Source: an uncultured Desulfuromonas sp. | Lineage (GTDB): Bacteria; Desulfobacterota; Desulfuromonadia; Desulfuromonadales; Desulfuromonadaceae | Length of the DNA stretch: 64,000 nucleotides | Reading direction: 5' to 3' | Assembly: GCF_963678835.1 (NCBI RefSeq) | Contig: NZ_OY787470.1 | Location: 620,001 to 684,000, forward strand | Shown here: positions 1-64,000 of the stretch, one piece after another | How positions within the stretch are numbered: the first letter of the stretch is position 1 | Layout of the letters: every line of letters begins with the position of its first letter | Notes under the pieces: generated by a model | What the model saw: only the letters and a program-made list of their open reading frames with translations | The model's database searches: none | Told to the model about the DNA's origin: nothing | Program-made: the position numbers and the translations under genes

Positions 1-2
1 CC

Positions 3-542
3 GGCTGGAACGACTCCTGGATGCACACGCCGGTTACCGTCGAGGTTTATAAAGCCGGCAGCGGCGGTGAGCCGACCGGTACAGCCCTGTACTCAAGAAC
101 AGTGAGAAACTGGGGTGCGGACAGCGCGGAACAGGAGATCTTGAAATTTGAAGCAGCCCTGCCGGTTGATATCGATGTCACGCAAGGGGATGTGGTCGTG
201 GTCTTTACCTTTGCCGACGCTGCCGCCACGGGCTTGCTGGGAACACCCGCCGACAGTGGAGGGCGGGCTTTGGTCAACAACGGCAATGGCTGGCAGGTTT
301 CCTCAACGGTTCCCACTGTAGCGGGGGTGTTTTTCAGCACGGATGAAGCGGAAACGTTCGACCGGGTCAACAACCTGTTGGGCGTGACGATTGATGCGCC
401 GTCCGGCGATTATACCGTGACCGTCAGGGGCTACAATGTTCCGCGGGGGCCGCAGCCGTTTGCGTTGGTGATCCGTGGCACCCAAGAGCCTGAGCCGCAA
501 TGGGGGCGTGACGTGTATCCATTCTGGCGGCAACGGCGTTAA
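3..542 (+). CDS. C-terminal end of a secreted protein (subtilase-like tail), 5' truncated
   Basis: The reading frame is open from the window edge, so the true start lies upstream and only about 179 residues are visible. The visible part is beta-rich (VTVEVYKAG, DVVVVFTFAD). It ends with DRVNNLLGVTIDAPSGDYTV and a phrase containing NVPRGPQPFALVIRG. That last pattern is typical of the beta-sandwich tail of secreted S8 (subtilisin-like) proteases and related exoproteins. No catalytic residues are in the visible part, so protease identity is inferred from the tail only; another exoprotein with the same C-terminal beta domain is possible. A bidirectional terminator follows directly. Confidence 0.6.
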   Translation, partial: GWNDSWMHTPVTVEVYKAGSGGEPTGTALYSRTVRNWGADSAEQEILKFEAALPVDIDVTQGDVVVVFTFADAAATGLLGTPADSGGRALVNNGNGWQVSSTVPTVAGVFFSTDEAETFDRVNNLLGVTIDAPSGDYTVTVRGYNVPRGPQPFALVIRGTQEPEPQWGRDVYPFWRQRR

Positions 543-564
543 CGCTGGTCATTGAGGATTCATG

Positions 565-602
565 ACAACGGGCCGTTCTGTTGAACAGAATCGGCCCGTT
601 GT
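565..602. terminator. Bidirectional rho-independent terminator
   Basis: An inverted repeat (ACAACGGGCCG...CGGCCCGTTGT with inner TTCTGTT/AACAGAA) lies between the convergent ends of the exoprotein gene (stop at 542) and the alkaline phosphatase gene (stop at 613). One unpaired base interrupts the stem. It can serve both strands. Confidence 0.75.
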
Positions 603-612
603 TGGTTGGAAC

Positions 613-2112
613 TTATTTCGCCAATACCGATTGCATGACCGGAAACAGATCAATGTTGTCCACATACGCTCCGCGAACCGGGTCGGTCGCGGTGGCGCGG
701 GCAGCCAGTTGTTCGGCGTTAGCACCACGGGCAAGCAGCGGCACCAGCGAGTTGGTGTGGCTGGTGTGATGCCATTCGAGGCCGGGCAGTTTTCCGGCAC
801 CGTTATTGGTGACCGGGTTCCAGCGCGGGTCGGAGTCTGGGCCGGTGAGGTAGCCGCATTCGTGATCGGCGGTAACCAGCACCAGGGTGTCCTGCCAGGA
901 GCTGTGTTGCTCTACCCAGTCGCAGACGGCGGCGACGGTGCGGTCGAAGTCGACCTGTTCTTCAATGAGGCGATCAGACTGGTTGTCGTGGCTGGCCCAG
1001 TCGATGGCACCGCCTTCGATCATCAAGAAGAAGCCCTGTTGATTGTTGTCGAGCACGTTGAGGGCGGCCTGACTCATTTCGACCAGGGTGGGAACCGTGG
1101 TGATCAGCGGCACAGTGTAGGGTTTAACTGTTTCTGTGGTCACGTGGCTGCCGTAATCGCCATCGCCTTCGAGTTTGCGCTCCTGTTGCAGGGTTTTGGC
1201 GATGCGCGGTACGCCGAGCAGACGCTTGGGCGTGGAGCCTTTCGCCAGGTTTTGAAATTCGTTGCGGCTTTCAATCAGGGTCCAGTGGTCGTCAATGCCG
1301 TCACCATCGGCATCGCCACCAACCGCCGCTTCCTGCAGTTGATGCCACAGCTTTTCACCACCAACATACTGGTAGCTTTCCGGTGTTGCCAGCAGTTGGC
1401 CATCATTGTCGTACCACGGATGGCCGCCGCCCATCAGTACGTCGACACCACTGTCGAGGATCATCTCACGGGCGATCTCTTCGTAGTTACGACGGCTGAC
1501 GTTATGCACAACAAAACCGGCCGGGGTGGCGTGGCTCAACGGCACACTGGTGACAATTCCGGTGGATTTCCCCTGCTTTTCAGCGATTTCCACAATGTTA
1601 TCCACAGGCTGACGTTGGCAATCCACACCCAGGCCAGCCCTGTAGGTCTTGGTGCCGCAGGCCAGAGCGGTAGCTGCGGCCGCGGAATCTGTGGCCCCTT
1701 CCTTGACGTTGGCGAAGCCGCTCCAAACCTGATCACCATCGTAGTTGCCACCATTGAGATAGGTGCTCATGGCCATTTTGACGTCAAAGTCACGGTAGGG
1801 TGGAGCGCTGGTTTTGCCTGTGCGGTAGAGACTGCCGGCGCGCAAGTGGTTGAAACCCATGCCGTCGCCAATGAGCAGGATCACGTTTTTGGCGTGGGAC
1901 GCTGGCGCTGTTTCGGCCTGTTGTGCGGGTGCCGTGGTTTCTGCCTCTACAACTGCGGTAGATGCGTGTTGCTCATTGTGTGCTGCGGCATGGTGGTTGG
2001 TTTCCGGTTCGCACTGATTATTGCAGCCGCTCAGCCAGGGCAGAGTGGCGAAGGTCAGAATAATAAGGGCATCGCGTAGCGGGCGATGATTTTTATGTTG
2101 TAAGATCATCAT
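613..2112 (-). CDS. Lipoprotein alkaline phosphatase (PhoA superfamily)
   Basis: A 499-residue phosphomonoesterase that releases phosphate from organic esters outside the cytoplasm. Family signatures are complete: the metal-binding IGDGMG near residue 80, the catalytic serine in TDSAAAATAL, the metal ligands in MIEGGAIDWASHDN and TADHECGYLTG, and the late histidine in EWHHTSHTN. The N-terminus has a hydrophobic stretch ending LSGC, a lipobox, so the protein is probably membrane-anchored rather than free periplasmic as in E. coli. It lies about 250 bp downstream of the phytase on the same strand, and a repeat element separates them. It may share the phosphate-scavenging role but need not be in the same transcript. 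Confidence 0.93.
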   Translation of the reverse strand: MMILQHKNHRPLRDALIILTFATLPWLSGCNNQCEPETNHHAAAHNEQHASTAVVEAETTAPAQQAETAPASHAKNVILLIGDGMGFNHLRAGSLYRTGKTSAPPYRDFDVKMAMSTYLNGGNYDGDQVWSGFANVKEGATDSAAAATALACGTKTYRAGLGVDCQRQPVDNIVEIAEKQGKSTGIVTSVPLSHATPAGFVVHNVSRRNYEEIAREMILDSGVDVLMGGGHPWYDNDGQLLATPESYQYVGGEKLWHQLQEAAVGGDADGDGIDDHWTLIESRNEFQNLAKGSTPKRLLGVPRIAKTLQQERKLEGDGDYGSHVTTETVKPYTVPLITTVPTLVEMSQAALNVLDNNQQGFFLMIEGGAIDWASHDNQSDRLIEEQVDFDRTVAAVCDWVEQHSSWQDTLVLVTADHECGYLTGPDSDPRWNPVTNNGAGKLPGLEWHHTSHTNSLVPLLARGANAEQLAARATATDPVRGAYVDNIDLFPVMQSVLAK

Positions 2113-2170
2113 GGTCCTATCCTATGAAATGCTTGGTGGAAAATTCAAGCGTGTCTTCGTGTTTCGTCTG

Positions 2171-2217
2171 GCAGGCTGTTGAAAAGGCCCGGACGGAACT
2201 TTTCCAACCACCTGCTA
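2171..2217. repeat. Short copy of the R2 dispersed repeat
   Basis: A GCAGGCTGTTGAAAAGG...CTTTTCCAACCACCTGCTA palindrome. The same ends bound longer (about 150 bp) copies at 52144, 54594, 59661 and 62215. Here only the hairpin end is present. Confidence 0.6.
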
Positions 2218-2246
2218 GTACGTCAGCATCATTGAAATTGTCCATT

Positions 2247-2326
2247 GTAGGAGCGGCTTCAGCCGCGAATTCCCATCATGAAAAGGAGTAATAACCAGAA
2301 CAATTCGCGAATAAATTTGCTCCTAC
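2247..2326 (+). repeat. REP-like palindromic element, copy 1
   Basis: About 80 bp made of two hairpins, GTAGGAGCGGCTTCAGCCGC... and ...TTCGCGAATAAATTTGCTCC, joined by CCATCATGAAAAGGA. Its outer ends GTAGGAGC and GCTCCTAC are inverted. Near-identical copies are at 18747, 19056, 38675, 48707 (inverted) and 62109. Confidence 0.85.
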
Positions 2327-2366
2327 AGGGGGTCACTCCGATGACAAAATTGAGTGTGCCCGAGCA

Positions 2367-3461
2367 CTACAGGTCATCACCGGCAATCTGCTCCCATTTG
2401 TAGATCTGGAAGGTGCAGTTGTCGGACATGGCGACAAACATCCCTTGGGGAAAATTTTTGCCCAACGGTGTCGACGTGGCCTCAGAGCCGTCACTTTCGC
2501 AGGTGGCCAGTTCCACCACCTTGAGCAGCGGATGGTGATGAGGATCGTCGGCCGTACCCTGACGGGGGTAGATGTGAAATTCGTTGGCATGCTGGTCGGA
2601 AACCAGAATGTACCCCTGGCCGTTGGGCTGGGTATAGATGGAGATCCCTTCGTGGTCGCCGGCAAACCCCTTGGTCGCAAACAGAGCCAGCTCTTTGTTG
2701 CCCTGCGATGGATCAGCGTAGTACTTGCGCACACCGACCCCTTCGTCGGAATAGTAGATGTAGCCCAGAGCAGCATCCACGGCAATGGCTTCGATTTCGT
2801 TGAGGCCGCTGAAGGTGCCGAAGCGGCGCACCAGGGTGGCGCTGAGTTGGCCGTTGCCGTCGTCATGCAGCAGATACTGCCACAGATAGCTGCCGGAGGG
2901 GCCGTTTTTTCGGCCGACAATGGCGAAGATCGCCCCATCTGAGGGTCGTTTGTACAGGGAGATGCCCATCAGGGCGCGCTGATCTTCGCCCTGCTCGCCG
3001 ACAAACATATCGAGGCCACCGTTGTCGATGGCGGTCATATCCGGCAGGCTGAACACGCGTAGCTTGCTGGTCAGCCGTTCGGTGGCCACGGCAATATCCA
3101 CGGACTTGCCGCCCAGCATCAGGCCGTATTCAATGTCAACATTGTTGGGCCGCTTCAGGGCAACGGTCTTGTCTTTGAGCATGTGTCCTTTGAGGTCAAA
3201 TACGTACAGTCCGCCATTGCGATCCTTGTCAGTACCGACGATGAGACTTTTGGCCGCGTCGTGCGGGTTGATCCAGATGGCCGGGTCATCGGTGTCGTTA
3301 GGCGTCATGTCCGTGACCTTTTTCGGATGGATGATCGGTGTATCGCAGTTGCGTTGATACGGGGCGTCATCATCGGCGGTGACGAGCGCCGGTAGCCCCA
3401 GTGTCGTGACCAGCAGGGCCACGCTCAGGGTGCGGGTGAATGTTGTGAACACAGAATTCAT
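2367..3461 (-). CDS. Beta-propeller phytase (3-phytase family)
   Basis: A 364-residue secreted enzyme expected to hydrolyse myo-inositol hexakisphosphate (phytate) with calcium. Seen in sequence: a signal peptide (residues 1-29, ending LPALVTADD), the propeller entry DTDDPAIWINP, VGTDKDRNGGLYVFDLKG, NNVDIEYG, the acid-rich GLNEIEAIAVD and YYSDEGVGVRKYY blades, and FAGDHEGISIY. These acidic clusters are the calcium and phosphate sites of the beta-propeller phytase family. The start has a good ribosome site (GAGGAGC). It is the last gene of the TonB block, about 30 bp after tonB, implying co-transcription with the receptor machinery. Confidence 0.93.
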   Translation of the reverse strand: MNSVFTTFTRTLSVALLVTTLGLPALVTADDDAPYQRNCDTPIIHPKKVTDMTPNDTDDPAIWINPHDAAKSLIVGTDKDRNGGLYVFDLKGHMLKDKTVALKRPNNVDIEYGLMLGGKSVDIAVATERLTSKLRVFSLPDMTAIDNGGLDMFVGEQGEDQRALMGISLYKRPSDGAIFAIVGRKNGPSGSYLWQYLLHDDGNGQLSATLVRRFGTFSGLNEIEAIAVDAALGYIYYSDEGVGVRKYYADPSQGNKELALFATKGFAGDHEGISIYTQPNGQGYILVSDQHANEFHIYPRQGTADDPHHHPLLKVVELATCESDGSEATSTPLGKNFPQGMFVAMSDNCTFQIYKWEQIAGDDL

Positions 3462-3494
3462 TGCAAGCTCCTCAATATTTTTCTCAATTCAGGG

Positions 3495-4151
3495 TTAATT
3501 GATGGCAAAACGAATCGGCACGGTGATCCAGGTGGCCACGGCGGACTGATCAAGCATGCCGGGCTTGAAGCGCCAGCTCGCCACCGCCTGCAGCGCCGAT
3601 TGATCAAAGACGCCGGGCGGGTTGGCCTGCACAACGGACGCCTGATGGACCGAGCCATCGGTGGCGACGAGAAATTTCACCATCACCACGCCGCTGACTT
3701 TCTGTTGGCGCGCCTTGTATGGATACACCGGTTCGCGGCGGCTGATCACCTGCGGCATGGTGTCCACCTGGCTGATGTCAAACTCGCTCTGCGGGGCACT
3801 GACCGGGTTAAAGGCCATGCCGCCCAGTTTCATGTCGCTCACCGTCGCTTCGAATTGCGGTTGCGGCATCTGCATTGGCGGTGCCTTGGGTGGCGGTTGT
3901 TGACTGCGCGTCGGCAATGCCGGTGGTGTTTTCGGTAACTCCTTGGGCGGTGGCGGCTGCTTGTGCTGTTCCTCGGGGGGCGGAGGCGGCGGTGCCTGAC
4001 GCAGGTTGTTAAAGGTGAAGGCGCTGCGCGTGGTCTCTTCGTCGGCGTTGCCATCGATCTGCGACAACAGCGGAATCAACAGAAACAGCACCAGATTAGT
4101 GGCCACGGCAGCGGCCATGGCCGTGACGAGCAGGGGGCGCTTTTTTGCCAT
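3495..4151 (-). CDS. tonB: TonB-family energy transducer
   Basis: Couples the inner-membrane proton motor to an outer-membrane receptor. The start at 4151 (MAKKRPLL) is preferred over 4178: it lies 1 bp after the exbD stop and follows AAGGGGCC. This gives 218 residues. Order: one TM helix (about residues 8-28), a periplasmic proline/lysine/glutamine-rich linker (PPPPPPEEQHKQPPPP), then a TonB C-terminal domain with YPYKARQQKVSGVVMVKFLV and SWRFKP near the end. It sits in a tight exbB-exbD-tonB string with the TtpC-like gene upstream, which matches the TonB2-type systems of Vibrio and Shewanella. Confidence 0.93.
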   Translation of the reverse strand: MAKKRPLLVTAMAAAVATNLVLFLLIPLLSQIDGNADEETTRSAFTFNNLRQAPPPPPPEEQHKQPPPPKELPKTPPALPTRSQQPPPKAPPMQMPQPQFEATVSDMKLGGMAFNPVSAPQSEFDISQVDTMPQVISRREPVYPYKARQQKVSGVVMVKFLVATDGSVHQASVVQANPPGVFDQSALQAVASWRFKPGMLDQSAVATWITVPIRFAIN

Positions 4152-4152
4152 A

Positions 4153-4569
4153 TCAGGCCCCTTTTTTCGCCGCAACACTGAGGTTTTTCACCCCGGCCAG
4201 ACGACAGGCATCCAACACCTGGATCACCAGGCCGGAGCGGCTGCTGCGATCTGCGGCCAACACCACCGATCCGTTGGGGTTCTGCATCAGAAATCGCTCC
4301 ATATAGGACTGCACCGAGCGCACATCAATGGGCTTGCCTTCGATGACAACGATATTGTCGGCGGTGATGGCCAGCACCATGTTGGTGCTGTCACGTGTTT
4401 CAGCGGTCTGGGCGATGGGGCGCTGCACATCGACCCCGGCTTCGCGGACGAACGAGGTGGTGACGACAAAGAAAATCAGCAGAATGAAAATCATGTCGAT
4501 CAACGGCGACATGTTGAGTTCTGCGGGTTTGCGCCGCTGGCGGCGACTGAGACTGACTCGAGCCATCAT
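4153..4569 (-). CDS. exbD: ExbD biopolymer transport protein
   Basis: A 138-residue proton-channel partner of ExbB. A single TM helix near residues 20-42 contains the family aspartate (PLIDMIFILLIFF), followed by a periplasmic domain (GKPIDVRSVQSYM, VVLAADRSSRSG). The start overlaps the exbB stop by one base (TAATG), and its stop lies directly before tonB, so the genes are translationally coupled. TolR is the only close alternative; the TonB neighbour argues for ExbD. Confidence 0.95.
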   Translation of the reverse strand: MMARVSLSRRQRRKPAELNMSPLIDMIFILLIFFVVTTSFVREAGVDVQRPIAQTAETRDSTNMVLAITADNIVVIEGKPIDVRSVQSYMERFLMQNPNGSVVLAADRSSRSGLVIQVLDACRLAGVKNLSVAAKKGA

Positions 4570-5159
4570 TACAGCCCTCCTTGTTGCAGCAGACGCAGAC
4601 TGAAGCGCTGCATCCGCTCTTTCATCTGTTCGGCGCGGCGGTAGAGCAGGGCGCCGAGAATTAACCCCGGCACCGCGACCACCAGACCGGCCTGGGTGGT
4701 GATCAGGGCCTCGGAGATCCCGGCGGCCATGGCGCGGGCATTGCCGGTGCCGAACACGGAAATGACATTAAAGGTGGTGATCATGCCGCTGACCGTACCG
4801 AGCAGGCCCATCAACGGTGCGGCGCTGGCCAGCACCAGAATCGTGCCGATAAAACGATCCACTTCATTGCTCTGGCGTTGCTGCAACTGCAGCAAATGGT
4901 CGCGATCCAGGCTCTGGTGCTCGCGCAGCCAGATAAACTGGCGCAGGATGTTCTGTTGCCAGAAAGCACCGATGTAGCGTTGTTCAATCAGCGCCTGACG
5001 GCATTGTTTGAGGCTGACCTCTTCTCGGCGGGCCTGAAAAAACAGCAGCCCTTTGTAGAAGATCATCAGCCACATCACCAGCGAACTGACCAGCAGCGGC
5101 CACATCACCAGCCCGCCGTGGCGGATCATGTCAAGGCTTTCACCGAGCAGATCAGTCAT
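4569..5159 (-). CDS. exbB: ExbB proton channel protein (MotA/TolQ/ExbB family)
   Basis: A 196-residue inner-membrane protein with three TM segments (about residues 18-38, 105-130 and 150-172). It carries the family block PLMGLLGTVSGMITTFNVIS and GISEALITTQAGLVVAVPGL. It pairs with ExbD to use proton flow to energise TonB. It overlaps the upstream TtpC-like gene by 8 bases (that gene ends at 5152). It is the second channel-family protein in the operon, as in TonB2-type systems. Confidence 0.95.
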   Translation of the reverse strand: MTDLLGESLDMIRHGGLVMWPLLVSSLVMWLMIFYKGLLFFQARREEVSLKQCRQALIEQRYIGAFWQQNILRQFIWLREHQSLDRDHLLQLQQRQSNEVDRFIGTILVLASAAPLMGLLGTVSGMITTFNVISVFGTGNARAMAAGISEALITTQAGLVVAVPGLILGALLYRRAEQMKERMQRFSLRLLQQGGL

Positions 5160-6573
5160 GGTTGCTATCCTGCGGTTGCGGCGTGATGCGGCCGGTTTTC
5201 AGCAGGGTGATTTTGAACGCCGTGCCTTTTTCTTCCATGTCGCCAATCAACACATCCACGCGCCGCTCAAACAGGTGATGGAGCAGCATGATGGGGATGG
5301 CCACGGCCAGACCAACCTGAGTGGTGATCAATGCTTCGGAGATGCCACCGGACATCATTTTCGGGTCGCCGGTGCCGAACACGGTGATCACCTGGAAGGT
5401 GCTGATCATGCCGGTAACAGTCCCGAGCAGACCAAGCAGCGGGGCGATGGCCGCGAACATGGCCATGGTGGGCAGAAACTTTTCAAAGCGCGGCATCTGT
5501 TTCATCAAGGCTTCTTCAAGGGCGTTGTCGAGAACCTCCTGCGTCTGGCCGATCTGCTTCAGGCAACTGGCGAGGATCTGGCAGGTGGGGGCGTTTTTCT
5601 TCTCGCGGCAAAACATCTCACCCTCTTTGATCTGATCCAATTCCACATAGCGGGTGACCTGATGGAGGATGGTGTCGGAGTTGGCGCGAATGCGCAGGAA
5701 AAAAGCCAGACGCTCAGCAGCCAGCAGCAGAGCGATGACGCCGATAGCCAGAATCGGCCACACCAGAAAACCGCCCGATTCAAGCCATTCGCCGAAACTT
5801 TTGCTCTGGGTCATCTGCAGGAATACCGCGCCACCGGAGATATCCAGTGGCAGGTGGCTGTGCTCGCCACTGAAAAAGCGATCAATGGCATTCAGTGCTG
5901 GACCGGGAATCTCACCGGCGACCGCTACCAGTTCACGTCCGTCACTGTTGGCTTGCAGGTAACCGGCGTTGTCGCGGTCGCGGTAAACGGCCCCCAGCGC
6001 ACCGATACGGGCGATCTCGCCACGAACAACATTGCCGTCTTCGGCAAAAAATTCACCATTGCCCAGAGTGACTTGGCTGCCGGCTGTGGCATAGGCGCGA
6101 CACAGGGCTGTGAGGGCGCGAATTTCATCCATGCCCGGGAAGTTTTTCTTCTCGAGGATGGTATCAATGGTCTGCCGTTGTTGAGCAAATTGGGGACCCA
6201 GCGGACTGTGCTCAAAAAGGTCATTGACCCGTTTTGCCGCACCGAGAACCGTGCCCTGAATCCCTTCAATCTCTTCCTGTTCGGCAGCCAGTTCCTGATT
6301 GAGCTTCTGTTCAACTTTGCTCAGTTTAGCCAGAGCTTGCTGGGCGACGCTGAGCTGTTGTTTCTGTTGCTTTACTTTGCTGCGCAGTTGGCTGAGGGCC
6401 TTTTTTAGATCGGCTTCGTCCTGATGTATCAGCTGTTCGATCATGGCCGCGCGGGACAGCCCCTGCTGGTTCATGGTGGTCAGAGAATCGCTGATCTGCT
6501 GCCAGGAGGCGGCAAAAGCGCTGTGAGCAACCAGCAGCAGGGCTGCAATGACTAAAGTTTTCAATGTTTTCAT
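5152..6573 (-). CDS. ttpC: TtpC-like protein: periplasmic coiled-coil fused to an ExbB-type channel domain
   Basis: 473 residues. A signal peptide is followed by a long coiled-coil periplasmic region (about 25-270, rich in Q, K and E). A MotA/TolQ/ExbB domain follows, containing PLLGLLGTVTGMISTFQVIT and GISEALITTQVGLAVAIP. This architecture is that of TtpC, the extra component of the Vibrio TonB2 system. It is nearly twice the length of ordinary ExbB. It starts in a TAATG overlap with the DUF3450 gene and overlaps exbB at its end. The periplasmic arm is thought to contact TonB or the receptor across a wide periplasm; that role here is inferred. Confidence 0.88.
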   Translation of the reverse strand: MKTLKTLVIAALLLVAHSAFAASWQQISDSLTTMNQQGLSRAAMIEQLIHQDEADLKKALSQLRSKVKQQKQQLSVAQQALAKLSKVEQKLNQELAAEQEEIEGIQGTVLGAAKRVNDLFEHSPLGPQFAQQRQTIDTILEKKNFPGMDEIRALTALCRAYATAGSQVTLGNGEFFAEDGNVVRGEIARIGALGAVYRDRDNAGYLQANSDGRELVAVAGEIPGPALNAIDRFFSGEHSHLPLDISGGAVFLQMTQSKSFGEWLESGGFLVWPILAIGVIALLLAAERLAFFLRIRANSDTILHQVTRYVELDQIKEGEMFCREKKNAPTCQILASCLKQIGQTQEVLDNALEEALMKQMPRFEKFLPTMAMFAAIAPLLGLLGTVTGMISTFQVITVFGTGDPKMMSGGISEALITTQVGLAVAIPIMLLHHLFERRVDVLIGDMEEKGTAFKITLLKTGRITPQPQDSNHD

Positions 6574-7352
6574 TACACGCCCTCCGTGCTACGAACCGCT
6601 TCGGGCAGCGGCAGATCAATCAGTTCTGCGGCACGTTTTTGCTCAATGATGTCGATGGTGACGCGTACGGTGTCGCGATACGCTTCCGGCAACGGTTTCC
6701 ACACCCGCTCCTGCACATCCCACTGGCCGACTTTGTCGCCATTGAGACTAAGGTAAAACAGGCCGACGCGCCCCAGACGCAGCACCTGGACCATGGTGTC
6801 GCCGCTGGCCAGAGACAGGGTTTGTTCGGTGACTTCAACACTGTTGCCGTAGTCGGCTTCCACCTGCAACGCTTCGAGGACGCGGCGCAGTTTTTCACTC
6901 AGCGCCAGATCAGGGTCGGTAAGGGACTGGTCGAGAAATGCCAGACGTTCGCTGCGTTCCTGGTCAAGAAACGGCAGGTCCTTGGCGACATCGTTGTGCA
7001 GTTGTTCCACACTGCTGTCGAGAAACGGCTCCAGCTCTTTGCGCAGTAGGGTCATTTGTTGTTTTTGCCGTTTAAGGTCGGCAATGGTGGTCTGCTTGTG
7101 ATCAACGTATTGGCGGTATTTCTTGGTCTGAAAGCGGTTCCATTCCAGTTGGGTTTTCTGGTCGAGCAGATCGTTGACCAGGGCCTGACGTTGTTCGGAC
7201 CACTGTTCCACCTTGTCCTGAGTGGCGATTTCCCGTTTGAGGGTGGCGGTGCTTTGTTGTTGGATCTGTGCCGGGTCGGCAGCTAGAGCCTGCAGGGGCA
7301 GGGTGCTGATGGCCAGGGTCAGGCACAGGGTTTTCCATGCTGTGTTCATCAT
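6573..7352 (-). CDS. DUF3450 family periplasmic coiled-coil protein
   Basis: 259 residues: a signal peptide (ALAADPAQ cleavage region), then a long predicted coiled coil (about 30-130), then a small globular region with MVQVLRLGRVGLFYLS and WDVQERVWKPLPE. DUF3450 genes regularly stand directly ahead of ttpC in TonB2-type operons; their biochemical role is unknown. The overlap with the TtpC-like gene (TAATG) supports joint synthesis. A structural partner of the TtpC periplasmic arm is the most reasonable inference. Confidence 0.85.
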   Translation of the reverse strand: MMNTAWKTLCLTLAISTLPLQALAADPAQIQQQSTATLKREIATQDKVEQWSEQRQALVNDLLDQKTQLEWNRFQTKKYRQYVDHKQTTIADLKRQKQQMTLLRKELEPFLDSSVEQLHNDVAKDLPFLDQERSERLAFLDQSLTDPDLALSEKLRRVLEALQVEADYGNSVEVTEQTLSLASGDTMVQVLRLGRVGLFYLSLNGDKVGQWDVQERVWKPLPEAYRDTVRVTIDIIEQKRAAELIDLPLPEAVRSTEGV

Positions 7353-7417
7353 CGGTACTCCATCGTGTGTGACTGCATCAGGATCGTTTGCATCCTGAGA
7401 AAAATGAGCGGTTGTTT

Positions 7418-8632
7418 TTAGATTGCAGCGTTACTCTCCTGTTCGGCCTGGGCGAGGAGATCAAGGACATCCAGGGCGTTGCGGGCCTGAGACCGGAAAC
7501 GGCGGTCGCCGAGGGCCTGCTTAAAATGGGTGCGGGCCGTTTCCCATTGGCCCAGATGCCAGGCGGCATAGCCTTGCAGCAGGTGTTGCCGCGGGCGGGC
7601 TGTTGTCGGTGACAGCGCCAGAAGTTGTTGATAGCTGCCCCGGTCGTAGAGCAGTTGCGCCTTGAGGCTGTGCAGCTCACTGTTTTTCGGCGAGCGTTGC
7701 AGCGCCGCATCCACTTCAGCCAGGGCCTCGTCGTAGGCATAGCCCTGATGATAAAGGCGGGCAATCTTCAGGCTGTTTTTCGGGGTCGGGGTGTCTTTAT
7801 AGGCGCGTTTGAGCAGGTCGGCAGCGCGCAGCGGTGCTCTCAGGTAGCCGTAAAGCCCGGCCAGTTGCGTCAGATCGTCGCGGTTGTCGCCGTGCAGGCG
7901 CAGGGTAACTTCGAGGGCGGATGCCGCCTGTTTATACTTTTCCTGCTGCAGGGAAATCTGGGCTTTGAGGCGCCAGTAGGGCTCGTGCTCGGGTTGCTGG
8001 TGCAGCAGGCGGTCGAGAAGCTGTTGGCCCTGTTGCCACTCTTTGAGCTCAATGTGGCAGGAGAGCAGCAATTCGTACCAGTTGGCTTTGATTGTCGCCC
8101 CACTGATCAGGCTGGTCAGGCTTTGTTTGGCCTGGCGGTAATGTTCCCCCTGAATAAAGGCGACGGCAGACTGATAAAGAAGTTGGGGGTCTTTGGTCTG
8201 CTGTAATTGGTAGCTGTGGGCAAATTGACGTCCGGCCTGATCGTAATGGCCGTCGAGGTAATAGCAGGTGGCCAGATTGATCGACAGTTGAGCATCGTCC
8301 GGTTGCAGTTTCAGAGCCGTGGCAAAGGCCTCGGTGGCTTTTGGGTCATCATTTTGCTGGTGGTAGCAGGCGCCGAGCAGCGAGTAAAACGGGTACGGGA
8401 TATCGTCGGGATACTCGGTCATGTAACTGTGGATCATGGTGACGCATTGCTGTGCATCGCCAACCTGTAGCGCTTTTTGCGCCTGATACAGGTGCTTATT
8501 CTGACGGAAGGTCAGCTTGGCGTCGGCCGAGGTCGCCAGACCGCATACGAGCATCAGCAGCACAACTCCTGTGAGCCAGCGGTGGATTGTGTCTTGTGTG
8601 GGGGAAAAGAGAGTCACGTGTCTACCTGTCAT
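7418..8632 (-). CDS. Secreted TPR-repeat protein of the TonB operon
   Basis: Up to 404 residues: a signal peptide (VVLLMLVCGLATSADA) followed by at least eight tetratricopeptide-like helical repeats (for example AFATALKLQPDDAQLSINLA, ALAEVDAALQRSPKNSELHS). TPR proteins accompany ExbB2/ExbD2/TonB2 operons elsewhere, usually at the end; here it precedes DUF3450. The ATG at 8632 has no ribosome site. A GTG five codons later (8617) follows AGGTAG at good spacing and may be the true start. It is probably a periplasmic scaffold for the receptor-TonB complex. Confidence 0.82.
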   Translation of the reverse strand: MTGRHVTLFSPTQDTIHRWLTGVVLLMLVCGLATSADAKLTFRQNKHLYQAQKALQVGDAQQCVTMIHSYMTEYPDDIPYPFYSLLGACYHQQNDDPKATEAFATALKLQPDDAQLSINLATCYYLDGHYDQAGRQFAHSYQLQQTKDPQLLYQSAVAFIQGEHYRQAKQSLTSLISGATIKANWYELLLSCHIELKEWQQGQQLLDRLLHQQPEHEPYWRLKAQISLQQEKYKQAASALEVTLRLHGDNRDDLTQLAGLYGYLRAPLRAADLLKRAYKDTPTPKNSLKIARLYHQGYAYDEALAEVDAALQRSPKNSELHSLKAQLLYDRGSYQQLLALSPTTARPRQHLLQGYAAWHLGQWETARTHFKQALGDRRFRSQARNALDVLDLLAQAEQESNAAI

Positions 8633-8642
8633 TGTAAAACAA

Positions 8643-8669
8643 CCCGACCCCTGGCTGGCAGGGGTCGGG
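8643..8669 (-). terminator. Intercistronic hairpin, probable attenuator between receptor and TonB genes
   Basis: A perfect 10-bp stem (CCCGACCCCT/AGGGGTCGGG) with a 7-base loop, read on the minus strand and followed by TTGTTTTA. It lies just after the receptor stop and before the TPR start. It resembles a leaky terminator that would make more receptor mRNA than TonB-complex mRNA. Confidence 0.6.
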
Positions 8670-8704
8670 AGAGGCGAGGTGAAACCGCGTGTCGCTGATG
8701 CGGT

Positions 8705-11467
8705 TTAAAAGTTGAACTTGAGGCCGAAGCGTGCCGACCAGCCGTATTCCTCGTATTGGCTGTTACGGCCCGACTGGTCATAGTAGGCTTCAAGCGGTTC
8801 GTCGGTCAGATTGATGAAGTTGGCGTACAGGGTGTACTTGTCCATGAAGGTATAGGCTGTGGACAGATCGACCTGGAAGTGATCGTCGATGTAGCGGTCC
8901 TCAAATTTCTCTTCACCCAAATCGTCCAGGTATTCGCTGCGGTAGGTTCCGCTGAGGCGAACAAAGAAGCCGTATTTCTCGTAGGACAACGCTACGCTGC
9001 CGACGGTGTCGGAGTGACGCATCATGTCGACGGTACGCCCTTCGCCGCCCTCTTCCGAGGGCAAGACGTCTACTTCGCTGTCGGACAGAGTCAGATTTCC
9101 CTCGATGGAGAAGCCGTCGAGCGCACCGGGCAGGAAGCTGAGTTTTTGCTGGTAGGCCAACTCAATGCCGTAGACTTCCCCTTCGTCGCCGTTGCGGAAG
9201 GTGGTCAGCTCGTAATCGCCCATGTCGGCGGTCTGCTCGTAGATGAAGTTGTCGATGTCTTTGTAGAACAGGCCGATGGACGCCATGCCGAGAGAATCAG
9301 GCATGTAGTAAGTCAGGGTGGCATCCCAGTTCATGGCTTCGTAGGGATCAAGGTCGGGATTGCCGATTTCGATATTACCGTCATCATCGGTGAACTTGCC
9401 GTAGAAGGTCTGGTCCCATTGCGGACGGGAGATGGTGTTCGTCCAGGCCAGATACAGAATCAGGTCGTCGCTGAAACGCACCTTGCTGTGCAGGCTGGGC
9501 AGGATATTGGTGTAGTCGTTGCTCTTTTTCTGTGCGGTGAAGGTTTCACTGTCTTCGTCAAAGGCGTTGCCCTGGCATTCCAGGTCGGTGTATTCAATGC
9601 GCACACCGGGCAGCAGAGTGAAGCGGCCGAAATCAGCCTCGCCCATGATGTAACCGGCATAAACGTCTTCATTGGTTTCGTAATCTTCGACAACGGATTC
9701 TTCAATGTCGCGCTCAATGGTGCCGAAATCGCTTTTCATGCTGTCGAACAGGTCATCAACGTCATCGCTGATGAGTGGAAAGTCACTGTTTTGTTTGCGC
9801 CCACCGGTGGTCAGACCTTCGAGTGTGGCCAGAGCTGCGGGTGCATCTTCGTAGACCATCATGTCGAGATCATTGGTTTTGTTGCGCAAAGTGATGTGAA
9901 CGCCGGTTTTCAGGTACGACTGAAACGAGGTGTTGAGTTCTTTTTTGACATTGGCGGCAAAGATCCAGGCCTCTTCTTCGACCAGTTGCTTGCTGTCTTC
10001 GACGGCATCCAGTTCGTAGATGCTCAGATCATTCAGGTCGCCACTGTTGACCGTAACGTTGGGGGTGTTCCCGTCAGCGTCGCTGTAATTGTAGTTGAGG
10101 TCGCCGGTTTCATAGAGAAACTGCTTATCGAACGGCGTGTCCTGTTCAGCGTAGGAGTAGGCGGCTTTGTAGTCGACGGTCCAGGTGTCGACCTTGTTTT
10201 CACCACCGACGCAGAGCGCCCAGTTCATCTGGGTTTCTTCACGGTTTTTCAGTTGCAGACGTGTTTCCGGGTAGAGTTCGTCTGCATCGTCTTCATAGTC
10301 CTCACCAACGATCAGGCCGGTGGATGAGGTGTCCGGTAACATCATCATATCCTTGATAATGCTACGGCGACGGTATTCGTGGTCGGTAAACTCGCTATAC
10401 AGGCCGCGCAAAAAGTAGCTGTTGTTGTCGTTGGGCTTGTATTCAAGGTTGGTGGTAAAACCGAGACGCTCGCGGGTCAGATCGTATTCACGATACTGCA
10501 ACTCCTCGGTGACCCATTCGTTATCATCGTTCAATTCCCAGGGATCCGCTTCAACGTCATCGGAACCGAACTGACGTTTGTCGTAGCTGACCGAGAACAG
10601 CGCCCCGAACTGGTCGTTGGCACCAAATACGTCGCCAAAGGTCAGCTCACCGGTTTCGGTTAGATCGTCGGTCAAATCGCTGTAGTTACCGCCGACGGCA
10701 CCACGGATAGTGCGCTCGTTACGGTCATAGGCACTGGGCGAAACAATTTCGATGTGACCACCAATACTGTCCGCCGGCATATCCGCGGTGAGCGCTTTGG
10801 TGACGATCAGCGAGCCGGCAACGTTGGTTGGGATGACGTCGAGCAGGACCGCACGAGTGCCGTCCTCCGCCGAAGCCAGGGTGATGCCGTCGATGGAGGC
10901 GCTGTTCAGGTGCGGATCGATACCGCGGACAATGACAAAGCGGCCTTCGCCCATGTCACGCTCTATGGAAACGCCGGGGATGCGGTTCAACGCTTCGGCA
11001 GCATTCTGGTCTGGGAAGCGGCCGATGGCGTCCGAGGCGACAATATTCTGCAGGTTGGGGGCGTTTTTCTGCTGGTTGAGAGCACGCGCCTGGCCAACGG
11101 CCTGACCGCTGACCACCATCTCATCCATCTGCATCCCTTCACTACCGAAATCGACGTCAAGGCTGCTGGTGCTGCCTTCTGCAACCGTCACCTGGCGGGT
11201 GACATTGCTGTAGCCCAGATAGCTGAAGGTCAGAGAGTGCTCGCCGGTTGCCAGGTTGATGCTGTAGTTGCCGGCGCGGTCAGTTACGGTTTTGGTCTGG
11301 CCATTGTCCGCGCTGACGAGCACGCCCATCAAATTGATATCGTTCACAGAATCCTGTACCTGGCCGGCCACGCGTCCATTGGCCGCCAGGACGGTCTGAG
11401 CCATTGTGGTCAGTAGTAAGAGCGTCATCACCAGAAAAGTGATAACGCGGGGCTGTCGTGGCATCAT
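8705..11467 (-). CDS. TonB-dependent outer-membrane receptor with N-terminal carboxypeptidase-regulatory-like domain
   Basis: A 920-residue outer-membrane barrel. After the signal peptide (to about residue 28) comes a CarboxypepD_reg-like beta domain (VAGQVQDSVNDINLMGVLV to LDVDFG). The plug domain follows (VASDAIGRFPDQNAAEALNR, VRGIDPHLNSASIDGITL, DSIGGHIEIV), then a long barrel ending in the aromatic ARFGLKFNF. The plug wording matches the large Xanthomonas/Caulobacter-type receptor family. The start follows AAGGAG. It heads the DUF3450-TtpC-ExbBD-TonB-phytase block, so the likely cargo is phytate or a phosphate ester. That substrate is inferred from context; the receptor sequence alone does not specify it. 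Confidence 0.93.
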   Translation of the reverse strand: MMPRQPRVITFLVMTLLLLTTMAQTVLAANGRVAGQVQDSVNDINLMGVLVSADNGQTKTVTDRAGNYSINLATGEHSLTFSYLGYSNVTRQVTVAEGSTSSLDVDFGSEGMQMDEMVVSGQAVGQARALNQQKNAPNLQNIVASDAIGRFPDQNAAEALNRIPGVSIERDMGEGRFVIVRGIDPHLNSASIDGITLASAEDGTRAVLLDVIPTNVAGSLIVTKALTADMPADSIGGHIEIVSPSAYDRNERTIRGAVGGNYSDLTDDLTETGELTFGDVFGANDQFGALFSVSYDKRQFGSDDVEADPWELNDDNEWVTEELQYREYDLTRERLGFTTNLEYKPNDNNSYFLRGLYSEFTDHEYRRRSIIKDMMMLPDTSSTGLIVGEDYEDDADELYPETRLQLKNREETQMNWALCVGGENKVDTWTVDYKAAYSYAEQDTPFDKQFLYETGDLNYNYSDADGNTPNVTVNSGDLNDLSIYELDAVEDSKQLVEEEAWIFAANVKKELNTSFQSYLKTGVHITLRNKTNDLDMMVYEDAPAALATLEGLTTGGRKQNSDFPLISDDVDDLFDSMKSDFGTIERDIEESVVEDYETNEDVYAGYIMGEADFGRFTLLPGVRIEYTDLECQGNAFDEDSETFTAQKKSNDYTNILPSLHSKVRFSDDLILYLAWTNTISRPQWDQTFYGKFTDDDGNIEIGNPDLDPYEAMNWDATLTYYMPDSLGMASIGLFYKDIDNFIYEQTADMGDYELTTFRNGDEGEVYGIELAYQQKLSFLPGALDGFSIEGNLTLSDSEVDVLPSEEGGEGRTVDMMRHSDTVGSVALSYEKYGFFVRLSGTYRSEYLDDLGEEKFEDRYIDDHFQVDLSTAYTFMDKYTLYANFINLTDEPLEAYYDQSGRNSQYEEYGWSARFGLKFNF

Positions 11468-13193
<1,726 letters not shown>

Positions 13194-13218
13194 TTTTTGA
13201 TCAAGCGTGATATGCTTT

Positions 13219-13253
13219 GGCTCCGATTCCTTTTGCAGGGATCGGAGCCATTT
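13219..13253 (+). terminator. Rho-independent terminator after gdhA
   Basis: The GGCTCCGAT...ATCGGAGCC inverted repeat begins 25 bp after the gdhA stop and is followed by a short T-rich stretch. Confidence 0.7.
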
Positions 13254-13339
13254 GTGCATTAAGAAAATGGGAAGAAATTGTTCGTATCGCAGCGAAGTTC
13301 GCCCTTACTGAAGTTCGCCGATGCAATTTGTTTTGTGAT

Positions 13340-15616
13340 GCGGACCACAGGCGTTCAAAATCAAGGTCAAGATCGCCGGGATTCGCCCCGGCAGGCGACA
13401 TCCTTTTGGCAAGCCGCCCAAAAGGATGCAAAAGCCGGCTAGGGGTTCACAGTGATTTCTTGATTTAGATAGGATGGGTCGTTTTCCGTTATGCTTCACT
13501 GATTCGGCTCGTTGCCCTTTAGGTCAACGAATCGTGCGCTTCATGAGCAGTGGTATTGACGGTGATAACTCTTGTTATCTTTGATCAACCAAGTTGTGCC
13601 AGGCACCCTGGCAAAGAGGGAGTGGGCTTTGCCCACCCCATGGGCATTAAAATTGAACGGAGTAACCTGTTTCGATATCGCTCCCCAGCTCTCCCGTTCA
13701 GCAGCGCCGAACGGAGTGAACGGTCACCGCGATGGTCGTCGGCAACCTGTTTGAGCGTCAGCGAGTTTTGCCGACATCGCGGTGTTAGTGAACGCAGAGA
13801 GGGAACCCGTAAGGGCGCAATGACGGGAGTCGATTTTGCGGTACTTTTGTCGACGCAAAAGTGCCCCGACGTGCGGGCGCGGAAGCCCGCGTCATGTGGG
13901 TACCAACAATGCGAACGGATGAAGTCCGCCGGAGCGGTTTGTTCCGTATGGTGGACCACAGAAAATCAAAATCAAGGTCAAGATCGCCGGGATTCGCCCC
14001 GGCAGGCGACATCCTTTTGGCAAGCCGCCCAAAAGGATGCAAAAGCCGGCTAGGGATTCACAGTGATTTCTTGACTTGGATAGGATGAGTCGTTTTCCGT
14101 TATGCTTCACTGATTCGGCTCGTTGCCCTTTAGGTCAACGGATCGTGCGCTTTATGAGCAGTGGTATTGACGGTGATAACTCTTGTTATCTTTGATCAAC
14201 CAAGTTGTGCTGGCACCCCGGCAAAGAGGGAGTGGGCTTTGCCCACCCCACGGGCACTGACGTTGAACAGAGCCGCATTGGTCGGCATCGCACCCAAGCT
14301 CTCCCGTACTGCAGCGCCGAACGCAAGGAGCTGGAGCCGTGATGATCGTCGGCAACTGTTTGAGCGTCAGCGATTTTTGCCGACATCACGGCGGAAGCGG
14401 ATGGAGTGAGGGAACTCGAAGAGCGCATTGGGGTTGTTATGAATCAGAAGAACGAGAGGTGTTGCGTGAGATTTTTTGCGTCAGCAAGGCAGAGGGAGGA
14501 GCTATAGTTGGTCTATGGCGACGACCGATAACGCCGCTGACGTGAAAAAGATCCGCAACAACTCCGTGAAGGCTGATTGATGACAACCCCTTGGGAGTCG
14601 ATTTTGTGTTCCTTTTGTCGACGCAAAAGGGACCCGAGGTGTGGGCGCGGAAGCCCACGTCATGTGCGTACCAACAATGCGAACGGATGAAGTCCGCCGG
14701 AGCGGTTTGTTCCGTATGGTGGACCACAGAAAATCAAAATCAAGGTCAAGATCGCCGGGATTCGCCCCGGCAGGCGACATCCTTTTGGCAAGCCGCCCAA
14801 AAGGATGCAAAAGCTGGCTAGGGGTTCACAGTGATTTCTTGATTTAGATAGGATGGGTCGTTTTCCGTTATGCTTCACTGATTCGGCTCGTTGCCCTTTA
14901 GGTCAACGAATCGTGCGCTTCATGAGCAGTGGTATTGACGGTGATAACTCTTGTCATCTTTGATCAACCAGGTTGTGCTGGCACCCTGGCAAAGAGGGAG
15001 TGGGCTTTGCCCACCCCACGGGCACTGACGTTGAACAGAGCCGCATTGGTCGGCATCGCACCTAAGCTCTCCCGTACTGCAGCGCCGAACGCAAGGAGCT
15101 GGAGCCGTGATGATCGTCGGCAACTGTTTGAGCGTCAGCGAGTTTTGCCGACATCACGGCGGACGCGGATGGAGTTCGCCGGTGCAATTTGTTCCGTATG
15201 GTGGACCACAGAAGAACAAAATCAAGGTCAAGATCGCCGGGTTTCGCCCCGGCAGGCGACATCCTTTTGGCTAGCCGCCCAAAAGGATGCAAAAGCCGGC
15301 TAGGGATTCACAGTGATTTCTTGATTTAGATAGGATGGGTCGTTTTCCGTTATGCTTCATGGATTCGGCTCGTTGCCCTTTAGGTCAACGAATCGTGCTT
15401 CTCCTCAGCGATGGCATTGACGGTGATAAAAAACAGGAGCTTGATCAACCAGGTTGTGCTGGCACCCCGGCAAAGAGGGAGTGGGCTTTGCCCACCCCAC
15501 GGGCACTGACGTTGAACAGATCGCCAATTTTGAATATTGCTCCCAAGCCCTCCCGTTCAGCAGCGCCGAACGTCATGTGGGCACCAACATTGAGAACGGA
15601 AAAGGGTTCGCTGTAG
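13340..15616. repeat. Array of four imperfect hairpin-rich repeats between gdhA and the PEP-synthase-like gene
   Basis: A core of about 300 bp (AAAATCAAGGTCAAGATCGC through GCCCACCCCACGGGCA) recurs at about 13357, 13968, 14735 and 15228. Between the cores lie variants of two further blocks: one with GAGCGTCAGCGA and GCCGACATCACGG, and one with GTCGACGCAAAAG and GCGCGGAAGCCC. Each core contains the hairpin ATCCTTTTGGcaagccgCCCAAAAGGAT, where the stem is ATCCTTTTGG/CCAAAAGGAT; the third block contains CTTTTGTCGACGCAAAAG. Copies differ by scattered substitutions and by presence or absence of blocks. Open frames here are in repeated DNA, conflict between strands and lack ribosome sites, so I call no genes. 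Confidence 0.85.
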
Positions 15617-15674
15617 CAACCAGTTCAAACACCGCAAACCACAAAACACCAAATTACTCTACAGAGGAATTTCA

Positions 15675-18287
15675 ATGGATTCAGCATTACGCGTCACCTC
15701 CGGCTACGACAGCCTCGACCAGATTCTCGACGGACTCCGCATCGGCGACAACGTGGTGTGGGAAGTTGACAGCATCGATGACTACCGCTATTTCATCGGA
15801 CCCTATGTCGACCATGCCCTCAAAGAGAATCGACGGGTGATCTACATGCGCTTCGGTGAGCACGAACCGCTGCTCGGGGCGTCACCCCATATTCGGGTGT
15901 GCTCCATTGACCCACGCCAGGGCTTTGAGCACTTTGCCACGCGCATCCATGAGATTCTCCGCGACGAAGGCCCCGGTGCCTTCTACGTATTCGACTGCCT
16001 GTCGGAATTGCTCTCCGCTTGGACGACGGACCACATGGTCGGCAACTTCTTCTGGGTCACTTGTCCATATTTGTTCGAGCTGGATACCGTGGCTTACTTT
16101 GCCCTGATCCGCCATAGTCATTCGTTTGAAACCATTGATCGTATTCGTCAGACTACCCAGGTGCTGGTGGATGTCTATCAGGCCGATGGCCATTTTTATG
16201 TGCATCCGCGCAAGGTGTGGCAACGCCATTCGCCGACCATGTTTCTGCCGCATCGCAAACACGGCGACCGCTTCATCCCTATCACCAACAGCTATGAAGC
16301 CACCACCCTGCTGCGTATCCATGGCCGTCGCGAAGGGTATGGCACCCGTTATCTTGATCACTGGCATCAGCTGTTTCTCGAAGCGGAGCGTTTGGATCGC
16401 GAGCAGGCTGAACCCCGCGAACAGTTGACCATGATCCGCCATATCTGTCGCCACATGATTGGTCGCGACGAGCGCGTACTGTCCTTGGCTGAGCGTTATT
16501 TTTCCCTCGCCGATCTGATCAAAATCCGCTCGCGTATCATTGGCACCGGCTTCATTGGTGGTAAGGCGGTGGGGATGTTGCTGGCCAACAATATCCTCAG
16601 CAAAGAGCTGTCGTTTACCCGGCGCGATGCTCTGGAACCTCATGATTCCTTTTATGTGGGTTCCAATGTTTACTACAGCTATATCGTCCACAATGGCTGG
16701 TGGAAGCTGTTCATGGAGCAGAAAACTGAGGACGCCTATTTCTCAGCGGCCAGCAGTTTGCGCGAGTGCATGATGCAGGGCGTGTTTCCTGAATCGATCC
16801 GCGAAGGGTTCCGGCGCATGCTGGAATATTTTGGCCAGTATCCGATTATTGTCCGTTCCAGTTCCTTACTGGAAGACGGATTCGGCAATGCCTTTGCCGG
16901 CAAATATGACAGCTTTTTTCGCACCAACCAGGGGACCCCGGAAGAGCGCCTGGAGATGTTTGAGGATGCGGTGCGGCGCATTTTTGCCAGTGCCATGAGC
17001 GAAGAGGCGCTGGCCTATCGCCTGCAGCGCGGACTCGATCAGAGCGACGAGCAGATGGCGCTGCTGGTGCAGCGGGTGTCCGGCAGCTACCATGACCGTT
17101 ATTACTTTCCGGAACTGGCCGGGGTTGGCGTGTCGTACAACAGTTTTGTCTGGGATCGTGACATGGAACCCACCGCCGGGATGCTGCGCCTGGTTCTCGG
17201 CCTCGGCACCCGTGCTGTGGATCGGGTTGATGGCGACTATCCGTGCATTGTCGCTCTGGATGCGCCGATGAAGCGCCCGGTCAAAGGCGTGGAAGACGTG
17301 CGCAAGTTTTCCCAGCGCGATGTCGATGTCCTCAATGTTGAGGAAAACGCGCTGCAAACAGTGTCTACCTTGCGCTTGTCTGGGGCGTTGCCAGAGATGC
17401 CATGGGCACTGTATGGCGTACGCGATACTGAAACCAGCAGTTTGATTCGTAGCCGCACCCGGCAAAAAGAGGATGTCTGGCTGCTTACCTTTGAGCGGTT
17501 TCTGGCGCAGACTGATTTTTGCGCCATGATGCAGAATGCCTTGAAAACGCTGGAGCAGGCCTACGATTATCCAGTGGATATTGAATTTACCGCCAGTGTT
17601 GACGCCCAGCAGACCATCCGCCTGTGTGTGGTGCAGTGTCGCCCTTTGCAGACCAAGGGGATTCAAACACTGGGCCAGTTGCCCACGGATCTCGACGATG
17701 CTCAGATCCTGTTTCGTAACGAGGGCAATTTTATGGGGGGCAACGTCGCCCACCAATTGAGCTGGATTATCTGGGTCGAGCCCGATGAATATGCCCGTCT
17801 CGGCCATGCGGATAAATTTGAGGTGGCCCGCCTTATTGGCCGCCTCAACAAGCGCATTGCCGATCGACTGGACAACAAGACCATGCTGCTCGGACCGGGA
17901 CGCTGGGGGACATCAACACCGAGTCTCGGCGTGCCCATCGCCTTCAACGAAATTAACAACATGACCATTGTTGGCGAAGTGGCCTTTGAGAGTGGCGGCA
18001 TGATGCCGGAGCTCTCCTACGGCTCCCACTTTTTCCAAGATCTGGTCGAGAGTGAGATCTTTTACCTGGCCCTCTACCCGGAGCGCCGCGATTGCCTGTT
18101 CAATCGACAACGGCTGTTGAACTTTCACAATGTGTTCGAAGGCCTGATGCCGGCCAGCAGTCGGTTTAAAAAGGTGGTGAAGGTGCTGCAGGTGGAGGAT
18201 GCCGGACTCTATGTCCGTTCTGATGTGGTCAGTCAGCAACTGGTGTGTTACAGCGAGAAGGTTGTGGTGAATGAACTGCCGGTTTAA
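15675..18287 (+). CDS. PEP/pyruvate-binding (PEP-synthase-like) protein with an N-terminal RecA/KaiC-like domain
   Basis: 870 residues. The N-terminal region (about 1-240) begins GYDSLDQILDGLRIGDNVVW, which resembles the entry of KaiC/GvpD-type RecA folds, but no Walker A loop is present. The middle (about 285-680) is the PPDK/PEP-synthase ATP-grasp domain: GTGFIGGKAVGMLLANN, PIIVRSSSLLEDGFGNAFAGKYDS, LGLGTRAVDRVDGDYP. The usual swivelling phosphohistidine domain and PEP/pyruvate barrel are not visible; the C-terminus instead has LLGPGRWGTSTPSLGVP. It is therefore not an ordinary PEP synthase, and the reaction is unknown. The start follows GAGG. It stands alone after the repeat array. Confidence 0.8.
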   Translation: MDSALRVTSGYDSLDQILDGLRIGDNVVWEVDSIDDYRYFIGPYVDHALKENRRVIYMRFGEHEPLLGASPHIRVCSIDPRQGFEHFATRIHEILRDEGPGAFYVFDCLSELLSAWTTDHMVGNFFWVTCPYLFELDTVAYFALIRHSHSFETIDRIRQTTQVLVDVYQADGHFYVHPRKVWQRHSPTMFLPHRKHGDRFIPITNSYEATTLLRIHGRREGYGTRYLDHWHQLFLEAERLDREQAEPREQLTMIRHICRHMIGRDERVLSLAERYFSLADLIKIRSRIIGTGFIGGKAVGMLLANNILSKELSFTRRDALEPHDSFYVGSNVYYSYIVHNGWWKLFMEQKTEDAYFSAASSLRECMMQGVFPESIREGFRRMLEYFGQYPIIVRSSSLLEDGFGNAFAGKYDSFFRTNQGTPEERLEMFEDAVRRIFASAMSEEALAYRLQRGLDQSDEQMALLVQRVSGSYHDRYYFPELAGVGVSYNSFVWDRDMEPTAGMLRLVLGLGTRAVDRVDGDYPCIVALDAPMKRPVKGVEDVRKFSQRDVDVLNVEENALQTVSTLRLSGALPEMPWALYGVRDTETSSLIRSRTRQKEDVWLLTFERFLAQTDFCAMMQNALKTLEQAYDYPVDIEFTASVDAQQTIRLCVVQCRPLQTKGIQTLGQLPTDLDDAQILFRNEGNFMGGNVAHQLSWIIWVEPDEYARLGHADKFEVARLIGRLNKRIADRLDNKTMLLGPGRWGTSTPSLGVPIAFNEINNMTIVGEVAFESGGMMPELSYGSHFFQDLVESEIFYLALYPERRDCLFNRQRLLNFHNVFEGLMPASSRFKKVVKVLQVEDAGLYVRSDVVSQQLVCYSEKVVVNELPV

Positions 18288-18310
18288 CCGCTGATGACGT
18301 GCAGGCGTGA

Positions 18311-18502
18311 TCAGATAATCGTGCCCTGATAGTCGAGGGTTGACCAGAAATAACCCAGTGCGCCAAACGCCACGGTAACGACCAGAAAAAATACGGCAAT
18401 CAGGCTCATGACCATACCGTTACGATATTCCTTGCGACGGATAAAGTGCCAGGCCAGATAAAAAAACAGGACGCTGGCGGGGGCGGATAAAAAGATCATC
18501 AT
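18311..18502 (-). CDS. Small two-helix membrane protein, unknown function
   Basis: 63 residues with two hydrophobic helices (about 4-20 and 30-52) around a basic turn (RRKEYRNG). AAGGAG lies 12 bases before the ATG, a rather long spacing. It is convergent with the PEP-synthase-like gene. I do not recognise the family. Confidence 0.55.
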   Translation of the reverse strand: MMIFLSAPASVLFFYLAWHFIRRKEYRNGMVMSLIAVFFLVVTVAFGALGYFWSTLDYQGTII

Positions 18503-18746
18503 GGTGAAACAGGGCTCCTTGATTCGGGCGTTTCGAAACGGCCCCTGTTATAGCGAATTTTCGGAGTGGGTTCAAGAGGTGAGGGCGGTTTTGTAGTTGG
18601 TGGTTTTTAACACGGAGGCTCGGAGACACGGAGAAGGTCAAAATCTTTTCGCTTCACGATCAAATCGGATAAAGGCCAAGATTTTTTGGAAAATCAAAAG
18701 ATAAGGAAGAAATAGAGGCATTTTATCATTCGATGCATTTGTGCCT

Positions 18747-18825
18747 GTAGGAGCGGCTTTAGCCGCGAATGCCCATCATTACAAAAGAAAGTCCCAAAAA
18801 CATTCGCGAATGAATTCGCTCCTAC
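18747..18825 (+). repeat. REP-like palindromic element, copy 2
   Basis: GTAGGAGCGGCTTTAGCCGC...CGAATGAATTCGCTCCTAC, the same family as 2247-2326. Confidence 0.85.
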
Positions 18826-19055
18826 AAATAGGGATTTGAGGATGTTCAGATCTTATCCGAAGTTATCAAGGCCTTTATCGTGAGGCTAAGAAGGAGGGTT
18901 TGTCTTGCACTTTTTTCGCGGAGACATGGCGAAGGGCAACCCCTTTTCGCCTCACGATGACTTCACGATCAAATCGGATAAAGGCCAAGATTTTTTGGAG
19001 AATCAAAAGATAAGGAAGAAATAGAGGCATTTCATCATTCGATGCATTTGTGCCT

Positions 19056-19134
19056 GTAGGAGCGGCTTTAGCCGCGAATGCCCATCATTACAAAAGAAAG
19101 CCCCAAAAACATTCGCGAATAAATTCGCTCCTAC
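19056..19134 (+). repeat. REP-like palindromic element, copy 3
   Basis: GTAGGAGCGGCTTTAGCCGC...CGAATAAATTCGCTCCTAC; it lies inside the second half of the 240-bp duplication. Confidence 0.85.
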
Positions 19135-19251
19135 AAATAGGGATTTGAGGATGTTCAGATCTTATCCGAAGTTATCGAGGCCTTTATCGTGAGGCTAAGA
19201 AAAAAGGTCTGCCTTGAAGTTTTCTCCGTGTCTCAGTGGTGAAAAAATCAT

Positions 19252-20679
19252 TCAAGTTGCCTGCCGCATATGCGCATAGGCATCCAACGCCTGCTGGCGT
19301 GAGACTTTGAGATCAACCATCGGCTCAGGATAGGTTTCACCAAGCGTAATCCCACATTCCTGCAACAAACTCTTCGGAGCCTGCCACGGACAGAACAGAT
19401 AACGATCCGGCAGCTTGGCCAGTTCCGGCACAAAGTGGCGGGTGTAGTCGCCGTGGGGATCAAACTTCTGGCCTTGGGTGACCGGATTGAAGATGCGGAA
19501 GTAGGGTGCGGCATCAGCGCCGCAGCCAGCAATCCACTGCCAGCTAGCACTGTTGTTGGCCAGATCAGCATCGAGCAGACAGTCCCAGAACCACGCGGCG
19601 CCATGGTGCCAGTGGATGCCGAGATTTTTCACCAGAAATGATTCCACCACCATCCGCACCCGGTTGTGCATGGTGCCGGTCTGCCATAGCTCGCGCATCC
19701 CGGCATCCACAAACGGAATGCCGGTCAGCCCCTGCTGCCAGCGGTTGAGTTTCTCAGCATCATCGCGCCAGGGGAAGAGGTTGAAGCGACGGTCGAGATT
19801 GATCCGATCCATATCGGGATGGTGGAATAGCTGGGTAACGGAAAACTCCCGCCAAGCGAGTTGACGTTGAAACGCCAGGGCGTCTTCGTGGCCGATGGCT
19901 TGCGCGTCATGCCACAGTTGATGCACGGAAATCTCCCCCCAATGGATAGCCGGTGACAGACGAGAGACGTGGGGCTGCGCTGGTAAATCGCGCCCCTCAC
20001 CATAACCGAGCAATTCTTCTTCCATAAAGGTCTGCCAGCGTTGCTGAGCGCCAGCTTCTCCCGGTTGCCAGTGGTGGAGAACGTTGTCCGCCCATGGATG
20101 GTTCGGTCGCAATTCGAGGTCCGCCAGTTTCAAGGCGCTGTACGGTGTTACCGCAGCCAGAGCGATTTCGGCAGGTCGGGGCAGGGGGGACCGGACCGGC
20201 ACACTGTCGCGGGCGTGGCGGTAAAATGGTGTGAATATCTGATAGGGCGTCTGGTCTCTTTTCAGCACCTGCCATGGTTCCCATAGCAGTGAACCGTTGT
20301 CACTGTGGACGGTGATGCCCAGCCCTTGCAGTTTCTCTTTAATTATCCTGTCGCGATTGATCCGCCATGGCTCATAGCAGCGGTTCCAGGTCACGGTCCG
20401 GCAGTCATAGTGCTGAACCAGTTGTTCAAGAAGAGTATCAGCCGGGCCCCGAAACAGTTGCAGGTGGCCATCAAGTTGTTGATTGAGGGCGTCCAGACTG
20501 CGGTGCAGCCAGCAGCGGCTGGCCGCGCCCATGCGCTGATCTGCGGCATGTTCATCATCGAGAATATAAATGGGGATGATTGGACCGAGACGCATAGCTG
20601 TGAGCAGGGCCGGGTTGTCATGCAGGCGTAGATCCTGGCGGAACCACATGATGACTGGGGCAGATGGCGCAGAAGGCAT
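19252..20679 (-). CDS. phrB: Deoxyribodipyrimidine photolyase (class I CPD)
   Basis: 475 residues; repairs UV-made pyrimidine dimers using blue light and FAD. Seen: the N-terminal antenna-domain start MWFRQDLRLHDNPAL, then the FAD domain with LAWREFSVTQLFHHPDM, NLFPWRDDAEKLNRWQQGLT, FVDAGMRELWQTGTMHNRVR, WQWIAGCGADAAPYFRIFNP and PVTQGQKFDP. The tryptophans and the N/R-rich motif of class I photolyases are intact. Its ribosome site (AGGAAA) overlaps the UbiB-like gene's stop 10 bp upstream, showing translational coupling. It is part of a divergent module with a MerR/B12-type regulator, a common arrangement for light-induced photolyase. Confidence 0.96.
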   Translation of the reverse strand: MPSAPSAPVIMWFRQDLRLHDNPALLTAMRLGPIIPIYILDDEHAADQRMGAASRCWLHRSLDALNQQLDGHLQLFRGPADTLLEQLVQHYDCRTVTWNRCYEPWRINRDRIIKEKLQGLGITVHSDNGSLLWEPWQVLKRDQTPYQIFTPFYRHARDSVPVRSPLPRPAEIALAAVTPYSALKLADLELRPNHPWADNVLHHWQPGEAGAQQRWQTFMEEELLGYGEGRDLPAQPHVSRLSPAIHWGEISVHQLWHDAQAIGHEDALAFQRQLAWREFSVTQLFHHPDMDRINLDRRFNLFPWRDDAEKLNRWQQGLTGIPFVDAGMRELWQTGTMHNRVRMVVESFLVKNLGIHWHHGAAWFWDCLLDADLANNSASWQWIAGCGADAAPYFRIFNPVTQGQKFDPHGDYTRHFVPELAKLPDRYLFCPWQAPKSLLQECGITLGETYPEPMVDLKVSRQQALDAYAHMRQAT

Positions 20680-20689
20680 AAGTGTTTTC

Positions 20690-22279
20690 CTATTTCAAAC
20701 GTAGACCGCGCCAAGTCAGCAGACCGGCGACGGCTAAAGCAATCCACGATGCGTCCTGTGCCCAAGATTGCGGGGCGCGTTGCAGGTAGAAGGCGACGGC
20801 CAGCCAGAAAATAATTATTGCCAGGCGGCGCAATAGCTTAGCCAGATGGTGCAGCAGGTACTGACGGTCGGCATTGGCCATGCGCACCACCAGATCACCT
20901 TGTTCGGCGAGTTCTGTTACTCGCCGTGCCCGGCTCAGGGTCAAGGGCAGTTGTGCGACCTCCTTGATCAGCTTGTCAAGGCCGAGAGAATTTTCACCTA
21001 AAGCCCGCGGCAGGTTGTTTTTGAGGATCGGCAGGATGTCTTTGACGCCGTTAAAGTTTGTGACGTACTGAGTCCCCAGTCCCTCAATCAGCGAGCTGAC
21101 GCGCATGACGTAAATAATATCCTGCGGCAGTTTGAACGGCTGATCGTGCAGCACATCAAGAATGCCGAAAGCCAGTTCCTGCATGCTTGAGGCATCAAGT
21201 TGTTCACTGTCGAAGATGTCAAACAACCGTTCGGCCACCTCACTCATGTGGCGTGGGTCCGATTCCTCAGTGAGAATGCCGAGACGACGCGTGGCGCTGA
21301 CCAGCAGATCGTAGTCGCGCTCGTAAGCGGCCTTGACTGCGTAGATCATCGCCTGACGCATGGCCTGGGGGATGCGACTGACCATGCCGAAGTCGAGAAA
21401 CACCAGTTGCCCCTCGGCGGTGACCAGCAGGTTGCCCGGATGCGGGTCGGCGTGGAAGATCCCTTTAACCAGCATCTGTTCGGTGTAGAACATCACCAGA
21501 TGCTGCATCAGCTCTTCAAACGACACCGGCAGCTTTTTGACTGCCGCCACATCGTCGATACGCACTCCCTCCTCAAAGCTCATCACCAGGGCGAACTCGC
21601 TGCAATAGCTTGGGTAGGGGGTGGGAAAACGGATTGTGTCGGGTTGGTGATCGAGGTAAATCTGGCGGAACTGCTCCAGATTGGCCAACTCGCGACTCAT
21701 GTTGACCTCTTCGAGGATCACTTGGGTAAAGGCGCGCAAGACCGATTCGATGGAATGGCGGGTCTGGTCGGTGAACAACGGCTGGAACAGGCGCATGAAC
21801 AGATTCAACAGCACGATATCGATACGCACAATCCAGCGGATATCGGCGCGCAGCAGTTTAACCGCCACCCAATCGCCCTCTTTTTTCAGGCGCGCCCGAT
21901 GCACCTGACCGATGGAGGCGCTGGCAATGGGCTGTGCGTCAAAGTGGCTGAAAAAATCCCGGTCGCCAAAGGCGTTGTCCATCACCTGACGGCGCTGAAT
22001 GTCGTTCATCGGTGGCATCTGGTCGTGGAGTTGACGCAGGGCGGCCAGATAGTCACCATCAAAAAAGTCCGCACGGGTGGCGAGCACCTGGGCCAGCTTC
22101 AAAAAGCTGGTACCCAGGGTCCGGATGGTGGCCACCAGCTCCTGTGGCGGCAGCGGTTGCCACATCAGCCAGCGGTCACGACGGCGAAACAGCAGAAATA
22201 CCGTGACTAGAAAACGGAAAATGCGATAGCTGCGCAGCGGGTGACACTGGCGTAGGATCAGCAGAATGAGATGCCCCAC
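20690..22279 (-). CDS. ubiB: ABC1/UbiB (AarF) family atypical kinase
   Basis: 529 residues with a GTG start that directly follows the TAA of the phasin-like gene. Kinase-like signatures: the N-terminal TSFLKLAQVLATRADFF (the KxGQ-type helix), the alanine-rich loop ASASIGQVHRARL, VAVKLLR, GIFHADPHPGNLLV (catalytic loop) and FLDFGMVSRI (DFG). Two TM helices lie at the C-terminus (about 470-525). UbiB proteins act as ATPases that help deliver quinone-biosynthesis lipids at the membrane. The direct substrate here is unknown, and no ubi genes are nearby. Confidence 0.9.
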   Translation of the reverse strand: MGHLILLILRQCHPLRSYRIFRFLVTVFLLFRRRDRWLMWQPLPPQELVATIRTLGTSFLKLAQVLATRADFFDGDYLAALRQLHDQMPPMNDIQRRQVMDNAFGDRDFFSHFDAQPIASASIGQVHRARLKKEGDWVAVKLLRADIRWIVRIDIVLLNLFMRLFQPLFTDQTRHSIESVLRAFTQVILEEVNMSRELANLEQFRQIYLDHQPDTIRFPTPYPSYCSEFALVMSFEEGVRIDDVAAVKKLPVSFEELMQHLVMFYTEQMLVKGIFHADPHPGNLLVTAEGQLVFLDFGMVSRIPQAMRQAMIYAVKAAYERDYDLLVSATRRLGILTEESDPRHMSEVAERLFDIFDSEQLDASSMQELAFGILDVLHDQPFKLPQDIIYVMRVSSLIEGLGTQYVTNFNGVKDILPILKNNLPRALGENSLGLDKLIKEVAQLPLTLSRARRVTELAEQGDLVVRMANADRQYLLHHLAKLLRRLAIIIFWLAVAFYLQRAPQSWAQDASWIALAVAGLLTWRGLRLK

Positions 22280-22558
22280 TTAGCGGTCCTCCAGCTCCTT
22301 TTTCAACTGTTCGAGATCTTCTTTGGTGGCCAACCCCAATTCGTCGATCACTTCTTTGAGCAAACCTTTCAATGTCTGGCGCAGGCTTTCACGCTCTTCT
22401 GCACCTTTTTCAGCCAGATCGTCAAGAAACGTGCGCGCGGTATTTTCCGCTTTGCCCTGCCAATCTTTGAGCTCTTCGCTGTTTTTTTCAATTTGTTCTT
22501 TAGCGGCCAGAGCGCCACCAAGGGCAACGTAAAAAAGTTGTTCCAACTTGTTTTCCAT
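22280..22558 (-). CDS. Phasin-like / coiled-coil small protein
   Basis: 92 residues from MENKLEQ. This ATG follows GGAGG by 5 bases, whereas the ATG four codons upstream contains the ribosome site itself. The protein is almost entirely charged amphipathic helix (ALAAKEQIEKNSEELKDWQG, RESLRQTLKGLLKEVIDELG), as in the phasin family (PhaF/PhaI-type). Small genes of this kind often precede ubiB-like genes, where polyhydroxyalkanoate binding is not established. The gene is the first of the minus-strand operon leading to photolyase. Confidence 0.75.
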   Translation of the reverse strand: MENKLEQLFYVALGGALAAKEQIEKNSEELKDWQGKAENTARTFLDDLAEKGAEERESLRQTLKGLLKEVIDELGLATKEDLEQLKKELEDR

Positions 22559-22627
22559 AACGTCCTCCATATTTCTATTGTGATCAATCGTGGTTTACTT
22601 ATAATTTATAGTATTTAGTGATCTTTC

Positions 22628-22645
22628 TTGTTTGTCCAGGACAAA
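22628..22645. promoter_or_regulatory. Palindrome TTTGTCCAGGACAAA at the MerR start, candidate operator
   Basis: A perfect inverted repeat (TTTGTCC/GGACAAA around one A) ends a few bases before the regulator's ATG at 22649. It lies in the divergent region between the regulator and the phasin-UbiB-photolyase operon. MerR-type regulators bind such dyads; binding here is inferred. Confidence 0.45.
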
Positions 22646-22648
22646 ACT

Positions 22649-23521
22649 ATGCTTACTGTTCACCAACTCAGTCAGGAACTCGGCATCAGCGTCGATACGT
22701 TGCGTGTCTGGGAGAGGCGCTATGGTTTTCCCCAACCGCAACGTGACAGACGGGGCCATCGCCGTTATCCTTTGGATCAGGTGGAACAATTACGTATCGT
22801 GCGTAAATTGCAATCGTTCGGCTATCGTCCCCAAAGCCTGTTTGCCATGTCCGCCGATGAGCGCCGGCAGCTGCTTGATTCCTATGTGGCTGAGGATGAT
22901 GGGCGTGTCCGTGGTTTTCAATCCCTGGTGCTGTCAGCGTCGTTGGATGAGCTGGAGCAGGTGTTGCGCCATCATCTGGCCACGACCACCATTGAGCATT
23001 TTATCCTTCATTGTAGCGCAGAGGTGCTGGCTTGTCTTGATCGTGGTTGGATGTCGGGGCAATTGACCATTGCCCGTGAGCATGCCATCTCCGATCGGGT
23101 GCAGAAGATCTTGCTGGAAATTCTCGGCCAGCAACAGGATACCGATGTGGCCTCGCCTCTGATACTGTTTTTGACCATTAACGGTGAGCGTCATCGTCTG
23201 GCCTTGCTGATGGCGGCCGTGCTGTTTTCGTGTCAGGGGGTGCGTTGTCAGTGGCTGTTGGAGGATTTACCCATGTCGGAGTTGCCGGATCTCGTTTATG
23301 CCACCGCCTGTCACGGTGTCGGGCTCTCGTTCAGCAGCCATTATTCGTCGCTGCAGGCGCGCAGTGATCTGGTGACATTGCGTCGCATGCTGCCCGAAAG
23401 CTGTCATATTGTTGCCGGAGGCAAGGGGATTGCCGGTGTTTATCAGATCCCAGGAACGACTGTGGTCGATGATCTTGGTGAGGTGGAGACGGTCAGCCGT
23501 AGATTTTTTCAACGTAAGTGA
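22649..23521 (+). CDS. CarH/LitR-like MerR-family regulator with cobalamin-binding photosensor domain
   Basis: 290 residues. Residues 1-70 are a MerR winged helix (LTVHQLSQELGISVDTLRVW, RRYGFPQPQRDRRGHRRY). The rest matches the CarH/LitR plan: a four-helix region containing the W-x9-EH signature (W134, E144, H145) that caps adenosylcobalamin, then a Rossmann-like domain with E-x-H (H182), where CarH has its lower cobalt ligand. CarH/LitR proteins repress in the dark and release DNA when light breaks the Co-C bond. The usual glycine after ExHxx is alanine here. It is divergent from photolyase and co-directional with DUF523/DUF1722, a known light-regulon pairing. The ATG is preferred over an upstream TTG. 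Confidence 0.85.
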   Translation: MLTVHQLSQELGISVDTLRVWERRYGFPQPQRDRRGHRRYPLDQVEQLRIVRKLQSFGYRPQSLFAMSADERRQLLDSYVAEDDGRVRGFQSLVLSASLDELEQVLRHHLATTTIEHFILHCSAEVLACLDRGWMSGQLTIAREHAISDRVQKILLEILGQQQDTDVASPLILFLTINGERHRLALLMAAVLFSCQGVRCQWLLEDLPMSELPDLVYATACHGVGLSFSSHYSSLQARSDLVTLRRMLPESCHIVAGGKGIAGVYQIPGTTVVDDLGEVETVSRRFFQRK

Positions 23522-23544
23522 TAATTCTGCCTGGGAGGTGCGTT

Positions 23545-24501
23545 ATGGAAAGCCGCATTCGTCTTGGTGTCAGCTCCTGTCTGTTGGGGGCTAAAGTGCG
23601 TTTTGACGGTGGTCACAAGCGGGATCGCTATCTGACGGACGTGCTTGGTGACTATGTTGATTACGTGCCGGTGTGTCCGGAAGTGGAGGTCGGACTTCCC
23701 ATCCCCCGTCCGGCGTTGCGCCTGGTGCGTGATAGCCACCAAGATGTGCGGCTGCGTTTTTCCAAAGGTGGCGAAGATATCACCGATAAAATGCAATGTT
23801 GGGCGCACCAGCGTGTCCAGCAGCTGGCGTCTGAACAACTCGATGGTTTTATCTTCAAGGCCAAATCACCGAGCAGCGGTATGGAGCGGGTTAAAATTTA
23901 TCCCGAAGCTGGTGGTATGCCCGATCATCATGGTATTGGGATGTTCGCGCGGATCTTTATGGAGCACTTTCCCCTGCTGCCGGTCGAGGAGGAGGGGCGT
24001 CTGCATGATCCTAAACTGCGTGAAAATTTCATTACGCGAATCTTCACCTTGAAGCGGTTGCGTGAAACCCTGACCGCCGGCTCTGGGTATGGGGGGATGG
24101 TCGACTTTCACAGCTGCCACAAACTTTTGATTCTTGCTCACAGTGAAAAGATCTACCGCGAAATGGGACGCCTGGTTGCCCATGGCAAAAGCCTGCCTTT
24201 TGAGCCCTTTCTGGATCAGTATCGTACCTTGTTATTGAAGGCGTTGTCTTTGAAGACCACGGAGAAAAAACAGGTCAATGTTCTGCACCATATTCTCGGC
24301 TATTTCAAAAAACAGTTGAGCGGCGATGAAAAATCTGAAGTGCTGGAAAAAATAGAGGATTATCGCAACGGCTTGGTTCCATTGATCGTGCCCATCACCT
24401 TGCTCAACCATTATGTGCGCAAATATAAACAAGATTATTTGCAGCATCAGGTTTATCTCAATCCCCACCCCAAAGAGTTGAAGTTGCTCAACCATGTTTA
24501 A
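23545..24501 (+). CDS. DUF523-DUF1722 protein (YbgA-like)
   Basis: 318 residues from MESRIRLG, whose ATG follows GGGAGG; an upstream in-frame ATG lacks a site. Residues 1-150 are DUF523 (GVSSCLLGAKVRFDGGHKRD, VCPEVEVGLPIPRPALRLV, KAKSPSSGMERVK). Residues 190-310 are DUF1722 (LILAHSEKIYREMGRLVA). DUF523/DUF1722 fusions are regular neighbours of photolyase and MerR/LitR genes. DUF523 cysteines suggest a metal or thiol role, but the function is not established here. It lies 23 bp after the regulator gene, most likely in one transcript. Confidence 0.9.
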   Translation: MESRIRLGVSSCLLGAKVRFDGGHKRDRYLTDVLGDYVDYVPVCPEVEVGLPIPRPALRLVRDSHQDVRLRFSKGGEDITDKMQCWAHQRVQQLASEQLDGFIFKAKSPSSGMERVKIYPEAGGMPDHHGIGMFARIFMEHFPLLPVEEEGRLHDPKLRENFITRIFTLKRLRETLTAGSGYGGMVDFHSCHKLLILAHSEKIYREMGRLVAHGKSLPFEPFLDQYRTLLLKALSLKTTEKKQVNVLHHILGYFKKQLSGDEKSEVLEKIEDYRNGLVPLIVPITLLNHYVRKYKQDYLQHQVYLNPHPKELKLLNHV

Positions 24502-24898
24502 CCTTGTTGTTTCAAATCTCACTTTGCCACGGTCTTTACCTTTTTAAAATCTCAGTTAAGATTGTGGAAGGTGTTCTTAACTGCTGATTGCTTTTTAATA
24601 AAGGTGGCGGGTGGTGCGAGAGTTTATAACAGGCTGGAGACATGAGCCGATACTCTTTTGCCGTGTGACCACGATCTGGCATGCCTGCTGCATCTCCATC
24701 CGGATGGTTGATGTTTGTTTTTGTTTCTCTTCGCGCGTCTGACGCTGCGTTTCTTCCTGATGTGGGATTGTCTGGCAAAGCGGAATAGGACGGAAATTCG
24801 TTCGAGCGCGAGCGTCATGTTTGCTCCTTTGTCCCATGAGACGGTCGCCGTAAAAGTTGATCAGGTTTGTATGTGCCATCAAATTAAGAGGGCGGCCC
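24502..24898. other. Intergenic region before the PAS-GGDEF-EAL gene
   Basis: About 400 bp. Short open frames on both strands here have no ribosome sites and no recognisable family. Nothing else is seen. Confidence 0.5.
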
Positions 24899-27883
24899 AT
24901 GATTCGTGACTCGCAGCCACAATGGCAAAAAAAAACGTACCGTTCGGTGGCCCTTGCCGTCACGGTTGTTTTTTTAGTTGTGGTGTTGATGGGCATGTTA
25001 TTTGTGGCGCAAGGCACGCAGCATGTGGTTGATCTGGTGGGGCGACAGAGTTTCAAAACAGAGCAGCGCTTGCTTAAAGCGTTGCTTTATGAACCTGTGC
25101 AACGTGATGATCGCGTCGAGATGAACCGGATTCTCAAGCATTTTTTTGAAGGGAATCCGGACTATGTCGCCATTCGTCTTTATGATCCTGCCCAAAGCCA
25201 ATTATTTTCAGCGACTCGGCCCGTCAAACAAAACACGCTTACCTTGCAGGCTGAAATCGCCGTAGGAGAGCCTCAGCGATTTGTCCATTTGGTGGTGAAA
25301 AAAGAGCCGGTTGTTTTCGCACAATGGCTGCCTCATCGGGGGGGAACCATTGCGTTGCTTGTTTTTGGTTGTGTTGTGCTCAGTCAGCTCTTGTGGCTGT
25401 TTATCAAGCGATTTGGCCTTGACCCTCTTTATGCCGGGGTGTTGCGAGAGCAGCATTATTACAGCAGTCTGTTTGACCAGGCTCAGGAAGCTATTTTTGT
25501 CATGTCGCAAAGCGGTGAATTGCTGCGGTTCAATAACGCTGCGCGCCGTTTGTTCAAGTTGCCGGAAACGATGGATGTCAGCAATTTGCGTCAGTTTCAT
25601 AATAAGACGAACTGGCTGAAAATAAAGACGTTTATAGAAACGATTAAACAGAAGGGGCATCACAGCGAAACGGCTTATCTCTCTTCTCTTGACTTGTGCG
25701 TTGAGATTCTCGGCAGTCAAATTGTTTTGGAAGAACAGACGCTGATTCAGTTGGTGCTTCTTGATATTACCGAACAGTATCACAGTCAACGCAAACTCAA
25801 AGAGTTGCAGGAGGAGCTCGAACGGAGTCTCGACGAGTACCGGACCCTGTTTGATTACAGTGTCGACGGACTGACGGTCCGCAGCCTTAACGGCGAGTTG
25901 CTGCTGTGTAATAAATCCTATGAAGAGATGCTCGGTCGTACGTTTGCGGAACTGAACCATCAACATTTCAGCACGCTGTGTGATGCCGAAGAAAAAGAAG
26001 TTCTCAATGAGAAATATCGCCAGGTACTTGAGAGTCAATCCATTCTGTTTGAATTCACCTATAAACATAAGGATGGCCATCAGTTTCCTGTTGAAATTCG
26101 CAGCGTTGTGATTGATTACCGGGGCGAGCCTTGTGTGATGTCTGCGGTCCGCGATATCAGCAGCCGACGCGAAAAAGATCAGCGTTTGCGGGAACTGTCA
26201 GCGGTTGTCGATCACAGTAATGATGCGGTGATGATCACGGATGATAGCGGAGAAGTCCTGGCCGTCAACAAGACGTTTTGCGCTCTCAGCGGCTATTCGG
26301 AAGAGGATTTACTGAACAAACTTCCTCTGTTCCTCCAGTCAGAACGTCATGACTGTGAGTTTTATGCTCACGCGGTTAAGCAGTTACATGACGAGGGACG
26401 CTGGGAAGGAGAGATCTGGATTCGTCATCGTCTCGGGCACAGTCTGCCGCAATGGTTGCGGATTGAAACGGTGGAAGAGCCTGACGAGAAGACAACGCGC
26501 TATGTCGCGGTGAGTGCTGATTTGAGTGAGGAAAAAGCGTGGGAAGAAAAAATGCTGCAGTTGGCTCAAACCGACCCTCTGACGGGTTCGGCCAACCGGG
26601 TGCTGTTTCGCGATCGTCTGCAGCAGGCTATCAAGCGTGCCCAGAGCCGCAAAGAGATGGAGGTGCAGGTTTTTTCTCTCGATCTCGATTATTTCAAACG
26701 GATCAATGATTCTCTTGGTCATGTCGCCGGTGACCGTATGTTGATTGAGGTTGCCGCCCGTCTCAAACGTGTCAGCCGCGAGCAGGATACTATTTCGCGA
26801 CTCAGTGGCGATGAATTTGCCATTCTGGTGACCTGTCTCAATGATGAGGTGGATGCGACGCGCATAGCCCAGAAAATGTTGCAGGCGATTTCTGAACCGA
26901 TGATGATCGATGGGGCTGAACTGATTATCACTGCCAGCATTGGCGTGGCTCTTTATCCCGGAGATGGCGTCGATGATGTGACGTTGATGGCCAATGCCGA
27001 CAATGCCATGCATCAGGCCAAACGCCAGGGACGCAGCCGGATGTGCTATTTCTCTGCTGAATTGGCGGACAAGGCTCAGGAGTATCTGACCATTGAGTCG
27101 CGGTTGCGTCGTGCTCTGGAGAAGAACCAACTACAACTTTATTATCAACCGCAGGTTGATCTGGCCTCAGGGGATATTGTCGCCGCTGAAGCATTGTTGC
27201 GTTGGCACAGTGACGAGCTGGGCTGGGTGTCGCCGGACCGCATGATTCCTGTGGCGGAAGAAGGTGGTCTGATCATTGCTCTCGGCCGCTGGATTATTGA
27301 GGAGTGCTGTCGAACGATTAGAGGATACCATCAGAGCTCGGGAAATTGGTTTCCTATTGCCGTTAACGTGTCGGCCCGCCAGTTTCTTGAACCCGGATTT
27401 ACCGATGAGCTTGTCGAGATTGTGACGTTTCATGATATCCCTCCCTCACTTCTGGAATTGGAATTGACGGAAAGTATGATGCTTGATGATGTCGGCAAAG
27501 CGATTGAGACCATGAACGCGTTAAGCTCTAAAGGGTTCAAGATTGCTCTGGACGACTTTGGCACCGGTTATACATCGCTTGCCTATCTGAAACAGTTTCC
27601 GGTATCAAAGCTCAAGTTGGACCGTGCGTTTGTCACCGATGTCCATCGGGACGTCAATGATGCTGCTATTGCAGAAGCGTTGGTCACCTTCACCCGTGTC
27701 ATGGGACTGAGCCTCGTTGCCGAGGGGATTGAAGAATCGGTGCAACATAAGTGTCTTAATCTCATGGGGTTCCGTTTTGGCCAAGGCTATCTGTTTTCAA
27801 GGCCGCTGCCAAAGGACGAGTTTATCCGCTTGCTGGAGACTAAGTTGGGCGTTTCTTTTGTGCGAACGATCCCACCTGATTGA
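24899..27883 (+). CDS. Membrane PAS-GGDEF-EAL cyclic-di-GMP turnover protein
   Basis: 994 residues from the ATG at 24899 (AGAGGG upstream; an earlier TTG is less likely). Two TM helices (about 18-42 and 148-170) flank a periplasmic sensor. Three PAS domains follow (near 185, 310 and 430: FDQAQEAIFVMSQSGELLRF, FDYSVDGLTVRSLNGELLLC, VDHSNDAVMITDDSGEVLAV). The GGDEF domain has RLSGDEF and an RxxD inhibitory site (REQD) five residues before it. The EAL domain has AAEALLRW, ELELTESMM and DDFGTGYTSLAYL, so both activities look intact. The signal is unknown and no partner gene is adjacent. Confidence 0.93.
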   Translation: MIRDSQPQWQKKTYRSVALAVTVVFLVVVLMGMLFVAQGTQHVVDLVGRQSFKTEQRLLKALLYEPVQRDDRVEMNRILKHFFEGNPDYVAIRLYDPAQSQLFSATRPVKQNTLTLQAEIAVGEPQRFVHLVVKKEPVVFAQWLPHRGGTIALLVFGCVVLSQLLWLFIKRFGLDPLYAGVLREQHYYSSLFDQAQEAIFVMSQSGELLRFNNAARRLFKLPETMDVSNLRQFHNKTNWLKIKTFIETIKQKGHHSETAYLSSLDLCVEILGSQIVLEEQTLIQLVLLDITEQYHSQRKLKELQEELERSLDEYRTLFDYSVDGLTVRSLNGELLLCNKSYEEMLGRTFAELNHQHFSTLCDAEEKEVLNEKYRQVLESQSILFEFTYKHKDGHQFPVEIRSVVIDYRGEPCVMSAVRDISSRREKDQRLRELSAVVDHSNDAVMITDDSGEVLAVNKTFCALSGYSEEDLLNKLPLFLQSERHDCEFYAHAVKQLHDEGRWEGEIWIRHRLGHSLPQWLRIETVEEPDEKTTRYVAVSADLSEEKAWEEKMLQLAQTDPLTGSANRVLFRDRLQQAIKRAQSRKEMEVQVFSLDLDYFKRINDSLGHVAGDRMLIEVAARLKRVSREQDTISRLSGDEFAILVTCLNDEVDATRIAQKMLQAISEPMMIDGAELIITASIGVALYPGDGVDDVTLMANADNAMHQAKRQGRSRMCYFSAELADKAQEYLTIESRLRRALEKNQLQLYYQPQVDLASGDIVAAEALLRWHSDELGWVSPDRMIPVAEEGGLIIALGRWIIEECCRTIRGYHQSSGNWFPIAVNVSARQFLEPGFTDELVEIVTFHDIPPSLLELELTESMMLDDVGKAIETMNALSSKGFKIALDDFGTGYTSLAYLKQFPVSKLKLDRAFVTDVHRDVNDAAIAEALVTFTRVMGLSLVAEGIEESVQHKCLNLMGFRFGQGYLFSRPLPKDEFIRLLETKLGVSFVRTIPPD

Positions 27884-28031
27884 GATGAAAAGCACCGTTT
27901 GGTAATAAATGATTTGATCCTGATGTCTGAGGATGGTTTTATGGGGCAGTGTCTTCCCTTGGGCATTTCGCTTCACGGTGATGTCTGACGGGACAATTTC
28001 AGCCTCGAAAACCTGACAGAGATCACAGCCC

Positions 28032-28721
28032 ATGCCCTCATCTCAATCCATACCCGATCAACAAGGCCTGCATCTCTATATCCCCCTCTCCGGACGGGAA
28101 ATTGCCCGAATTCGTCGTGGTAGCCTGGTGCGTAGTTTTTGCAGTTTTCTCGGTGCATTGCTACCGGTACTGGCGTTGTGCGTAGTGGCGGTTCTGGTGA
28201 CAATGCTGTTTGGTCAACCGTGGTGGCACGGTGCTCTGCTGCTCGTTGCCATGGTGCTGGTGGGCGATATGGTGTTGGGCCGTCGCCGGATCGGTTGGTT
28301 GCGGCGCAATGTGACCATGATGCTGACGGGAGCCGCCGGTTATTTTGTCACCATGCCCTGGCATCCGCAGTTTTTTCCGTCAACCTGGACCTCTGTTGAT
28401 ATTCAGGCGACGGCCGCCACGTTTTTCCTGTTGTGCGGAGTCCTGTTTCTAATTGTCGTCCAACGCCTGGCTCAGGCCGGGATCCAGTATGCGCAACGTG
28501 CTTTTTTATTTAAAAAGGATGATCAATCGCCAAAAGCACTGCAGTCGGATCTCAATCACCAGGGCGTCACCGCTTTTGATCCTTTTTTTGAATCCCTTAA
28601 AGAGAGTGGACGCCCCTATATGACCCGGGCCGAAGTGCTGGCCATTGTCACGGTTCTCAATCAATACCGTGCCCGGATGGAGCACGAAAAAAAACGCGAC
28701 AAAGGATCGACTAGCCCTTGA
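28032..28721 (+). CDS. Multi-pass membrane protein of unknown function
   Basis: 229 residues with about four hydrophobic helices (40-62, 65-83, 92-108, 130-152) and a charged cytoplasmic tail (ALQSDLNHQGVTAFDPFFES). No recognisable family and only a weak ribosome site (AGAGAT). It overlaps the convergent rtcB end by 11 bases. Codon use looks like the neighbours', so it is probably a real gene. Confidence 0.6.
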   Translation: MPSSQSIPDQQGLHLYIPLSGREIARIRRGSLVRSFCSFLGALLPVLALCVVAVLVTMLFGQPWWHGALLLVAMVLVGDMVLGRRRIGWLRRNVTMMLTGAAGYFVTMPWHPQFFPSTWTSVDIQATAATFFLLCGVLFLIVVQRLAQAGIQYAQRAFLFKKDDQSPKALQSDLNHQGVTAFDPFFESLKESGRPYMTRAEVLAIVTVLNQYRARMEHEKKRDKGSTSP

Positions 28722-29805
28722 TGTTGATCAACGGTTTGATGTGGGCATGCACCGTCACCAGATCTTTTTGCTGGTCCATAACGGTAAAGATATTTTTGTA
28801 AGCCAACGGCGATTCGTCGAGGGTCTTTTTGCTGACGCGGGCGACAATGCCGTCCATGCTGCAACGGAAGGCCTTCATGCTCAACTGATCCTTAGCCGCT
28901 TTGCGGCTCAATACCCGTCCGGCTCCGTGCGAACTCGACCACAGCGATAGCGGATTGCCTTTGCCTTCAACAATGAACGAGCCGTCCCGCATATTGCCGG
29001 GAATTACGCCCATCATACCTGCCTCAGCGTGGGTGGCACCTTTGCGGTGAATCCACAAACCGTCTTTTCCCTCGGCGTGATTATGATTGCGATTGATCAG
29101 CTCTGACCACTGCGCCTTGCCGGTGCAATAACGCTGAATCTGCTCCACCACCCGACCAATGATTTCATGGCGGTTCTGTAAGGCAAAAGCCAGACAGAAG
29201 GCCAAATCCATCAGATAGTCACGTCCCGCTGCCGAATCCACCGCCAGGCCATCGTGGCCCTGACGCGCTTTTGTCCCTCCGGCAGCCTGTTTCATGTAAT
29301 AGCCGGCCACCGAATGGCCGAGGTTGCGTGAGCCGGAATGGACGATGATCCACACCCGGTTGTTGCCGTCACGACCGATCTCAATGAAGTGATTGCCGCT
29401 ACCCAGTGAGCCCAGCTGCAGCAGGCCGTTTTCAGCAAATAATTTAGCCAGAAAAGGGCTGCGGGGAAGATGTTCATGGTTCCAGGTGGTTTCCTGGCGG
29501 TTGTGGTGAAACCCCACCGGCACCGCTTGGTAAATGGCGTTGAAGATTGCCTCACCATGGGCATGAATCTCTGTTGCGTCAAAGGTTGTTGGCAGCGCGC
29601 ACATGCCACAGCCGATATCGTAGCCCACCCAGGCCGGGACAATGACATCCTGCGTCGCAATAACACCGCCGATGGGCAGGGCATAACCAAGGTGGGCGTC
29701 GGCCATCAACGCACCGCGCACGGCATACTCCTGTTGGAGAGCCGTGTAAAACTGATCGAGGGTGGCTCCATCAGGAGCATCGGCAAAGATGTGATGTGGT
29801 TTCAT
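28711..29805 (-). CDS. rtcB: RtcB-family RNA ligase
   Basis: 364 residues from MKPHHIFADAP; the in-frame extension upstream runs into the preceding gene and is not RtcB-like. Seen: VGYDIGCGMCAL (metal-binding cysteine), GSLGSGNHFIEIG, VHSGSRNLGHSVAGYYM and the guanylylated-histidine motif WSSSHGAGRVLSRKAA near the C-terminus. It joins 2',3'-cyclic phosphate or 3'-phosphate RNA ends to 5'-OH ends using GTP and manganese. It is shorter than E. coli RtcB (about 408), like the compact bacterial subgroup. It starts 20 bp after the FadL-like gene; no RtcA or RtcR is visible. Confidence 0.93.
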   Translation of the reverse strand: MKPHHIFADAPDGATLDQFYTALQQEYAVRGALMADAHLGYALPIGGVIATQDVIVPAWVGYDIGCGMCALPTTFDATEIHAHGEAIFNAIYQAVPVGFHHNRQETTWNHEHLPRSPFLAKLFAENGLLQLGSLGSGNHFIEIGRDGNNRVWIIVHSGSRNLGHSVAGYYMKQAAGGTKARQGHDGLAVDSAAGRDYLMDLAFCLAFALQNRHEIIGRVVEQIQRYCTGKAQWSELINRNHNHAEGKDGLWIHRKGATHAEAGMMGVIPGNMRDGSFIVEGKGNPLSLWSSSHGAGRVLSRKAAKDQLSMKAFRCSMDGIVARVSKKTLDESPLAYKNIFTVMDQQKDLVTVHAHIKPLINIKG

Positions 29806-29825
29806 CTCAATGTATGCTTTTCGTT

Positions 29826-31124
29826 TCAGTAGCGACGTGTCACCATCACATGGCTGGTAAACTGCGAGACTTCGGCACTGTAACCATGATGGCAGAACAG
29901 GCCGTTGTCGCCAGAGGCTTTTTTCTTTAACGCCCACTCCAGGGCAAGGTCAACCTGCCACTTTTGCCATTTCAGTCCGGTCCCCGCTGTCACATGATCG
30001 GTCACAATCGCCGGGAAAAACGGGAAGAGGTTTTTTCCCGGAATGGGATTATTGCCGTGATTGTACCCTAAGCGCAGGCGCAGGTTGTCGGTGCAGCGAT
30101 ATTCCAATCCTACGGCGATCACCCATTGGTCGCGCCACGACATGGGGTAGCCGTAAGCCAATGACGCGGGCACTTGGTCGTTGCCCCTCTGGTGAAGCTT
30201 CAAGCGGACATTCTTAACGGCATTGGACCAGTTGATCCAGTCGACATCCATGGCCACTTTCACGGTGTCGCCAATCCGGTAACTGAAGCCGAGACCAGCC
30301 TGACGTGGCCAGTTAAATCCAGATAATTCGGCATCATAATCGACCAATCCTTCCCCCAGAGCCGAGTAATTAATCTGCGCATTGCCGTCTTTATAGGTCA
30401 GTTTTGATTCGGTCAGATAAGCACCGCCAACCGTCAGATTTCCCCACTGGTATTGAAAGCCCAACCGCAGACCCGTTGCCCAGGCGCGCGAGTCTTTCAA
30501 CCTCATGCCGAAAAAAGAAAACGCATTGGTGCCGTCGCCATCGTCATCAACGGCCAGACTGGTATGGGGGAACATATCCATTTTGGCTGTGGCATAACCG
30601 CCCTGCAAACAGATTCCCAGTTTCAGGCGGCGGTCTTCACTGCGCCAGGCCAGCGTCGGCGTGGCTTTCATGTAACTGATGCCACTGGACAGCTCATCAT
30701 ACTCCTGGGACATGGCCACCTGATCGGCAAACGGCATACGCAGGCCCTTATAGCGCAACCCCATGCCGCCCTGAGCGAAAAAACCAAGACCGAAGATGAA
30801 AGGGGAATTTTTGATGGGCTGGGCCCAGGCCAGCAGCGGCAGGTGAAACAGTTGTTCATCGGCCAGGAGATTGTTGCCGTGCTGATCCTGATGATGGTTG
30901 CGTGGCTGCAGCATACTGTCGCCGACACTGATTTCGCCACCGCAGCAGCCGCTGAGCCCGGCAGGGTTGATGTTCATGGCCGTGACATTGTCAACCAGAG
31001 CCAGGTCCGCTCCCCCCATGGCACTGGATACAGCACCATAACCGATCATATTCATGCCGTTTGTCGCCCAAGCTGTGGTGAAAAAGCCCACGAGCATGAC
31101 AAACAGAAGCATTAAAATACGCAT
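29826..31124 (-). CDS. OmpP1/FadL/TodX-family outer-membrane transporter
   Basis: 432 residues: a signal peptide (to AWA, about residue 20), then NGMNMIGYGAVSSAMGGADL, the N-terminal hatch signature of FadL-type barrels. A beta-barrel of alternating residues follows, ending VMVTRRY (terminal aromatic). These proteins pass long-chain fatty acids or aromatic hydrocarbons across the outer membrane; the substrate here is not known. It is co-oriented with rtcB 20 bp downstream, although a functional link is not evident. Confidence 0.9.
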   Translation of the reverse strand: MRILMLLFVMLVGFFTTAWATNGMNMIGYGAVSSAMGGADLALVDNVTAMNINPAGLSGCCGGEISVGDSMLQPRNHHQDQHGNNLLADEQLFHLPLLAWAQPIKNSPFIFGLGFFAQGGMGLRYKGLRMPFADQVAMSQEYDELSSGISYMKATPTLAWRSEDRRLKLGICLQGGYATAKMDMFPHTSLAVDDDGDGTNAFSFFGMRLKDSRAWATGLRLGFQYQWGNLTVGGAYLTESKLTYKDGNAQINYSALGEGLVDYDAELSGFNWPRQAGLGFSYRIGDTVKVAMDVDWINWSNAVKNVRLKLHQRGNDQVPASLAYGYPMSWRDQWVIAVGLEYRCTDNLRLRLGYNHGNNPIPGKNLFPFFPAIVTDHVTAGTGLKWQKWQVDLALEWALKKKASGDNGLFCHHGYSAEVSQFTSHVMVTRRY

Positions 31125-31355
31125 GTCTCTCCCGGCGGAGTGATAACAATCCGGTCGCCTTTCTTCCAGGCATCCGAGTTGGCGGGGTGGTTGTCAGTGA
31201 GATTGATATTGCATTGTAGATAACGTTTTAAATAAGGCTTGGCACGCGTTGAAAACGTTTAACCCCGGATTCTTTGTAGCATTTTTACGCTGTGAATGCG
31301 AGGGTTTAGCAGCAGAAGGGATATTATTCCGTTTATGGTTGAATTGGTGATGTCT

Positions 31356-31994
31356 TTACCCGGCCAGTGAGAAGGCGCCGCGAATGCCCTCAATGACCAT
31401 TTGCGTTCCGATTGATGCCAGAATCAGACCCATCATCCGGGTGATCACGCCCAAGGCGCTGGGTCCGATGAAAAAAACCAGTTTTTCACCGAAAATAAAC
31501 AGGATGTAGGTTAGAACACAGAGCACTCCGAACATGGAGATGGTCACCAGCAGTTCGGTGATACCACCACCCGAAGAAAAATTCATGGCCGTGGCAATGG
31601 TGCCGGGACCGGCAAGGATTGGCATCGCCAGTGGCGAAACGGCAATACCGAGAGAGTCTTCGGCAGGTTTTTGCTTTTCGGCATGGCTCGGGTGCTGAAC
31701 ACTCGAATGGTTGCCCTGCAGCATGTGAAATCCGACCAAAAAAACCAGTAAGCCGCCGGTGAGGCGAAATGCCGGCAAGGTCAAGCCGAACAGTTCAAAA
31801 ATGATTTTTCCGGTCACGGAAAACAGGGCGACAATTGCAAAGGCCAGTAGCAGGGCGCGAAAGGCGATGGCCGCCGTGGTTTTAGTGTCATCGTCACTGG
31901 TCAGGCCAATAAACACCGGCACGTTGGCAATGGGGTTCATAATGGCAAAAAAGCCCATGAAAACAGTGAATGCGTGCAGCCAGAGGTTGTCCAT
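31356..31994 (-). CDS. MarC-family integral membrane protein
   Basis: 212 residues from MDNLWLHAF, matching the normal length of MarC/UPF0056 proteins; the frame extends 57 codons further up but that part is not membrane-like. Six TM helices, with the family phrases FFAIMNPIANVPVFIGL, LTGGLLVFLVGFHML, SPLAMPILAGPGTIATAM and TRMMGLILASIGTQMVIEGI. Its function is unsettled: early claims of antibiotic efflux were not confirmed. No clear ribosome site precedes the chosen ATG. Confidence 0.9.
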   Translation of the reverse strand: MDNLWLHAFTVFMGFFAIMNPIANVPVFIGLTSDDDTKTTAAIAFRALLLAFAIVALFSVTGKIIFELFGLTLPAFRLTGGLLVFLVGFHMLQGNHSSVQHPSHAEKQKPAEDSLGIAVSPLAMPILAGPGTIATAMNFSSGGGITELLVTISMFGVLCVLTYILFIFGEKLVFFIGPSALGVITRMMGLILASIGTQMVIEGIRGAFSLAG

Positions 31995-32475
31995 TGTTGT
32001 TTCAGCCGTTGTGTTGGGAAGAATAAACAGGCGAATATCGTCTGCATCACTATAACCTTCTCTGCCGTCTGCGACAAGCACGTCTCTTTGTTCAAGGGGT
32101 ACCAGCTCTTTTTCCCAAACTCCCGATACGAATATCAGATCGTGTTTCCGGATTTGTTTGGTCATTTATGGCCGTGGGGACGTGTTTAAACCGTTTTGTT
32201 AGACGCACCGTGAAACGGTTGCTGGAGCGCTGGCGGACCAATTAAATTCACATTGAAATAAAATGAAAAAAAATAAATTGGTTACGGTTGAATATTTATT
32301 CATTTTTGTCTATTTTAGACGGGGTATATTGCCATGCACCACTGACGAGCAGCGACCGCAGGCGTTTTTTCAGCGTTTATCACGATGCGGGCTCATCAAT
32401 ACCCTGAACCAGTCCTCCCGCATGGAGGGGCAGCATCAGGGATAACACACACACATGAGCGAAAGGAGCAAGTTA

Positions 32476-33111
32476 ATGGAACCATTTATCGGGATGATTA
32501 TGATGTGGTCGGGAAGTTTTGCGCCGAAAGGATGGCTTTTTTGCCATGGGCAGCGCATTCCAATTAATGAATACCAGTCATTGTTCTCTTTAATCGGCAC
32601 CACTTATGGCGGCGACGGGTATAGCACGTTCCAGTTGCCGGACTTGCGTGGTCGTGTCCCCCTCGGCGCGGGGACGAGCCCACAGGGAGGCCAGTATTCC
32701 CAGGGGGAAGCTGGCGGCGACGCTGTGCAAAATCTGGCCCTGAGTGTCAACAATCTGCCGAGCCATACCCACGAATTATCCGAGGGGAATATTGAAATTG
32801 CGCAATCCACCACCGTTGATCTGACCATGAATGTTTCCACGGATCCAGGGGAGCGTGGTGTTGCCCAGCAGGGGGATTATTTTGGTGCACCGACTTCTAG
32901 CAGCCGCGGCGTCCCCCTGTATCGTGGTGATGCCAATAAAAACGTGGCGGTTTCCGGGCTGTCCGGCAGCGTCCAGCCGCATTCGGCGACTATGACGGGA
33001 ACAATCGGCCATACCGGCCAAGGGCAGGCGGTGCAGTTTCCCAACATGCAGCCCTATCTGGCCATTGAGTATATTATCGCCTGCGAGGGGATCTATCCCC
33101 CCCGCCAATAA
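32476..33111 (+). CDS. Phage tail-collar domain protein (microcystin-dependent protein family)
   Basis: 211 residues from MEPFIG, whose ATG follows AAAGGAG. Tail-collar wording: FAPKGWLFCHGQRIPINEYQ, LFSLIGTTYGGDG, FQLPDLRGRVPLGAG, then a serine/glycine-rich middle and PYLAIEYIIACEGIYPPRQ at the end. Chromosomal single genes of this kind are related to phage tail-fibre collars but are common outside prophages. No other phage gene is nearby. The 3' end is duplicated in tandem just downstream. Confidence 0.9.
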   Translation: MEPFIGMIMMWSGSFAPKGWLFCHGQRIPINEYQSLFSLIGTTYGGDGYSTFQLPDLRGRVPLGAGTSPQGGQYSQGEAGGDAVQNLALSVNNLPSHTHELSEGNIEIAQSTTVDLTMNVSTDPGERGVAQQGDYFGAPTSSSRGVPLYRGDANKNVAVSGLSGSVQPHSATMTGTIGHTGQGQAVQFPNMQPYLAIEYIIACEGIYPPRQ

Positions 33112-33216
33112 TCGGCCATACCGGCCAAGGGCAGGCGGTGCAGTTTCCCAACATGCAGCCCTATCTGGCCATTGAGTATATTATCGCCTGCGAGGGGATC
33201 TTTCCCCCCCGCCAAT
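33003..33216 (+). repeat. Tandem duplication of 107 bp covering the 3' end of the collar gene
   Basis: 33003-33109 is repeated at 33110-33216 with one difference (ATCTATCC versus ATCTTTCC). The first copy contains the working stop codon, so the second is untranslated. The 107-bp period is not a multiple of three. Confidence 0.95.
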
Positions 33217-33317
33217 AATCTTTTAATGTTGCGGCCCATGATTTGACTTGACGATCGTGGGCCGCCTTTCAAGAATTTCGGTAGAGAAACAACGTGCGGT
33301 TAACTACGGAGGAAACC

Positions 33318-36300
33318 ATGCCCTATGGGAAGTTGAGCAGACTGTTTTTTATGACGTTTCTTTTTGTTTCAATGTGGTTCAACATTGCCTACGCGGTTCC
33401 CTCCGATGAAAATTATGATGATGATAGTGGTTTTACAACGACTTACGCCGATCAGTTTAGTAACGACGGTATTACCTACACGATGGTGAATCGGACGGAG
33501 TCGACAATAATAGGAAATGGTTCTGATAGTGCCTTGAGTGACGGCGGGACGGACTATTACGTGAATTTTGGTACGGTTTCCGGTTCTGCGGCATCGTTAA
33601 CCATCACAGCTGAGGATGCTGCTTCTTTTTATTTAAAAAGCATTTCGATTGATGCCTTGATCAACAACGAAGCTCTGACGATTACACCACTGGGGGGTGA
33701 TGACGTTGTTTTATCTCCAAATGCGGATGGTCGGTTCTCTCAACAGGGGTTGGATTTTTCAGATAATTCAGATTTTTACAACATCACTTCAGTGACGATT
33801 AGTGGCAGTTTTTGGGAGCTCTGCCTCGACGATCTGGATTTTGAGGCTCCAACGTCCGCCGCACCGGTAATCTCCAATCTGGACGGCGATAGCTTTACCT
33901 ATACGGAAGGCGATGCGGCGACCATGATTGATCAGGGCACGGCCGCCACGGTGACGGATAGCGACAGCAGCGATTTTAACGGTGGCACTCTGACGGTGAC
34001 CATCACTGGAGGAGACGCCGGCGAAGACCTGCTTGATCTTGCCTTGGGGACAGTAACCCTGGACGGAACAACGGTCGGATCGAATGTCCGTGTCAGTGGC
34101 TCCGTGGTGGGCACGCTCGGTAATGCCATTGCCGTCGGCAATGATCTGGTGGTCAATTTCACCACGGCCAATGCGACACCGGCGAATGTTCAGACTCTGC
34201 TCCGCGCTGTCACCTATGAGAATAAGGACACCGATGCGCCGACCACCGGAGCACGGACGGTGTGGACCACCATCAGTGACGGCGATGGCGGCACCAGCGC
34301 CGTCACTGATGTCACGGTGACGGTCGCCGGAAGCAATGATGCTCCCGTGATTGCAAATATGGACGGCGACAGTCTGACCTATGATGAAGACGATGCGGCA
34401 ACTGCCATTGATGTCGGCGGTGACGCGACAGTCAGCGATGTCGACAGCAGCGATTTCAACGGTGGCGCTCTGACGGTGACCATCACTTCCGGAAAAGACG
34501 GCGCCGAAGATCAACTGGGCCTTGACACCACAGGGACGGTGTCCCTGGCCGGGCTAACGGCCGGATCGAATGTCAGTGTCAGCAGCTCCGTAGTGGGCAC
34601 GCTCGGCAACACCATTGCCGTCGGCAATGATCTGGTGGTCAATTTCACCACCGTTAATGCGACTCCGGCAAATGTGCAAAGCCTGCTCCGCGCCGTCACC
34701 TATGTGAATACGGATAACGCCACACCGACCACCGGAGCACGGACGGTGCAAACCACCATCAGTGACGGTGACGGCGGCACCAGCACCAATGCCAATGTCA
34801 CGGTCACGGTCACAGCGGTCAATGACGATCCCACGATGACGGCATTGCCAACGGACATCACCGTTATTGAAGACACCTTAAGCAACGTTGATTTAAGCGC
34901 GGCGACCTTGAGTGATGTCGATTCCGCGGCAAGCGCCATGACCCTGGCGCTCAGTGTCGATTCCGGAACGTTGACCGCTTCCAGTGGTGGCGGCGTGACC
35001 GTCGGCGGCTCCGGCAGTGCAACCCTGACCCTGGCCGGAACCGTTGCCAACATTGATACCTATCTCAACACGGCAGCAAATATCCAATATACCGGCAGCA
35101 GTAATACCTACGGAAACAATGCCGCGACCTTGACTCTGACCGCCAATGACGGTGGCGCCACCGGTAGTGGCGGCGGAACGGATGTCTCGCTGGGGACGGT
35201 CAACCTGGATATCACCGGAACCGGCGATACCCCCGGCGTGACGTCTGCGACAACGGATGAAGACACGCAGACCACCTCAGGGCTGGTGATCAGCCGCAAT
35301 GCTGTAGACGACGCCGAAGTCACCCATTTCAAAATCACCAATATCAGCGGCGGCACCCTGTATCAAAACGATGGTACGACGGCCATTGCCGATAACGCGT
35401 TTATCACCTTTGCCGAAGGCAACGCCGGGCTCAAGTTTACTCCGACAGCAAACAGTACCTCAGACGGCAGCTTCGATGTTCAGGCCGCAACCGATGGTGT
35501 CGGCGGCGGGCTATCCGCGACAAGTGCCACGGCGACGATTACCGTCAATGCCGTTAATGACGCTCCGGTGATCACCAAGCTCAACGGTGATGCCGTGACA
35601 TTCAGTATCGGCGGCAATAGTGTTGGTCTCGATCTCAACGGTAACGCCACACTTGACGACGTTGATTCCGTGGATTTCTCCGGTGGCTCTCTTACGGTGA
35701 CAGTTATTGGCAATGCGCAGACGGGTGAAGACCTGTTGTTGATCGGCGCTGTGGGCACTATTGCCACCTCCGGGACGAATGTGACCCATACCGACGGCGT
35801 AACCATCGGCACCTTTGTCGGCGGCAGCGGCGGTGCACCTCTGGTCGTCACCCTCAACGCAGACGCCACCCCCGCCCGTGTCCGCGATCTGATCTCCGCC
35901 GTACAATACGGCAACAGTGACGCCGCGACGGCAAACACTCTTGACCGGACTGTCCGCCTGACGGTAGATGACGGCGATGGCGGCACCGCCACCTCGGCAA
36001 ATCAGGACGTCATCGTTTCTCTGCTGCGGGCACCGATCATCGATCTGGATGGCGATGATTCCAGCGGCGCAGTCAATGGCGGATATTTCGGCACCTTCGT
36101 GGCGGGCGGCGGAGCCGTGGCCGTTGCAGATAGTGATTCCGCCATCAGCGATGACGGCACCTTCAATACGCTGACCCTTGTGTTAACCAATCGACCTGAT
36201 GGCGTCTCAGAGAGTCTCAGCTCAACCTATGGCAGCGGCGCTCAGACCGTTAATGGCGAAGTCGTGACGATTGCCGGCTACAGTGCGGCCACCGGGCAAC

Positions 36301-38210
36301 TCGCTATCAGCGTAAATTTAGTATCGGTTGATGCCGCAACCATGCAAATGCTGATTGAGTCGATTCGTTACAATAATGACAGTGTTTCACCGGATACAAC
36401 GGATCGGCTGATTACCGTCACCGCGACGGACAATGATGATCATGCCGGAGCCAATGTTACGGCGACAATCACGGTTGAGGGCGTGTACAACGTCACTTAT
36501 GACGGCAACGGCAACACCGGCGGCAGCGTGCCGACGGATGGCAACGACTACAATACCGCCGATAGCGTGACGGTTTTAGGAAATATCGGCACTCTGGTCA
36601 GGGATGGGTACTCTTTTACCGGTTGGAACACGGTCGCCGCCGGCAGCGGTACGGGTTATCAAGAGGGGGATACGTTTGTTATGGGCAGTGAGGATGTCAT
36701 CCTCCATGCCCAGTGGAGCAAAAACACGTACAGCGTCACCTACCGCGGTAACGGTAACACCGGTGGGGAGGTCCCGACGGATACTAAGGATTATGACGAG
36801 GGCGATTCGGTAACGGTGTTGGGTAACACAGGAGTATTGACACGCTCCGGCTTTGAGTTTGTCAACTGGAATACCCGCGCCGACGGGCAGGGGGACAGTT
36901 ATAACGACGGAGACTCTTTTGAGATCGACGACTCGAATGTCTCTCTTTATGCTCAATGGGATGAAATTGAATCCTACGTGATCTATTTCCCTCATATCGC
37001 CTGCGACGGTAACTGGGACACTGAAATCTGTCTGGTCAATCTGTCTACCTCCGCGGTGTTGAATGGAACGTTACATGCCTATGGTGCTGACGGCGCTGAA
37101 CTGGCTGACGCTATTGATCTTGTTCTTTCTCCGCACGCCCGTTACCAACGCGATGTGAAGCAGATTTTTGACGCGGCCGAATCGATCCGTTATCTGACGT
37201 TTGACAGCGATGGTGCGTGTGTGTGCGGTTACGAGAAGTTTTATACCAGCGGCCACTATCGTGCAGCTATTCCCGCTGGTGGCAGCAACCAGAACGCAAC
37301 ATTGCTGATTCCACATATTGCAAGTAATGGAAACTGGTGGACGGGAATCGCTCTTCTCAATACCGGACTGACGGCAAAAACATTAACGTTTGAATTCAAC
37401 ACCGGACAAACGGCAACGGCGACCATCGCGCCAGGGCAGCATCAAGCGTTCACGGTTGCCTCCCTGCTGGCAGGAGAGGACGCCTCACAGATTCAATCGG
37501 CGGTTATCCGCAATACGGAAGAGGTGATTGGCCTTGAATTGTTTGGACATGATAATCAATTGGCCGGTCTGCAACTCAACAATTCTCAGGCCAGTGCGAT
37601 CTATTTCCCTCATGTTGCCAGCGATGGAACATGGTGGACAGGTGTCTCCGTGTATAATCCGGCGGCTTTTGCAATCAACGCAACGTTGTACGCGTACAGT
37701 CAGGAAGGGGAGCTTCTCGACACACAAAGTCAAACGGTTGAAGGCTACGGCACACTTGTCGGTACAGCTCAAAGTCTTAACCTGCCTGACCAGTGTGCCT
37801 GGTTCAAGGTGACTGCGGACAGCATGTTCTCCAAGCTGAGCGGACTGGAGTTGTTCGGCCAACACGATAATCGTCAGCTGGCCGGTTTCAGTGCTGTCGG
37901 CCTGACAGGTTACGACGGCATCCTGCCTAAAATTGATCATGAAGGATGGACCGGGGTCGCCTTTGTCAACACCACAGAGGATAGCGCCCAGTTGACGCTG
38001 ACGGCCTACAACGATGCAGGCCATGTTATCGCCAGCACAGAAATCCAGCTCAATGGACAGGAGAAGGTCGTTGATGTTGCTGAAAACCTCTTTGGTCAGG
38101 AGCTGGATGAGGCAAGCTATATCCACTATCGCGCGGATCAGGCTGTTGCCGCCTTCCAGTTGAACAGCTCCGCTGACGGCATGCTTCTGGATGCGTTGCC
38201 GGGAATGTAA
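33318..38210 (+). CDS. Giant secreted repeat protein (cadherin/VCBS-like repeats, InlB-type repeats, four-copy C-terminal module)
   Basis: 1630 residues from MPYGKLSR (GGAGGAAACC upstream), with a signal peptide to about residue 28. An N-terminal domain is followed by about five acidic beta repeats beginning near 181, 341, 503, 748 and 904 (for example PVISNLDGDSFTYTEGDAA, VTVTAVNDDP), the style of calcium-binding cadherin/VCBS adhesins. Two InlB-B/Listeria-Bacteroides repeats follow (YNVTYDGNGNTGGSVP near 1056, YSVTYRGNGNTGG near 1138). The last 410 residues hold four copies of a roughly 105-residue module marked by YFPHIACDGNWDTEICLVN, IPHIASNGNWWTGIALLN, YFPHVASDGTWWTGVSVYN and DHEGWTGVAFVN. 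Probably surface-exposed or matrix-associated; no sortase, PEP-CTERM or type I secretion signal is obvious. Confidence 0.85.
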   Translation: MPYGKLSRLFFMTFLFVSMWFNIAYAVPSDENYDDDSGFTTTYADQFSNDGITYTMVNRTESTIIGNGSDSALSDGGTDYYVNFGTVSGSAASLTITAEDAASFYLKSISIDALINNEALTITPLGGDDVVLSPNADGRFSQQGLDFSDNSDFYNITSVTISGSFWELCLDDLDFEAPTSAAPVISNLDGDSFTYTEGDAATMIDQGTAATVTDSDSSDFNGGTLTVTITGGDAGEDLLDLALGTVTLDGTTVGSNVRVSGSVVGTLGNAIAVGNDLVVNFTTANATPANVQTLLRAVTYENKDTDAPTTGARTVWTTISDGDGGTSAVTDVTVTVAGSNDAPVIANMDGDSLTYDEDDAATAIDVGGDATVSDVDSSDFNGGALTVTITSGKDGAEDQLGLDTTGTVSLAGLTAGSNVSVSSSVVGTLGNTIAVGNDLVVNFTTVNATPANVQSLLRAVTYVNTDNATPTTGARTVQTTISDGDGGTSTNANVTVTVTAVNDDPTMTALPTDITVIEDTLSNVDLSAATLSDVDSAASAMTLALSVDSGTLTASSGGGVTVGGSGSATLTLAGTVANIDTYLNTAANIQYTGSSNTYGNNAATLTLTANDGGATGSGGGTDVSLGTVNLDITGTGDTPGVTSATTDEDTQTTSGLVISRNAVDDAEVTHFKITNISGGTLYQNDGTTAIADNAFITFAEGNAGLKFTPTANSTSDGSFDVQAATDGVGGGLSATSATATITVNAVNDAPVITKLNGDAVTFSIGGNSVGLDLNGNATLDDVDSVDFSGGSLTVTVIGNAQTGEDLLLIGAVGTIATSGTNVTHTDGVTIGTFVGGSGGAPLVVTLNADATPARVRDLISAVQYGNSDAATANTLDRTVRLTVDDGDGGTATSANQDVIVSLLRAPIIDLDGDDSSGAVNGGYFGTFVAGGGAVAVADSDSAISDDGTFNTLTLVLTNRPDGVSESLSSTYGSGAQTVNGEVVTIAGYSAATGQLAISVNLVSVDAATMQMLIESIRYNNDSVSPDTTDRLITVTATDNDDHAGANVTATITVEGVYNVTYDGNGNTGGSVPTDGNDYNTADSVTVLGNIGTLVRDGYSFTGWNTVAAGSGTGYQEGDTFVMGSEDVILHAQWSKNTYSVTYRGNGNTGGEVPTDTKDYDEGDSVTVLGNTGVLTRSGFEFVNWNTRADGQGDSYNDGDSFEIDDSNVSLYAQWDEIESYVIYFPHIACDGNWDTEICLVNLSTSAVLNGTLHAYGADGAELADAIDLVLSPHARYQRDVKQIFDAAESIRYLTFDSDGACVCGYEKFYTSGHYRAAIPAGGSNQNATLLIPHIASNGNWWTGIALLNTGLTAKTLTFEFNTGQTATATIAPGQHQAFTVASLLAGEDASQIQSAVIRNTEEVIGLELFGHDNQLAGLQLNNSQASAIYFPHVASDGTWWTGVSVYNPAAFAINATLYAYSQEGELLDTQSQTVEGYGTLVGTAQSLNLPDQCAWFKVTADSMFSKLSGLELFGQHDNRQLAGFSAVGLTGYDGILPKIDHEGWTGVAFVNTTEDSAQLTLTAYNDAGHVIASTEIQLNGQEKVVDVAENLFGQELDEASYIHYRADQAVAAFQLNSSADGMLLDALPGM

Positions 38211-38244
38211 CCTTTCCGGCTCAAATCGCTTCACAGCATGAATC

Positions 38245-38290
38245 AGGCTTCACAGGCGTATGGTATCGTTTGTGAAGCCTTTTTCTTTTT
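38245..38290 (+). terminator. Rho-independent terminator
   Basis: AGGCTTCACA...TGTGAAGCCT stem followed by TTTTTCTTTTT, 35 bp after the giant gene's stop. Confidence 0.9.
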
Positions 38291-38318
38291 GACTTGGCGG
38301 GGAACGGCGGGACAAAAG

Positions 38319-38485
38319 CTAGTGCTCTGTCAATGCTAAAAATTCGAGTGTATGGCACAGCATCGTGCCGTTCTCACAAGGCGCGAAATCGCCGAAGTGG
38401 CCACTCCACTTCAAGATTTTGCAACGCAGTGAGAATGGTACGAGGCGAAGCCAGACCCGAAAATTTAGTGTTGTCAGAGCACTAG
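38319..38485. repeat. MITE-like element, copy 1
   Basis: About 165 bp with inverted ends CTAGTGCTCTGTCAA / TTGTCAGAGCACTAG and no coding capacity. It matches 50370-50534 at nearly every position. The ends contain CTAG, which may reflect the target site. Confidence 0.85.
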
Positions 38486-38674
38486 TTTAAGCAATTCTGT
38501 AGTCAACTCGCCACGATCCCAAGCCCTTCCTGGGGCTGTCCCTGAGGTTTACGGGCCATGGAACAGTGGTGGTTTGCACCGCAAAAGCCTGGGTCAGCAC
38601 CCGTTCGGGACAATCCCGGTTTTGCTGCCCTTTCCCTTTAAACTAAAACCTCAGCATATTTGAAATTGTAGATT
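38486..38674. other. Unexplained intergenic DNA with a long inverted repeat
   Basis: Contains GCAAAAGCCTGGG at about 38582 and CCCGGTTTTGC at about 38613, which can form a stem, and a T-rich tail region. No gene or known RNA family was recognised. Confidence 0.4.
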
Positions 38675-38754
38675 GTAGGAGCGGCTTCAGCCGCGAATTT
38701 CCATTATGAAAAGGATCACTACCTGAATAATTCGCGAATAAATTCGCTCCGACA
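38675..38754 (+). repeat. REP-like palindromic element, copy 4
   Basis: GTAGGAGCGGCTTCAGCCGC...CGAATAAATTCGCTCCGAC, with one base changed in the right end. Flanking TTGAAATTG and ATGACAAAATT are shared with copies 1, 5 and 6. Confidence 0.85.
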
Positions 38755-38801
38755 GGTGGTCTTTCCCATGACAAAATTCTAGTGGCATTCAGGACAAAAG
38801 G

Positions 38802-39581
38802 TCATACCTCCGGTTGAAACCAGCGTTGCTTGTTCTGCCCTTCAAGCATCCGATACTGTAATCCGAACAGGGTCGACAGGTCGCCGGTGGTCAATTGCGC
38901 CGTTGGGATATGACGCAACAGCCGCCCTTCGTGCAACAACATGGCCCGGTCGGCCCACTGCAGCGCCAGGTTGATGTCATGCATGCTGAAAATCACCGTA
39001 GTGCGCTTCTCACGACTGGCTGCGCGCAATTTATCCATCAATTGCACCTGATGTTTGGGATCGAGGTTGTTGGTGGGTTCGTCGAGCAGCAGGATGGCCG
39101 GTTGTTGGGCCAGGGCGCGGGCGATCACTGCCATCTGCACCTGACCGCCGCTCAATTTGGTCATGGGCGTGTGGGCCAGATCGATGAGTTCCATGTGATT
39201 CAGGCTCTGTTCAACCAATTCCAGGTCGGTTGCTGAAGGACGAGCCGACCAACCGCCTTGATGGGGCAGGCGACCAAGCAGCACGTAGTCAAACACCGTC
39301 AGGGTTGGCGGCTGGGAGTTCTGAGCCACATAGGCGCAGTAGTGGGCGATACGTCGCGGGCCAAGCTGACGCAGGGATTGATCCAGCGGCGCACCGAGGA
39401 CGATGTTGCCACTGTCAGGCGTCAGAATCCCGGCCATCAGTTTGAGCAGGGTCGATTTACCGGAGCCGTTAACGCCGAGCAGGGCGGTGAGTTGGCCGTC
39501 GGCCAGGGTGGCGTCCAGACCATTGAGCACCGGATGACCGCCGCGATAGGCAAAATGCAGGTGATGCAGGGTCAGGTCCAT
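38802..39581 (-). CDS. btuD: Cobalamin ABC transporter ATP-binding protein
   Basis: 259 residues from MDLTLHHLH; the start overlaps the permease stop by 10 bases, and the longer frame upstream is the shadow of the permease gene. Walker A GVNGSGKST, signature LSGGQ, Walker B AILLLDEPTNNLD and the H-loop FSMHDINLAL are intact. FecE/BtuD-type ATPases power iron-siderophore or cobalamin import. The B12 assignment rests on the riboswitch-controlled btuB at the head of the operon. Confidence 0.9.
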   Translation of the reverse strand: MDLTLHHLHFAYRGGHPVLNGLDATLADGQLTALLGVNGSGKSTLLKLMAGILTPDSGNIVLGAPLDQSLRQLGPRRIAHYCAYVAQNSQPPTLTVFDYVLLGRLPHQGGWSARPSATDLELVEQSLNHMELIDLAHTPMTKLSGGQVQMAVIARALAQQPAILLLDEPTNNLDPKHQVQLMDKLRAASREKRTTVIFSMHDINLALQWADRAMLLHEGRLLRHIPTAQLTTGDLSTLFGLQYRMLEGQNKQRWFQPEV

Positions 39582-40603
39582 GGTTGCTCCCGGCTGAACA
39601 AAAGCACGAGGAACAACGGTGCGCCGAGGAACGCGGTGACCACCCCGGCGGGAAAGGTCAGCGGTGCGAACACGGTGCGCCCGATGAGGTCGGCGAGCAG
39701 CAACAAAATGGCGCCGCTCAGGGCGCACAACGGCAGCCGTGCCACCACATTATCGCCAACCAGTAACCGCACCAGATGGGGGGCAACCAGGCCGATGAAG
39801 CTGATGACACCGAGCAGGGTGACGGTGGTGGCGGTCATCAGTGCCACCAGAGTGACCCCGGCCAGCCGCAACCGGATGACATTCAGGCCGAGGGTGGTGG
39901 CGGTGTCGTGACCGCACAGCAGGGCGTTAAAGGTGCGGCGCTGACTCCACAGTGCCACCAAACCAACCAGCGTGACCAGAGCCAGCAGACGCAGATCGCG
40001 CCAGTCGGCACGCCCGACATCGCCGAAACTCCAGTGGACGATGGCGGCCAGCTGGGTGTCGTCGGCCAGATATTGCAACAGGGTGGTGGCGGCGACAAAC
40101 AGGGCGCTGAGCGCCACCCCGGCAAGGATGATGGTTTCACGGCCGCAGTTACGCCACAGGCTCAAGGCAAGGATCAGCAGGGTGGTGGCCATGGCGCCGC
40201 TAAACGCCAGGCCGGTGACCAGCCACGGCGACACGGTCAGCGCCGGACCCGACGACAGCAGCCAGATGCCGCACGCTGCGCCGAACGACGCGCCCTGGGA
40301 GATGCCCAGGGTGGAGGGGGAGGCCAGTGGATTGTTCAGTAACACCTGGAGGATGAGCCCGGCCGTGGCCAGAGCCGCGCCGCCGAGAATGGCGCTGCAG
40401 GCACGCGGCAGGCGGATGTGCAGCAGGACGCGTTGCGACGCGCTGAGGGTTTGGCCGTCACCGCACCACAGCTGACGCCAGTCCACATCCATCGCGCCGC
40501 TGGTCAGTGCGAGCAGGGTGATCAGGCCCAGCACCAGCAGGGTCGCCAGCCAGCCCACGGTCAAACGACGCTGGCGCTGATGATAGGCGTGGCGCAGGCT
40601 CAT
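39572..40603 (-). CDS. btuC: Cobalamin ABC transporter permease (FecCD/BtuC family)
   Basis: 343 residues with about ten hydrophobic helices and family wording: RLPRACSAILGGAALATAGL, NPLASPSTLGISQGASFGAA, LGVISFIGLVAPHLVRLLVG and FPAGVVTAFLGAPLFLVLL. It starts in an ATGA overlap with the binding-protein gene, indicating one transcript. Substrate by context is vitamin B12 or another corrinoid. Confidence 0.92.
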   Translation of the reverse strand: MSLRHAYHQRQRRLTVGWLATLLVLGLITLLALTSGAMDVDWRQLWCGDGQTLSASQRVLLHIRLPRACSAILGGAALATAGLILQVLLNNPLASPSTLGISQGASFGAACGIWLLSSGPALTVSPWLVTGLAFSGAMATTLLILALSLWRNCGRETIILAGVALSALFVAATTLLQYLADDTQLAAIVHWSFGDVGRADWRDLRLLALVTLVGLVALWSQRRTFNALLCGHDTATTLGLNVIRLRLAGVTLVALMTATTVTLLGVISFIGLVAPHLVRLLVGDNVVARLPLCALSGAILLLLADLIGRTVFAPLTFPAGVVTAFLGAPLFLVLLFSREQPWT

Positions 40604-41712
40604 GATGACGGTCTACCCTCTGCGGTGAACGGCGCGAACGGGCCGAACAGTTCCGCCATCTCCCGGTAGAGCGGTGCGCCGACAAAGAAGCGGTAAAAGC
40701 GGTCAGCCGTGGCCGCGATATCGACATCGGCAAACGCCTCGGGGTAGAGGATGGTGGCCATGTAATAGGTTTCGGCCAGCACCGTATCGGGGCTGGCTGC
40801 GTAGTAATGGGGAATGATGCGATACAGACGCTGGTTGCGTACCGCGCTGAGCGCGGCAAACGCCGGATGGTTGAGGTCGTTGTGTACCAGAGATGCACCG
40901 CTGGCACAGATGAAGATTACCTCGGGATCGGCCTTGATTAAACTTTCCGCAGCCATGGAAAAGCGCCCTTTGATCAGATTCTTTGGGGGCGTGATGGCGT
41001 CGGCGATGTTGTGGGCGTTGAGCAGCACAAACGGCGGATAGTCGCGGCTGGTGCCGAGCAGGCCGTGGGCGACACGGAAATTGAGGCCGCCGATATAGCA
41101 TGTCGTGGATGAGGTGTGCCCTTTGATGCGCTGGTGCAGATCATCCAGGCTGGCGTCGATGAACGCCTTGATCTGTTCGGCGCGCTCCCGGCGATTACAG
41201 ATCGTTGCAATCAGATTCAGCGATTGTTCAAACCGATGGCGCTGGCTGGTCAGGTTGCCGTTGTGCACCATCACCACCGGAACGCCGGTCTGCTGCTGGA
41301 GGCGATCGGCGGCCTGCGGCGTGCCCCAGCCCATGAAGATGACGTCGGGCTGCAGTGTGATCAGCGCCTCAGCGTCGATCTGACGGCGTGAACCGATACC
41401 GGGCAATTCGCCGAGCTGGGGATGGGCCAGTCGATAGGAGCGGCCGCTGCCACCCAGCCACTGACGCGGATCCTTTTCCTCCTGCTCCACGCCGACCACC
41501 TGCGAGGCAAGGTTCAGATAGCACAGCATACTCAGAGCGGAATGGATGCCCACCAGCCGCTGGGCCGGAACGGGCACCTCCACGTGGCGTCCGGCCAGGT
41601 CCGTTACCGTGCGCGAGCCACCGCAATCGGTGGCCGCGCCGACGAACGAACTTGTGATGGCGAGCAACAGCCCGGTGACAAGGAGTCTGGCTATGTGTCG
41701 CAAAGGCATCAT
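40600..41712 (-). CDS. btuF: Periplasmic cobalamin-binding protein (BtuF-like)
   Basis: 370 residues from MMPLRHIARL, with GAGGA eight bases upstream; an in-frame ATG 15 codons earlier lacks a site. A signal peptide (LLLAITSSFVGA) precedes a bilobed binding fold: TVTDLAGRHVEVPVPAQRLV, LQPDVIFMGWGTPQAADRL, IKADPEVIFICASGASLVH and NQRLYRIIPHYYAASPDTV. It delivers ligand to BtuCD. The protein is longer than E. coli BtuF (about 266) and may be periplasmic or lipid-free. B12 specificity is inferred from the operon. Confidence 0.87.
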   Translation of the reverse strand: MMPLRHIARLLVTGLLLAITSSFVGAATDCGGSRTVTDLAGRHVEVPVPAQRLVGIHSALSMLCYLNLASQVVGVEQEEKDPRQWLGGSGRSYRLAHPQLGELPGIGSRRQIDAEALITLQPDVIFMGWGTPQAADRLQQQTGVPVVMVHNGNLTSQRHRFEQSLNLIATICNRRERAEQIKAFIDASLDDLHQRIKGHTSSTTCYIGGLNFRVAHGLLGTSRDYPPFVLLNAHNIADAITPPKNLIKGRFSMAAESLIKADPEVIFICASGASLVHNDLNHPAFAALSAVRNQRLYRIIPHYYAASPDTVLAETYYMATILYPEAFADVDIAATADRFYRFFVGAPLYREMAELFGPFAPFTAEGRPSS

Positions 41713-41794
41713 CGTGTTATCCTCGTTTGATTGTTCCATGACGTTGGTACAAACCATCGACGTTCGTCCAAGTCTTTTGGAGACTACTCATAGT

Positions 41795-41868
41795 CACGTC
41801 ATTCCCGCGCAGGCGGGAATCCCATTTCAATGATGGAGCATGGATCCCCGCCTGCGCGGGGATGACGG
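41795..41868. repeat. Dispersed palindrome between btuB and btuF
   Basis: CGTCATTCCCGCGCAGGCGG and ATCCCCGCCTGCGCGGGGAT are two strong hairpins arranged head-to-head. When translated they give the well-known false peptides VIPAQAGI and WDSRLRGND, the mark of a widespread bacterial repeat. It may act as an mRNA boundary after btuB. Confidence 0.85.
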
Positions 41869-41925
41869 TTGAATTGACGGTTTTGTTTTTAAGTGGGCTG
41901 TCGAATTCAACAGAAACCCTATCCG

Positions 41926-44052
41926 TTAAAAGGTGCACTGCAGTCCCACAACAATATTGCGGCCCGGTTCGTAGAGCCAGGTCGCCTGGCTGGAACGCAG
42001 ATGGCTGCGGTAGCCGCGGTCAAGCAGGTTTTTCAGGCTGACGTTCAGGTCGATGGCGTCAAACATGGCCCAGGCCCCAAGGTTGAGCCCGGCATGCAGA
42101 TCAACAGTGGTATAGCCCGGCGTCTCTTTTTCGCTGTCCGACACATTGCGTTGACGGTCGTAGAGGGTGGCCTGGGCGCGCAGGGTGTAGCGCATGCCGT
42201 TGCTCAACGGCGCAGCGTAGCGCAGACCGATGCGGCCGTTGAGCGGGGCAATGGCACTGAGATGATCATTCGTGTCACGATCTTTGCCTTCCACCCAGGC
42301 GATGGCTGTTTCCACATCCAGCCGTGATGTCAGACTGATGGTGGCTTCGGCATCGATGCCGTACAGCTCCGCATCCTCGACATTGACGTAACCGTAGGTG
42401 GGAATAGAGCCGAGGAATGAACTGTCCTGTTTGACCAGATCAATGTAGTCATCAATGCGGTTGTAAAACACACTGACATAGCCACTGGCGCGGGAAGACA
42501 GGTACTTGAGACCCAGATCGGCATTGTAGGTGTATTCGGCATCCAGATCCGGGTTGCCGATAATCACCTGGCTGCCACCGCCACGGGTGGAATAGCGCTC
42601 AAACAGGTCCGGAGCACGAAACGCTGTGGCCAGATTAGCGGTCAGGTGCAGGGTGTTGCTCAGGGCGTAGAGTGAACCGAGGCTGAACGTGGCGGCTTGA
42701 TCTGTTTCGCGGGAAAATTTATTGACCGAGGCGATTGTGGCGGCACCGTTGCTGCCGTAGCTGGTCTGGCTCATGGTGACATCGTCGGCATCGGCGGCAA
42801 AGTAATCGTAGCGACCGCCGAGGGTCAGGCTCCAATCTTCGCTGATCATGATTTCATCCTGGGCAAACAGCCCCAGATGGTCACGTTCGCCGTCGGGCAA
42901 AGGCTGAAAAGTGAGCAGCTTTTTCAGCGATTCGTTGGTGGTGCTGAAGATCTGCTGCGATTCATCGGAATCCGTGGTTTCATGGACAATCTCCAGGCCG
43001 GTGACCCACTGTTGATTCCGTCCCGGCGCAAAGGTGGCCTGCAGCGAGCCGCCGGTGGCGGTGGTGTCGATGGTGTTTTGCTTCAGGTTGTGGACCTGTT
43101 TGGCCGTGTTGGGAAAATCGCCGACAAAGCGCCGTTTCTGATCGACATGAAACACACGGGTTTCCAGACGCTGCACTGCACCGAGGTCGGTGCCGACATA
43201 ACCGAGTTTATAGCTGCGGGTATTGTACAGGGTAAAGTGAGATTCCGGCGCGCTCGGGTCTTTTTGCGCTACCCCCATGTCGTTGATGTCGTTAATGCGC
43301 AGCTCCGCCTTGACCGTGTGGTGGTCGTTGATGTTGTAGAGGGTTTTCAAGTCGAGGCTTTTATTCTCAAACTGGCTGTGAGGCAGCTCGTCGCCATCGC
43401 CCACTTCATAGTCGTCGTGATCCTCGGCCGCCACATTGAGGCGGATGCCGAGGCCGTGACCACCGGCAGTGACCGTGTAGTTGCCGACCACACCGTCATC
43501 CACCGATGAATAGCGTGTGCCGATGTGGTGTTGCGCCTGCCAGGTGTCGCCATCGGCCAGAGCCACCTCCTTGGTGATGACGTTGATGACGCCGCCGAGG
43601 GCGTCGCTGCCGTAGAGTACAGAAGAGGGACCCTTGACCACTTCGATCCGATCAATGTCGCTGCTGTCGATAAACGGTGTCAGCGGCGCGCGTCCCGCCC
43701 ACAGGTTGGTCTCGCGGTCGCCGTCGAAAAGCACCAGCACTCGGTTGGTGCCCATGCCGCGAATGGTTGGCGTGGTTTCCCACGGCCCGGCGCCGCTCAA
43801 GGTGACGCCGGCCACGCCGTCGAGCAGATCGGTGAAGGTGGTGGCGTTCTGTTCCTGAATCTCTTGCTGATCGACAACACTGATCGTCACCGGCGTGGCA
43901 AAGGCGGAATTTTCCGAGCGGGTGGCGGTGACCACCATGTCATCGAGCCGGATGCTGTCCGTTGTTGCATCGGCAAACGCGCTGGAGAGACTCAGTGTCG
44001 TCATCAGCAGACATATAAAAAGGACATAACGAATAATGTGGCGATTTTTCAT
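41926..44052 (-). CDS. btuB: TonB-dependent vitamin B12 receptor (BtuB-like)
   Basis: 708 residues: a signal peptide (to about residue 27, SSAFADA), a TonB box region DDMVVTATR, a plug (LLDGVAGVTLSGAGPWETTP, TIRGMGTNRVLVLFDGDRE, VLYGSDALGGVINVITK), and a barrel ending IVVGLQCTF. The ribosome site is AGGGAG. A cobalamin riboswitch and terminator precede it, which identifies the ligand class. It heads the operon to btuF, btuC and btuD, so expression falls when adenosylcobalamin is abundant. Confidence 0.94.
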   Translation of the reverse strand: MKNRHIIRYVLFICLLMTTLSLSSAFADATTDSIRLDDMVVTATRSENSAFATPVTISVVDQQEIQEQNATTFTDLLDGVAGVTLSGAGPWETTPTIRGMGTNRVLVLFDGDRETNLWAGRAPLTPFIDSSDIDRIEVVKGPSSVLYGSDALGGVINVITKEVALADGDTWQAQHHIGTRYSSVDDGVVGNYTVTAGGHGLGIRLNVAAEDHDDYEVGDGDELPHSQFENKSLDLKTLYNINDHHTVKAELRINDINDMGVAQKDPSAPESHFTLYNTRSYKLGYVGTDLGAVQRLETRVFHVDQKRRFVGDFPNTAKQVHNLKQNTIDTTATGGSLQATFAPGRNQQWVTGLEIVHETTDSDESQQIFSTTNESLKKLLTFQPLPDGERDHLGLFAQDEIMISEDWSLTLGGRYDYFAADADDVTMSQTSYGSNGAATIASVNKFSRETDQAATFSLGSLYALSNTLHLTANLATAFRAPDLFERYSTRGGGSQVIIGNPDLDAEYTYNADLGLKYLSSRASGYVSVFYNRIDDYIDLVKQDSSFLGSIPTYGYVNVEDAELYGIDAEATISLTSRLDVETAIAWVEGKDRDTNDHLSAIAPLNGRIGLRYAAPLSNGMRYTLRAQATLYDRQRNVSDSEKETPGYTTVDLHAGLNLGAWAMFDAIDLNVSLKNLLDRGYRSHLRSSQATWLYEPGRNIVVGLQCTF

Positions 44053-44131
44053 GGTGAAACACTCCCTGAGTAATTACAAAAAATACATCGGATAAAAAAC
44101 GGGGAGGATTCAGACCATCAGGCGAGGTGGA

Positions 44132-44169
44132 AAACAAAAAAGAGCCCGTAACCAGACGGTTACGGGCTC
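44132..44169 (-). terminator. Expression-platform terminator of the cobalamin riboswitch
   Basis: A perfect 12-bp stem (GAGCCCGTAACC/GGTTACGGGCTC) with a 4-base loop, followed on the minus strand by TTTTTTG. It sits between the aptamer and the btuB start, so B12 binding would promote termination here. Confidence 0.9.
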
Positions 44170-44233
44170 CCATTATGACCCTTGACCTTGCGCATGTCGA
44201 CCGAATCATCCCCTTCGGTATTGTTGACATTAA

Positions 44234-44420
44234 ACCACGATAGCAGGTCTTCTGACTTCCGGATCATCCTTCAATCGCGCCTTCCCGACGTCATTCTTCA
44301 GTGGCGTTATGCGATTGTTGTCCCCGGTTACAGCGGTGGGTCCGTTCCCGATTTTCACGGGATTCCCTTTTCAGCAGCCGCGGAGGCTTGGTGACTCCTC
44401 TAGCTGAACACTGTCGTGGT
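44234..44420 (-). promoter_or_regulatory. Cobalamin riboswitch (aptamer)
   Basis: Minus-strand RNA about 187 nt. The outer P1 helix TCGTGGT (44420-44414) pairs with ACCACGA (44240-44234). The conserved core includes GGGAATCC near the middle, GCTGTAACCGG, GCCACTG and the B12 box AGTCAGAAGACCTGCT near the 3' end. These elements and their order match the cobalamin riboswitch class. It lies 180 bp upstream of btuB. Confidence 0.96.
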
Positions 44421-44587
44421 GAACGTATTTAATTGTTGTGAGCTATGCCCTGTCGTGTATACAAAAAGGCCATGGCGGAGATAGGTATAGCTGATTTGCA
44501 GAGATGCCCGCAACCGCTTTCTTATTTTTAGGGAAAAAAATAATTCTCAAAGAGTTTGGCTTATGGTTGTCTCTCGCCTGGGAATGG

Positions 44588-46447
44588 TCAGGCGCAAGCT
44601 GCTGTCTGTTGGTGTTGTGCCGCCAGGTAGCTCGCGTAACCTTCCCGGCCCATGTAGCGTTGCAGTTGTTTGCGTTCGGTCTGTTGCAGATCAACCAGCA
44701 GCAGGCCGTCAATCACATGACCGAAATCCGGATCAAGATTAAAGGCCAGCAGTTTGCCGCCAAGGCTTAGGTAGTGGCGCAGTAGCACCGGGATACCGCG
44801 GTTGTCGCTCTCCAGGTCGGCGACCAGCGCCGAAATCTCGTCCATATCGCGCAGCAACGGGTCGCTCTGCTGGGTGGATAGGCCTTGGATCTTCAACGGT
44901 GTCACCGGCACCGGCAGGCGCGGCGATACCAGCCCGGACCATTCCTTAACCATGAAGTAGCGTGTCAACGTGTCGACCATCAGGTGGCGCGAGTTGGCGG
45001 TGTAGTCGTTGGAGATACTCACCGGGCCGAACAGGTAACGGTAATGTGGATTGTTGACCAGATAATGACCGATCCCTTTCCACAGTAGCAGCAAAGGTGC
45101 ATAAGAGCGCTGGTGTTCCGGGCGGATAAACGAGCGTCCCAGCTCCAGAGCGTTGTGCAGCCGCTCCAAAAGTTGCGGTTGAAAATTGAACAGCGTTGAG
45201 GTGTAGAGACCTTCGGCGCCGTAGTGGCCGAGCAGGTCATCCACCCGTCCGATGCGGTAGGCGCCGACCAGCTCGCCTTGTTTGTGGTTCCACAAGCACA
45301 GGTGAGTATAGGTTTCGTCAAAACGATCAAGATCAATGCTGTGGCCGGTTCCTTCACCCACCTCGCGGAAGGTGACTTCCCGCAATCGGCCGATTTCGTT
45401 GAGGAGCCCAGGGGCTTGTGCCGCAGTGAATTCGACGACGGCAAAGTCACCACTGTGCACCAGGTGCTGCGCCTCGGGCAGGGCGGCAATTTCGTTTTTC
45501 AGGGTCTCGGCAGGCCGGGGCGCGCAAATGGGCTGCGGCTCGTCGTTTTCTGATTTGGCCACGGTTTTGGCGCGGGTGTCCGCTGCCAGGTTCAGGCCAT
45601 AGGTGCGCAGACGCAGATAGTCGTTTAACTCCTGACTGGTCGCAAAGCCGATCAGTTTTTTGCTGGGCAGCAGATTGCCGATGCGCAGTGGCAAGGTTCG
45701 TCCTGCTTTGTTCAACAACATGTGCGGCAACAGCAGGGTACGCAGGCGTGGATGAAGGCGTCCCGCCCATTGAAACAGCGCCCCGTTTTCACCGGGAAAG
45801 AACACGGGGAGTACCGGGGCCTTACTGCGACGGACCAGGCGCGGCAGGGTCGAACTCCAGACCGGATCAGTTATCTCGCCCGTCGCTTGACGGGAGGACA
45901 CTTCTCCGGCAGGAAAGATCACCAGCATGCCGCCTTGTTTCAACCAGTTCAACGATTGACGTAATGGGGTCAGGTTGGTGCGGGCCGCGTCAGCGCCACC
46001 AAACGGATCGACATTGATCAGCTGACCGCGCAATTGCGGAATGCCGCTGAGCATGAAGTTGGCCATCACCTTGAAATCCGGGCGCACTTTGCCGAGTAAC
46101 GCCATGATGATCAGTCCCTCAATACCGCCGAACGGATGGTTGGCAATCAGGATGCATGGCCCTGAAGTTGGGATGCGTGCCCGTTCGTGGTCGTTCAACT
46201 GATAACGAACGTTAAGGGTGTTCAATGCCTGTTCAGCGAAAGAGATCTCAGTGTCTTGGGCACTGACCCGGTCGTAAAGTCGCTGGCAACGCTGTAGGCC
46301 CAGCAGGTGTTCCGCCATCATCAACAAAGGTTTTTTAACCGCGCCGGGACACTGGAAACGGGTTGTCGCGAAAGAAGAAAAGGACTCGCCAGAGTATTGT
46401 CTGTTCCGATCATGTCGCTCCATCCTGCTCTTGAGGTGATCCGTCAT
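44588..46447 (-). CDS. Bifunctional acyltransferase, OlsF-like (ornithine or aminolipid synthesis)
   Basis: 619 residues in two domains. N-terminal (about 60-290): a PlsC/OlsA-type O-acyltransferase with ANHPFGGIEGLIIMALLGK and VIFPAGEVSSR. C-terminal (about 330-560): an OlsB-type N-acyltransferase in the GNAT fold, with LREVTFREVGEGTGHSIDLD, GAYRIGRVDDLLG, ELGRSFIRPEHQRSY and LFGPVSISNDY. This is the architecture of Serratia OlsF, which makes ornithine lipids from ornithine. Amino acid specificity cannot be read from the sequence. The upstream ribosome site is weak. Ornithine lipids are often made under phosphate limitation, which fits the phosphorus genes at the window start, but linkage is inferential. 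Confidence 0.83.
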   Translation of the reverse strand: MTDHLKSRMERHDRNRQYSGESFSSFATTRFQCPGAVKKPLLMMAEHLLGLQRCQRLYDRVSAQDTEISFAEQALNTLNVRYQLNDHERARIPTSGPCILIANHPFGGIEGLIIMALLGKVRPDFKVMANFMLSGIPQLRGQLINVDPFGGADAARTNLTPLRQSLNWLKQGGMLVIFPAGEVSSRQATGEITDPVWSSTLPRLVRRSKAPVLPVFFPGENGALFQWAGRLHPRLRTLLLPHMLLNKAGRTLPLRIGNLLPSKKLIGFATSQELNDYLRLRTYGLNLAADTRAKTVAKSENDEPQPICAPRPAETLKNEIAALPEAQHLVHSGDFAVVEFTAAQAPGLLNEIGRLREVTFREVGEGTGHSIDLDRFDETYTHLCLWNHKQGELVGAYRIGRVDDLLGHYGAEGLYTSTLFNFQPQLLERLHNALELGRSFIRPEHQRSYAPLLLLWKGIGHYLVNNPHYRYLFGPVSISNDYTANSRHLMVDTLTRYFMVKEWSGLVSPRLPVPVTPLKIQGLSTQQSDPLLRDMDEISALVADLESDNRGIPVLLRHYLSLGGKLLAFNLDPDFGHVIDGLLLVDLQQTERKQLQRYMGREGYASYLAAQHQQTAACA

Positions 46448-46522
46448 ACAAACAGGAGCGTGTTGGAAACAGGTTGAAATCGGATTAGGGTTTGTTGAGG
46501 AAAACGGGGGGCGGGTAAAGAT

Positions 46523-46563
46523 AAAAAAACGAACCGCACTGAAAGATGCGGTTCGTTTTTTTT
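46523..46563. terminator. Bidirectional rho-independent terminator
   Basis: AAAAAACGAACCGCA...TGCGGTTCGTTTTTT: A/T tracts flank a 10-bp GC-containing stem. On the minus strand it ends the PEP-CTERM gene at 46588. Confidence 0.93.
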
Positions 46564-46587
46564 AAACAGGTTGGATTTTGTCTGTAA

Positions 46588-47382
46588 TTAGCTGTTGCGT
46601 CGCCGAGCCAAAGCCAATCCGATCAGTCCGGCCCCCAAAAGCAGCCAGGTGCCGGGTTCGGGAACGACAACGCCGTGTCCCATCAAATTGTCATTACCGC
46701 AGCCCATGGTGAAGTGGGAATAGAATTCCGAACCATGACCGAGGAAAGACAGATCAAATCCGGTGAGGAGATAATGGTTTTCCCCTTCAAAGGCGGTGAT
46801 TGTCTCGTCAAGGTCGCTGTCGAAAAAAGAGAAGGAGCCGTTAAGCAACGCGTCATCGTTGTTGTCTGCAGCGTTGTATTGCCACGGGCTGGAGCCTTCG
46901 TTCTTCTGATAGTAAGCGGTTTGCAAAACGCTTGTCTCGTCCAGTTGGTAGGCCGTGTACTCCCCAGTTGTAAAATCCAGGTCGAGGACATAGTCATAAC
47001 CGTAACTGCCGGTATGGTTGTTGTTGCCATCGCTGTCCGAACGGTGGATATCGCCGTAGTCCGGAAGATCATTTTCGGTGTTGACAACGGCGATAAAAAT
47101 ATCACCGGAAAGGTGGCCATCAACACCTGTCGAAAAATTAAACCCACCGGACAAAGACAACGTGTTTTTGCTGTCGATGAAAAAGGCTTCCAGGTCCCAG
47201 ACCTGATTCTTGACCATCCCCGGTTCCACTTCCTGATCTTCGCCAGTTCCGTACCAGCCTGCGCTGGTTTCGGCGTTGCCGTCGAAGATTGTAATATTAT
47301 TTCCCAGAGAGAGGGCCGATGCGGGGGCTGTCGTCAGGCCGGTCATAACGAGAATCAACGCAGAGATACAGAGGTTTTTCAT
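46588..47382 (-). CDS. PEP-CTERM sorting-domain protein
   Basis: 264 residues: a signal peptide (to PASA, about 23), an acidic and aromatic beta-rich body (GYDYVLDLDFTTGEYTAYQL, FFDSDLDETITAFEGENHYL), and a C-terminal PEP-CTERM signal (VVPEPGTWLLLGAGLIGLAL then ARRRNS). Such proteins are processed by exosortase and usually released to the exopolysaccharide matrix. The ribosome site AAGGACG is adequate. No exosortase is in the window. The body family is not recognised. Confidence 0.9.
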   Translation of the reverse strand: MKNLCISALILVMTGLTTAPASALSLGNNITIFDGNAETSAGWYGTGEDQEVEPGMVKNQVWDLEAFFIDSKNTLSLSGGFNFSTGVDGHLSGDIFIAVVNTENDLPDYGDIHRSDSDGNNNHTGSYGYDYVLDLDFTTGEYTAYQLDETSVLQTAYYQKNEGSSPWQYNAADNNDDALLNGSFSFFDSDLDETITAFEGENHYLLTGFDLSFLGHGSEFYSHFTMGCGNDNLMGHGVVVPEPGTWLLLGAGLIGLALARRRNS

Positions 47383-47832
47383 TGTAAACGTCCTTAAAAG
47401 AGAGAAATGAGCCGCTTGACAGATCTTTAACGATGCCGATGAAACTTATTTTTCCGTCAGTATCTTATAAAGGGCTCAACTGTAATGAATCGTTGTGTTG
47501 TCTATTTCTGCAATATTTGTTCCCGAATCTTTTTCAGGGGGCAAGTGAGAGAGGGGTAAAGGCTTTTGTCTTTAGATATTTTTCTATGATTCAGGAGGGT
47601 TACTGTTTTATTTCCAGACGCATATTGGTGGGGAAATCCTGGGTTGCCGCGCTGGCGGATCATTGGAGGGGGAGGCCGTGTCGATTTTTTTTACAAACTT
47701 CTTTGTGCTGAATGGAATTTTCTGCGACTTGCGCGGTCTTGTGCCGTTTAGACATGCCTGTATTCGGCCTGTTGGGAGTGTAAGCTTTTCCGACAAGGAC
47801 AGCGATGTTTTATTGGTGATCTTCTTGGTGTA
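47383..47832. other. Intergenic region without a recognisable gene
   Basis: 450 bp. A frame from 47433 to 47711 lacks a ribosome site and any family resemblance. No hairpin terminator or repeat stood out. Confidence 0.5.
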
Positions 47833-48129
47833 TTAAAGATACGCTTGCCAATACCACAGGGTGATTCCCAGCCACAATGCGGCCAACAAAATCCAGTAAA
47901 TAAACTGGTAGCGGCTATAGCGCACCAGATAGGCCAATGATGCAAGACCCAAAGCCAAAAATGCGAACCCCAACATCACCGCGTTGTTGCCGGTTGCCGT
48001 GTGGATGATGCCGGTTCGTGGGTCGCCCGTTGTGATGGCTTTCTCCGAGAGGGCAACATAACTCAGGCTCACAAAACCGATGGCAAAAGCGAGCCCGCCG
48101 AAGATTTCTACGCCGAGGAGTTTTTTCAT
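47833..48129 (-). CDS. Small three-helix membrane protein, unknown
   Basis: 98 residues from MKKLLGVE. Three hydrophobic segments (about 5-26, 48-68 and 72-92) surround a polar loop ATTGDPRTGIIHTATGNN. Only GAG lies near the start. It lies directly downstream of the broken MFS-transporter remnant and may once have been its operon partner. The family is not recognised. Confidence 0.6.
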   Translation of the reverse strand: MKKLLGVEIFGGLAFAIGFVSLSYVALSEKAITTGDPRTGIIHTATGNNAVMLGFAFLALGLASLAYLVRYSRYQFIYWILLAALWLGITLWYWQAYL

Positions 48130-48144
48130 AGCACGATTACGCTC

Positions 48145-48470
48145 ATTGGATTGTTGGTGGAGGCAGAGGGAGAGCAGCACCCATGATGGCGGGAATGGCA
48201 GAGGACATCAGCCCGTAAAAAGCCACCGCGCAGGTGATGGCTGTGGCACCCCAATGGACTCCCGTCAGCAGATAGGCCATGGTATGCACCCCTAAATACC
48301 ATCATCAAGCCCCCCCCCCTTTTTTTTGCGACCGATGCGATCCGACAGGGTGCTGAACACCACGCCGGAACCCGTATGATACCAGTACCATCAGCGGAAT
48401 ATTCGACAATCCGCTGCCAACGCCGACAATGGTCCAGCCGTAGTGGATGTTGGGGGGATTGCAAGGTGAT
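48145..48470 (-). pseudogene. Remnant of an MFS transporter
   Basis: Minus-strand pieces in different frames read like a major-facilitator protein: IHYGWTIVGVGSGLSNIPLM, then VFSTLSDRIGRKK (the MFS loop motif), then AYLLTGVHWGATAITCAVAF and YGLMSSAIPAIMGAALP. At least two frame changes separate them. One is at a run of ten C and eight T (48310-48327), which could be real decay or a sequencing slip. Most of a normal 400-residue transporter is absent. Confidence 0.65.
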
Positions 48471-48662
48471 GATTTATAGCGGCTGATTGTAGCCTAAGGG
48501 GGCTGTGAGGCAAAGATAAATAGCTGATGAGGGATCGGCCTAAGGGGGGGTGAACACGCCGCGTTTTTTTTGACCCCCTCGTGTGATGACCTTTGCAAAA
48601 AAACTCGGGACCATTGCTGACCCCGAGTTTTATCGAAATTACTTATGGAGTTATCATTCCGG

Positions 48663-48815
48663 CTAGTACTTGATCACAGTCAATTTTGTCACCGGAGTGA
48701 CCATCTGTAGGAGCGAATTTATTCGCGAATTGTTCTGGTCATTGATCCTTATCATGACGGGAATTCGCGGCTGAAGCCGCTCCTACAAGATGCAATTTCA
48801 TTGACAGAACACTAG
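48663..48815. repeat. Small element with CTAG ends enclosing REP-like copy 5
   Basis: CTAGTACTTGATCA at the left and TGACAGAACACTAG at the right resemble, imperfectly, the ends of the MITE-like copies at 38319 and 50370. The interior is the REP-like palindrome in inverse orientation, with its usual CAATTTTGTCA and GCAATTTCATTGA flanks. Confidence 0.55.
48707..48786 (-). repeat. REP-like palindromic element, copy 5 (inverted)
   Basis: GTAGGAGCGAATTTATTCGC ... GGCTGAAGCCGCTCCTAC, the same family as 2247-2326 but on the opposite strand. Confidence 0.87.
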
Positions 48816-48846
48816 ACATAATGGCTGACAGTTAGAAACAAAAAAG

Positions 48847-48923
48847 GACCTGCCCCTTGCAAACGTGGGTTATGTTGAAATTTTAATAACCCCAACACAG
48901 AGCCAAAACCAAGGAGGCAGGTC
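48847..48923 (+). promoter_or_regulatory. Hairpin sequestering the transposase ribosome site
   Basis: GACCTGCC (48847-48854) is complementary to GGCAGGTC (48916-48923), which overlaps the ribosome site AAGGAGG and abuts the start codon. An inner stem GGGTTAT/ATAACCC (48867-48873 and 48886-48892) lengthens it. Transcripts entering from outside would fold and block translation. Confidence 0.65.
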
Positions 48924-50039
48924 TTGAAAAATTCTAGCATGTTTATCGGATTGGACGTCCATAAAAAATCTATTGAGATAGCCATTGCCGAGGACGGTCG
49001 CACTGGCGAAGTTCGCCGATACGGTGAAATTGCCGGTGACTTGTCTGCTCTGGACAAGGTGGTTAGGAAACTTATTTCAAAAGGAGCTGAACTGCACTTT
49101 GTCTACGAAGCCGGTCCTTGCGGCTATGAGATTTACCGCCACCTGACAGCTCAGGGATTCGATTGCCAGGTGGTGGCCCCCTCAAAGATTCCAAGGAAAA
49201 GCGGCGAGCGGATAAAAAATGACCGCCGGGATGCGCAGATGCTTGCCCGCCTGCATCGGGCCGGTGAACTGTCCGGCGTCTTTGTCCCTGCGGCGGAAGA
49301 TGAAGCGATGCGGGATCTCACCCGCTCGAGAGAAGATGCCAAAATAACGCAGAAAAAAGCCAAGCAGCGCATTCTGGCTTTCCTGCTTCGGCATGGGTTC
49401 AGATACAACGGACGAACTCCTTGGAGTCAGGCCCATATGCGGTGGATCGCTGAGATTAAAATGCCCCATCCCGCTCAGCAAATCGCTCTTCAGGAATATG
49501 TCGACACATTAACTGAGAGCACGTGCCGGGTGAAACGCCTTACGGATCAGATTCAGCAACTTTTGCCGCAATGGCGTATGTTTGAGGTCACCAAGGCCTA
49601 TCAGTCACTACGCGGTGTCTCTTTAATTGTTGCTGCGACCACAGTTGCGGAAATCGGCGACCTGACACGTTTTGATAGTCCCGTTGAACTGATGTCCTAT
49701 CTTGGTCTGGTTCCATCGGAACACTCCAGTGGCGAGAAGACGAAACGAGGCGCCATCACCAAGACAGGTAATGGCCATGTGCGCCGGGTTCTTGTGGAAG
49801 CAGCCTGGGCTTACCGCCTTCCTGCCCGCATCAGTCGGGTGTTACATAAACGCCAAGAAGGTTTATCACAAGAGATTTGCGCTATTTCCTGGAAAGCCCA
49901 ACTCCGGCTCTGTGCCCGCTACAAATACATGCTGGAACGGGGAAAATGCAAGCAGGTGATTGTAACGGCCATCGCCCGGGAACTCTGTGCCTTCATGTGG
50001 GCCATCGCCCATGAGGTTGACATTCCGGAAGTGGTATAA
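48924..50039 (+). CDS. IS110-family DEDD transposase
   Basis: 371 residues starting at TTG, six bases after AAGGAGG; the next ATG is 15 bases further and worse placed. N-terminal RuvC-like DEDD catalytic domain: GLDVHKKS (D), VYEAGPCGY (E) and KNDRRDAQML (D...D). The C-terminal transposase_20 domain contains LRGVSLIVAATTVAEIGD, FDSPVELMSYLGLVPSE and GHVRRVLVEAAW, with the conserved serine region. Looks intact. This family moves by RNA-guided recombination. Confidence 0.96.
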   Translation: MKNSSMFIGLDVHKKSIEIAIAEDGRTGEVRRYGEIAGDLSALDKVVRKLISKGAELHFVYEAGPCGYEIYRHLTAQGFDCQVVAPSKIPRKSGERIKNDRRDAQMLARLHRAGELSGVFVPAAEDEAMRDLTRSREDAKITQKKAKQRILAFLLRHGFRYNGRTPWSQAHMRWIAEIKMPHPAQQIALQEYVDTLTESTCRVKRLTDQIQQLLPQWRMFEVTKAYQSLRGVSLIVAATTVAEIGDLTRFDSPVELMSYLGLVPSEHSSGEKTKRGAITKTGNGHVRRVLVEAAWAYRLPARISRVLHKRQEGLSQEICAISWKAQLRLCARYKYMLERGKCKQVIVTAIARELCAFMWAIAHEVDIPEVV

Positions 50040-50365
50040 CAAAGGTCAGAAAAAACACTCCAAAATAGGCAGGAGAAAGCATAACGCACAAGAACATACA
50101 TTCCATGGCAGTTGAAGGGGCGCAACCACGGTCAGGAGAATCCTCGTGAGCACTATTGGATAAGGCCTTTGGCCGAACTCACGATACTAGACAGAGGCAG
50201 CTCCGCGACGAAGACAAGTCTGGCGGTATCCAACCCGCGAATATCAGTCTGATGAGCCGTCGCAACAACGGTTCCGCCCCTGCAAGTGCCATGGAACATA
50301 AACAGAATAAAACCGCTGAATCAGTTGGGCAGGCAAAGAATATTCTTCTTGACAACTGTCAGCCA
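50040..50365 (+). ncRNA. Candidate IS110 guide (bridge/seek) RNA region
   Basis: The 325 bp after the transposase contain no gene but have GTGAGCACTATTGGATAAGG, CTAGACAGAGGCAGCTCCGC and GTATCCAACCCGCGAATATC. From memory, this type of sequence recurs downstream of transposases of this IS110 subgroup. Structure and function are inferred. Confidence 0.4.
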
Positions 50366-50369
50366 TATC

Positions 50370-50534
50370 AGTGCTCTGTCAATGCTAAAAATTCGTGTGA
50401 ATGGCACAGCATCGTGCCATTCACACAAGGCGCGAAATCGCCGAAGTGGCCATTCCACTTCAAGATTTTGCAACGCAGTGGGAATGGTGCGAGGCGAAGC
50501 CAGACCCGAAGATTTAGTGTTGTCAGAGCACTAG
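50370..50534. repeat. MITE-like element, copy 2
   Basis: Same element as 38319-38485: AGTGCTCTGTCAATGC...TTGTCAGAGCACTAG. Its terminal CTAG supplies the stop codon of the PEP-CTERM gene that ends at 50531. Confidence 0.85.
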
Positions 50535-50986
50535 GCTTTTTTTCGTTTTCGTGAGTAAAAAGCGAGCCCGGCCAGGCCGCAGCCGAGGAGCAAAACCGTC
50601 GCAGGCTCGGGGACCGACGAAATTTGAGAGCCCGGAACCTCAAAGAGATAAAGGTAACTATAGCCAAATACACTATTTGGAGAGTCAAAGTCCAGCAGGC
50701 TCACGCTATCGACAATCAAGTGTAAAGATCCCCCGCCATCCAAGCCATCCCCCTTTGAGTCGGTCATGTACAGGGTATAGTCACCCGGGTCAAGGTCCCA
50801 ATTATAAGAATACGTATGAGCATCCTTCAAATTTTCCCCCCCTGCATTAAAAGAGGGACCCGTAATAGACCAACTTGTCTCATTGCCCCACCAGCCTGCA
50901 TTGATATCGAAATACACTGGCGTGGCAAAGGCTGGGTAAATAAAACAGGTTGTGAAAATGAATAGCAGGAATATGGTTTTTTTCAT
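50531..50986 (-). CDS. Short PEP-CTERM protein
   Basis: 151 residues from MKKTIFLL, after CAGGAGAG; an in-frame upstream ATG lacks a site. A signal peptide (to about residue 20, PAFA) is followed by a small beta domain (FDINAGWWGNETSWSITG, NWDLDPGDYTLYMTDSKGDG) and a PEP-CTERM tail (SVPEPATVLLLGCGLAGLAF then YSRKRKKA). The stop TAG is the end of the inserted MITE-like element, so the original tail may have been slightly different. Confidence 0.85.
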   Translation of the reverse strand: MKKTIFLLFIFTTCFIYPAFATPVYFDINAGWWGNETSWSITGPSFNAGGENLKDAHTYSYNWDLDPGDYTLYMTDSKGDGLDGGGSLHLIVDSVSLLDFDSPNSVFGYSYLYLFEVPGSQISSVPEPATVLLLGCGLAGLAFYSRKRKKA

Positions 50987-51189
50987 AACACTCTCCTGGA
51001 TGTCACTAAAAAATTTCGTTTGCAAAAGCATGGCTAACTTAATGTGTCTATTTGCAAAAATAAGGCCAGTTAAAGGATCGCCGATAAGTCAATGAGTTAT
51101 CGTGATACGGGGTGAAAGAGAGGTGGTGTGTAAAAAAAATCGACATCTCTTTCAGCCATACCTGAGAGAGTGGTTAAGCCGATTCGCTG

Positions 51190-51440
51190 TATTGCTCTGG
51201 CCGTTTGCCACTATGCGCGCCGCCGCTTCCACTGTTACCCGCGTATTCCTCTACGACTGTCAGCCCGGCATCGGCCATGGCACTGAGGTCGTTCTGGAGA
51301 GAGAATAGGCCGATTTCCACCGATTGTTTATGATACGTCACGTTCATGCCTTGGCCGCTCAAGTGGTGAAAGGCCATTTTCACGTTATCCGGTTTTTGAG
51401 GCGCACCTTCTTCACGCATAAATCCCTTCTGAGACTTCAA
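51190..51440 (-). pseudogene. Truncated copy of the SAM methyltransferase gene
   Basis: The minus strand reads VKMAFHHLSGQGMNVTYHKQ, SVEIGLFSLQNDLSAMADAG and LTVVEEYAG, closely matching the last 80 residues of the methyltransferase at 62385-63107 (VTFHHLIGQGTDVTYHQQ, LTVVEEYVG). The N-terminal methyltransferase fold is absent. The C-terminus is altered (PEQYSESA), so it is probably non-functional. Confidence 0.85.
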
Positions 51441-52143
51441 CACGTTATCTGTCAAGTGTTTGCCGCATCCTGCTCGAAAATGGGGGGGGCTGGTTCCCGT
51501 TTTGGATCGCCCGTTCTTGAAAAATTACATCGCCCTACAGGTTGACCACAAAGACGGTCATTTTCTCTCCTTTATTTTCATTAATATCTGCGGCGCGCCA
51601 GCGGTTTGTAAGTACTAATAATTTGTAGTAAATTGTTGATATGTGTTGGTGTGATTATGTTCTAGGTATCTAATGTATATAGGCAATCCATATACATTTG
51701 TGTCTATTTCTTGGTATATATAATTTTTAGCATCTTATTTATTACAATTTATTAGATAAATATGTGCCTATTTTTTTATTGACAAACTGTAAACGTCATA
51801 CAAGATTGATCTGCAAAATTAATAAGCAAATTATCGTTTTTATTTATTTTATATATATGTCTAATTTTTTTGTTTTTTCGGCACTTTTTCAGCTTGTAGG
51901 AGGCCTTTCCTCGCGTCAAGTGCTGTCCAACAGCGTGTTTGCCGCAAATTCAGGGCAAGTATGACTCGACAGAGTCAATCTTCTTGGTGTTCAGGGCTGT
52001 CGTGATGATTTTTTTGTGATGTCTTTGCTTGGCGAAGTGTGGACGACGTCATCTTTTTGCTGACGGAAGATGTTTTTAGACGCCCTTGCCTTGTTGCGTG
52101 ATTCCGGTGCGATAAGAGGTACACAATAAACGTTCTGGTATTC
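51441..52143. other. Gene-poor AT-rich island
   Basis: 51600-51890 is strikingly AT-rich with runs such as TATATATAA and ATTTATTTTATATATATG. No gene with a ribosome site is seen. It looks foreign compared with the flanks. Confidence 0.55.
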
Positions 52144-52300
52144 GCAGGGTGTTGAAAAAGTCCCGTCCGGGGTTTTTTCAACGACGCAAGCCGAAAATGC
52201 GATTTCCGTCTTGCTCACAAAATCACGGATTTGAACGCCTGTCCTTGATTGTGGTCGCCTGTTTAAGAGCTCTACAAGCTGTTTTTTCAACCGCATGCTA
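52144..52300 (+). repeat. R2 dispersed repeat, copy
   Basis: Begins GCAGGGTGTTGAAAAAG, has hairpin TTGAAAAA...TTTTTTCAA, then CGAAAATGCGATTTCCGTCT, and ends TTTTTTCAACCGCATGCTA. The same order is found at 54594, 59661 (inverted) and 62215. Confidence 0.8.
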
Positions 52301-52394
52301 AACGGATTTCGATAAGCAGCCCAAGATTCTCCAGCGCAGGGCGTATTGACGTTGGGCAGACCAGGACAACGTTTTTATGAATGAAGAGGAGGAC

Positions 52395-53585
52395 ATGGCA
52401 ACGAAAAAAACGACGTATCTCGCCATATTGACGGTCCATCTCCTGTTGATGGTGACGGCTTGGCTTGTTGGGATTGGGCGAGAAGGGATCGTTGTTTTGA
52501 TCCCCGCCGGATTGGCGAGCATGATGATCATTCGCGCAGAATTCAGGAAAGCCTCGCTGCCCCAACCGGGTCTGGCAGCGATGTTCACCGGTGTTGTGCC
52601 GCCGCTGACCGAGTTACTGCGTGGGCTGCAACAAGAGGTTGGTGAACAGTGCCGGGATGCCTGCAAAGAAAGCCAACAGGTGCAGGATATCCTTGCCGAT
52701 GCCATTGATAAATTAGTCTCCAGCTTTACCGCGCTTGAATCGCATACTTCACGCCAAAGGCAATTGGCGATTCAGATGACGCATGGTCACGACAACGGTG
52801 CACAAGGGGCAATTTCTTTTAGCGCCCTGTTTCAACACATCGAATGTGCCATGCAACGCTTGTTGGACACGATGGTGACCCACAACGCACAAACCGAGCA
52901 GTTGGTTCTCTCGATAGATGAAACTCAGAGACAGTTTCATAAGATCCTCGACATGCTTAAGGACGTGAAAAAGATCGCTGAACAGACAAATTTGTTGGCG
53001 ATCAATGCCGCGGTCGAGGCGGCGCAGGCCGGAAACGCCGGCAAAGGGTTTGCCGTTGTCGCCGAAGAGGTCCGCACTCTCTCGGTTCGTTCCAACCGGT
53101 TCAGTGAGCAGATCGACCTTTGCGTGCAGGCGATCTCAACATCTCTCAATGAGGTGGCAACATCGGTGCAACGTCTTTCCGAGCGTTCCGGCCGAATGGT
53201 GGAAAAAGAACGCAATCATCTTGCAACAACCATGGAGCAAACGCGCGCATTCAACCACATTGTCGAGCAAAACGCGGAACAGATTTCTTCTCTTGCCGAG
53301 TCGGTGGCGCATCAGGTCCGCAGTGCTGTGACTTTCTTGCAATTTCAGGACATGTCGACCCAGGTGATTGAATCCGTCATATGGAGATTCGAATCCGTGG
53401 ACCGGTTGCTGTGTGATGTGGCCGAGCAGTTTGAAGCGCATTGCCCGCAAAACCGCAACGTTCCTGGCGATCCCTGCCGTCATCTTGAAATCGCAGTTCA
53501 GAATGCGTCTCAGCTGGTCCGTGAGCGTCACCACAATCCGGTGTCGCAGAAAAATATGGATGAAGGTGAAATCGAGCTGTTTTAA
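52395..53585 (+). CDS. Methyl-accepting chemotaxis-type signalling protein
   Basis: 396 residues from MATKKTTY (an ATG six codons upstream is possible; AAGAGG precedes the chosen one). Two hydrophobic helices near the N-terminus (about 6-25 and 28-48) leave almost no periplasmic loop. A coiled-coil region follows, then the MCP signalling tip [20 protein letters not shown] and [19 protein letters not shown]. The extreme C-terminus is acidic (DEGEIELF). No HAMP domain is obvious. It is first in a row with CheY, STAS, CheA, CheW and an MCP, and probably senses an internal or membrane signal. Confidence 0.88.
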
Positions 53586-53614
53586 GTGCGTTAAAAGAAA
53601 GGAGAACGCGATAT

Positions 53615-53980
53615 ATGGCGAAAACAATCTTAGCCGTCGATGATTCGAAATCAATTTTACAGATGGTGTCATTCACCCTCACTGGGGCCGGCTACCAGGT
53701 GGTGGAAGCCGGCAACGGCCAGGAAGGACTGGCCCTCGCTCAGCGTCAAAAGGTGGATTTGGTGCTGACCGATCTCAATATGCCGGTCATGGATGGCCTG
53801 ACCCTGGTGCAGAAACTGCGTTGCAGCGCGGCGTATAAATTTACCCCCATCCTGATGTTGACCACCGAAGCCGGAGCCGACTTCAAGGCCAAAGGGAAAG
53901 CTGTCGGACTTACCGGCTGGCTGGTCAAACCCTTTGATCCGCAGAAGTTGCTCGCTGTTGTCAAAAAAGTTCTCGGATAA
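53615..53980 (+). CDS. cheY: CheY-like response regulator
   Basis: A 121-residue single receiver domain: acidic pocket VDDSKS, phosphorylation site LVLTDLNMPVMDG, switch threonine MLTTEAG and the lysine KPFDP. The start follows AAGGAGA. It is the presumed phospho-acceptor of the nearby CheA and lies 30 bp after the first MCP gene. Confidence 0.95.
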   Translation: MAKTILAVDDSKSILQMVSFTLTGAGYQVVEAGNGQEGLALAQRQKVDLVLTDLNMPVMDGLTLVQKLRCSAAYKFTPILMLTTEAGADFKAKGKAVGLTGWLVKPFDPQKLLAVVKKVLG

Positions 53981-54000
53981 CCTCATTTTGTGGAGATGCT

Positions 54001-54369
54001 ATGTACACCCTGGAAAGTAAGACCATACGGCACAGTGATGGGACGGCATGTCGTCAGTTGATGATATGCGGCGGACTCGGGATCGCCTGCATTCGGCGAC
54101 TCAAAGAAGATCTTCTCGCCGCCTTAAGCGACCACGCCCATGTTGTTTTGGATATGGCCGCCGTCACCGGCATCGACTACAGCGTGTTTCAGCTATTGTG
54201 TTCGGCCAACAAATACGCCCAGCAGCATGGCGGCCACTTCCAACTCCAGGGGCAATGCACGGAACTCCTGGTTGATCGGGCTCAGTCGTTGGGGTTCTTA
54301 CGTAATCATGCCTGTTCCAAAGTCGAGAACCCGGACACGTGTCTTTGGATTCCAAAAAACCTTAATTAG
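54001..54369 (+). CDS. STAS-domain protein in the chemotaxis operon
   Basis: 122 residues with the STAS fold pattern: ALSDHAHVVLDMAAVTGIDY, SVFQLLCSANKYAQQHGG and LQGQCTELLVDRAQSLGF. The serine that SpoIIAA-type antagonists phosphorylate appears in the GIDYSVF context. Its TAG stop coincides with the left end of a degenerate MITE-like copy. It stands 20 bp after cheY. It may tune CheA output or serve as an alternative effector. Confidence 0.87.
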   Translation: MYTLESKTIRHSDGTACRQLMICGGLGIACIRRLKEDLLAALSDHAHVVLDMAAVTGIDYSVFQLLCSANKYAQQHGGHFQLQGQCTELLVDRAQSLGFLRNHACSKVENPDTCLWIPKNLN

Positions 54370-54500
54370 CGCTCCAACAATACGAAAAATCGAGTGTCCG
54401 GCAGCGCAACGTGCCGTTCACGCAAAATGGAAAACCGCAGGCGTTGTGCGCGTGCTGTCCGATCCGATGATGTCGTGTCGATGGCGCACAGGCAAAACTG
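54366..54500. repeat. Degenerate MITE-like copy 3
   Basis: TAGCGCTCCAACAATACG then AAAAATCGAGTGT and CGTGCCGTTCACGC follow the order of the left half of 38319-38485 with many substitutions. The right end is not recognised. Confidence 0.45.
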
Positions 54501-54593
54501 TTTTTGCATTCGTGTGTCATGAGGACCTGACACGGGGACATTTTCGAGCCCTTTGCCGCAGCACCAGTTCCTTTCGGCTGTCACTGCGTTTTC

Positions 54594-54749
54594 GCAGGAT
54601 GTCGCACCCGTCCGTCCGGGGGCTTTTCACCGGCGCAAGACGAAAATGCGATTTCCGTCTTACTGACAAAATCACGGAGTTGAAAAACGGTCCTTGGTTT
54701 TGGTCGCCCGTCCATTGGCTCCGCAGGCTGTTTTTCAACCGCCTGTCAG
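54594..54749 (+). repeat. R2 dispersed repeat, copy
   Basis: GCAGGATGTCGCACCCGTCC...CGAAAATGCGATTTCCGTCT ...GCAGGCTGTTTTTCAACCGC. It lies between the STAS gene and cheA, with no gene in 54370-54792. Confidence 0.75.
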
Positions 54750-54792
54750 ATTAAGAACGCCTTTAATGCACCATTGCTCAAAGAGGTAACCC

Positions 54793-56898
54793 ATGCACAA
54801 TTTACAGCAAAATGCGTTTAAAGAAGAAGCGGTTGAATTGCTTTCTGAACTCGAAAATTCGCTGCTAGAGCTTGAAGAGCAGCCTGATGATTACGAAGCG
54901 ATCAGCAAAGTATTCCGGGCCATGCACACCATCAAAGGCTCCGGCGCCATGTTCGGTTTTACCGCGATCTCCGAATTTACCCACGAAGTCGAAACTGTTT
55001 TCGACCTGGTGCGCAACGGCGAACTGTCGGTGGACAAACACCTGGTTGATTTGTCCCTCAACGCGCGCGATCACATTCTGTCTCTGCTCGAGTGTGCACC
55101 TGAAGAACAGAGCGTATTTGCCGCGCGTGGCGAAGCGCTGGTTGCCCGATTTAAAGCCCTGGTTGGCGATGGCGACACTGGTTGCGCCGGCGCCGGGGAA
55201 GCAACCGGTGGCTTACCTGCAGGGAAAGACAACGAGCCCGTCACCTATCGCATCCGCTTTCGTCCCGCTGCCGACATCATGCACAACGGCACCTCCATCG
55301 CCCAACTGCTTGATGAACTCGCCGAACTCGGCGAATGCCGTACCATTGCCCATAAAGGAAATGTCGTCGCCCTCGACCAACTCGATCCCGAAAACTGCTA
55401 CGCCAGCTGGGATATCATTCTCACCAGCGACGACGGCGAAGACGCCATCCGCGACGTGTTCATCTTTGTCGAAGATGATTGCGAACTGAGTATCGCAACC
55501 ATTGATCTCGGTGATGATGACGATGGCATGGAGCATAAACGGATCGGTGATATTCTGGTTGAGCACGGCGACATCAGCCAGGCGGAAATCGATGCGGTGC
55601 TGGCCAAAAAGAAACGCCTTGGCGATCTTCTTGTTGAAGCCAACCTGGTCAGTGGCGACCAGGTCGACTCGGCCCTGCTCGAACAGCAAGCGATTCGCAA
55701 ACTCAAAGCAAAGAAAAAAGAAAAAACCCAAACAGCCAGCAGCCTGCGCGTCCCCGCCGACAAACTCGACGACCTCGTCAACCTCGTCGGCGAAATGGTC
55801 ACCGTCCAATCGCGCCTCAGCCAAGTCGCCAACCAGCGCCACGACGCCGATTTGCTCTCCATTGCCGAAGAAGTCGAACGCCTCACCGAAGACTTACGCG
55901 ACAGCACCCTCAACATCCGCATGCTGCCCATCGGCAGCACCTTCAGCAAATTCAAACGCCTCGTGCGCGACATCAGCGCCGACCTCGGCAAAGAAGTCGA
56001 ACTCAAAACCACCGGCGCCGACACCGAACTCGACAAAACCGTCATCGAGCAACTCGGCGACCCCCTCGTCCACATCATCCGCAACAGCATGGACCACGGC
56101 ATCGAGATGCCCGACGACCGCGTCGCCGCCGGCAAGTCCCGCACCGGCCAGGTCCACTTAAGCGCCGAACACTCCGGCGACAGCGTCATCATCAACATCA
56201 GCGACGACGGCAAAGGCATGGATCCCGAAGTGATCCGCCAAAAAGCCATCAGCAAAGGCGTCATCGGCGCCGACGAACAACTCAGCCACACCGACCTGCT
56301 CAACCTCATCTTCGCCCCCGGCTTCTCCACCGCCCAGAAAGTCACCGACCTGTCCGGGCGCGGCGTCGGCATGGACGTCGTCAAACGCGCCATCGAATCA
56401 TTACGCGGCAGCATCACCCTCGACAGCCAAAAAGGTCAGGGCAGCACCGTCAGCCTGCGCATCCCTCTCACCCTCGCCATCATCGAAAGCCTGCTCGTCC
56501 AGATCGGTGACGGCCGCTACGTACTGCCGCTGTCCGCCGTTGAAGAATGCATCGAACTCACCGCCAAAGACATCCAAGACGCCCATGGCCGCAACCTCGC
56601 CAAAGTTCGTGGTCACCTGGTGCCTTACCTGCCGCTGCGTGAAACCTTTGACATTGCCGGTAATTTGCCCGCCGTGCAGCAGATCGTTATCACCCAGATC
56701 AACGGTCATCAGCTTGGCCTTGTTGTCGATGATGTCATTGGCGAACACCAGACCGTTATCAAATCGCTTGGTCCCATGTATCGCGATGTGCAGTGCGTCT
56801 CCGGCGCCACCATTCTCGGTGACGGCAGCGTCGCACTGATTCTCGATATCGTGGCCCTCATGCAAAACGCCAGTGAAGATTGGCGGATCGCCGGATAA
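54793..56898 (+). CDS. cheA: Chemotaxis histidine kinase CheA with an MshEN-like segment
   Basis: 701 residues. P1 (1-110) has the phospho-histidine H45 in AMHTIKGSGAMFGF. A P2-like region (about 150-235) has TYRIRFRPAADIMHNGTSI. Residues 250-299 contain two tandem motifs RIGDILVEHGDISQAEID and RLGDLLVEANLVSGDQVDSA. The P3 dimerisation region (about 315-385) contains LVGEMVTVQSRLSQV. The P4 ATPase has HIIRNSMDHGIEMP, NISDDGKGMDPE, FAPGFSTAQKVTDLSGRG and GRGVGMDVV. P5 is CheW-like (VQIGDGRYVLPLSAVEECIE). Start: AGAGGTAACCC then ATG. Codon use changes sharply around 55740-56600. Confidence 0.96.
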   Translation: MHNLQQNAFKEEAVELLSELENSLLELEEQPDDYEAISKVFRAMHTIKGSGAMFGFTAISEFTHEVETVFDLVRNGELSVDKHLVDLSLNARDHILSLLECAPEEQSVFAARGEALVARFKALVGDGDTGCAGAGEATGGLPAGKDNEPVTYRIRFRPAADIMHNGTSIAQLLDELAELGECRTIAHKGNVVALDQLDPENCYASWDIILTSDDGEDAIRDVFIFVEDDCELSIATIDLGDDDDGMEHKRIGDILVEHGDISQAEIDAVLAKKKRLGDLLVEANLVSGDQVDSALLEQQAIRKLKAKKKEKTQTASSLRVPADKLDDLVNLVGEMVTVQSRLSQVANQRHDADLLSIAEEVERLTEDLRDSTLNIRMLPIGSTFSKFKRLVRDISADLGKEVELKTTGADTELDKTVIEQLGDPLVHIIRNSMDHGIEMPDDRVAAGKSRTGQVHLSAEHSGDSVIINISDDGKGMDPEVIRQKAISKGVIGADEQLSHTDLLNLIFAPGFSTAQKVTDLSGRGVGMDVVKRAIESLRGSITLDSQKGQGSTVSLRIPLTLAIIESLLVQIGDGRYVLPLSAVEECIELTAKDIQDAHGRNLAKVRGHLVPYLPLRETFDIAGNLPAVQQIVITQINGHQLGLVVDDVIGEHQTVIKSLGPMYRDVQCVSGATILGDGSVALILDIVALMQNASEDWRIAG

Positions 56899-57043
56899 GT
56901 TTTATTGGCGCCGTTTACTGTTTCGTAATGTCGGCGTCGTGATCATGTTGCGTGGGGGGTGGCTCGAAGTGCTGCCCTTAAAGCAATGTGGTCTATGGGA
57001 GAGAATGTCATGAAGCGCAGACAAGAGAGGAAGGAGAGTGTCT

Positions 57044-57541
57044 ATGGTTGCAGAGAATCTTCAACAGGTGAACCAGTATTTAACCTTTAAGCTTGATGAG
57101 GAGGTTTTTGCTTTGGAAATCACCAAAGTGCGTGAGGTTCTTGATTTTTCCAACGTTACTAAAGTGCCGCAAACACCCGCGTTTATGCGCGGAGTGATCA
57201 ATCTACGGGGCAGCGTGGTGCCGGTGGTGGATATGCGGGTGAAATTCAGCATGGCTGAGGCTCAGGCCACGGTCAATACCTGCATCATCATTGTCGAGGT
57301 GATGTTGGCTGGCGAATCCAGTGTGCTGGGGGCGCTGGTGGATTCCGTTCAGGAAGTGCTGGAGCTGGATCCCGACCAGATCGAATTGCCGCCACGTATC
57401 GGGACGAAGCTCGAGACCGAATTCATTCGCGGTATGGGTAAGCACAACGAAACCTTCATTATCATTCTCGACATTGACAACGTGTTTTCCGCCGATGAAA
57501 TCAGTCTAATTCAACCAGAAAATAACGCCAGTGAGCTTTGA
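57044..57541 (+). CDS. cheW: CheW coupling protein
   Basis: 165 residues; the ATG lies seven bases after AAGGAG (a GTG two codons upstream is too close to it). The CheW fold has QYLTFKLDEEVFALEITKVR, VPQTPAFMRGVINLRGSVVP, VVDMRVKF and VLGALVDSVQEVLELDPDQI. It links CheA to receptors. It is 145 bp after cheA and 28 bp before the next MCP, in the same direction. Confidence 0.96.
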   Translation: MVAENLQQVNQYLTFKLDEEVFALEITKVREVLDFSNVTKVPQTPAFMRGVINLRGSVVPVVDMRVKFSMAEAQATVNTCIIIVEVMLAGESSVLGALVDSVQEVLELDPDQIELPPRIGTKLETEFIRGMGKHNETFIIILDIDNVFSADEISLIQPENNASEL

Positions 57542-57569
57542 TCTTTTACTCAATTAAGGGAGAACCGCA

Positions 57570-59564
57570 ATGTTTAACAGTATGACATTGGCTAAAAAAT
57601 TGATTATCAGCTTTACCCTCGTTTTAGTGCTGCTCATGGCCGTCAGTGGCATTGGTTTCAATGCACTGCAAACGGCAACGAAAGGATTTGGTGATTATCA
57701 CGACTTGGCGCGCGAGAACGATCTATCCGGTGAGATTCGAGCCAACCTGCTCAACGTTCGGATGAATGTGAAGGATTACATTCTTGCCGGAGATAAAAAA
57801 TACCACCAGCAATATCTGGATAGCCTGAAAACGACCACGACGTTTCTCAATCAGGCCCATGAATCCGTCAGTGATCCAAAACGGGTAAAATTACTGAATG
57901 AGGCAACGGACAATCTCAACATTTATACGACCTCTTTTGAAAGAGTCGTTGAGTTGGTTGAACGGCGAAAAGTGTTGGTTAACGAAGCCGCCAATGTTGC
58001 CGGTCCGGCAGCGGAAAAAAGTCTGAACCTGATTCTTGAGTCCGCACGGGCGGATAAAAATACCGAAGCGGTTTTTTATAGCAACCTGGCAGTCCGTCAT
58101 CTGCTGTTTGTTCGTTTGTATGTGATGAAATTTCTCACAACCAATTCCCAAGCCGATGTCGACCGCGTCGAACAAGAATTTATCCATCTGAACGAGCAGC
58201 TTGATCAGGTTGCCAACCATGTGAAAAATAAAAAAAATCGTGCGGCGTTGGGTGAAGCCAAGCAACATGTGAATCAATATCATGAAGCATTCAAGGCCAT
58301 TGTTTCAGGAGCCTTTGAGCGCGCCAAGATTATTGATGAGACCATGAATGTTGCCGGAGTACAGATTGGTGAAGAGTTTGAAAACATTCAGCAGCAAGTC
58401 GGAGAGGCACAAGGGTTTTTAGGCGATGCGGTCAATGTTTCCAATGAGCAAGCGGAGACTCTGATTATTACTCTTTCCGCCGCGGCGATTTTTCTCGGTG
58501 CCGCGATAGCCTTTTTGCTGATTCGTGGTGTGTTACGTCAACTGGGTACGGATCCGTCGGTTATCGAAACCGTCATGAATGCGTTAGCCGAAGGGGATCT
58601 TACCCAGAAACTTGAATTGAATGAGAAAAATCGCCACAGTGTTTTTGGTTCCGTCGCCAGTATGGTGGAAAAACTCAAAGAAGTGGTCGAGAACGTCAAA
58701 GGCGCTTCCTGCAACGTCGCTTCAGGCAGTCAGGAACTGTCGGCCAGCTCCGAGGAGATGAGTCAGGGAGCCACCGAACAGGCAGCGGCCGCCGAGGAAG
58801 CCTCTTCCTCTATGGAGCAGATGGCCGCCAATATCAAGCAGAATGCCGACAACGCCATGCAGACCGAAAAGATTGCCATCAAGTCGTCCCAAGATGCCCA
58901 AAGTGGCGGCAAAGCGGTTGCGGAAACCGTCAAGGCGATGAAAGATATTGCCGAGAAGATCTCCATCATTGAAGAGATCGCCCGCCAGACCAATCTACTG
59001 GCGCTCAATGCGGCGATAGAAGCGGCCCGCGCCGGCGAACACGGCAAAGGGTTTGCCGTTGTGGCCTCCGAGGTGCGCAAGCTGGCCGAGCGCAGCCAAA
59101 ATGCCGCCGCCGAGATCAGCGAACTGTCGTCCAGCAGTGTCGAAGTCGCTGAAGCCGCCGGTAACATGTTGGTCAAAATGGTGCCCGACATCCAACGTAC
59201 TGCCGAACTGGTTCAGGAGATCGCTGCGGCCAGCAAGGAGCAGGACACCGGGGCCGATCAGGTCAATAAAGCGATCCAGCAACTCGACCAGGTCATCCAG
59301 CAAAACGCCTCTGCCGCCGAAGAGATGGCGTCGACGTCCGAAGAACTCAACGCGCAGTCGGAACAGCTTCAGGATACGATCAACTTCTTTCGTATTGACG
59401 GCGCGATGACAAAATCCGCATCGCGTCGAAGCGCGCCGACGGCAAAACAGATGGCGAAAACGCCGATGGCAACGGCAAAAAAAGCGGCACCATCAGACAG
59501 CGGTGTGTCGTTGGATATGGGGAGCGGACGGGATTCTCTTGACCGTGAATTTGAAGAATACTGA
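57570..59564 (+). CDS. Transmembrane methyl-accepting chemotaxis protein
   Basis: 664 residues; AAGGGAGA precedes the ATG. TM1 is residues 10-30 and TM2 about 290-316 ([20 protein letters not shown]). Between them lies a large helical periplasmic sensor ([20 protein letters not shown]), the pattern of helical-bimodular ligand domains. HAMP follows, then the signalling tip [20 protein letters not shown] and [20 protein letters not shown]. The C-terminus is EFEEY, not the E. coli NWETF. CheR and CheB are not in the window. A terminator follows. Confidence 0.93.
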
Positions 59565-59623
59565 TTTTTCTGCCCGATTTTTTGCAACAGAAACGACAGG
59601 AGACGCTCTGTCTTTTCTGTTGG

Positions 59624-59660
59624 ATGGCACCGTCCTTCTTGGACGGTGCCATGTCTGTTT
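59624..59660 (+). terminator. Rho-independent terminator of the chemotaxis cluster
   Basis: A perfect 12-bp stem ATGGCACCGTCC/GGACGGTGCCAT with a 5-base loop, then GTCTGTTTT. Confidence 0.88.
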
Positions 59661-59809
59661 TGCAAGACTGTTTGTTAACCGTCTGAGACGGGCGGCCAAA
59701 ATCAAGGACAGGTTTTCAGGTCCTTGATTTTGTAAGCGAGACGGAAATCTCATTTTCGGTTTGCGTCATTGAAAAGGCCCTGGAGGGGATTTTTTCAACC
59801 TCCTGCTAA
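59661..59809 (-). repeat. R2 dispersed repeat, inverted copy
   Basis: Reading the minus strand: AGCAGGAGGTTGAAAAAATC ... CGAAAATGAGATTTCCGTCT ... The same components as 52144 and 54594, in reverse. Confidence 0.75.
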
Positions 59810-59856
59810 AGCTTGCCCCATCAGTGCGTATTGTGATTCTCTGTTTACCGAAGAGC

Positions 59857-59880
59857 CCTATACCATGGCCATGGTATAGG
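59857..59880. repeat. Perfect 24-bp palindrome
   Basis: CCTATACCATGG/CCATGGTATAGG without a spacer. It could be an operator or a cruciform-forming site; no gene starts immediately beside it. Confidence 0.7.
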
Positions 59881-60220
59881 CCTGATTATGCCGCGCAATA
59901 AGCTGCGGATTGTTTTGATCACGACATTATCACCACGGATATCTCCACTAAGGTGCGTGATCATGCTAAAAAAGTATTTATCACGCCGAGCGGATTCAAC
60001 CGATTCCGATGGAGCTGCGGTCGCGCTATCTGTTTCGCAACAAAGACTGCGACAATCCTCAGGTGCACATTGTGCCGACTTTGCGAAAAAAGTCTGTTTT
60101 GGTCGCTTGAATTTTATGGAGACACCGTTCAAGCTGCTGCAGACTGTTTTTGATGCTGAATATTAATGGGGCCGGGCCCTCGTGCTTCGAGTGGATCTTG
60201 GCAACGCCAGGAAGGTTTTT
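59881..60220. other. Region before the second GGDEF-EAL gene
   Basis: About 340 bp. Short frames on both strands overlap each other and lack ribosome sites. Nothing recognised. Confidence 0.45.
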
Positions 60221-62062
60221 ATGAAAAATTTTCACCCCTATCTCTATCCAGCCGCCGGGTTCGTGTGTGTCAACCTGCTGTCGTTTTTTCAGAACCGTCT
60301 TCTCGGTGCTGATGCTGTCGCACTCATGGGCTATGTTGTCCCCTCCTTTGTCGGCGTTGTTACCGGTTGTGTGGTGTCGGCGTGCTTTACCTGGCATCAA
60401 AAAGCCTTACAGGAGGAAAAAGAGAAAAACGATCAACACTCAGAGATCAACACGCGTCATGAAGCTTTTTTGCAAACGTTTCCTCAGGGCGTCTGCACTG
60501 TGGATGGCGAGGGGGTGTGCCTCCAGATCAATGAGGCCTTTTTGCAGTTATTCGATTGCAAGAGCGACAATGTTCTGGGAAAAAATTTGTTTGAAGTGAT
60601 CGACAAAGAGCCGTCACATCTGAAAAAAATTATCCAGGGGACCCCCCTGAAACACTGTGGTGAATACAAATTATATAAACTTGACGGATGCCCGGTCAAA
60701 GTTTCCGTTTCACTTTATCCGTCTCCATTCGGGACGGTGCTGACATTTAGTGAAGTGACGCTGACGATTTTCTTGAAGAGCAAGATTGATTTTCTGCACA
60801 ACCATGAGCCTTTTTGCGGGTTTTTGAATTTGGCTGCCTGGAAAAGACGCGTTGAGGAAGCTTATGCAAAAAGTTGTACCGATTATGACTGCAGAAACTT
60901 TCTTTTTATTGTGGATATTGACAGATTTAAAATAATCAATGAAACCGTAAGTTATGCCGCCGGAGACCATTACCTGAAAGATTTTGCCCAATTCCTCGCC
61001 TTCAAGATTGGGGCCTCGGAAAATATCTGCCGTTTGGGTGGGGATGAATTCTCCTTTTTTCTTCTCGATTGCTCACATGGTGAAGCGCAGTCTTTTGGGC
61101 AAGCTCTGCTCCAAGACCTCAACGCGTTTGAAACCTCCTGTCAGGGACGGGTCTTGAAATGCAGTGTCAGTATTGGCGGCTGTCCCATCAGTGCCCAATT
61201 GAGATCTTTCGATCATGTTTTGCTCGGTGCGGAGGCGGCGTGCAATTTTGCCAAGGAGTCGGGACGGTCTCTGGTGCGGTTTTATGATCCGGAACAGGAT
61301 GAATATCGGGAGAATCACGGGCAGATGGAAATGGTTTCCCATATTCAAGCTGCTTTGGCAGGAGATCTGTTTTTTTTACGTGGCCAAAGAATTGCCCCCA
61401 TTATGGAAGGCCGGGGCCAAGGCGGCATGGAGATTCTCGTCTCCATGAGAGATCAAAGTGGCGCGACGATTTCACCCGGCGCTTTTATTCCAGCCGCAGA
61501 AACTTTTGATTTAATGGCGGATATTGATCGTTGGGTGGTTCAACAGGCCATCACCTGGATGGAAGAAAATGCCGAGGTTTGTGCCTCTCTTGATTTTATT
61601 TCAATCAATTTATCGGGCAAAGCCTTTAATCAAGAAGATTTTGCCGATTTTCTTCATTCCGTTGTGGTGCAATCTGCGCTACCCGCCGAGAAGTTGTGTT
61701 TCGAAATCACAGAAACGGCGGCCGTTAAGTCCTGCGATAAAGCGATTGATTTTATCCATAAAATCAAGGAGCTTGGCTGCTGTTTTGCGTTGGATGATTT
61801 TGGGACCGGCATGTCCTCTTTCGAATATCTGAAAAATTTCCCCGTCGATTACATCAAAATTGACGGGAGCTTTATTCACGGCATTGAACATGATGAAATT
61901 TCGCAAGAGATTGTCCGTTCAATTCAGCGCATCAGTGAAAAGCTTTGCGTGAAAACGATTGCGGAACATGCGGAAACAAAAGAATCTCTCGTCTTTTTGC
62001 AAGAGATGAGAATTGACTACGTTCAGGGATACATTATTGACAAGCCTTCTCCTCTTACATAA
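60221..62062 (+). CDS. PAS-GGDEF-EAL protein, with variant EAL motif
   Basis: 613 residues from MKNFHPYLYP (AGGAAGG five bases upstream; an in-frame GTG 13 codons earlier lacks a site). Two TM helices (about 7-25 and 36-58), a PAS domain (FLQTFPQGVCTVDGEGVCLQ), then GGDEF with intact RLGGDEF but no RxxD inhibitory site. In the EAL domain the signature itself reads MEILVSM, whereas FEITETA, DDFGTGMSSFEYLKNFP and DYIKIDGSF are normal. The glutamate is retained, so phosphodiesterase activity is possible but less certain. It stands alone between repeats. Confidence 0.88.
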   Translation: MKNFHPYLYPAAGFVCVNLLSFFQNRLLGADAVALMGYVVPSFVGVVTGCVVSACFTWHQKALQEEKEKNDQHSEINTRHEAFLQTFPQGVCTVDGEGVCLQINEAFLQLFDCKSDNVLGKNLFEVIDKEPSHLKKIIQGTPLKHCGEYKLYKLDGCPVKVSVSLYPSPFGTVLTFSEVTLTIFLKSKIDFLHNHEPFCGFLNLAAWKRRVEEAYAKSCTDYDCRNFLFIVDIDRFKIINETVSYAAGDHYLKDFAQFLAFKIGASENICRLGGDEFSFFLLDCSHGEAQSFGQALLQDLNAFETSCQGRVLKCSVSIGGCPISAQLRSFDHVLLGAEAACNFAKESGRSLVRFYDPEQDEYRENHGQMEMVSHIQAALAGDLFFLRGQRIAPIMEGRGQGGMEILVSMRDQSGATISPGAFIPAAETFDLMADIDRWVVQQAITWMEENAEVCASLDFISINLSGKAFNQEDFADFLHSVVVQSALPAEKLCFEITETAAVKSCDKAIDFIHKIKELGCCFALDDFGTGMSSFEYLKNFPVDYIKIDGSFIHGIEHDEISQEIVRSIQRISEKLCVKTIAEHAETKESLVFLQEMRIDYVQGYIIDKPSPLT

Positions 62063-62108
62063 GCAGGGGGGCGGCCAGGCTGAACGTGCTCGGGCCTTAA
62101 TTATATAG

Positions 62109-62189
62109 TGTCGGAGCGGCTTCAGCCGCGAATTCCCATCATGAAAAGGATCAATGACCAGAACAATTCGCGAATAAATTCGCTCTTAC
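62109..62189 (+). repeat. REP-like palindromic element, copy 6
   Basis: GTCGGAGCGGCTTCAGCCGC...CGAATAAATTCGCTCTTAC, with one change in each end. It is followed by the shared ATGACAAAATT flank. Confidence 0.82.
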
Positions 62190-62214
62190 AGGTGGTCACT
62201 TCGATGACAAAATT

Positions 62215-62320
62215 AGCAGGGTGTCGAAAACGTTCCATCCGGGGGATTTTTAACAGCGCAGGCCGAAAATGCGATTTCCGCCTTACTCACAACATCAAGG
62301 ACTTGAAAAATAGCCCTCGA
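62215..62320 (+). repeat. R2 dispersed repeat, partial copy
   Basis: AGCAGGGTGTCGAAAACG ... CGAAAATGCGATTTCCGCCT, lacking the far end. It adjoins REP-like copy 6 and lies just downstream of the methyltransferase gene. Confidence 0.7.
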
Positions 62321-62384
62321 TTAGGATAAACAACTCACCGTTTTCGATGTCAGAATTTTTCACCAAATTTCATCCGTCGTTGTG

Positions 62385-63107
62385 TTAACCGACCATCCGC
62401 TTGCCCATATACGCACCACCGCGCACGTCGCTCCCCACATACTCTTCAACAACCGTCAGTCCGGCATCGGTCATGGCACTGAGGTAGTCCTGGCGAGAAA
62501 ACAGGCCGATCTCCACCGATTGTTGATGATACGTCACATCCGTGCCTTGGCCGATCAAGTGGTGAAAGGTCACTTCCACGACATCCGGCTCTTTGAGGCG
62601 CACCTGCTCCATGCGCGAAATCTTCAAGTCCGGCTCATCCACGGCGTCGACGACAAGACACTCCTGAAAATCCTCCTTGGTACTCCAGGGCGTGATCAGC
62701 GCGATACCGTTGGGGCGCAGTTGTGCGGCAACCCGCTGCATGGACGCGCGCAAATTGGCGACGGTTTTAACGAAGCCGATGGAACCATACAGGCAGATCA
62801 TGGCGTCAAAGTCTGCCTTCACATCAAAATCAACCAAATTGCCGCAGTGAAAAGGGAGGTTGGGGAATTTGTTTTCCGCCATCGCCAGCATGTCTTCGCT
62901 CAGGTCCAATCCGCTCACCCGGTACTCGTCGGTGAAGTAGGGGATATGTCCGCCGGTTCCACAGGCCAGAATCAGCAGGTCCGACTGCGGGGCAATGCCA
63001 TGTTTGCTCAGCAGTTCCTTTACTTTGGCCGCTTCCGGTGCATATTCTTCATCCTTGACATACAGATCGTCATAGTAGGTGGAGATGGTTTCAAAATCAG
63101 AGTACAT
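62385..63107 (-). CDS. Class I SAM-dependent methyltransferase
   Basis: 240 residues from MYSDFETI, whose ATG follows GGAGG by seven bases; the longer frame upstream lacks a site. SAM-binding motif I LLILACGTGGHIPYF, motif II GLDLSEDMLAMAENKFPN, then FDAMICLYGSIGFV and LRPNGIALITPWS. It methylates a small molecule or unknown target. Nothing marks it as the chemotaxis methyltransferase CheR. A truncated relative of its last third lies at 51190-51440. Confidence 0.9.
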   Translation of the reverse strand: MYSDFETISTYYDDLYVKDEEYAPEAAKVKELLSKHGIAPQSDLLILACGTGGHIPYFTDEYRVSGLDLSEDMLAMAENKFPNLPFHCGNLVDFDVKADFDAMICLYGSIGFVKTVANLRASMQRVAAQLRPNGIALITPWSTKEDFQECLVVDAVDEPDLKISRMEQVRLKEPDVVEVTFHHLIGQGTDVTYHQQSVEIGLFSRQDYLSAMTDAGLTVVEEYVGSDVRGGAYMGKRMVG

Positions 63108-63347
63108 GGCTGAACCTCCGTTGGGCATTGAAACGAAAAGTGCGCTGGGCCTGCCGCCGCACTCTCTGTGCACACAGAAAAAAACAGGCTGTTTTCTCTA
63201 TAGTTATCGGCATAATGGCCGCCGCCTATAAAGAATTCTATTTCACTGTCGATAAGTCGGATAGGGAACCGCTATCGAACCATTAAGAGATTCGCTTTTC
63301 AAGGCAAATGTCATCATTGATTTCTGAACTTCTGTGGAGACCGGCGT

Positions 63348-63854
63348 ATGAATGTCACGACAGCTACATCCGCACAAAATGTTTCATCCACCTACAACCG
63401 TCAGCAAAAAACGTCGACTGAATCGGCCGCAACAACCACAACTCAGGGCGATTCCGTCACCATTTCCGATGAAGCAAGAGCAAAATCGATCGAGCAGGGT
63501 CCCCACTCGCTTGAGGACTACCGCCTGCCGGATTGGTATGCGGATATGCTGCCGCTAACAAAGACAATCGATTTAAGTCAGCAACAGATTGGCACACCTT
63601 ATCGTGAGACGCAGGCTTATGCGTTTTCGCAACTCTCCCAGCAAGATCAGCAGAGCATTCATGACTACAGTGGTAAGCTGTCGACCTTCTTCCATGATGA
63701 AGTGGCCCGTTTGACGGAAGACGGTTCTGCGGATTATGTCCAGATTCGCGATTCTGAAGAATTGCAGCAGGCCGTGATGGCACGTTTTGAATCAGACTCG
63801 AGTGCCAATGCGTTGTTGGAGCGGATGCAAGAACTGGGGCAGATCACCTTATAA
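63348..63854 (+). CDS. Small Ser/Thr-rich protein, unknown function
   Basis: 168 residues; GGAG lies eight bases before the ATG. The N-terminal 45 residues are Ser/Thr/Gln-rich and disordered (MNVTTATSAQNVSSTYN), leading to DSVTISDEARAKS, a phrase common in uncharacterised proteobacterial proteins with such leaders. The rest is mainly helical and acidic. No signal peptide. It is followed by a gene with a similar start. Confidence 0.8.
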   Translation: MNVTTATSAQNVSSTYNRQQKTSTESAATTTTQGDSVTISDEARAKSIEQGPHSLEDYRLPDWYADMLPLTKTIDLSQQQIGTPYRETQAYAFSQLSQQDQQSIHDYSGKLSTFFHDEVARLTEDGSADYVQIRDSEELQQAVMARFESDSSANALLERMQELGQITL

Positions 63855-63930
63855 CACGTACCAGCCCTGTTTTTTCAGCCCCCTGATCAAAAAACGTTTT
63901 CATCATTTCTGAAGATGAAGGAAGAGTATC

Positions 63931-64000
63931 ATGTCCATTTCCGCGATAAACGCCACCTCCGCTCTCTCATCCACGACGGCTTCGCAAAAGGCCGATAAAT
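63931..64000 (+). CDS. 5' end of another Ser/Thr-rich protein (cut by window edge)
   Basis: The ATG at 63931 follows GAAGGAAGAG. Only MSISAINATSALSSTTASQK and a few more residues are visible, resembling the leader of the previous gene, 76 bp away. They may be paralogues in one operon. Confidence 0.6.
   Translation, partial: MSISAINATSALSSTTASQKADK

Follow-up and report, generated by a model that had tools for sequence, protein, structure and literature searches.

A conserved Desulfuromonas gene row combining a TonB-dependent receptor, a TtpC-type motor and a beta-propeller phytase, with a probable role in phosphate acquisition

Results

Gene content and organization of the locus

The window, a 64,000-nucleotide stretch from the genome of an uncultured Desulfuromonas (contig C2, 620001-684000), carries eight co-oriented genes on its minus strand (11467-2367), in the order receptor, TPR, DUF3450, TtpC-like, ExbB, ExbD, TonB and beta-propeller phytase, all of them of the families originally predicted. 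A ninth gene of the row, for a lipoprotein alkaline phosphatase (ALP), lies 3' of the phytase (Table 1). The genes had been described as mostly overlapping or with adjacent stop and start codons, and this is true of the four junctions from DUF3450 to TonB (gaps of -1, -8, -1 and -26), to which overlaps are confined, but not of the receptor-TPR (72 bp), TPR-DUF3450 (65 bp) and TonB-phytase (33 bp) junctions.

Table 1. Features of the locus, in window coordinates.
Feature	Position	Strand	Basis
TonB-dependent receptor, 920 aa; N-terminal CarboxypepD_reg-like domain, plug, barrel; TIGR01782 type	8705..11467	-	profile match
Intercistronic hairpin with T-rich tail, receptor/TPR gap	8643..8669	-	11-pair stem
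TPR protein, TtpD-like; start position approximate	7418..8632	-	family match
DUF3450 protein, TtpB-like	6573..7352	-	PF11932, 229 bits
TtpC-like; MotA/TolQ/ExbB domain after long N-terminal region	5152..6573	-	domain match
ExbB	4569..5159	-	PF01618
ExbD	4153..4569	-	PF02472
TonB; start GTG 4178 or ATG 4151	3495..4178	-	PF03544, 82.8 bits
Beta-propeller phytase, signal-like N-terminal stretch	2367..3461	-	PF02333, 152.9 bits
Lipoprotein alkaline phosphatase	613..2112	-	PF00245, 204 bits
REP-like palindromic element, phytase-ALP gap	2240..2335	.	core repeated in window
Conserved non-coding block upstream of receptor, putative promoter footprint	11570..11633	-	alignment of G000, G001, G008, G009

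Two of the intergenic gaps contain structured elements. The receptor-TPR gap holds a strong terminator-like hairpin that occurs once in its genome when up to 2 mismatches are allowed and is kept in 5 genomes, while the same gap in G086 has an unrelated 18-pair hairpin without a T tail (G000 is the genome of the window, and the other G labels are relatives among 277 genomes of the class). A conserved hairpin at this point argues against a simple single transcript; lying 3' of the receptor gene, it would probably let the receptor be expressed above the motor. The phytase-ALP gap contains a REP-like palindrome whose core has 6 copies across the window, with as many as 3 mismatches allowed, against an expected 0.00, and which widens the gap in this genome. 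The phosphatase, originally placed further downstream, is indeed 254 bp past the phytase here, but it is the immediate next gene, at a gap of about 50-111 bp, in the five other genomes whose following stretch was examined (G001, G005, G008, G009 and, on a continuation contig, G012).

Family assignments

The phytase is the sole PF02333 match in the genome of the window, above the cut-off of 21 bits, and phmmer matches it to the solved phytases 1cvm, 1qlg, 1poo and 3amr with E values of 3.8e-30 or better (1cvm, 2.2e-31). In an alignment of seven phytases, two of them from Desulfuromonas, 30 columns are invariant, and the DDPAIW and NNVD motifs of the window phytase fall within them (among the invariant positions are D56, D58, D59, K79, N106, N107, D109, E224, E240, E271, Q290 and D324). 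DDPAIW, NNVD and the conserved E, Q and D residues have presumed roles in such enzymes. The protein is a putative phytate-hydrolysing enzyme. The receptor scores 554.1 bits against TIGR01782, for which the curated cut-off is 310, and the phosphatase is of the PhoA type (PF00245, cut-off 24.4) with an LSGC sequence that we take to be a lipobox-like motif.

Conservation within the class

Gene order across relatives, a comparison that the original prediction had called for, is conserved more than expected by chance. The whole nine-gene order is found in four genomes (G000, G001, G008 and G009), and in G005 and G012 it is interrupted by contig ends alone. G086 has the first four genes in the same order on a contig that stops within TtpC, and no PF02333 match. 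Receptor and phytase stand in one row wherever a contig spans both (G000, G001, G008, G009 and G012), in line with the original prediction; the receptor orthologues are 86-95% identical in G001, G008, G009 and G012 and 63% in G086. PF02333 occurs in 7 of the 277 genomes, as do TtpC relatives above 60% identity among the matches listed, and the two occur together in 6 (again among the matches listed). The G001 phytase (364 aa, 39,756 Da, pI 4.8) agrees with the one that PMC4017775 lists for Desulfuromonas acetoxidans, and G001 is probably that species. Besides G086, the exception to co-occurrence is G097, where the phytase has no receptor match within the 12 kb examined; about 5 kb from it, on the opposite strand, is an ExbB/ExbD pair of another type, a DUF2341-LamG-ExbB fusion accompanied by a putative porin.

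Upstream of the receptor, the block at the putative promoter is conserved in the four genomes with the complete row and is not visible in the alignment for G012. No regulatory site could be established in this region, which counts against the proposed function; a candidate Pho box did not stand up to controls and was set aside as evidence. With a matrix built from a conserved CTAAC-like array of 11-bp period found ahead of the second pst operon, the receptor's upstream array came 4th among 127,944 positions, and an ornithine-lipid-synthase-like (ols) gene ranked 2 with three units and 1 with four, but the high rank of the receptor site was not upheld by permutations, shuffles or tiles. Specifically, column-permuted matrices did as well at that site in 47/1000 (three units) and 67/1000 (four units) cases, and a period of 15 was nearly as good as 11. 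For the pst+ols matrix, equally good scores came from 202/1000 and 205/1000 permutations, 316/2000 and 181/2000 shuffles, and 11/340 and 5/340 tiles, and with three units the periods 7 and 15 outscored 11. A whole-genome scan with the Pho pattern gave 8 matches, the site itself included, versus 11 for a control pattern, and the best match to the E. coli-type Pho consensus was 11/14, on the other strand.

A TtpC-type motor encoded in cis

All six Ttp gene classes (ttpB, ttpC, exbB, exbD, tonB and ttpD) are present by family, and the predicted TtpC-type layout agrees at that level with Vibrio TonB2 and TonB3. The closest parallel is the Vibrio vulnificus TonB3 operon, described as receptor, ttpB3, ttpC3, exbB3, exbD3, tonB3 and ttpD3 (PMC6957404): in both, a receptor gene comes first and the six classes follow, though, compared by gene class, the TPR gene is last in Vibrio and first of the motor genes here, and the part of that account dealing with the operon mentions no phytase or phosphatase. 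The function of TonB3 has been described as still unknown (PMC10734418). A search of titles, abstract openings and selected passages, with subscription journals largely outside it, found no published description of a phytase operon that includes a motor of the TtpC type.

By the original prediction the TonB complex would also be private to this receptor; the genome has 6 TonB_C matches and 3 DUF3450 sets. One TonB set can power many receptors, and the motor could be the general TonB supply of the cell and merely adjoin the phytase locus. However, among the matches listed for the 277 genomes, this TtpC type occurs only in seven genomes, all of which carry the receptor too except G005, which has the remainder of the operon, whereas TtpC-like paralogues of 31-38% identity occur in genomes without the operon as well; a type confined to operon genomes, with paralogues elsewhere, would hardly be expected of the housekeeping set, and we regard a general supply as improbable. 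The TPR protein shares 22-26% identity with its counterparts in the other two Ttp sets of the genome. No TtpC relatives were found on plasmids at 1e-30.

The receptor-phytase pair outside the group

Around the 78 closest phytase loci that lie outside the group (Bacteroidota by title in 64 cases), neighbours were counted by tblastn because an ORF-based neighbour table could hide overlapped genes. A same-strand receptor match (E 1e-5) lies within 2.5 kb in 71/78, many of the receptor matches at these loci being weak (22-54% identity, with an alignment above 600 aa in only 38 of 73 matching loci). None of the 78 matches TPR, DUF3450, TtpC, ExbB, ExbD, TonB or ALP in this moderately sensitive search, which failed to pick up ExbD and TonB where they are annotated in L030 and L178. 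Receptor and phytase thus behave as a pair separate from the motor.

Such pairs have been noted in print, as the original prediction stated. In Citromicrobium bathyomarinum a TonB-dependent receptor (TBDT) adjoins a phytase, a neighbourhood like the one here that was read as phytic acid uptake in a passage that mentions no motor (PMC3400609). In Flavobacterium johnsoniae the PF02333 phytase Fjoh_1367 likewise adjoins a TBDT with the CarboxypepD_reg-like domain also seen in the window receptor (Fjoh_1368, pf13715), and the two rise under Pi depletion with FC of 5.76 and 9.22 respectively, Table 1 of that study giving no motor genes at the locus (PMC8115612). Because its text counts three TBDTs as Pi-only and its table four, Fjoh_1368 cannot be placed among the three and may be affected by iron too (PMC8115612).

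On plasmids, a phytase, metallophosphoesterase or histidine phosphatase lies no more than two genes away from 17 of 20 receptor relatives (the best 20 of 43 records), against 0/5 (5 of 11 records) for another receptor of the window used as control. This association, together with the Flavobacterium response, speaks for the predicted phosphate-ester cargo. A motor encoded beside such a receptor is not unique, because classic ExbB-ExbD-TonB sets adjoin receptor relatives on one Acinetobacter and one Paraburkholderia plasmid. Specifically, Acinetobacter pittii plasmid pAR3651_1 and a plasmid of Paraburkholderia sp. FT54 place ExbB/TolQ-, ExbD/TolR- and TonB-type genes near the receptor relative, but as the three-gene set with no DUF3450 or TPR match; pAR3651_1 also has a phytase (annotated as two CDS), whereas FT54 has a YncE-like propeller in place of PF02333. 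An A. junii ORF after the phytase that looked TolQ-like by eye gave nothing by Pfam or tblastn and was not counted as a local motor. The Pseudoalteromonas THAF3 and Catenovulum loci (receptor-phosphatase-phytase) resemble the present one in having a TonB receptor and phosphatases in a row, but differ in their upstream AraC and GGDEF genes and in having no annotated motor genes.

The cargo could instead be iron, with the receptor importing Fe(III)-phytate or another iron chelate and the phytase destroying the chelator to free the metal. The host group is iron-associated, which we count in favour of this reading, and the receptor is very acidic (166 D+E versus 67 K+R), which would suit a metal complex and is odd for a receptor of polyanions unless a metal salt is bound. 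Vibrio TonB2/TtpC systems also serve iron, but the receptor-first TonB3 operon apparently transports no iron products (PMC6957404). Relatives of the receptor, moreover, adjoin phosphatases of several unrelated families, the Flavobacterium pair responds to Pi depletion, and the best Fur-box match upstream of the receptor, 11/19, is at chance level, being equalled at 412 positions in the window. We think iron uptake unlikely, slightly more so than a general TonB supply.

Proposed function

From the gene content, order, conservation, family membership and conserved phytase positions we infer a substrate, import before hydrolysis and a pairing of receptor with motor. It is fairly probable, in our judgement, that the nine genes form one functional unit that acquires phosphate from phytate or from the inositol phosphates left by its breakdown, with a TtpC-type motor in cis. 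The receptor would pass a phosphate ester through the outer membrane, energized by ExbB, ExbD, TtpC and TonB with the TtpB-like (DUF3450) and TtpD-like (TPR) proteins; the phytase would remove phosphate from the ester in the periplasm, the lipoprotein phosphatase would finish the lower esters, and inorganic phosphate would enter the cell via Pst. Alternatively, the phytase may be secreted and phytate cut outside the cell, with the receptor taking up lower phosphate esters, inositol or another compound. The N-terminus of the phytase is a plain signal-like stretch with no anchor seen, which fits this order of events, although sequence cannot tell secretion; a TonB motor and a lipoprotein phosphatase encoded together are easier to account for with the ester entering the periplasm, which is not decisive, and we give external hydrolysis a low probability.

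The receptor-phytase pair is shared with the Bacteroidota/KSB1 side, and its coupling to a Ttp motor probably took place within the Desulfuromonas line. A more specific version, in which the six-part TtpC-type motor works for this one receptor alone and drives the uptake of intact inositol phosphate, with the Bacteroidota-type pair having been joined to it, we put forward tentatively, at somewhat less than an even chance. If true, this would be a Ttp system carrying phosphate; it would mean that motors of the TtpC type, which are best known for iron, can act as cargo-specific modules, and would suggest phosphate esters as a candidate cargo of the orphan Vibrio TonB3. Passage of phytate, a large and highly charged molecule, across the outer membrane has, in the accounts consulted, been inferred from gene neighbours and expression, and a compact operon with gate, motor and enzymes offers a single object for testing it. 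Because its rows were picked by similarity, we draw no direction of transfer from a quick phytase tree, in which the six Desulfuromonas phytases form one group (support 100) that lies, together with Bacteroidota rows, within an open fork (support 88).

A nine-gene row with its own TonB motor

Nine genes of one orientation run from 11467 to 613 on the minus strand, with spacings from receptor to phosphatase of 72, 65, −1, −8, −1, −26, 33 and 254 bp. The original prediction had eight same-strand genes in this order, mostly overlapping or adjacent. The order stands, but the tight packing holds only from DUF3450 to TonB, since gaps of 72, 65 and 33 bp lie elsewhere; the alkaline phosphatase predicted downstream of the phytase is the ninth gene. 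This conserved putative operon would acquire phosphate esters and carries in cis a TtpC-type TonB motor. Each half is already known, the receptor-phytase pair as well as the Ttp motor; what is new is the joining of the two.

Genes and other features, with positions in the window unless a locus is named
Feature	Position	Strand	Assignment
Gene 1, receptor		−	TIGR01782; plug, barrel, CarboxypepD_reg-like N-terminus (Pfam, NCBIfam)
Gene 2		−	TPR protein (Pfam/NCBIfam)
Gene 3		−	DUF3450 (Pfam/NCBIfam)
Gene 4		−	TtpC-like; MotA/TolQ/ExbB domain at C-terminus (Pfam/NCBIfam)
Genes 5, 6, 7		−	ExbB, ExbD, TonB (Pfam/NCBIfam)
Gene 8		−	Phytase, PF02333
Gene 9		−	Alkaline phosphatase, PF00245
Repetitive protein	33294-38210	+	1638 aa
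Second TonB-dependent receptor	41926-44052	−	
Acyltransferase + GNAT fusion	44588-46447	−	
Protein with C-terminal motif	46588-47382	−	
REP-like palindrome GTAGGAGCGGCTTCAGCCGCGA	2247-2268, 18747, 19056, 38675, 48765, 62110		six copies, at most 3 mismatches
G097 ExbB set	L027 134-4535		DUF2341 + LamG + ExbB fusion, then ExbD-like stretch, putative porin

Conservation of the row

The row is kept among relatives: gene order is identical wherever contigs reach far enough, and all nine genes are present in G000 (the source genome), G001, G008 and G009. G005 retains the row from a cut DUF3450 through the phosphatase, and G012 has receptor through phytase, the remaining part of the phytase and the phosphatase opening a second contig. 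By profile search, PF02333 occurs in 6 of the 14 genomes of the family and 7 of the 277 of the class. In G086, from a different family, receptor (63%), TPR (50%), DUF3450 (57%) and TtpC (62%) continue to the contig end, which falls inside TtpC; the class-wide profile search gave no PF02333 match in this genome. Among the matches listed for the 277 genomes, TtpC relatives above 60% are confined to seven, the six operon genomes and G086, and the next-best full-length relatives reach at most 38% (partial matches up to 53%).

G000 holds two more DUF3450/TtpC sets, one near an unrelated receptor. The Ttp set of L020 (G000:C1 ~2206500-2216040) lies near a receptor, with a TP_methylase-domain protein and an amino-acid permease also close by. 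The phytase of another class genome, G097 (52% identity by tblastn), has no receptor match beside it in the 12 kb fetched; the ExbB/ExbD set ~5 kb away on the opposite strand is of another type than the operon motor.

Receptor and phytase elsewhere

A phytase-based scan of genome contigs gave 448 stretches (368 relatives), and the analysis used the best 80: two Desulfuromonas-group contigs and 78 outside loci (by title 64 Bacteroidota, six KSB1, six 'bacterium', one Cloacimonadota and one Neomarinimicrobiota). Of these 78, 67 span 15 kb or more. At E 1e-5, a receptor match lies within 2.5 kb on the same strand in 71 of the 78, and none of the 78 loci has a match to any motor gene or to the alkaline phosphatase. 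Receptor matches at any position occur in 73 (identity 22-54%), 38 of them aligning over more than 600 aa; one locus, L076, has receptor at 55% and phytase at 57%.

The receptor also matched 43 plasmid records (tblastn, 1e-30). Among the best 20, 17 have a phosphatase-type gene within two genes of the receptor relative: phytase in nine (H24, H26, counted across the record start, H27, H30, H31, H34-H36, H38), a metallophosphoesterase without PF02333 in six (H21-H23, H25, H29, H37) and a histidine phosphatase in H32 and H40 (divergent). H28 has none within two genes; H33, where a tyrosine phosphatase adjoins another receptor, and H39, where a phosphoesterase lies beyond an IS element, are ambiguous cases. 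For the control, the window's other receptor, 0/5 plasmid neighbourhoods (5 of 11 records, 4-kb flanks) had such genes.

In Flavobacterium johnsoniae, Pi depletion raises a phytase (FC 5.76) and its neighbouring TBDT (FC 9.22); Pi-only TBDTs number three in the paper's text and four in its Table 1 (PMC8115612). The co-occurrence of beta-propeller phytase and TonB receptor genes in some Proteobacteria, as originally stated, has a published example in Citromicrobium, where a TBDT adjoining a phytase gene was interpreted as serving phytic acid uptake (PMC3400609).

Motor and control elements

Vibrio vulnificus TonB2 depends on TtpB2 and TtpD2, and TonB3, with the same six gene classes preceded by a receptor gene, apparently does not transport iron products (PMC6957404). 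Teredinibacter tonB1b and tonB2 serve cellulose use too (PMC10734418), and Ttp motors are therefore not iron-only. In Acinetobacter pittii and Paraburkholderia classic motor genes lie close to related receptors, which suggests more than one origin of local motors in this receptor family.

Five genomes carry an 11-pair hairpin with a T-rich tail in the receptor-TPR gap (z between −3.2 and −4.5), present as one copy in G000; the 18-pair hairpin at this place in G086 (z −7.0) is unrelated and lacks the T tail. Because the position is kept despite the changed sequence, a function is suggested, the likeliest being to set receptor and motor expression at different levels. Ahead of the receptor, the alignment of four genomes shows a conserved block; tests for Pho and Fur control there gave no support.

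Other features of the window

For the second receptor, three of the five plasmid records examined place its relatives close to hutW/hutX haem genes. The acyltransferase-GNAT fusion resembles ornithine-lipid synthase. Its first ~40 residues align as a separate piece in G001, G008 and G009, and the true start is therefore probably internal, as read from these alignments. Upstream (46448-46510) lies an 11-bp-period CTCAAC/CTAATC array resembling that of the second pst operon. The neighbouring protein ends in a PEP-CTERM-like motif. Behind the glutamate dehydrogenase gene, similar ORF fragments occur at least three times at 13550-15303, probably a repeated element.
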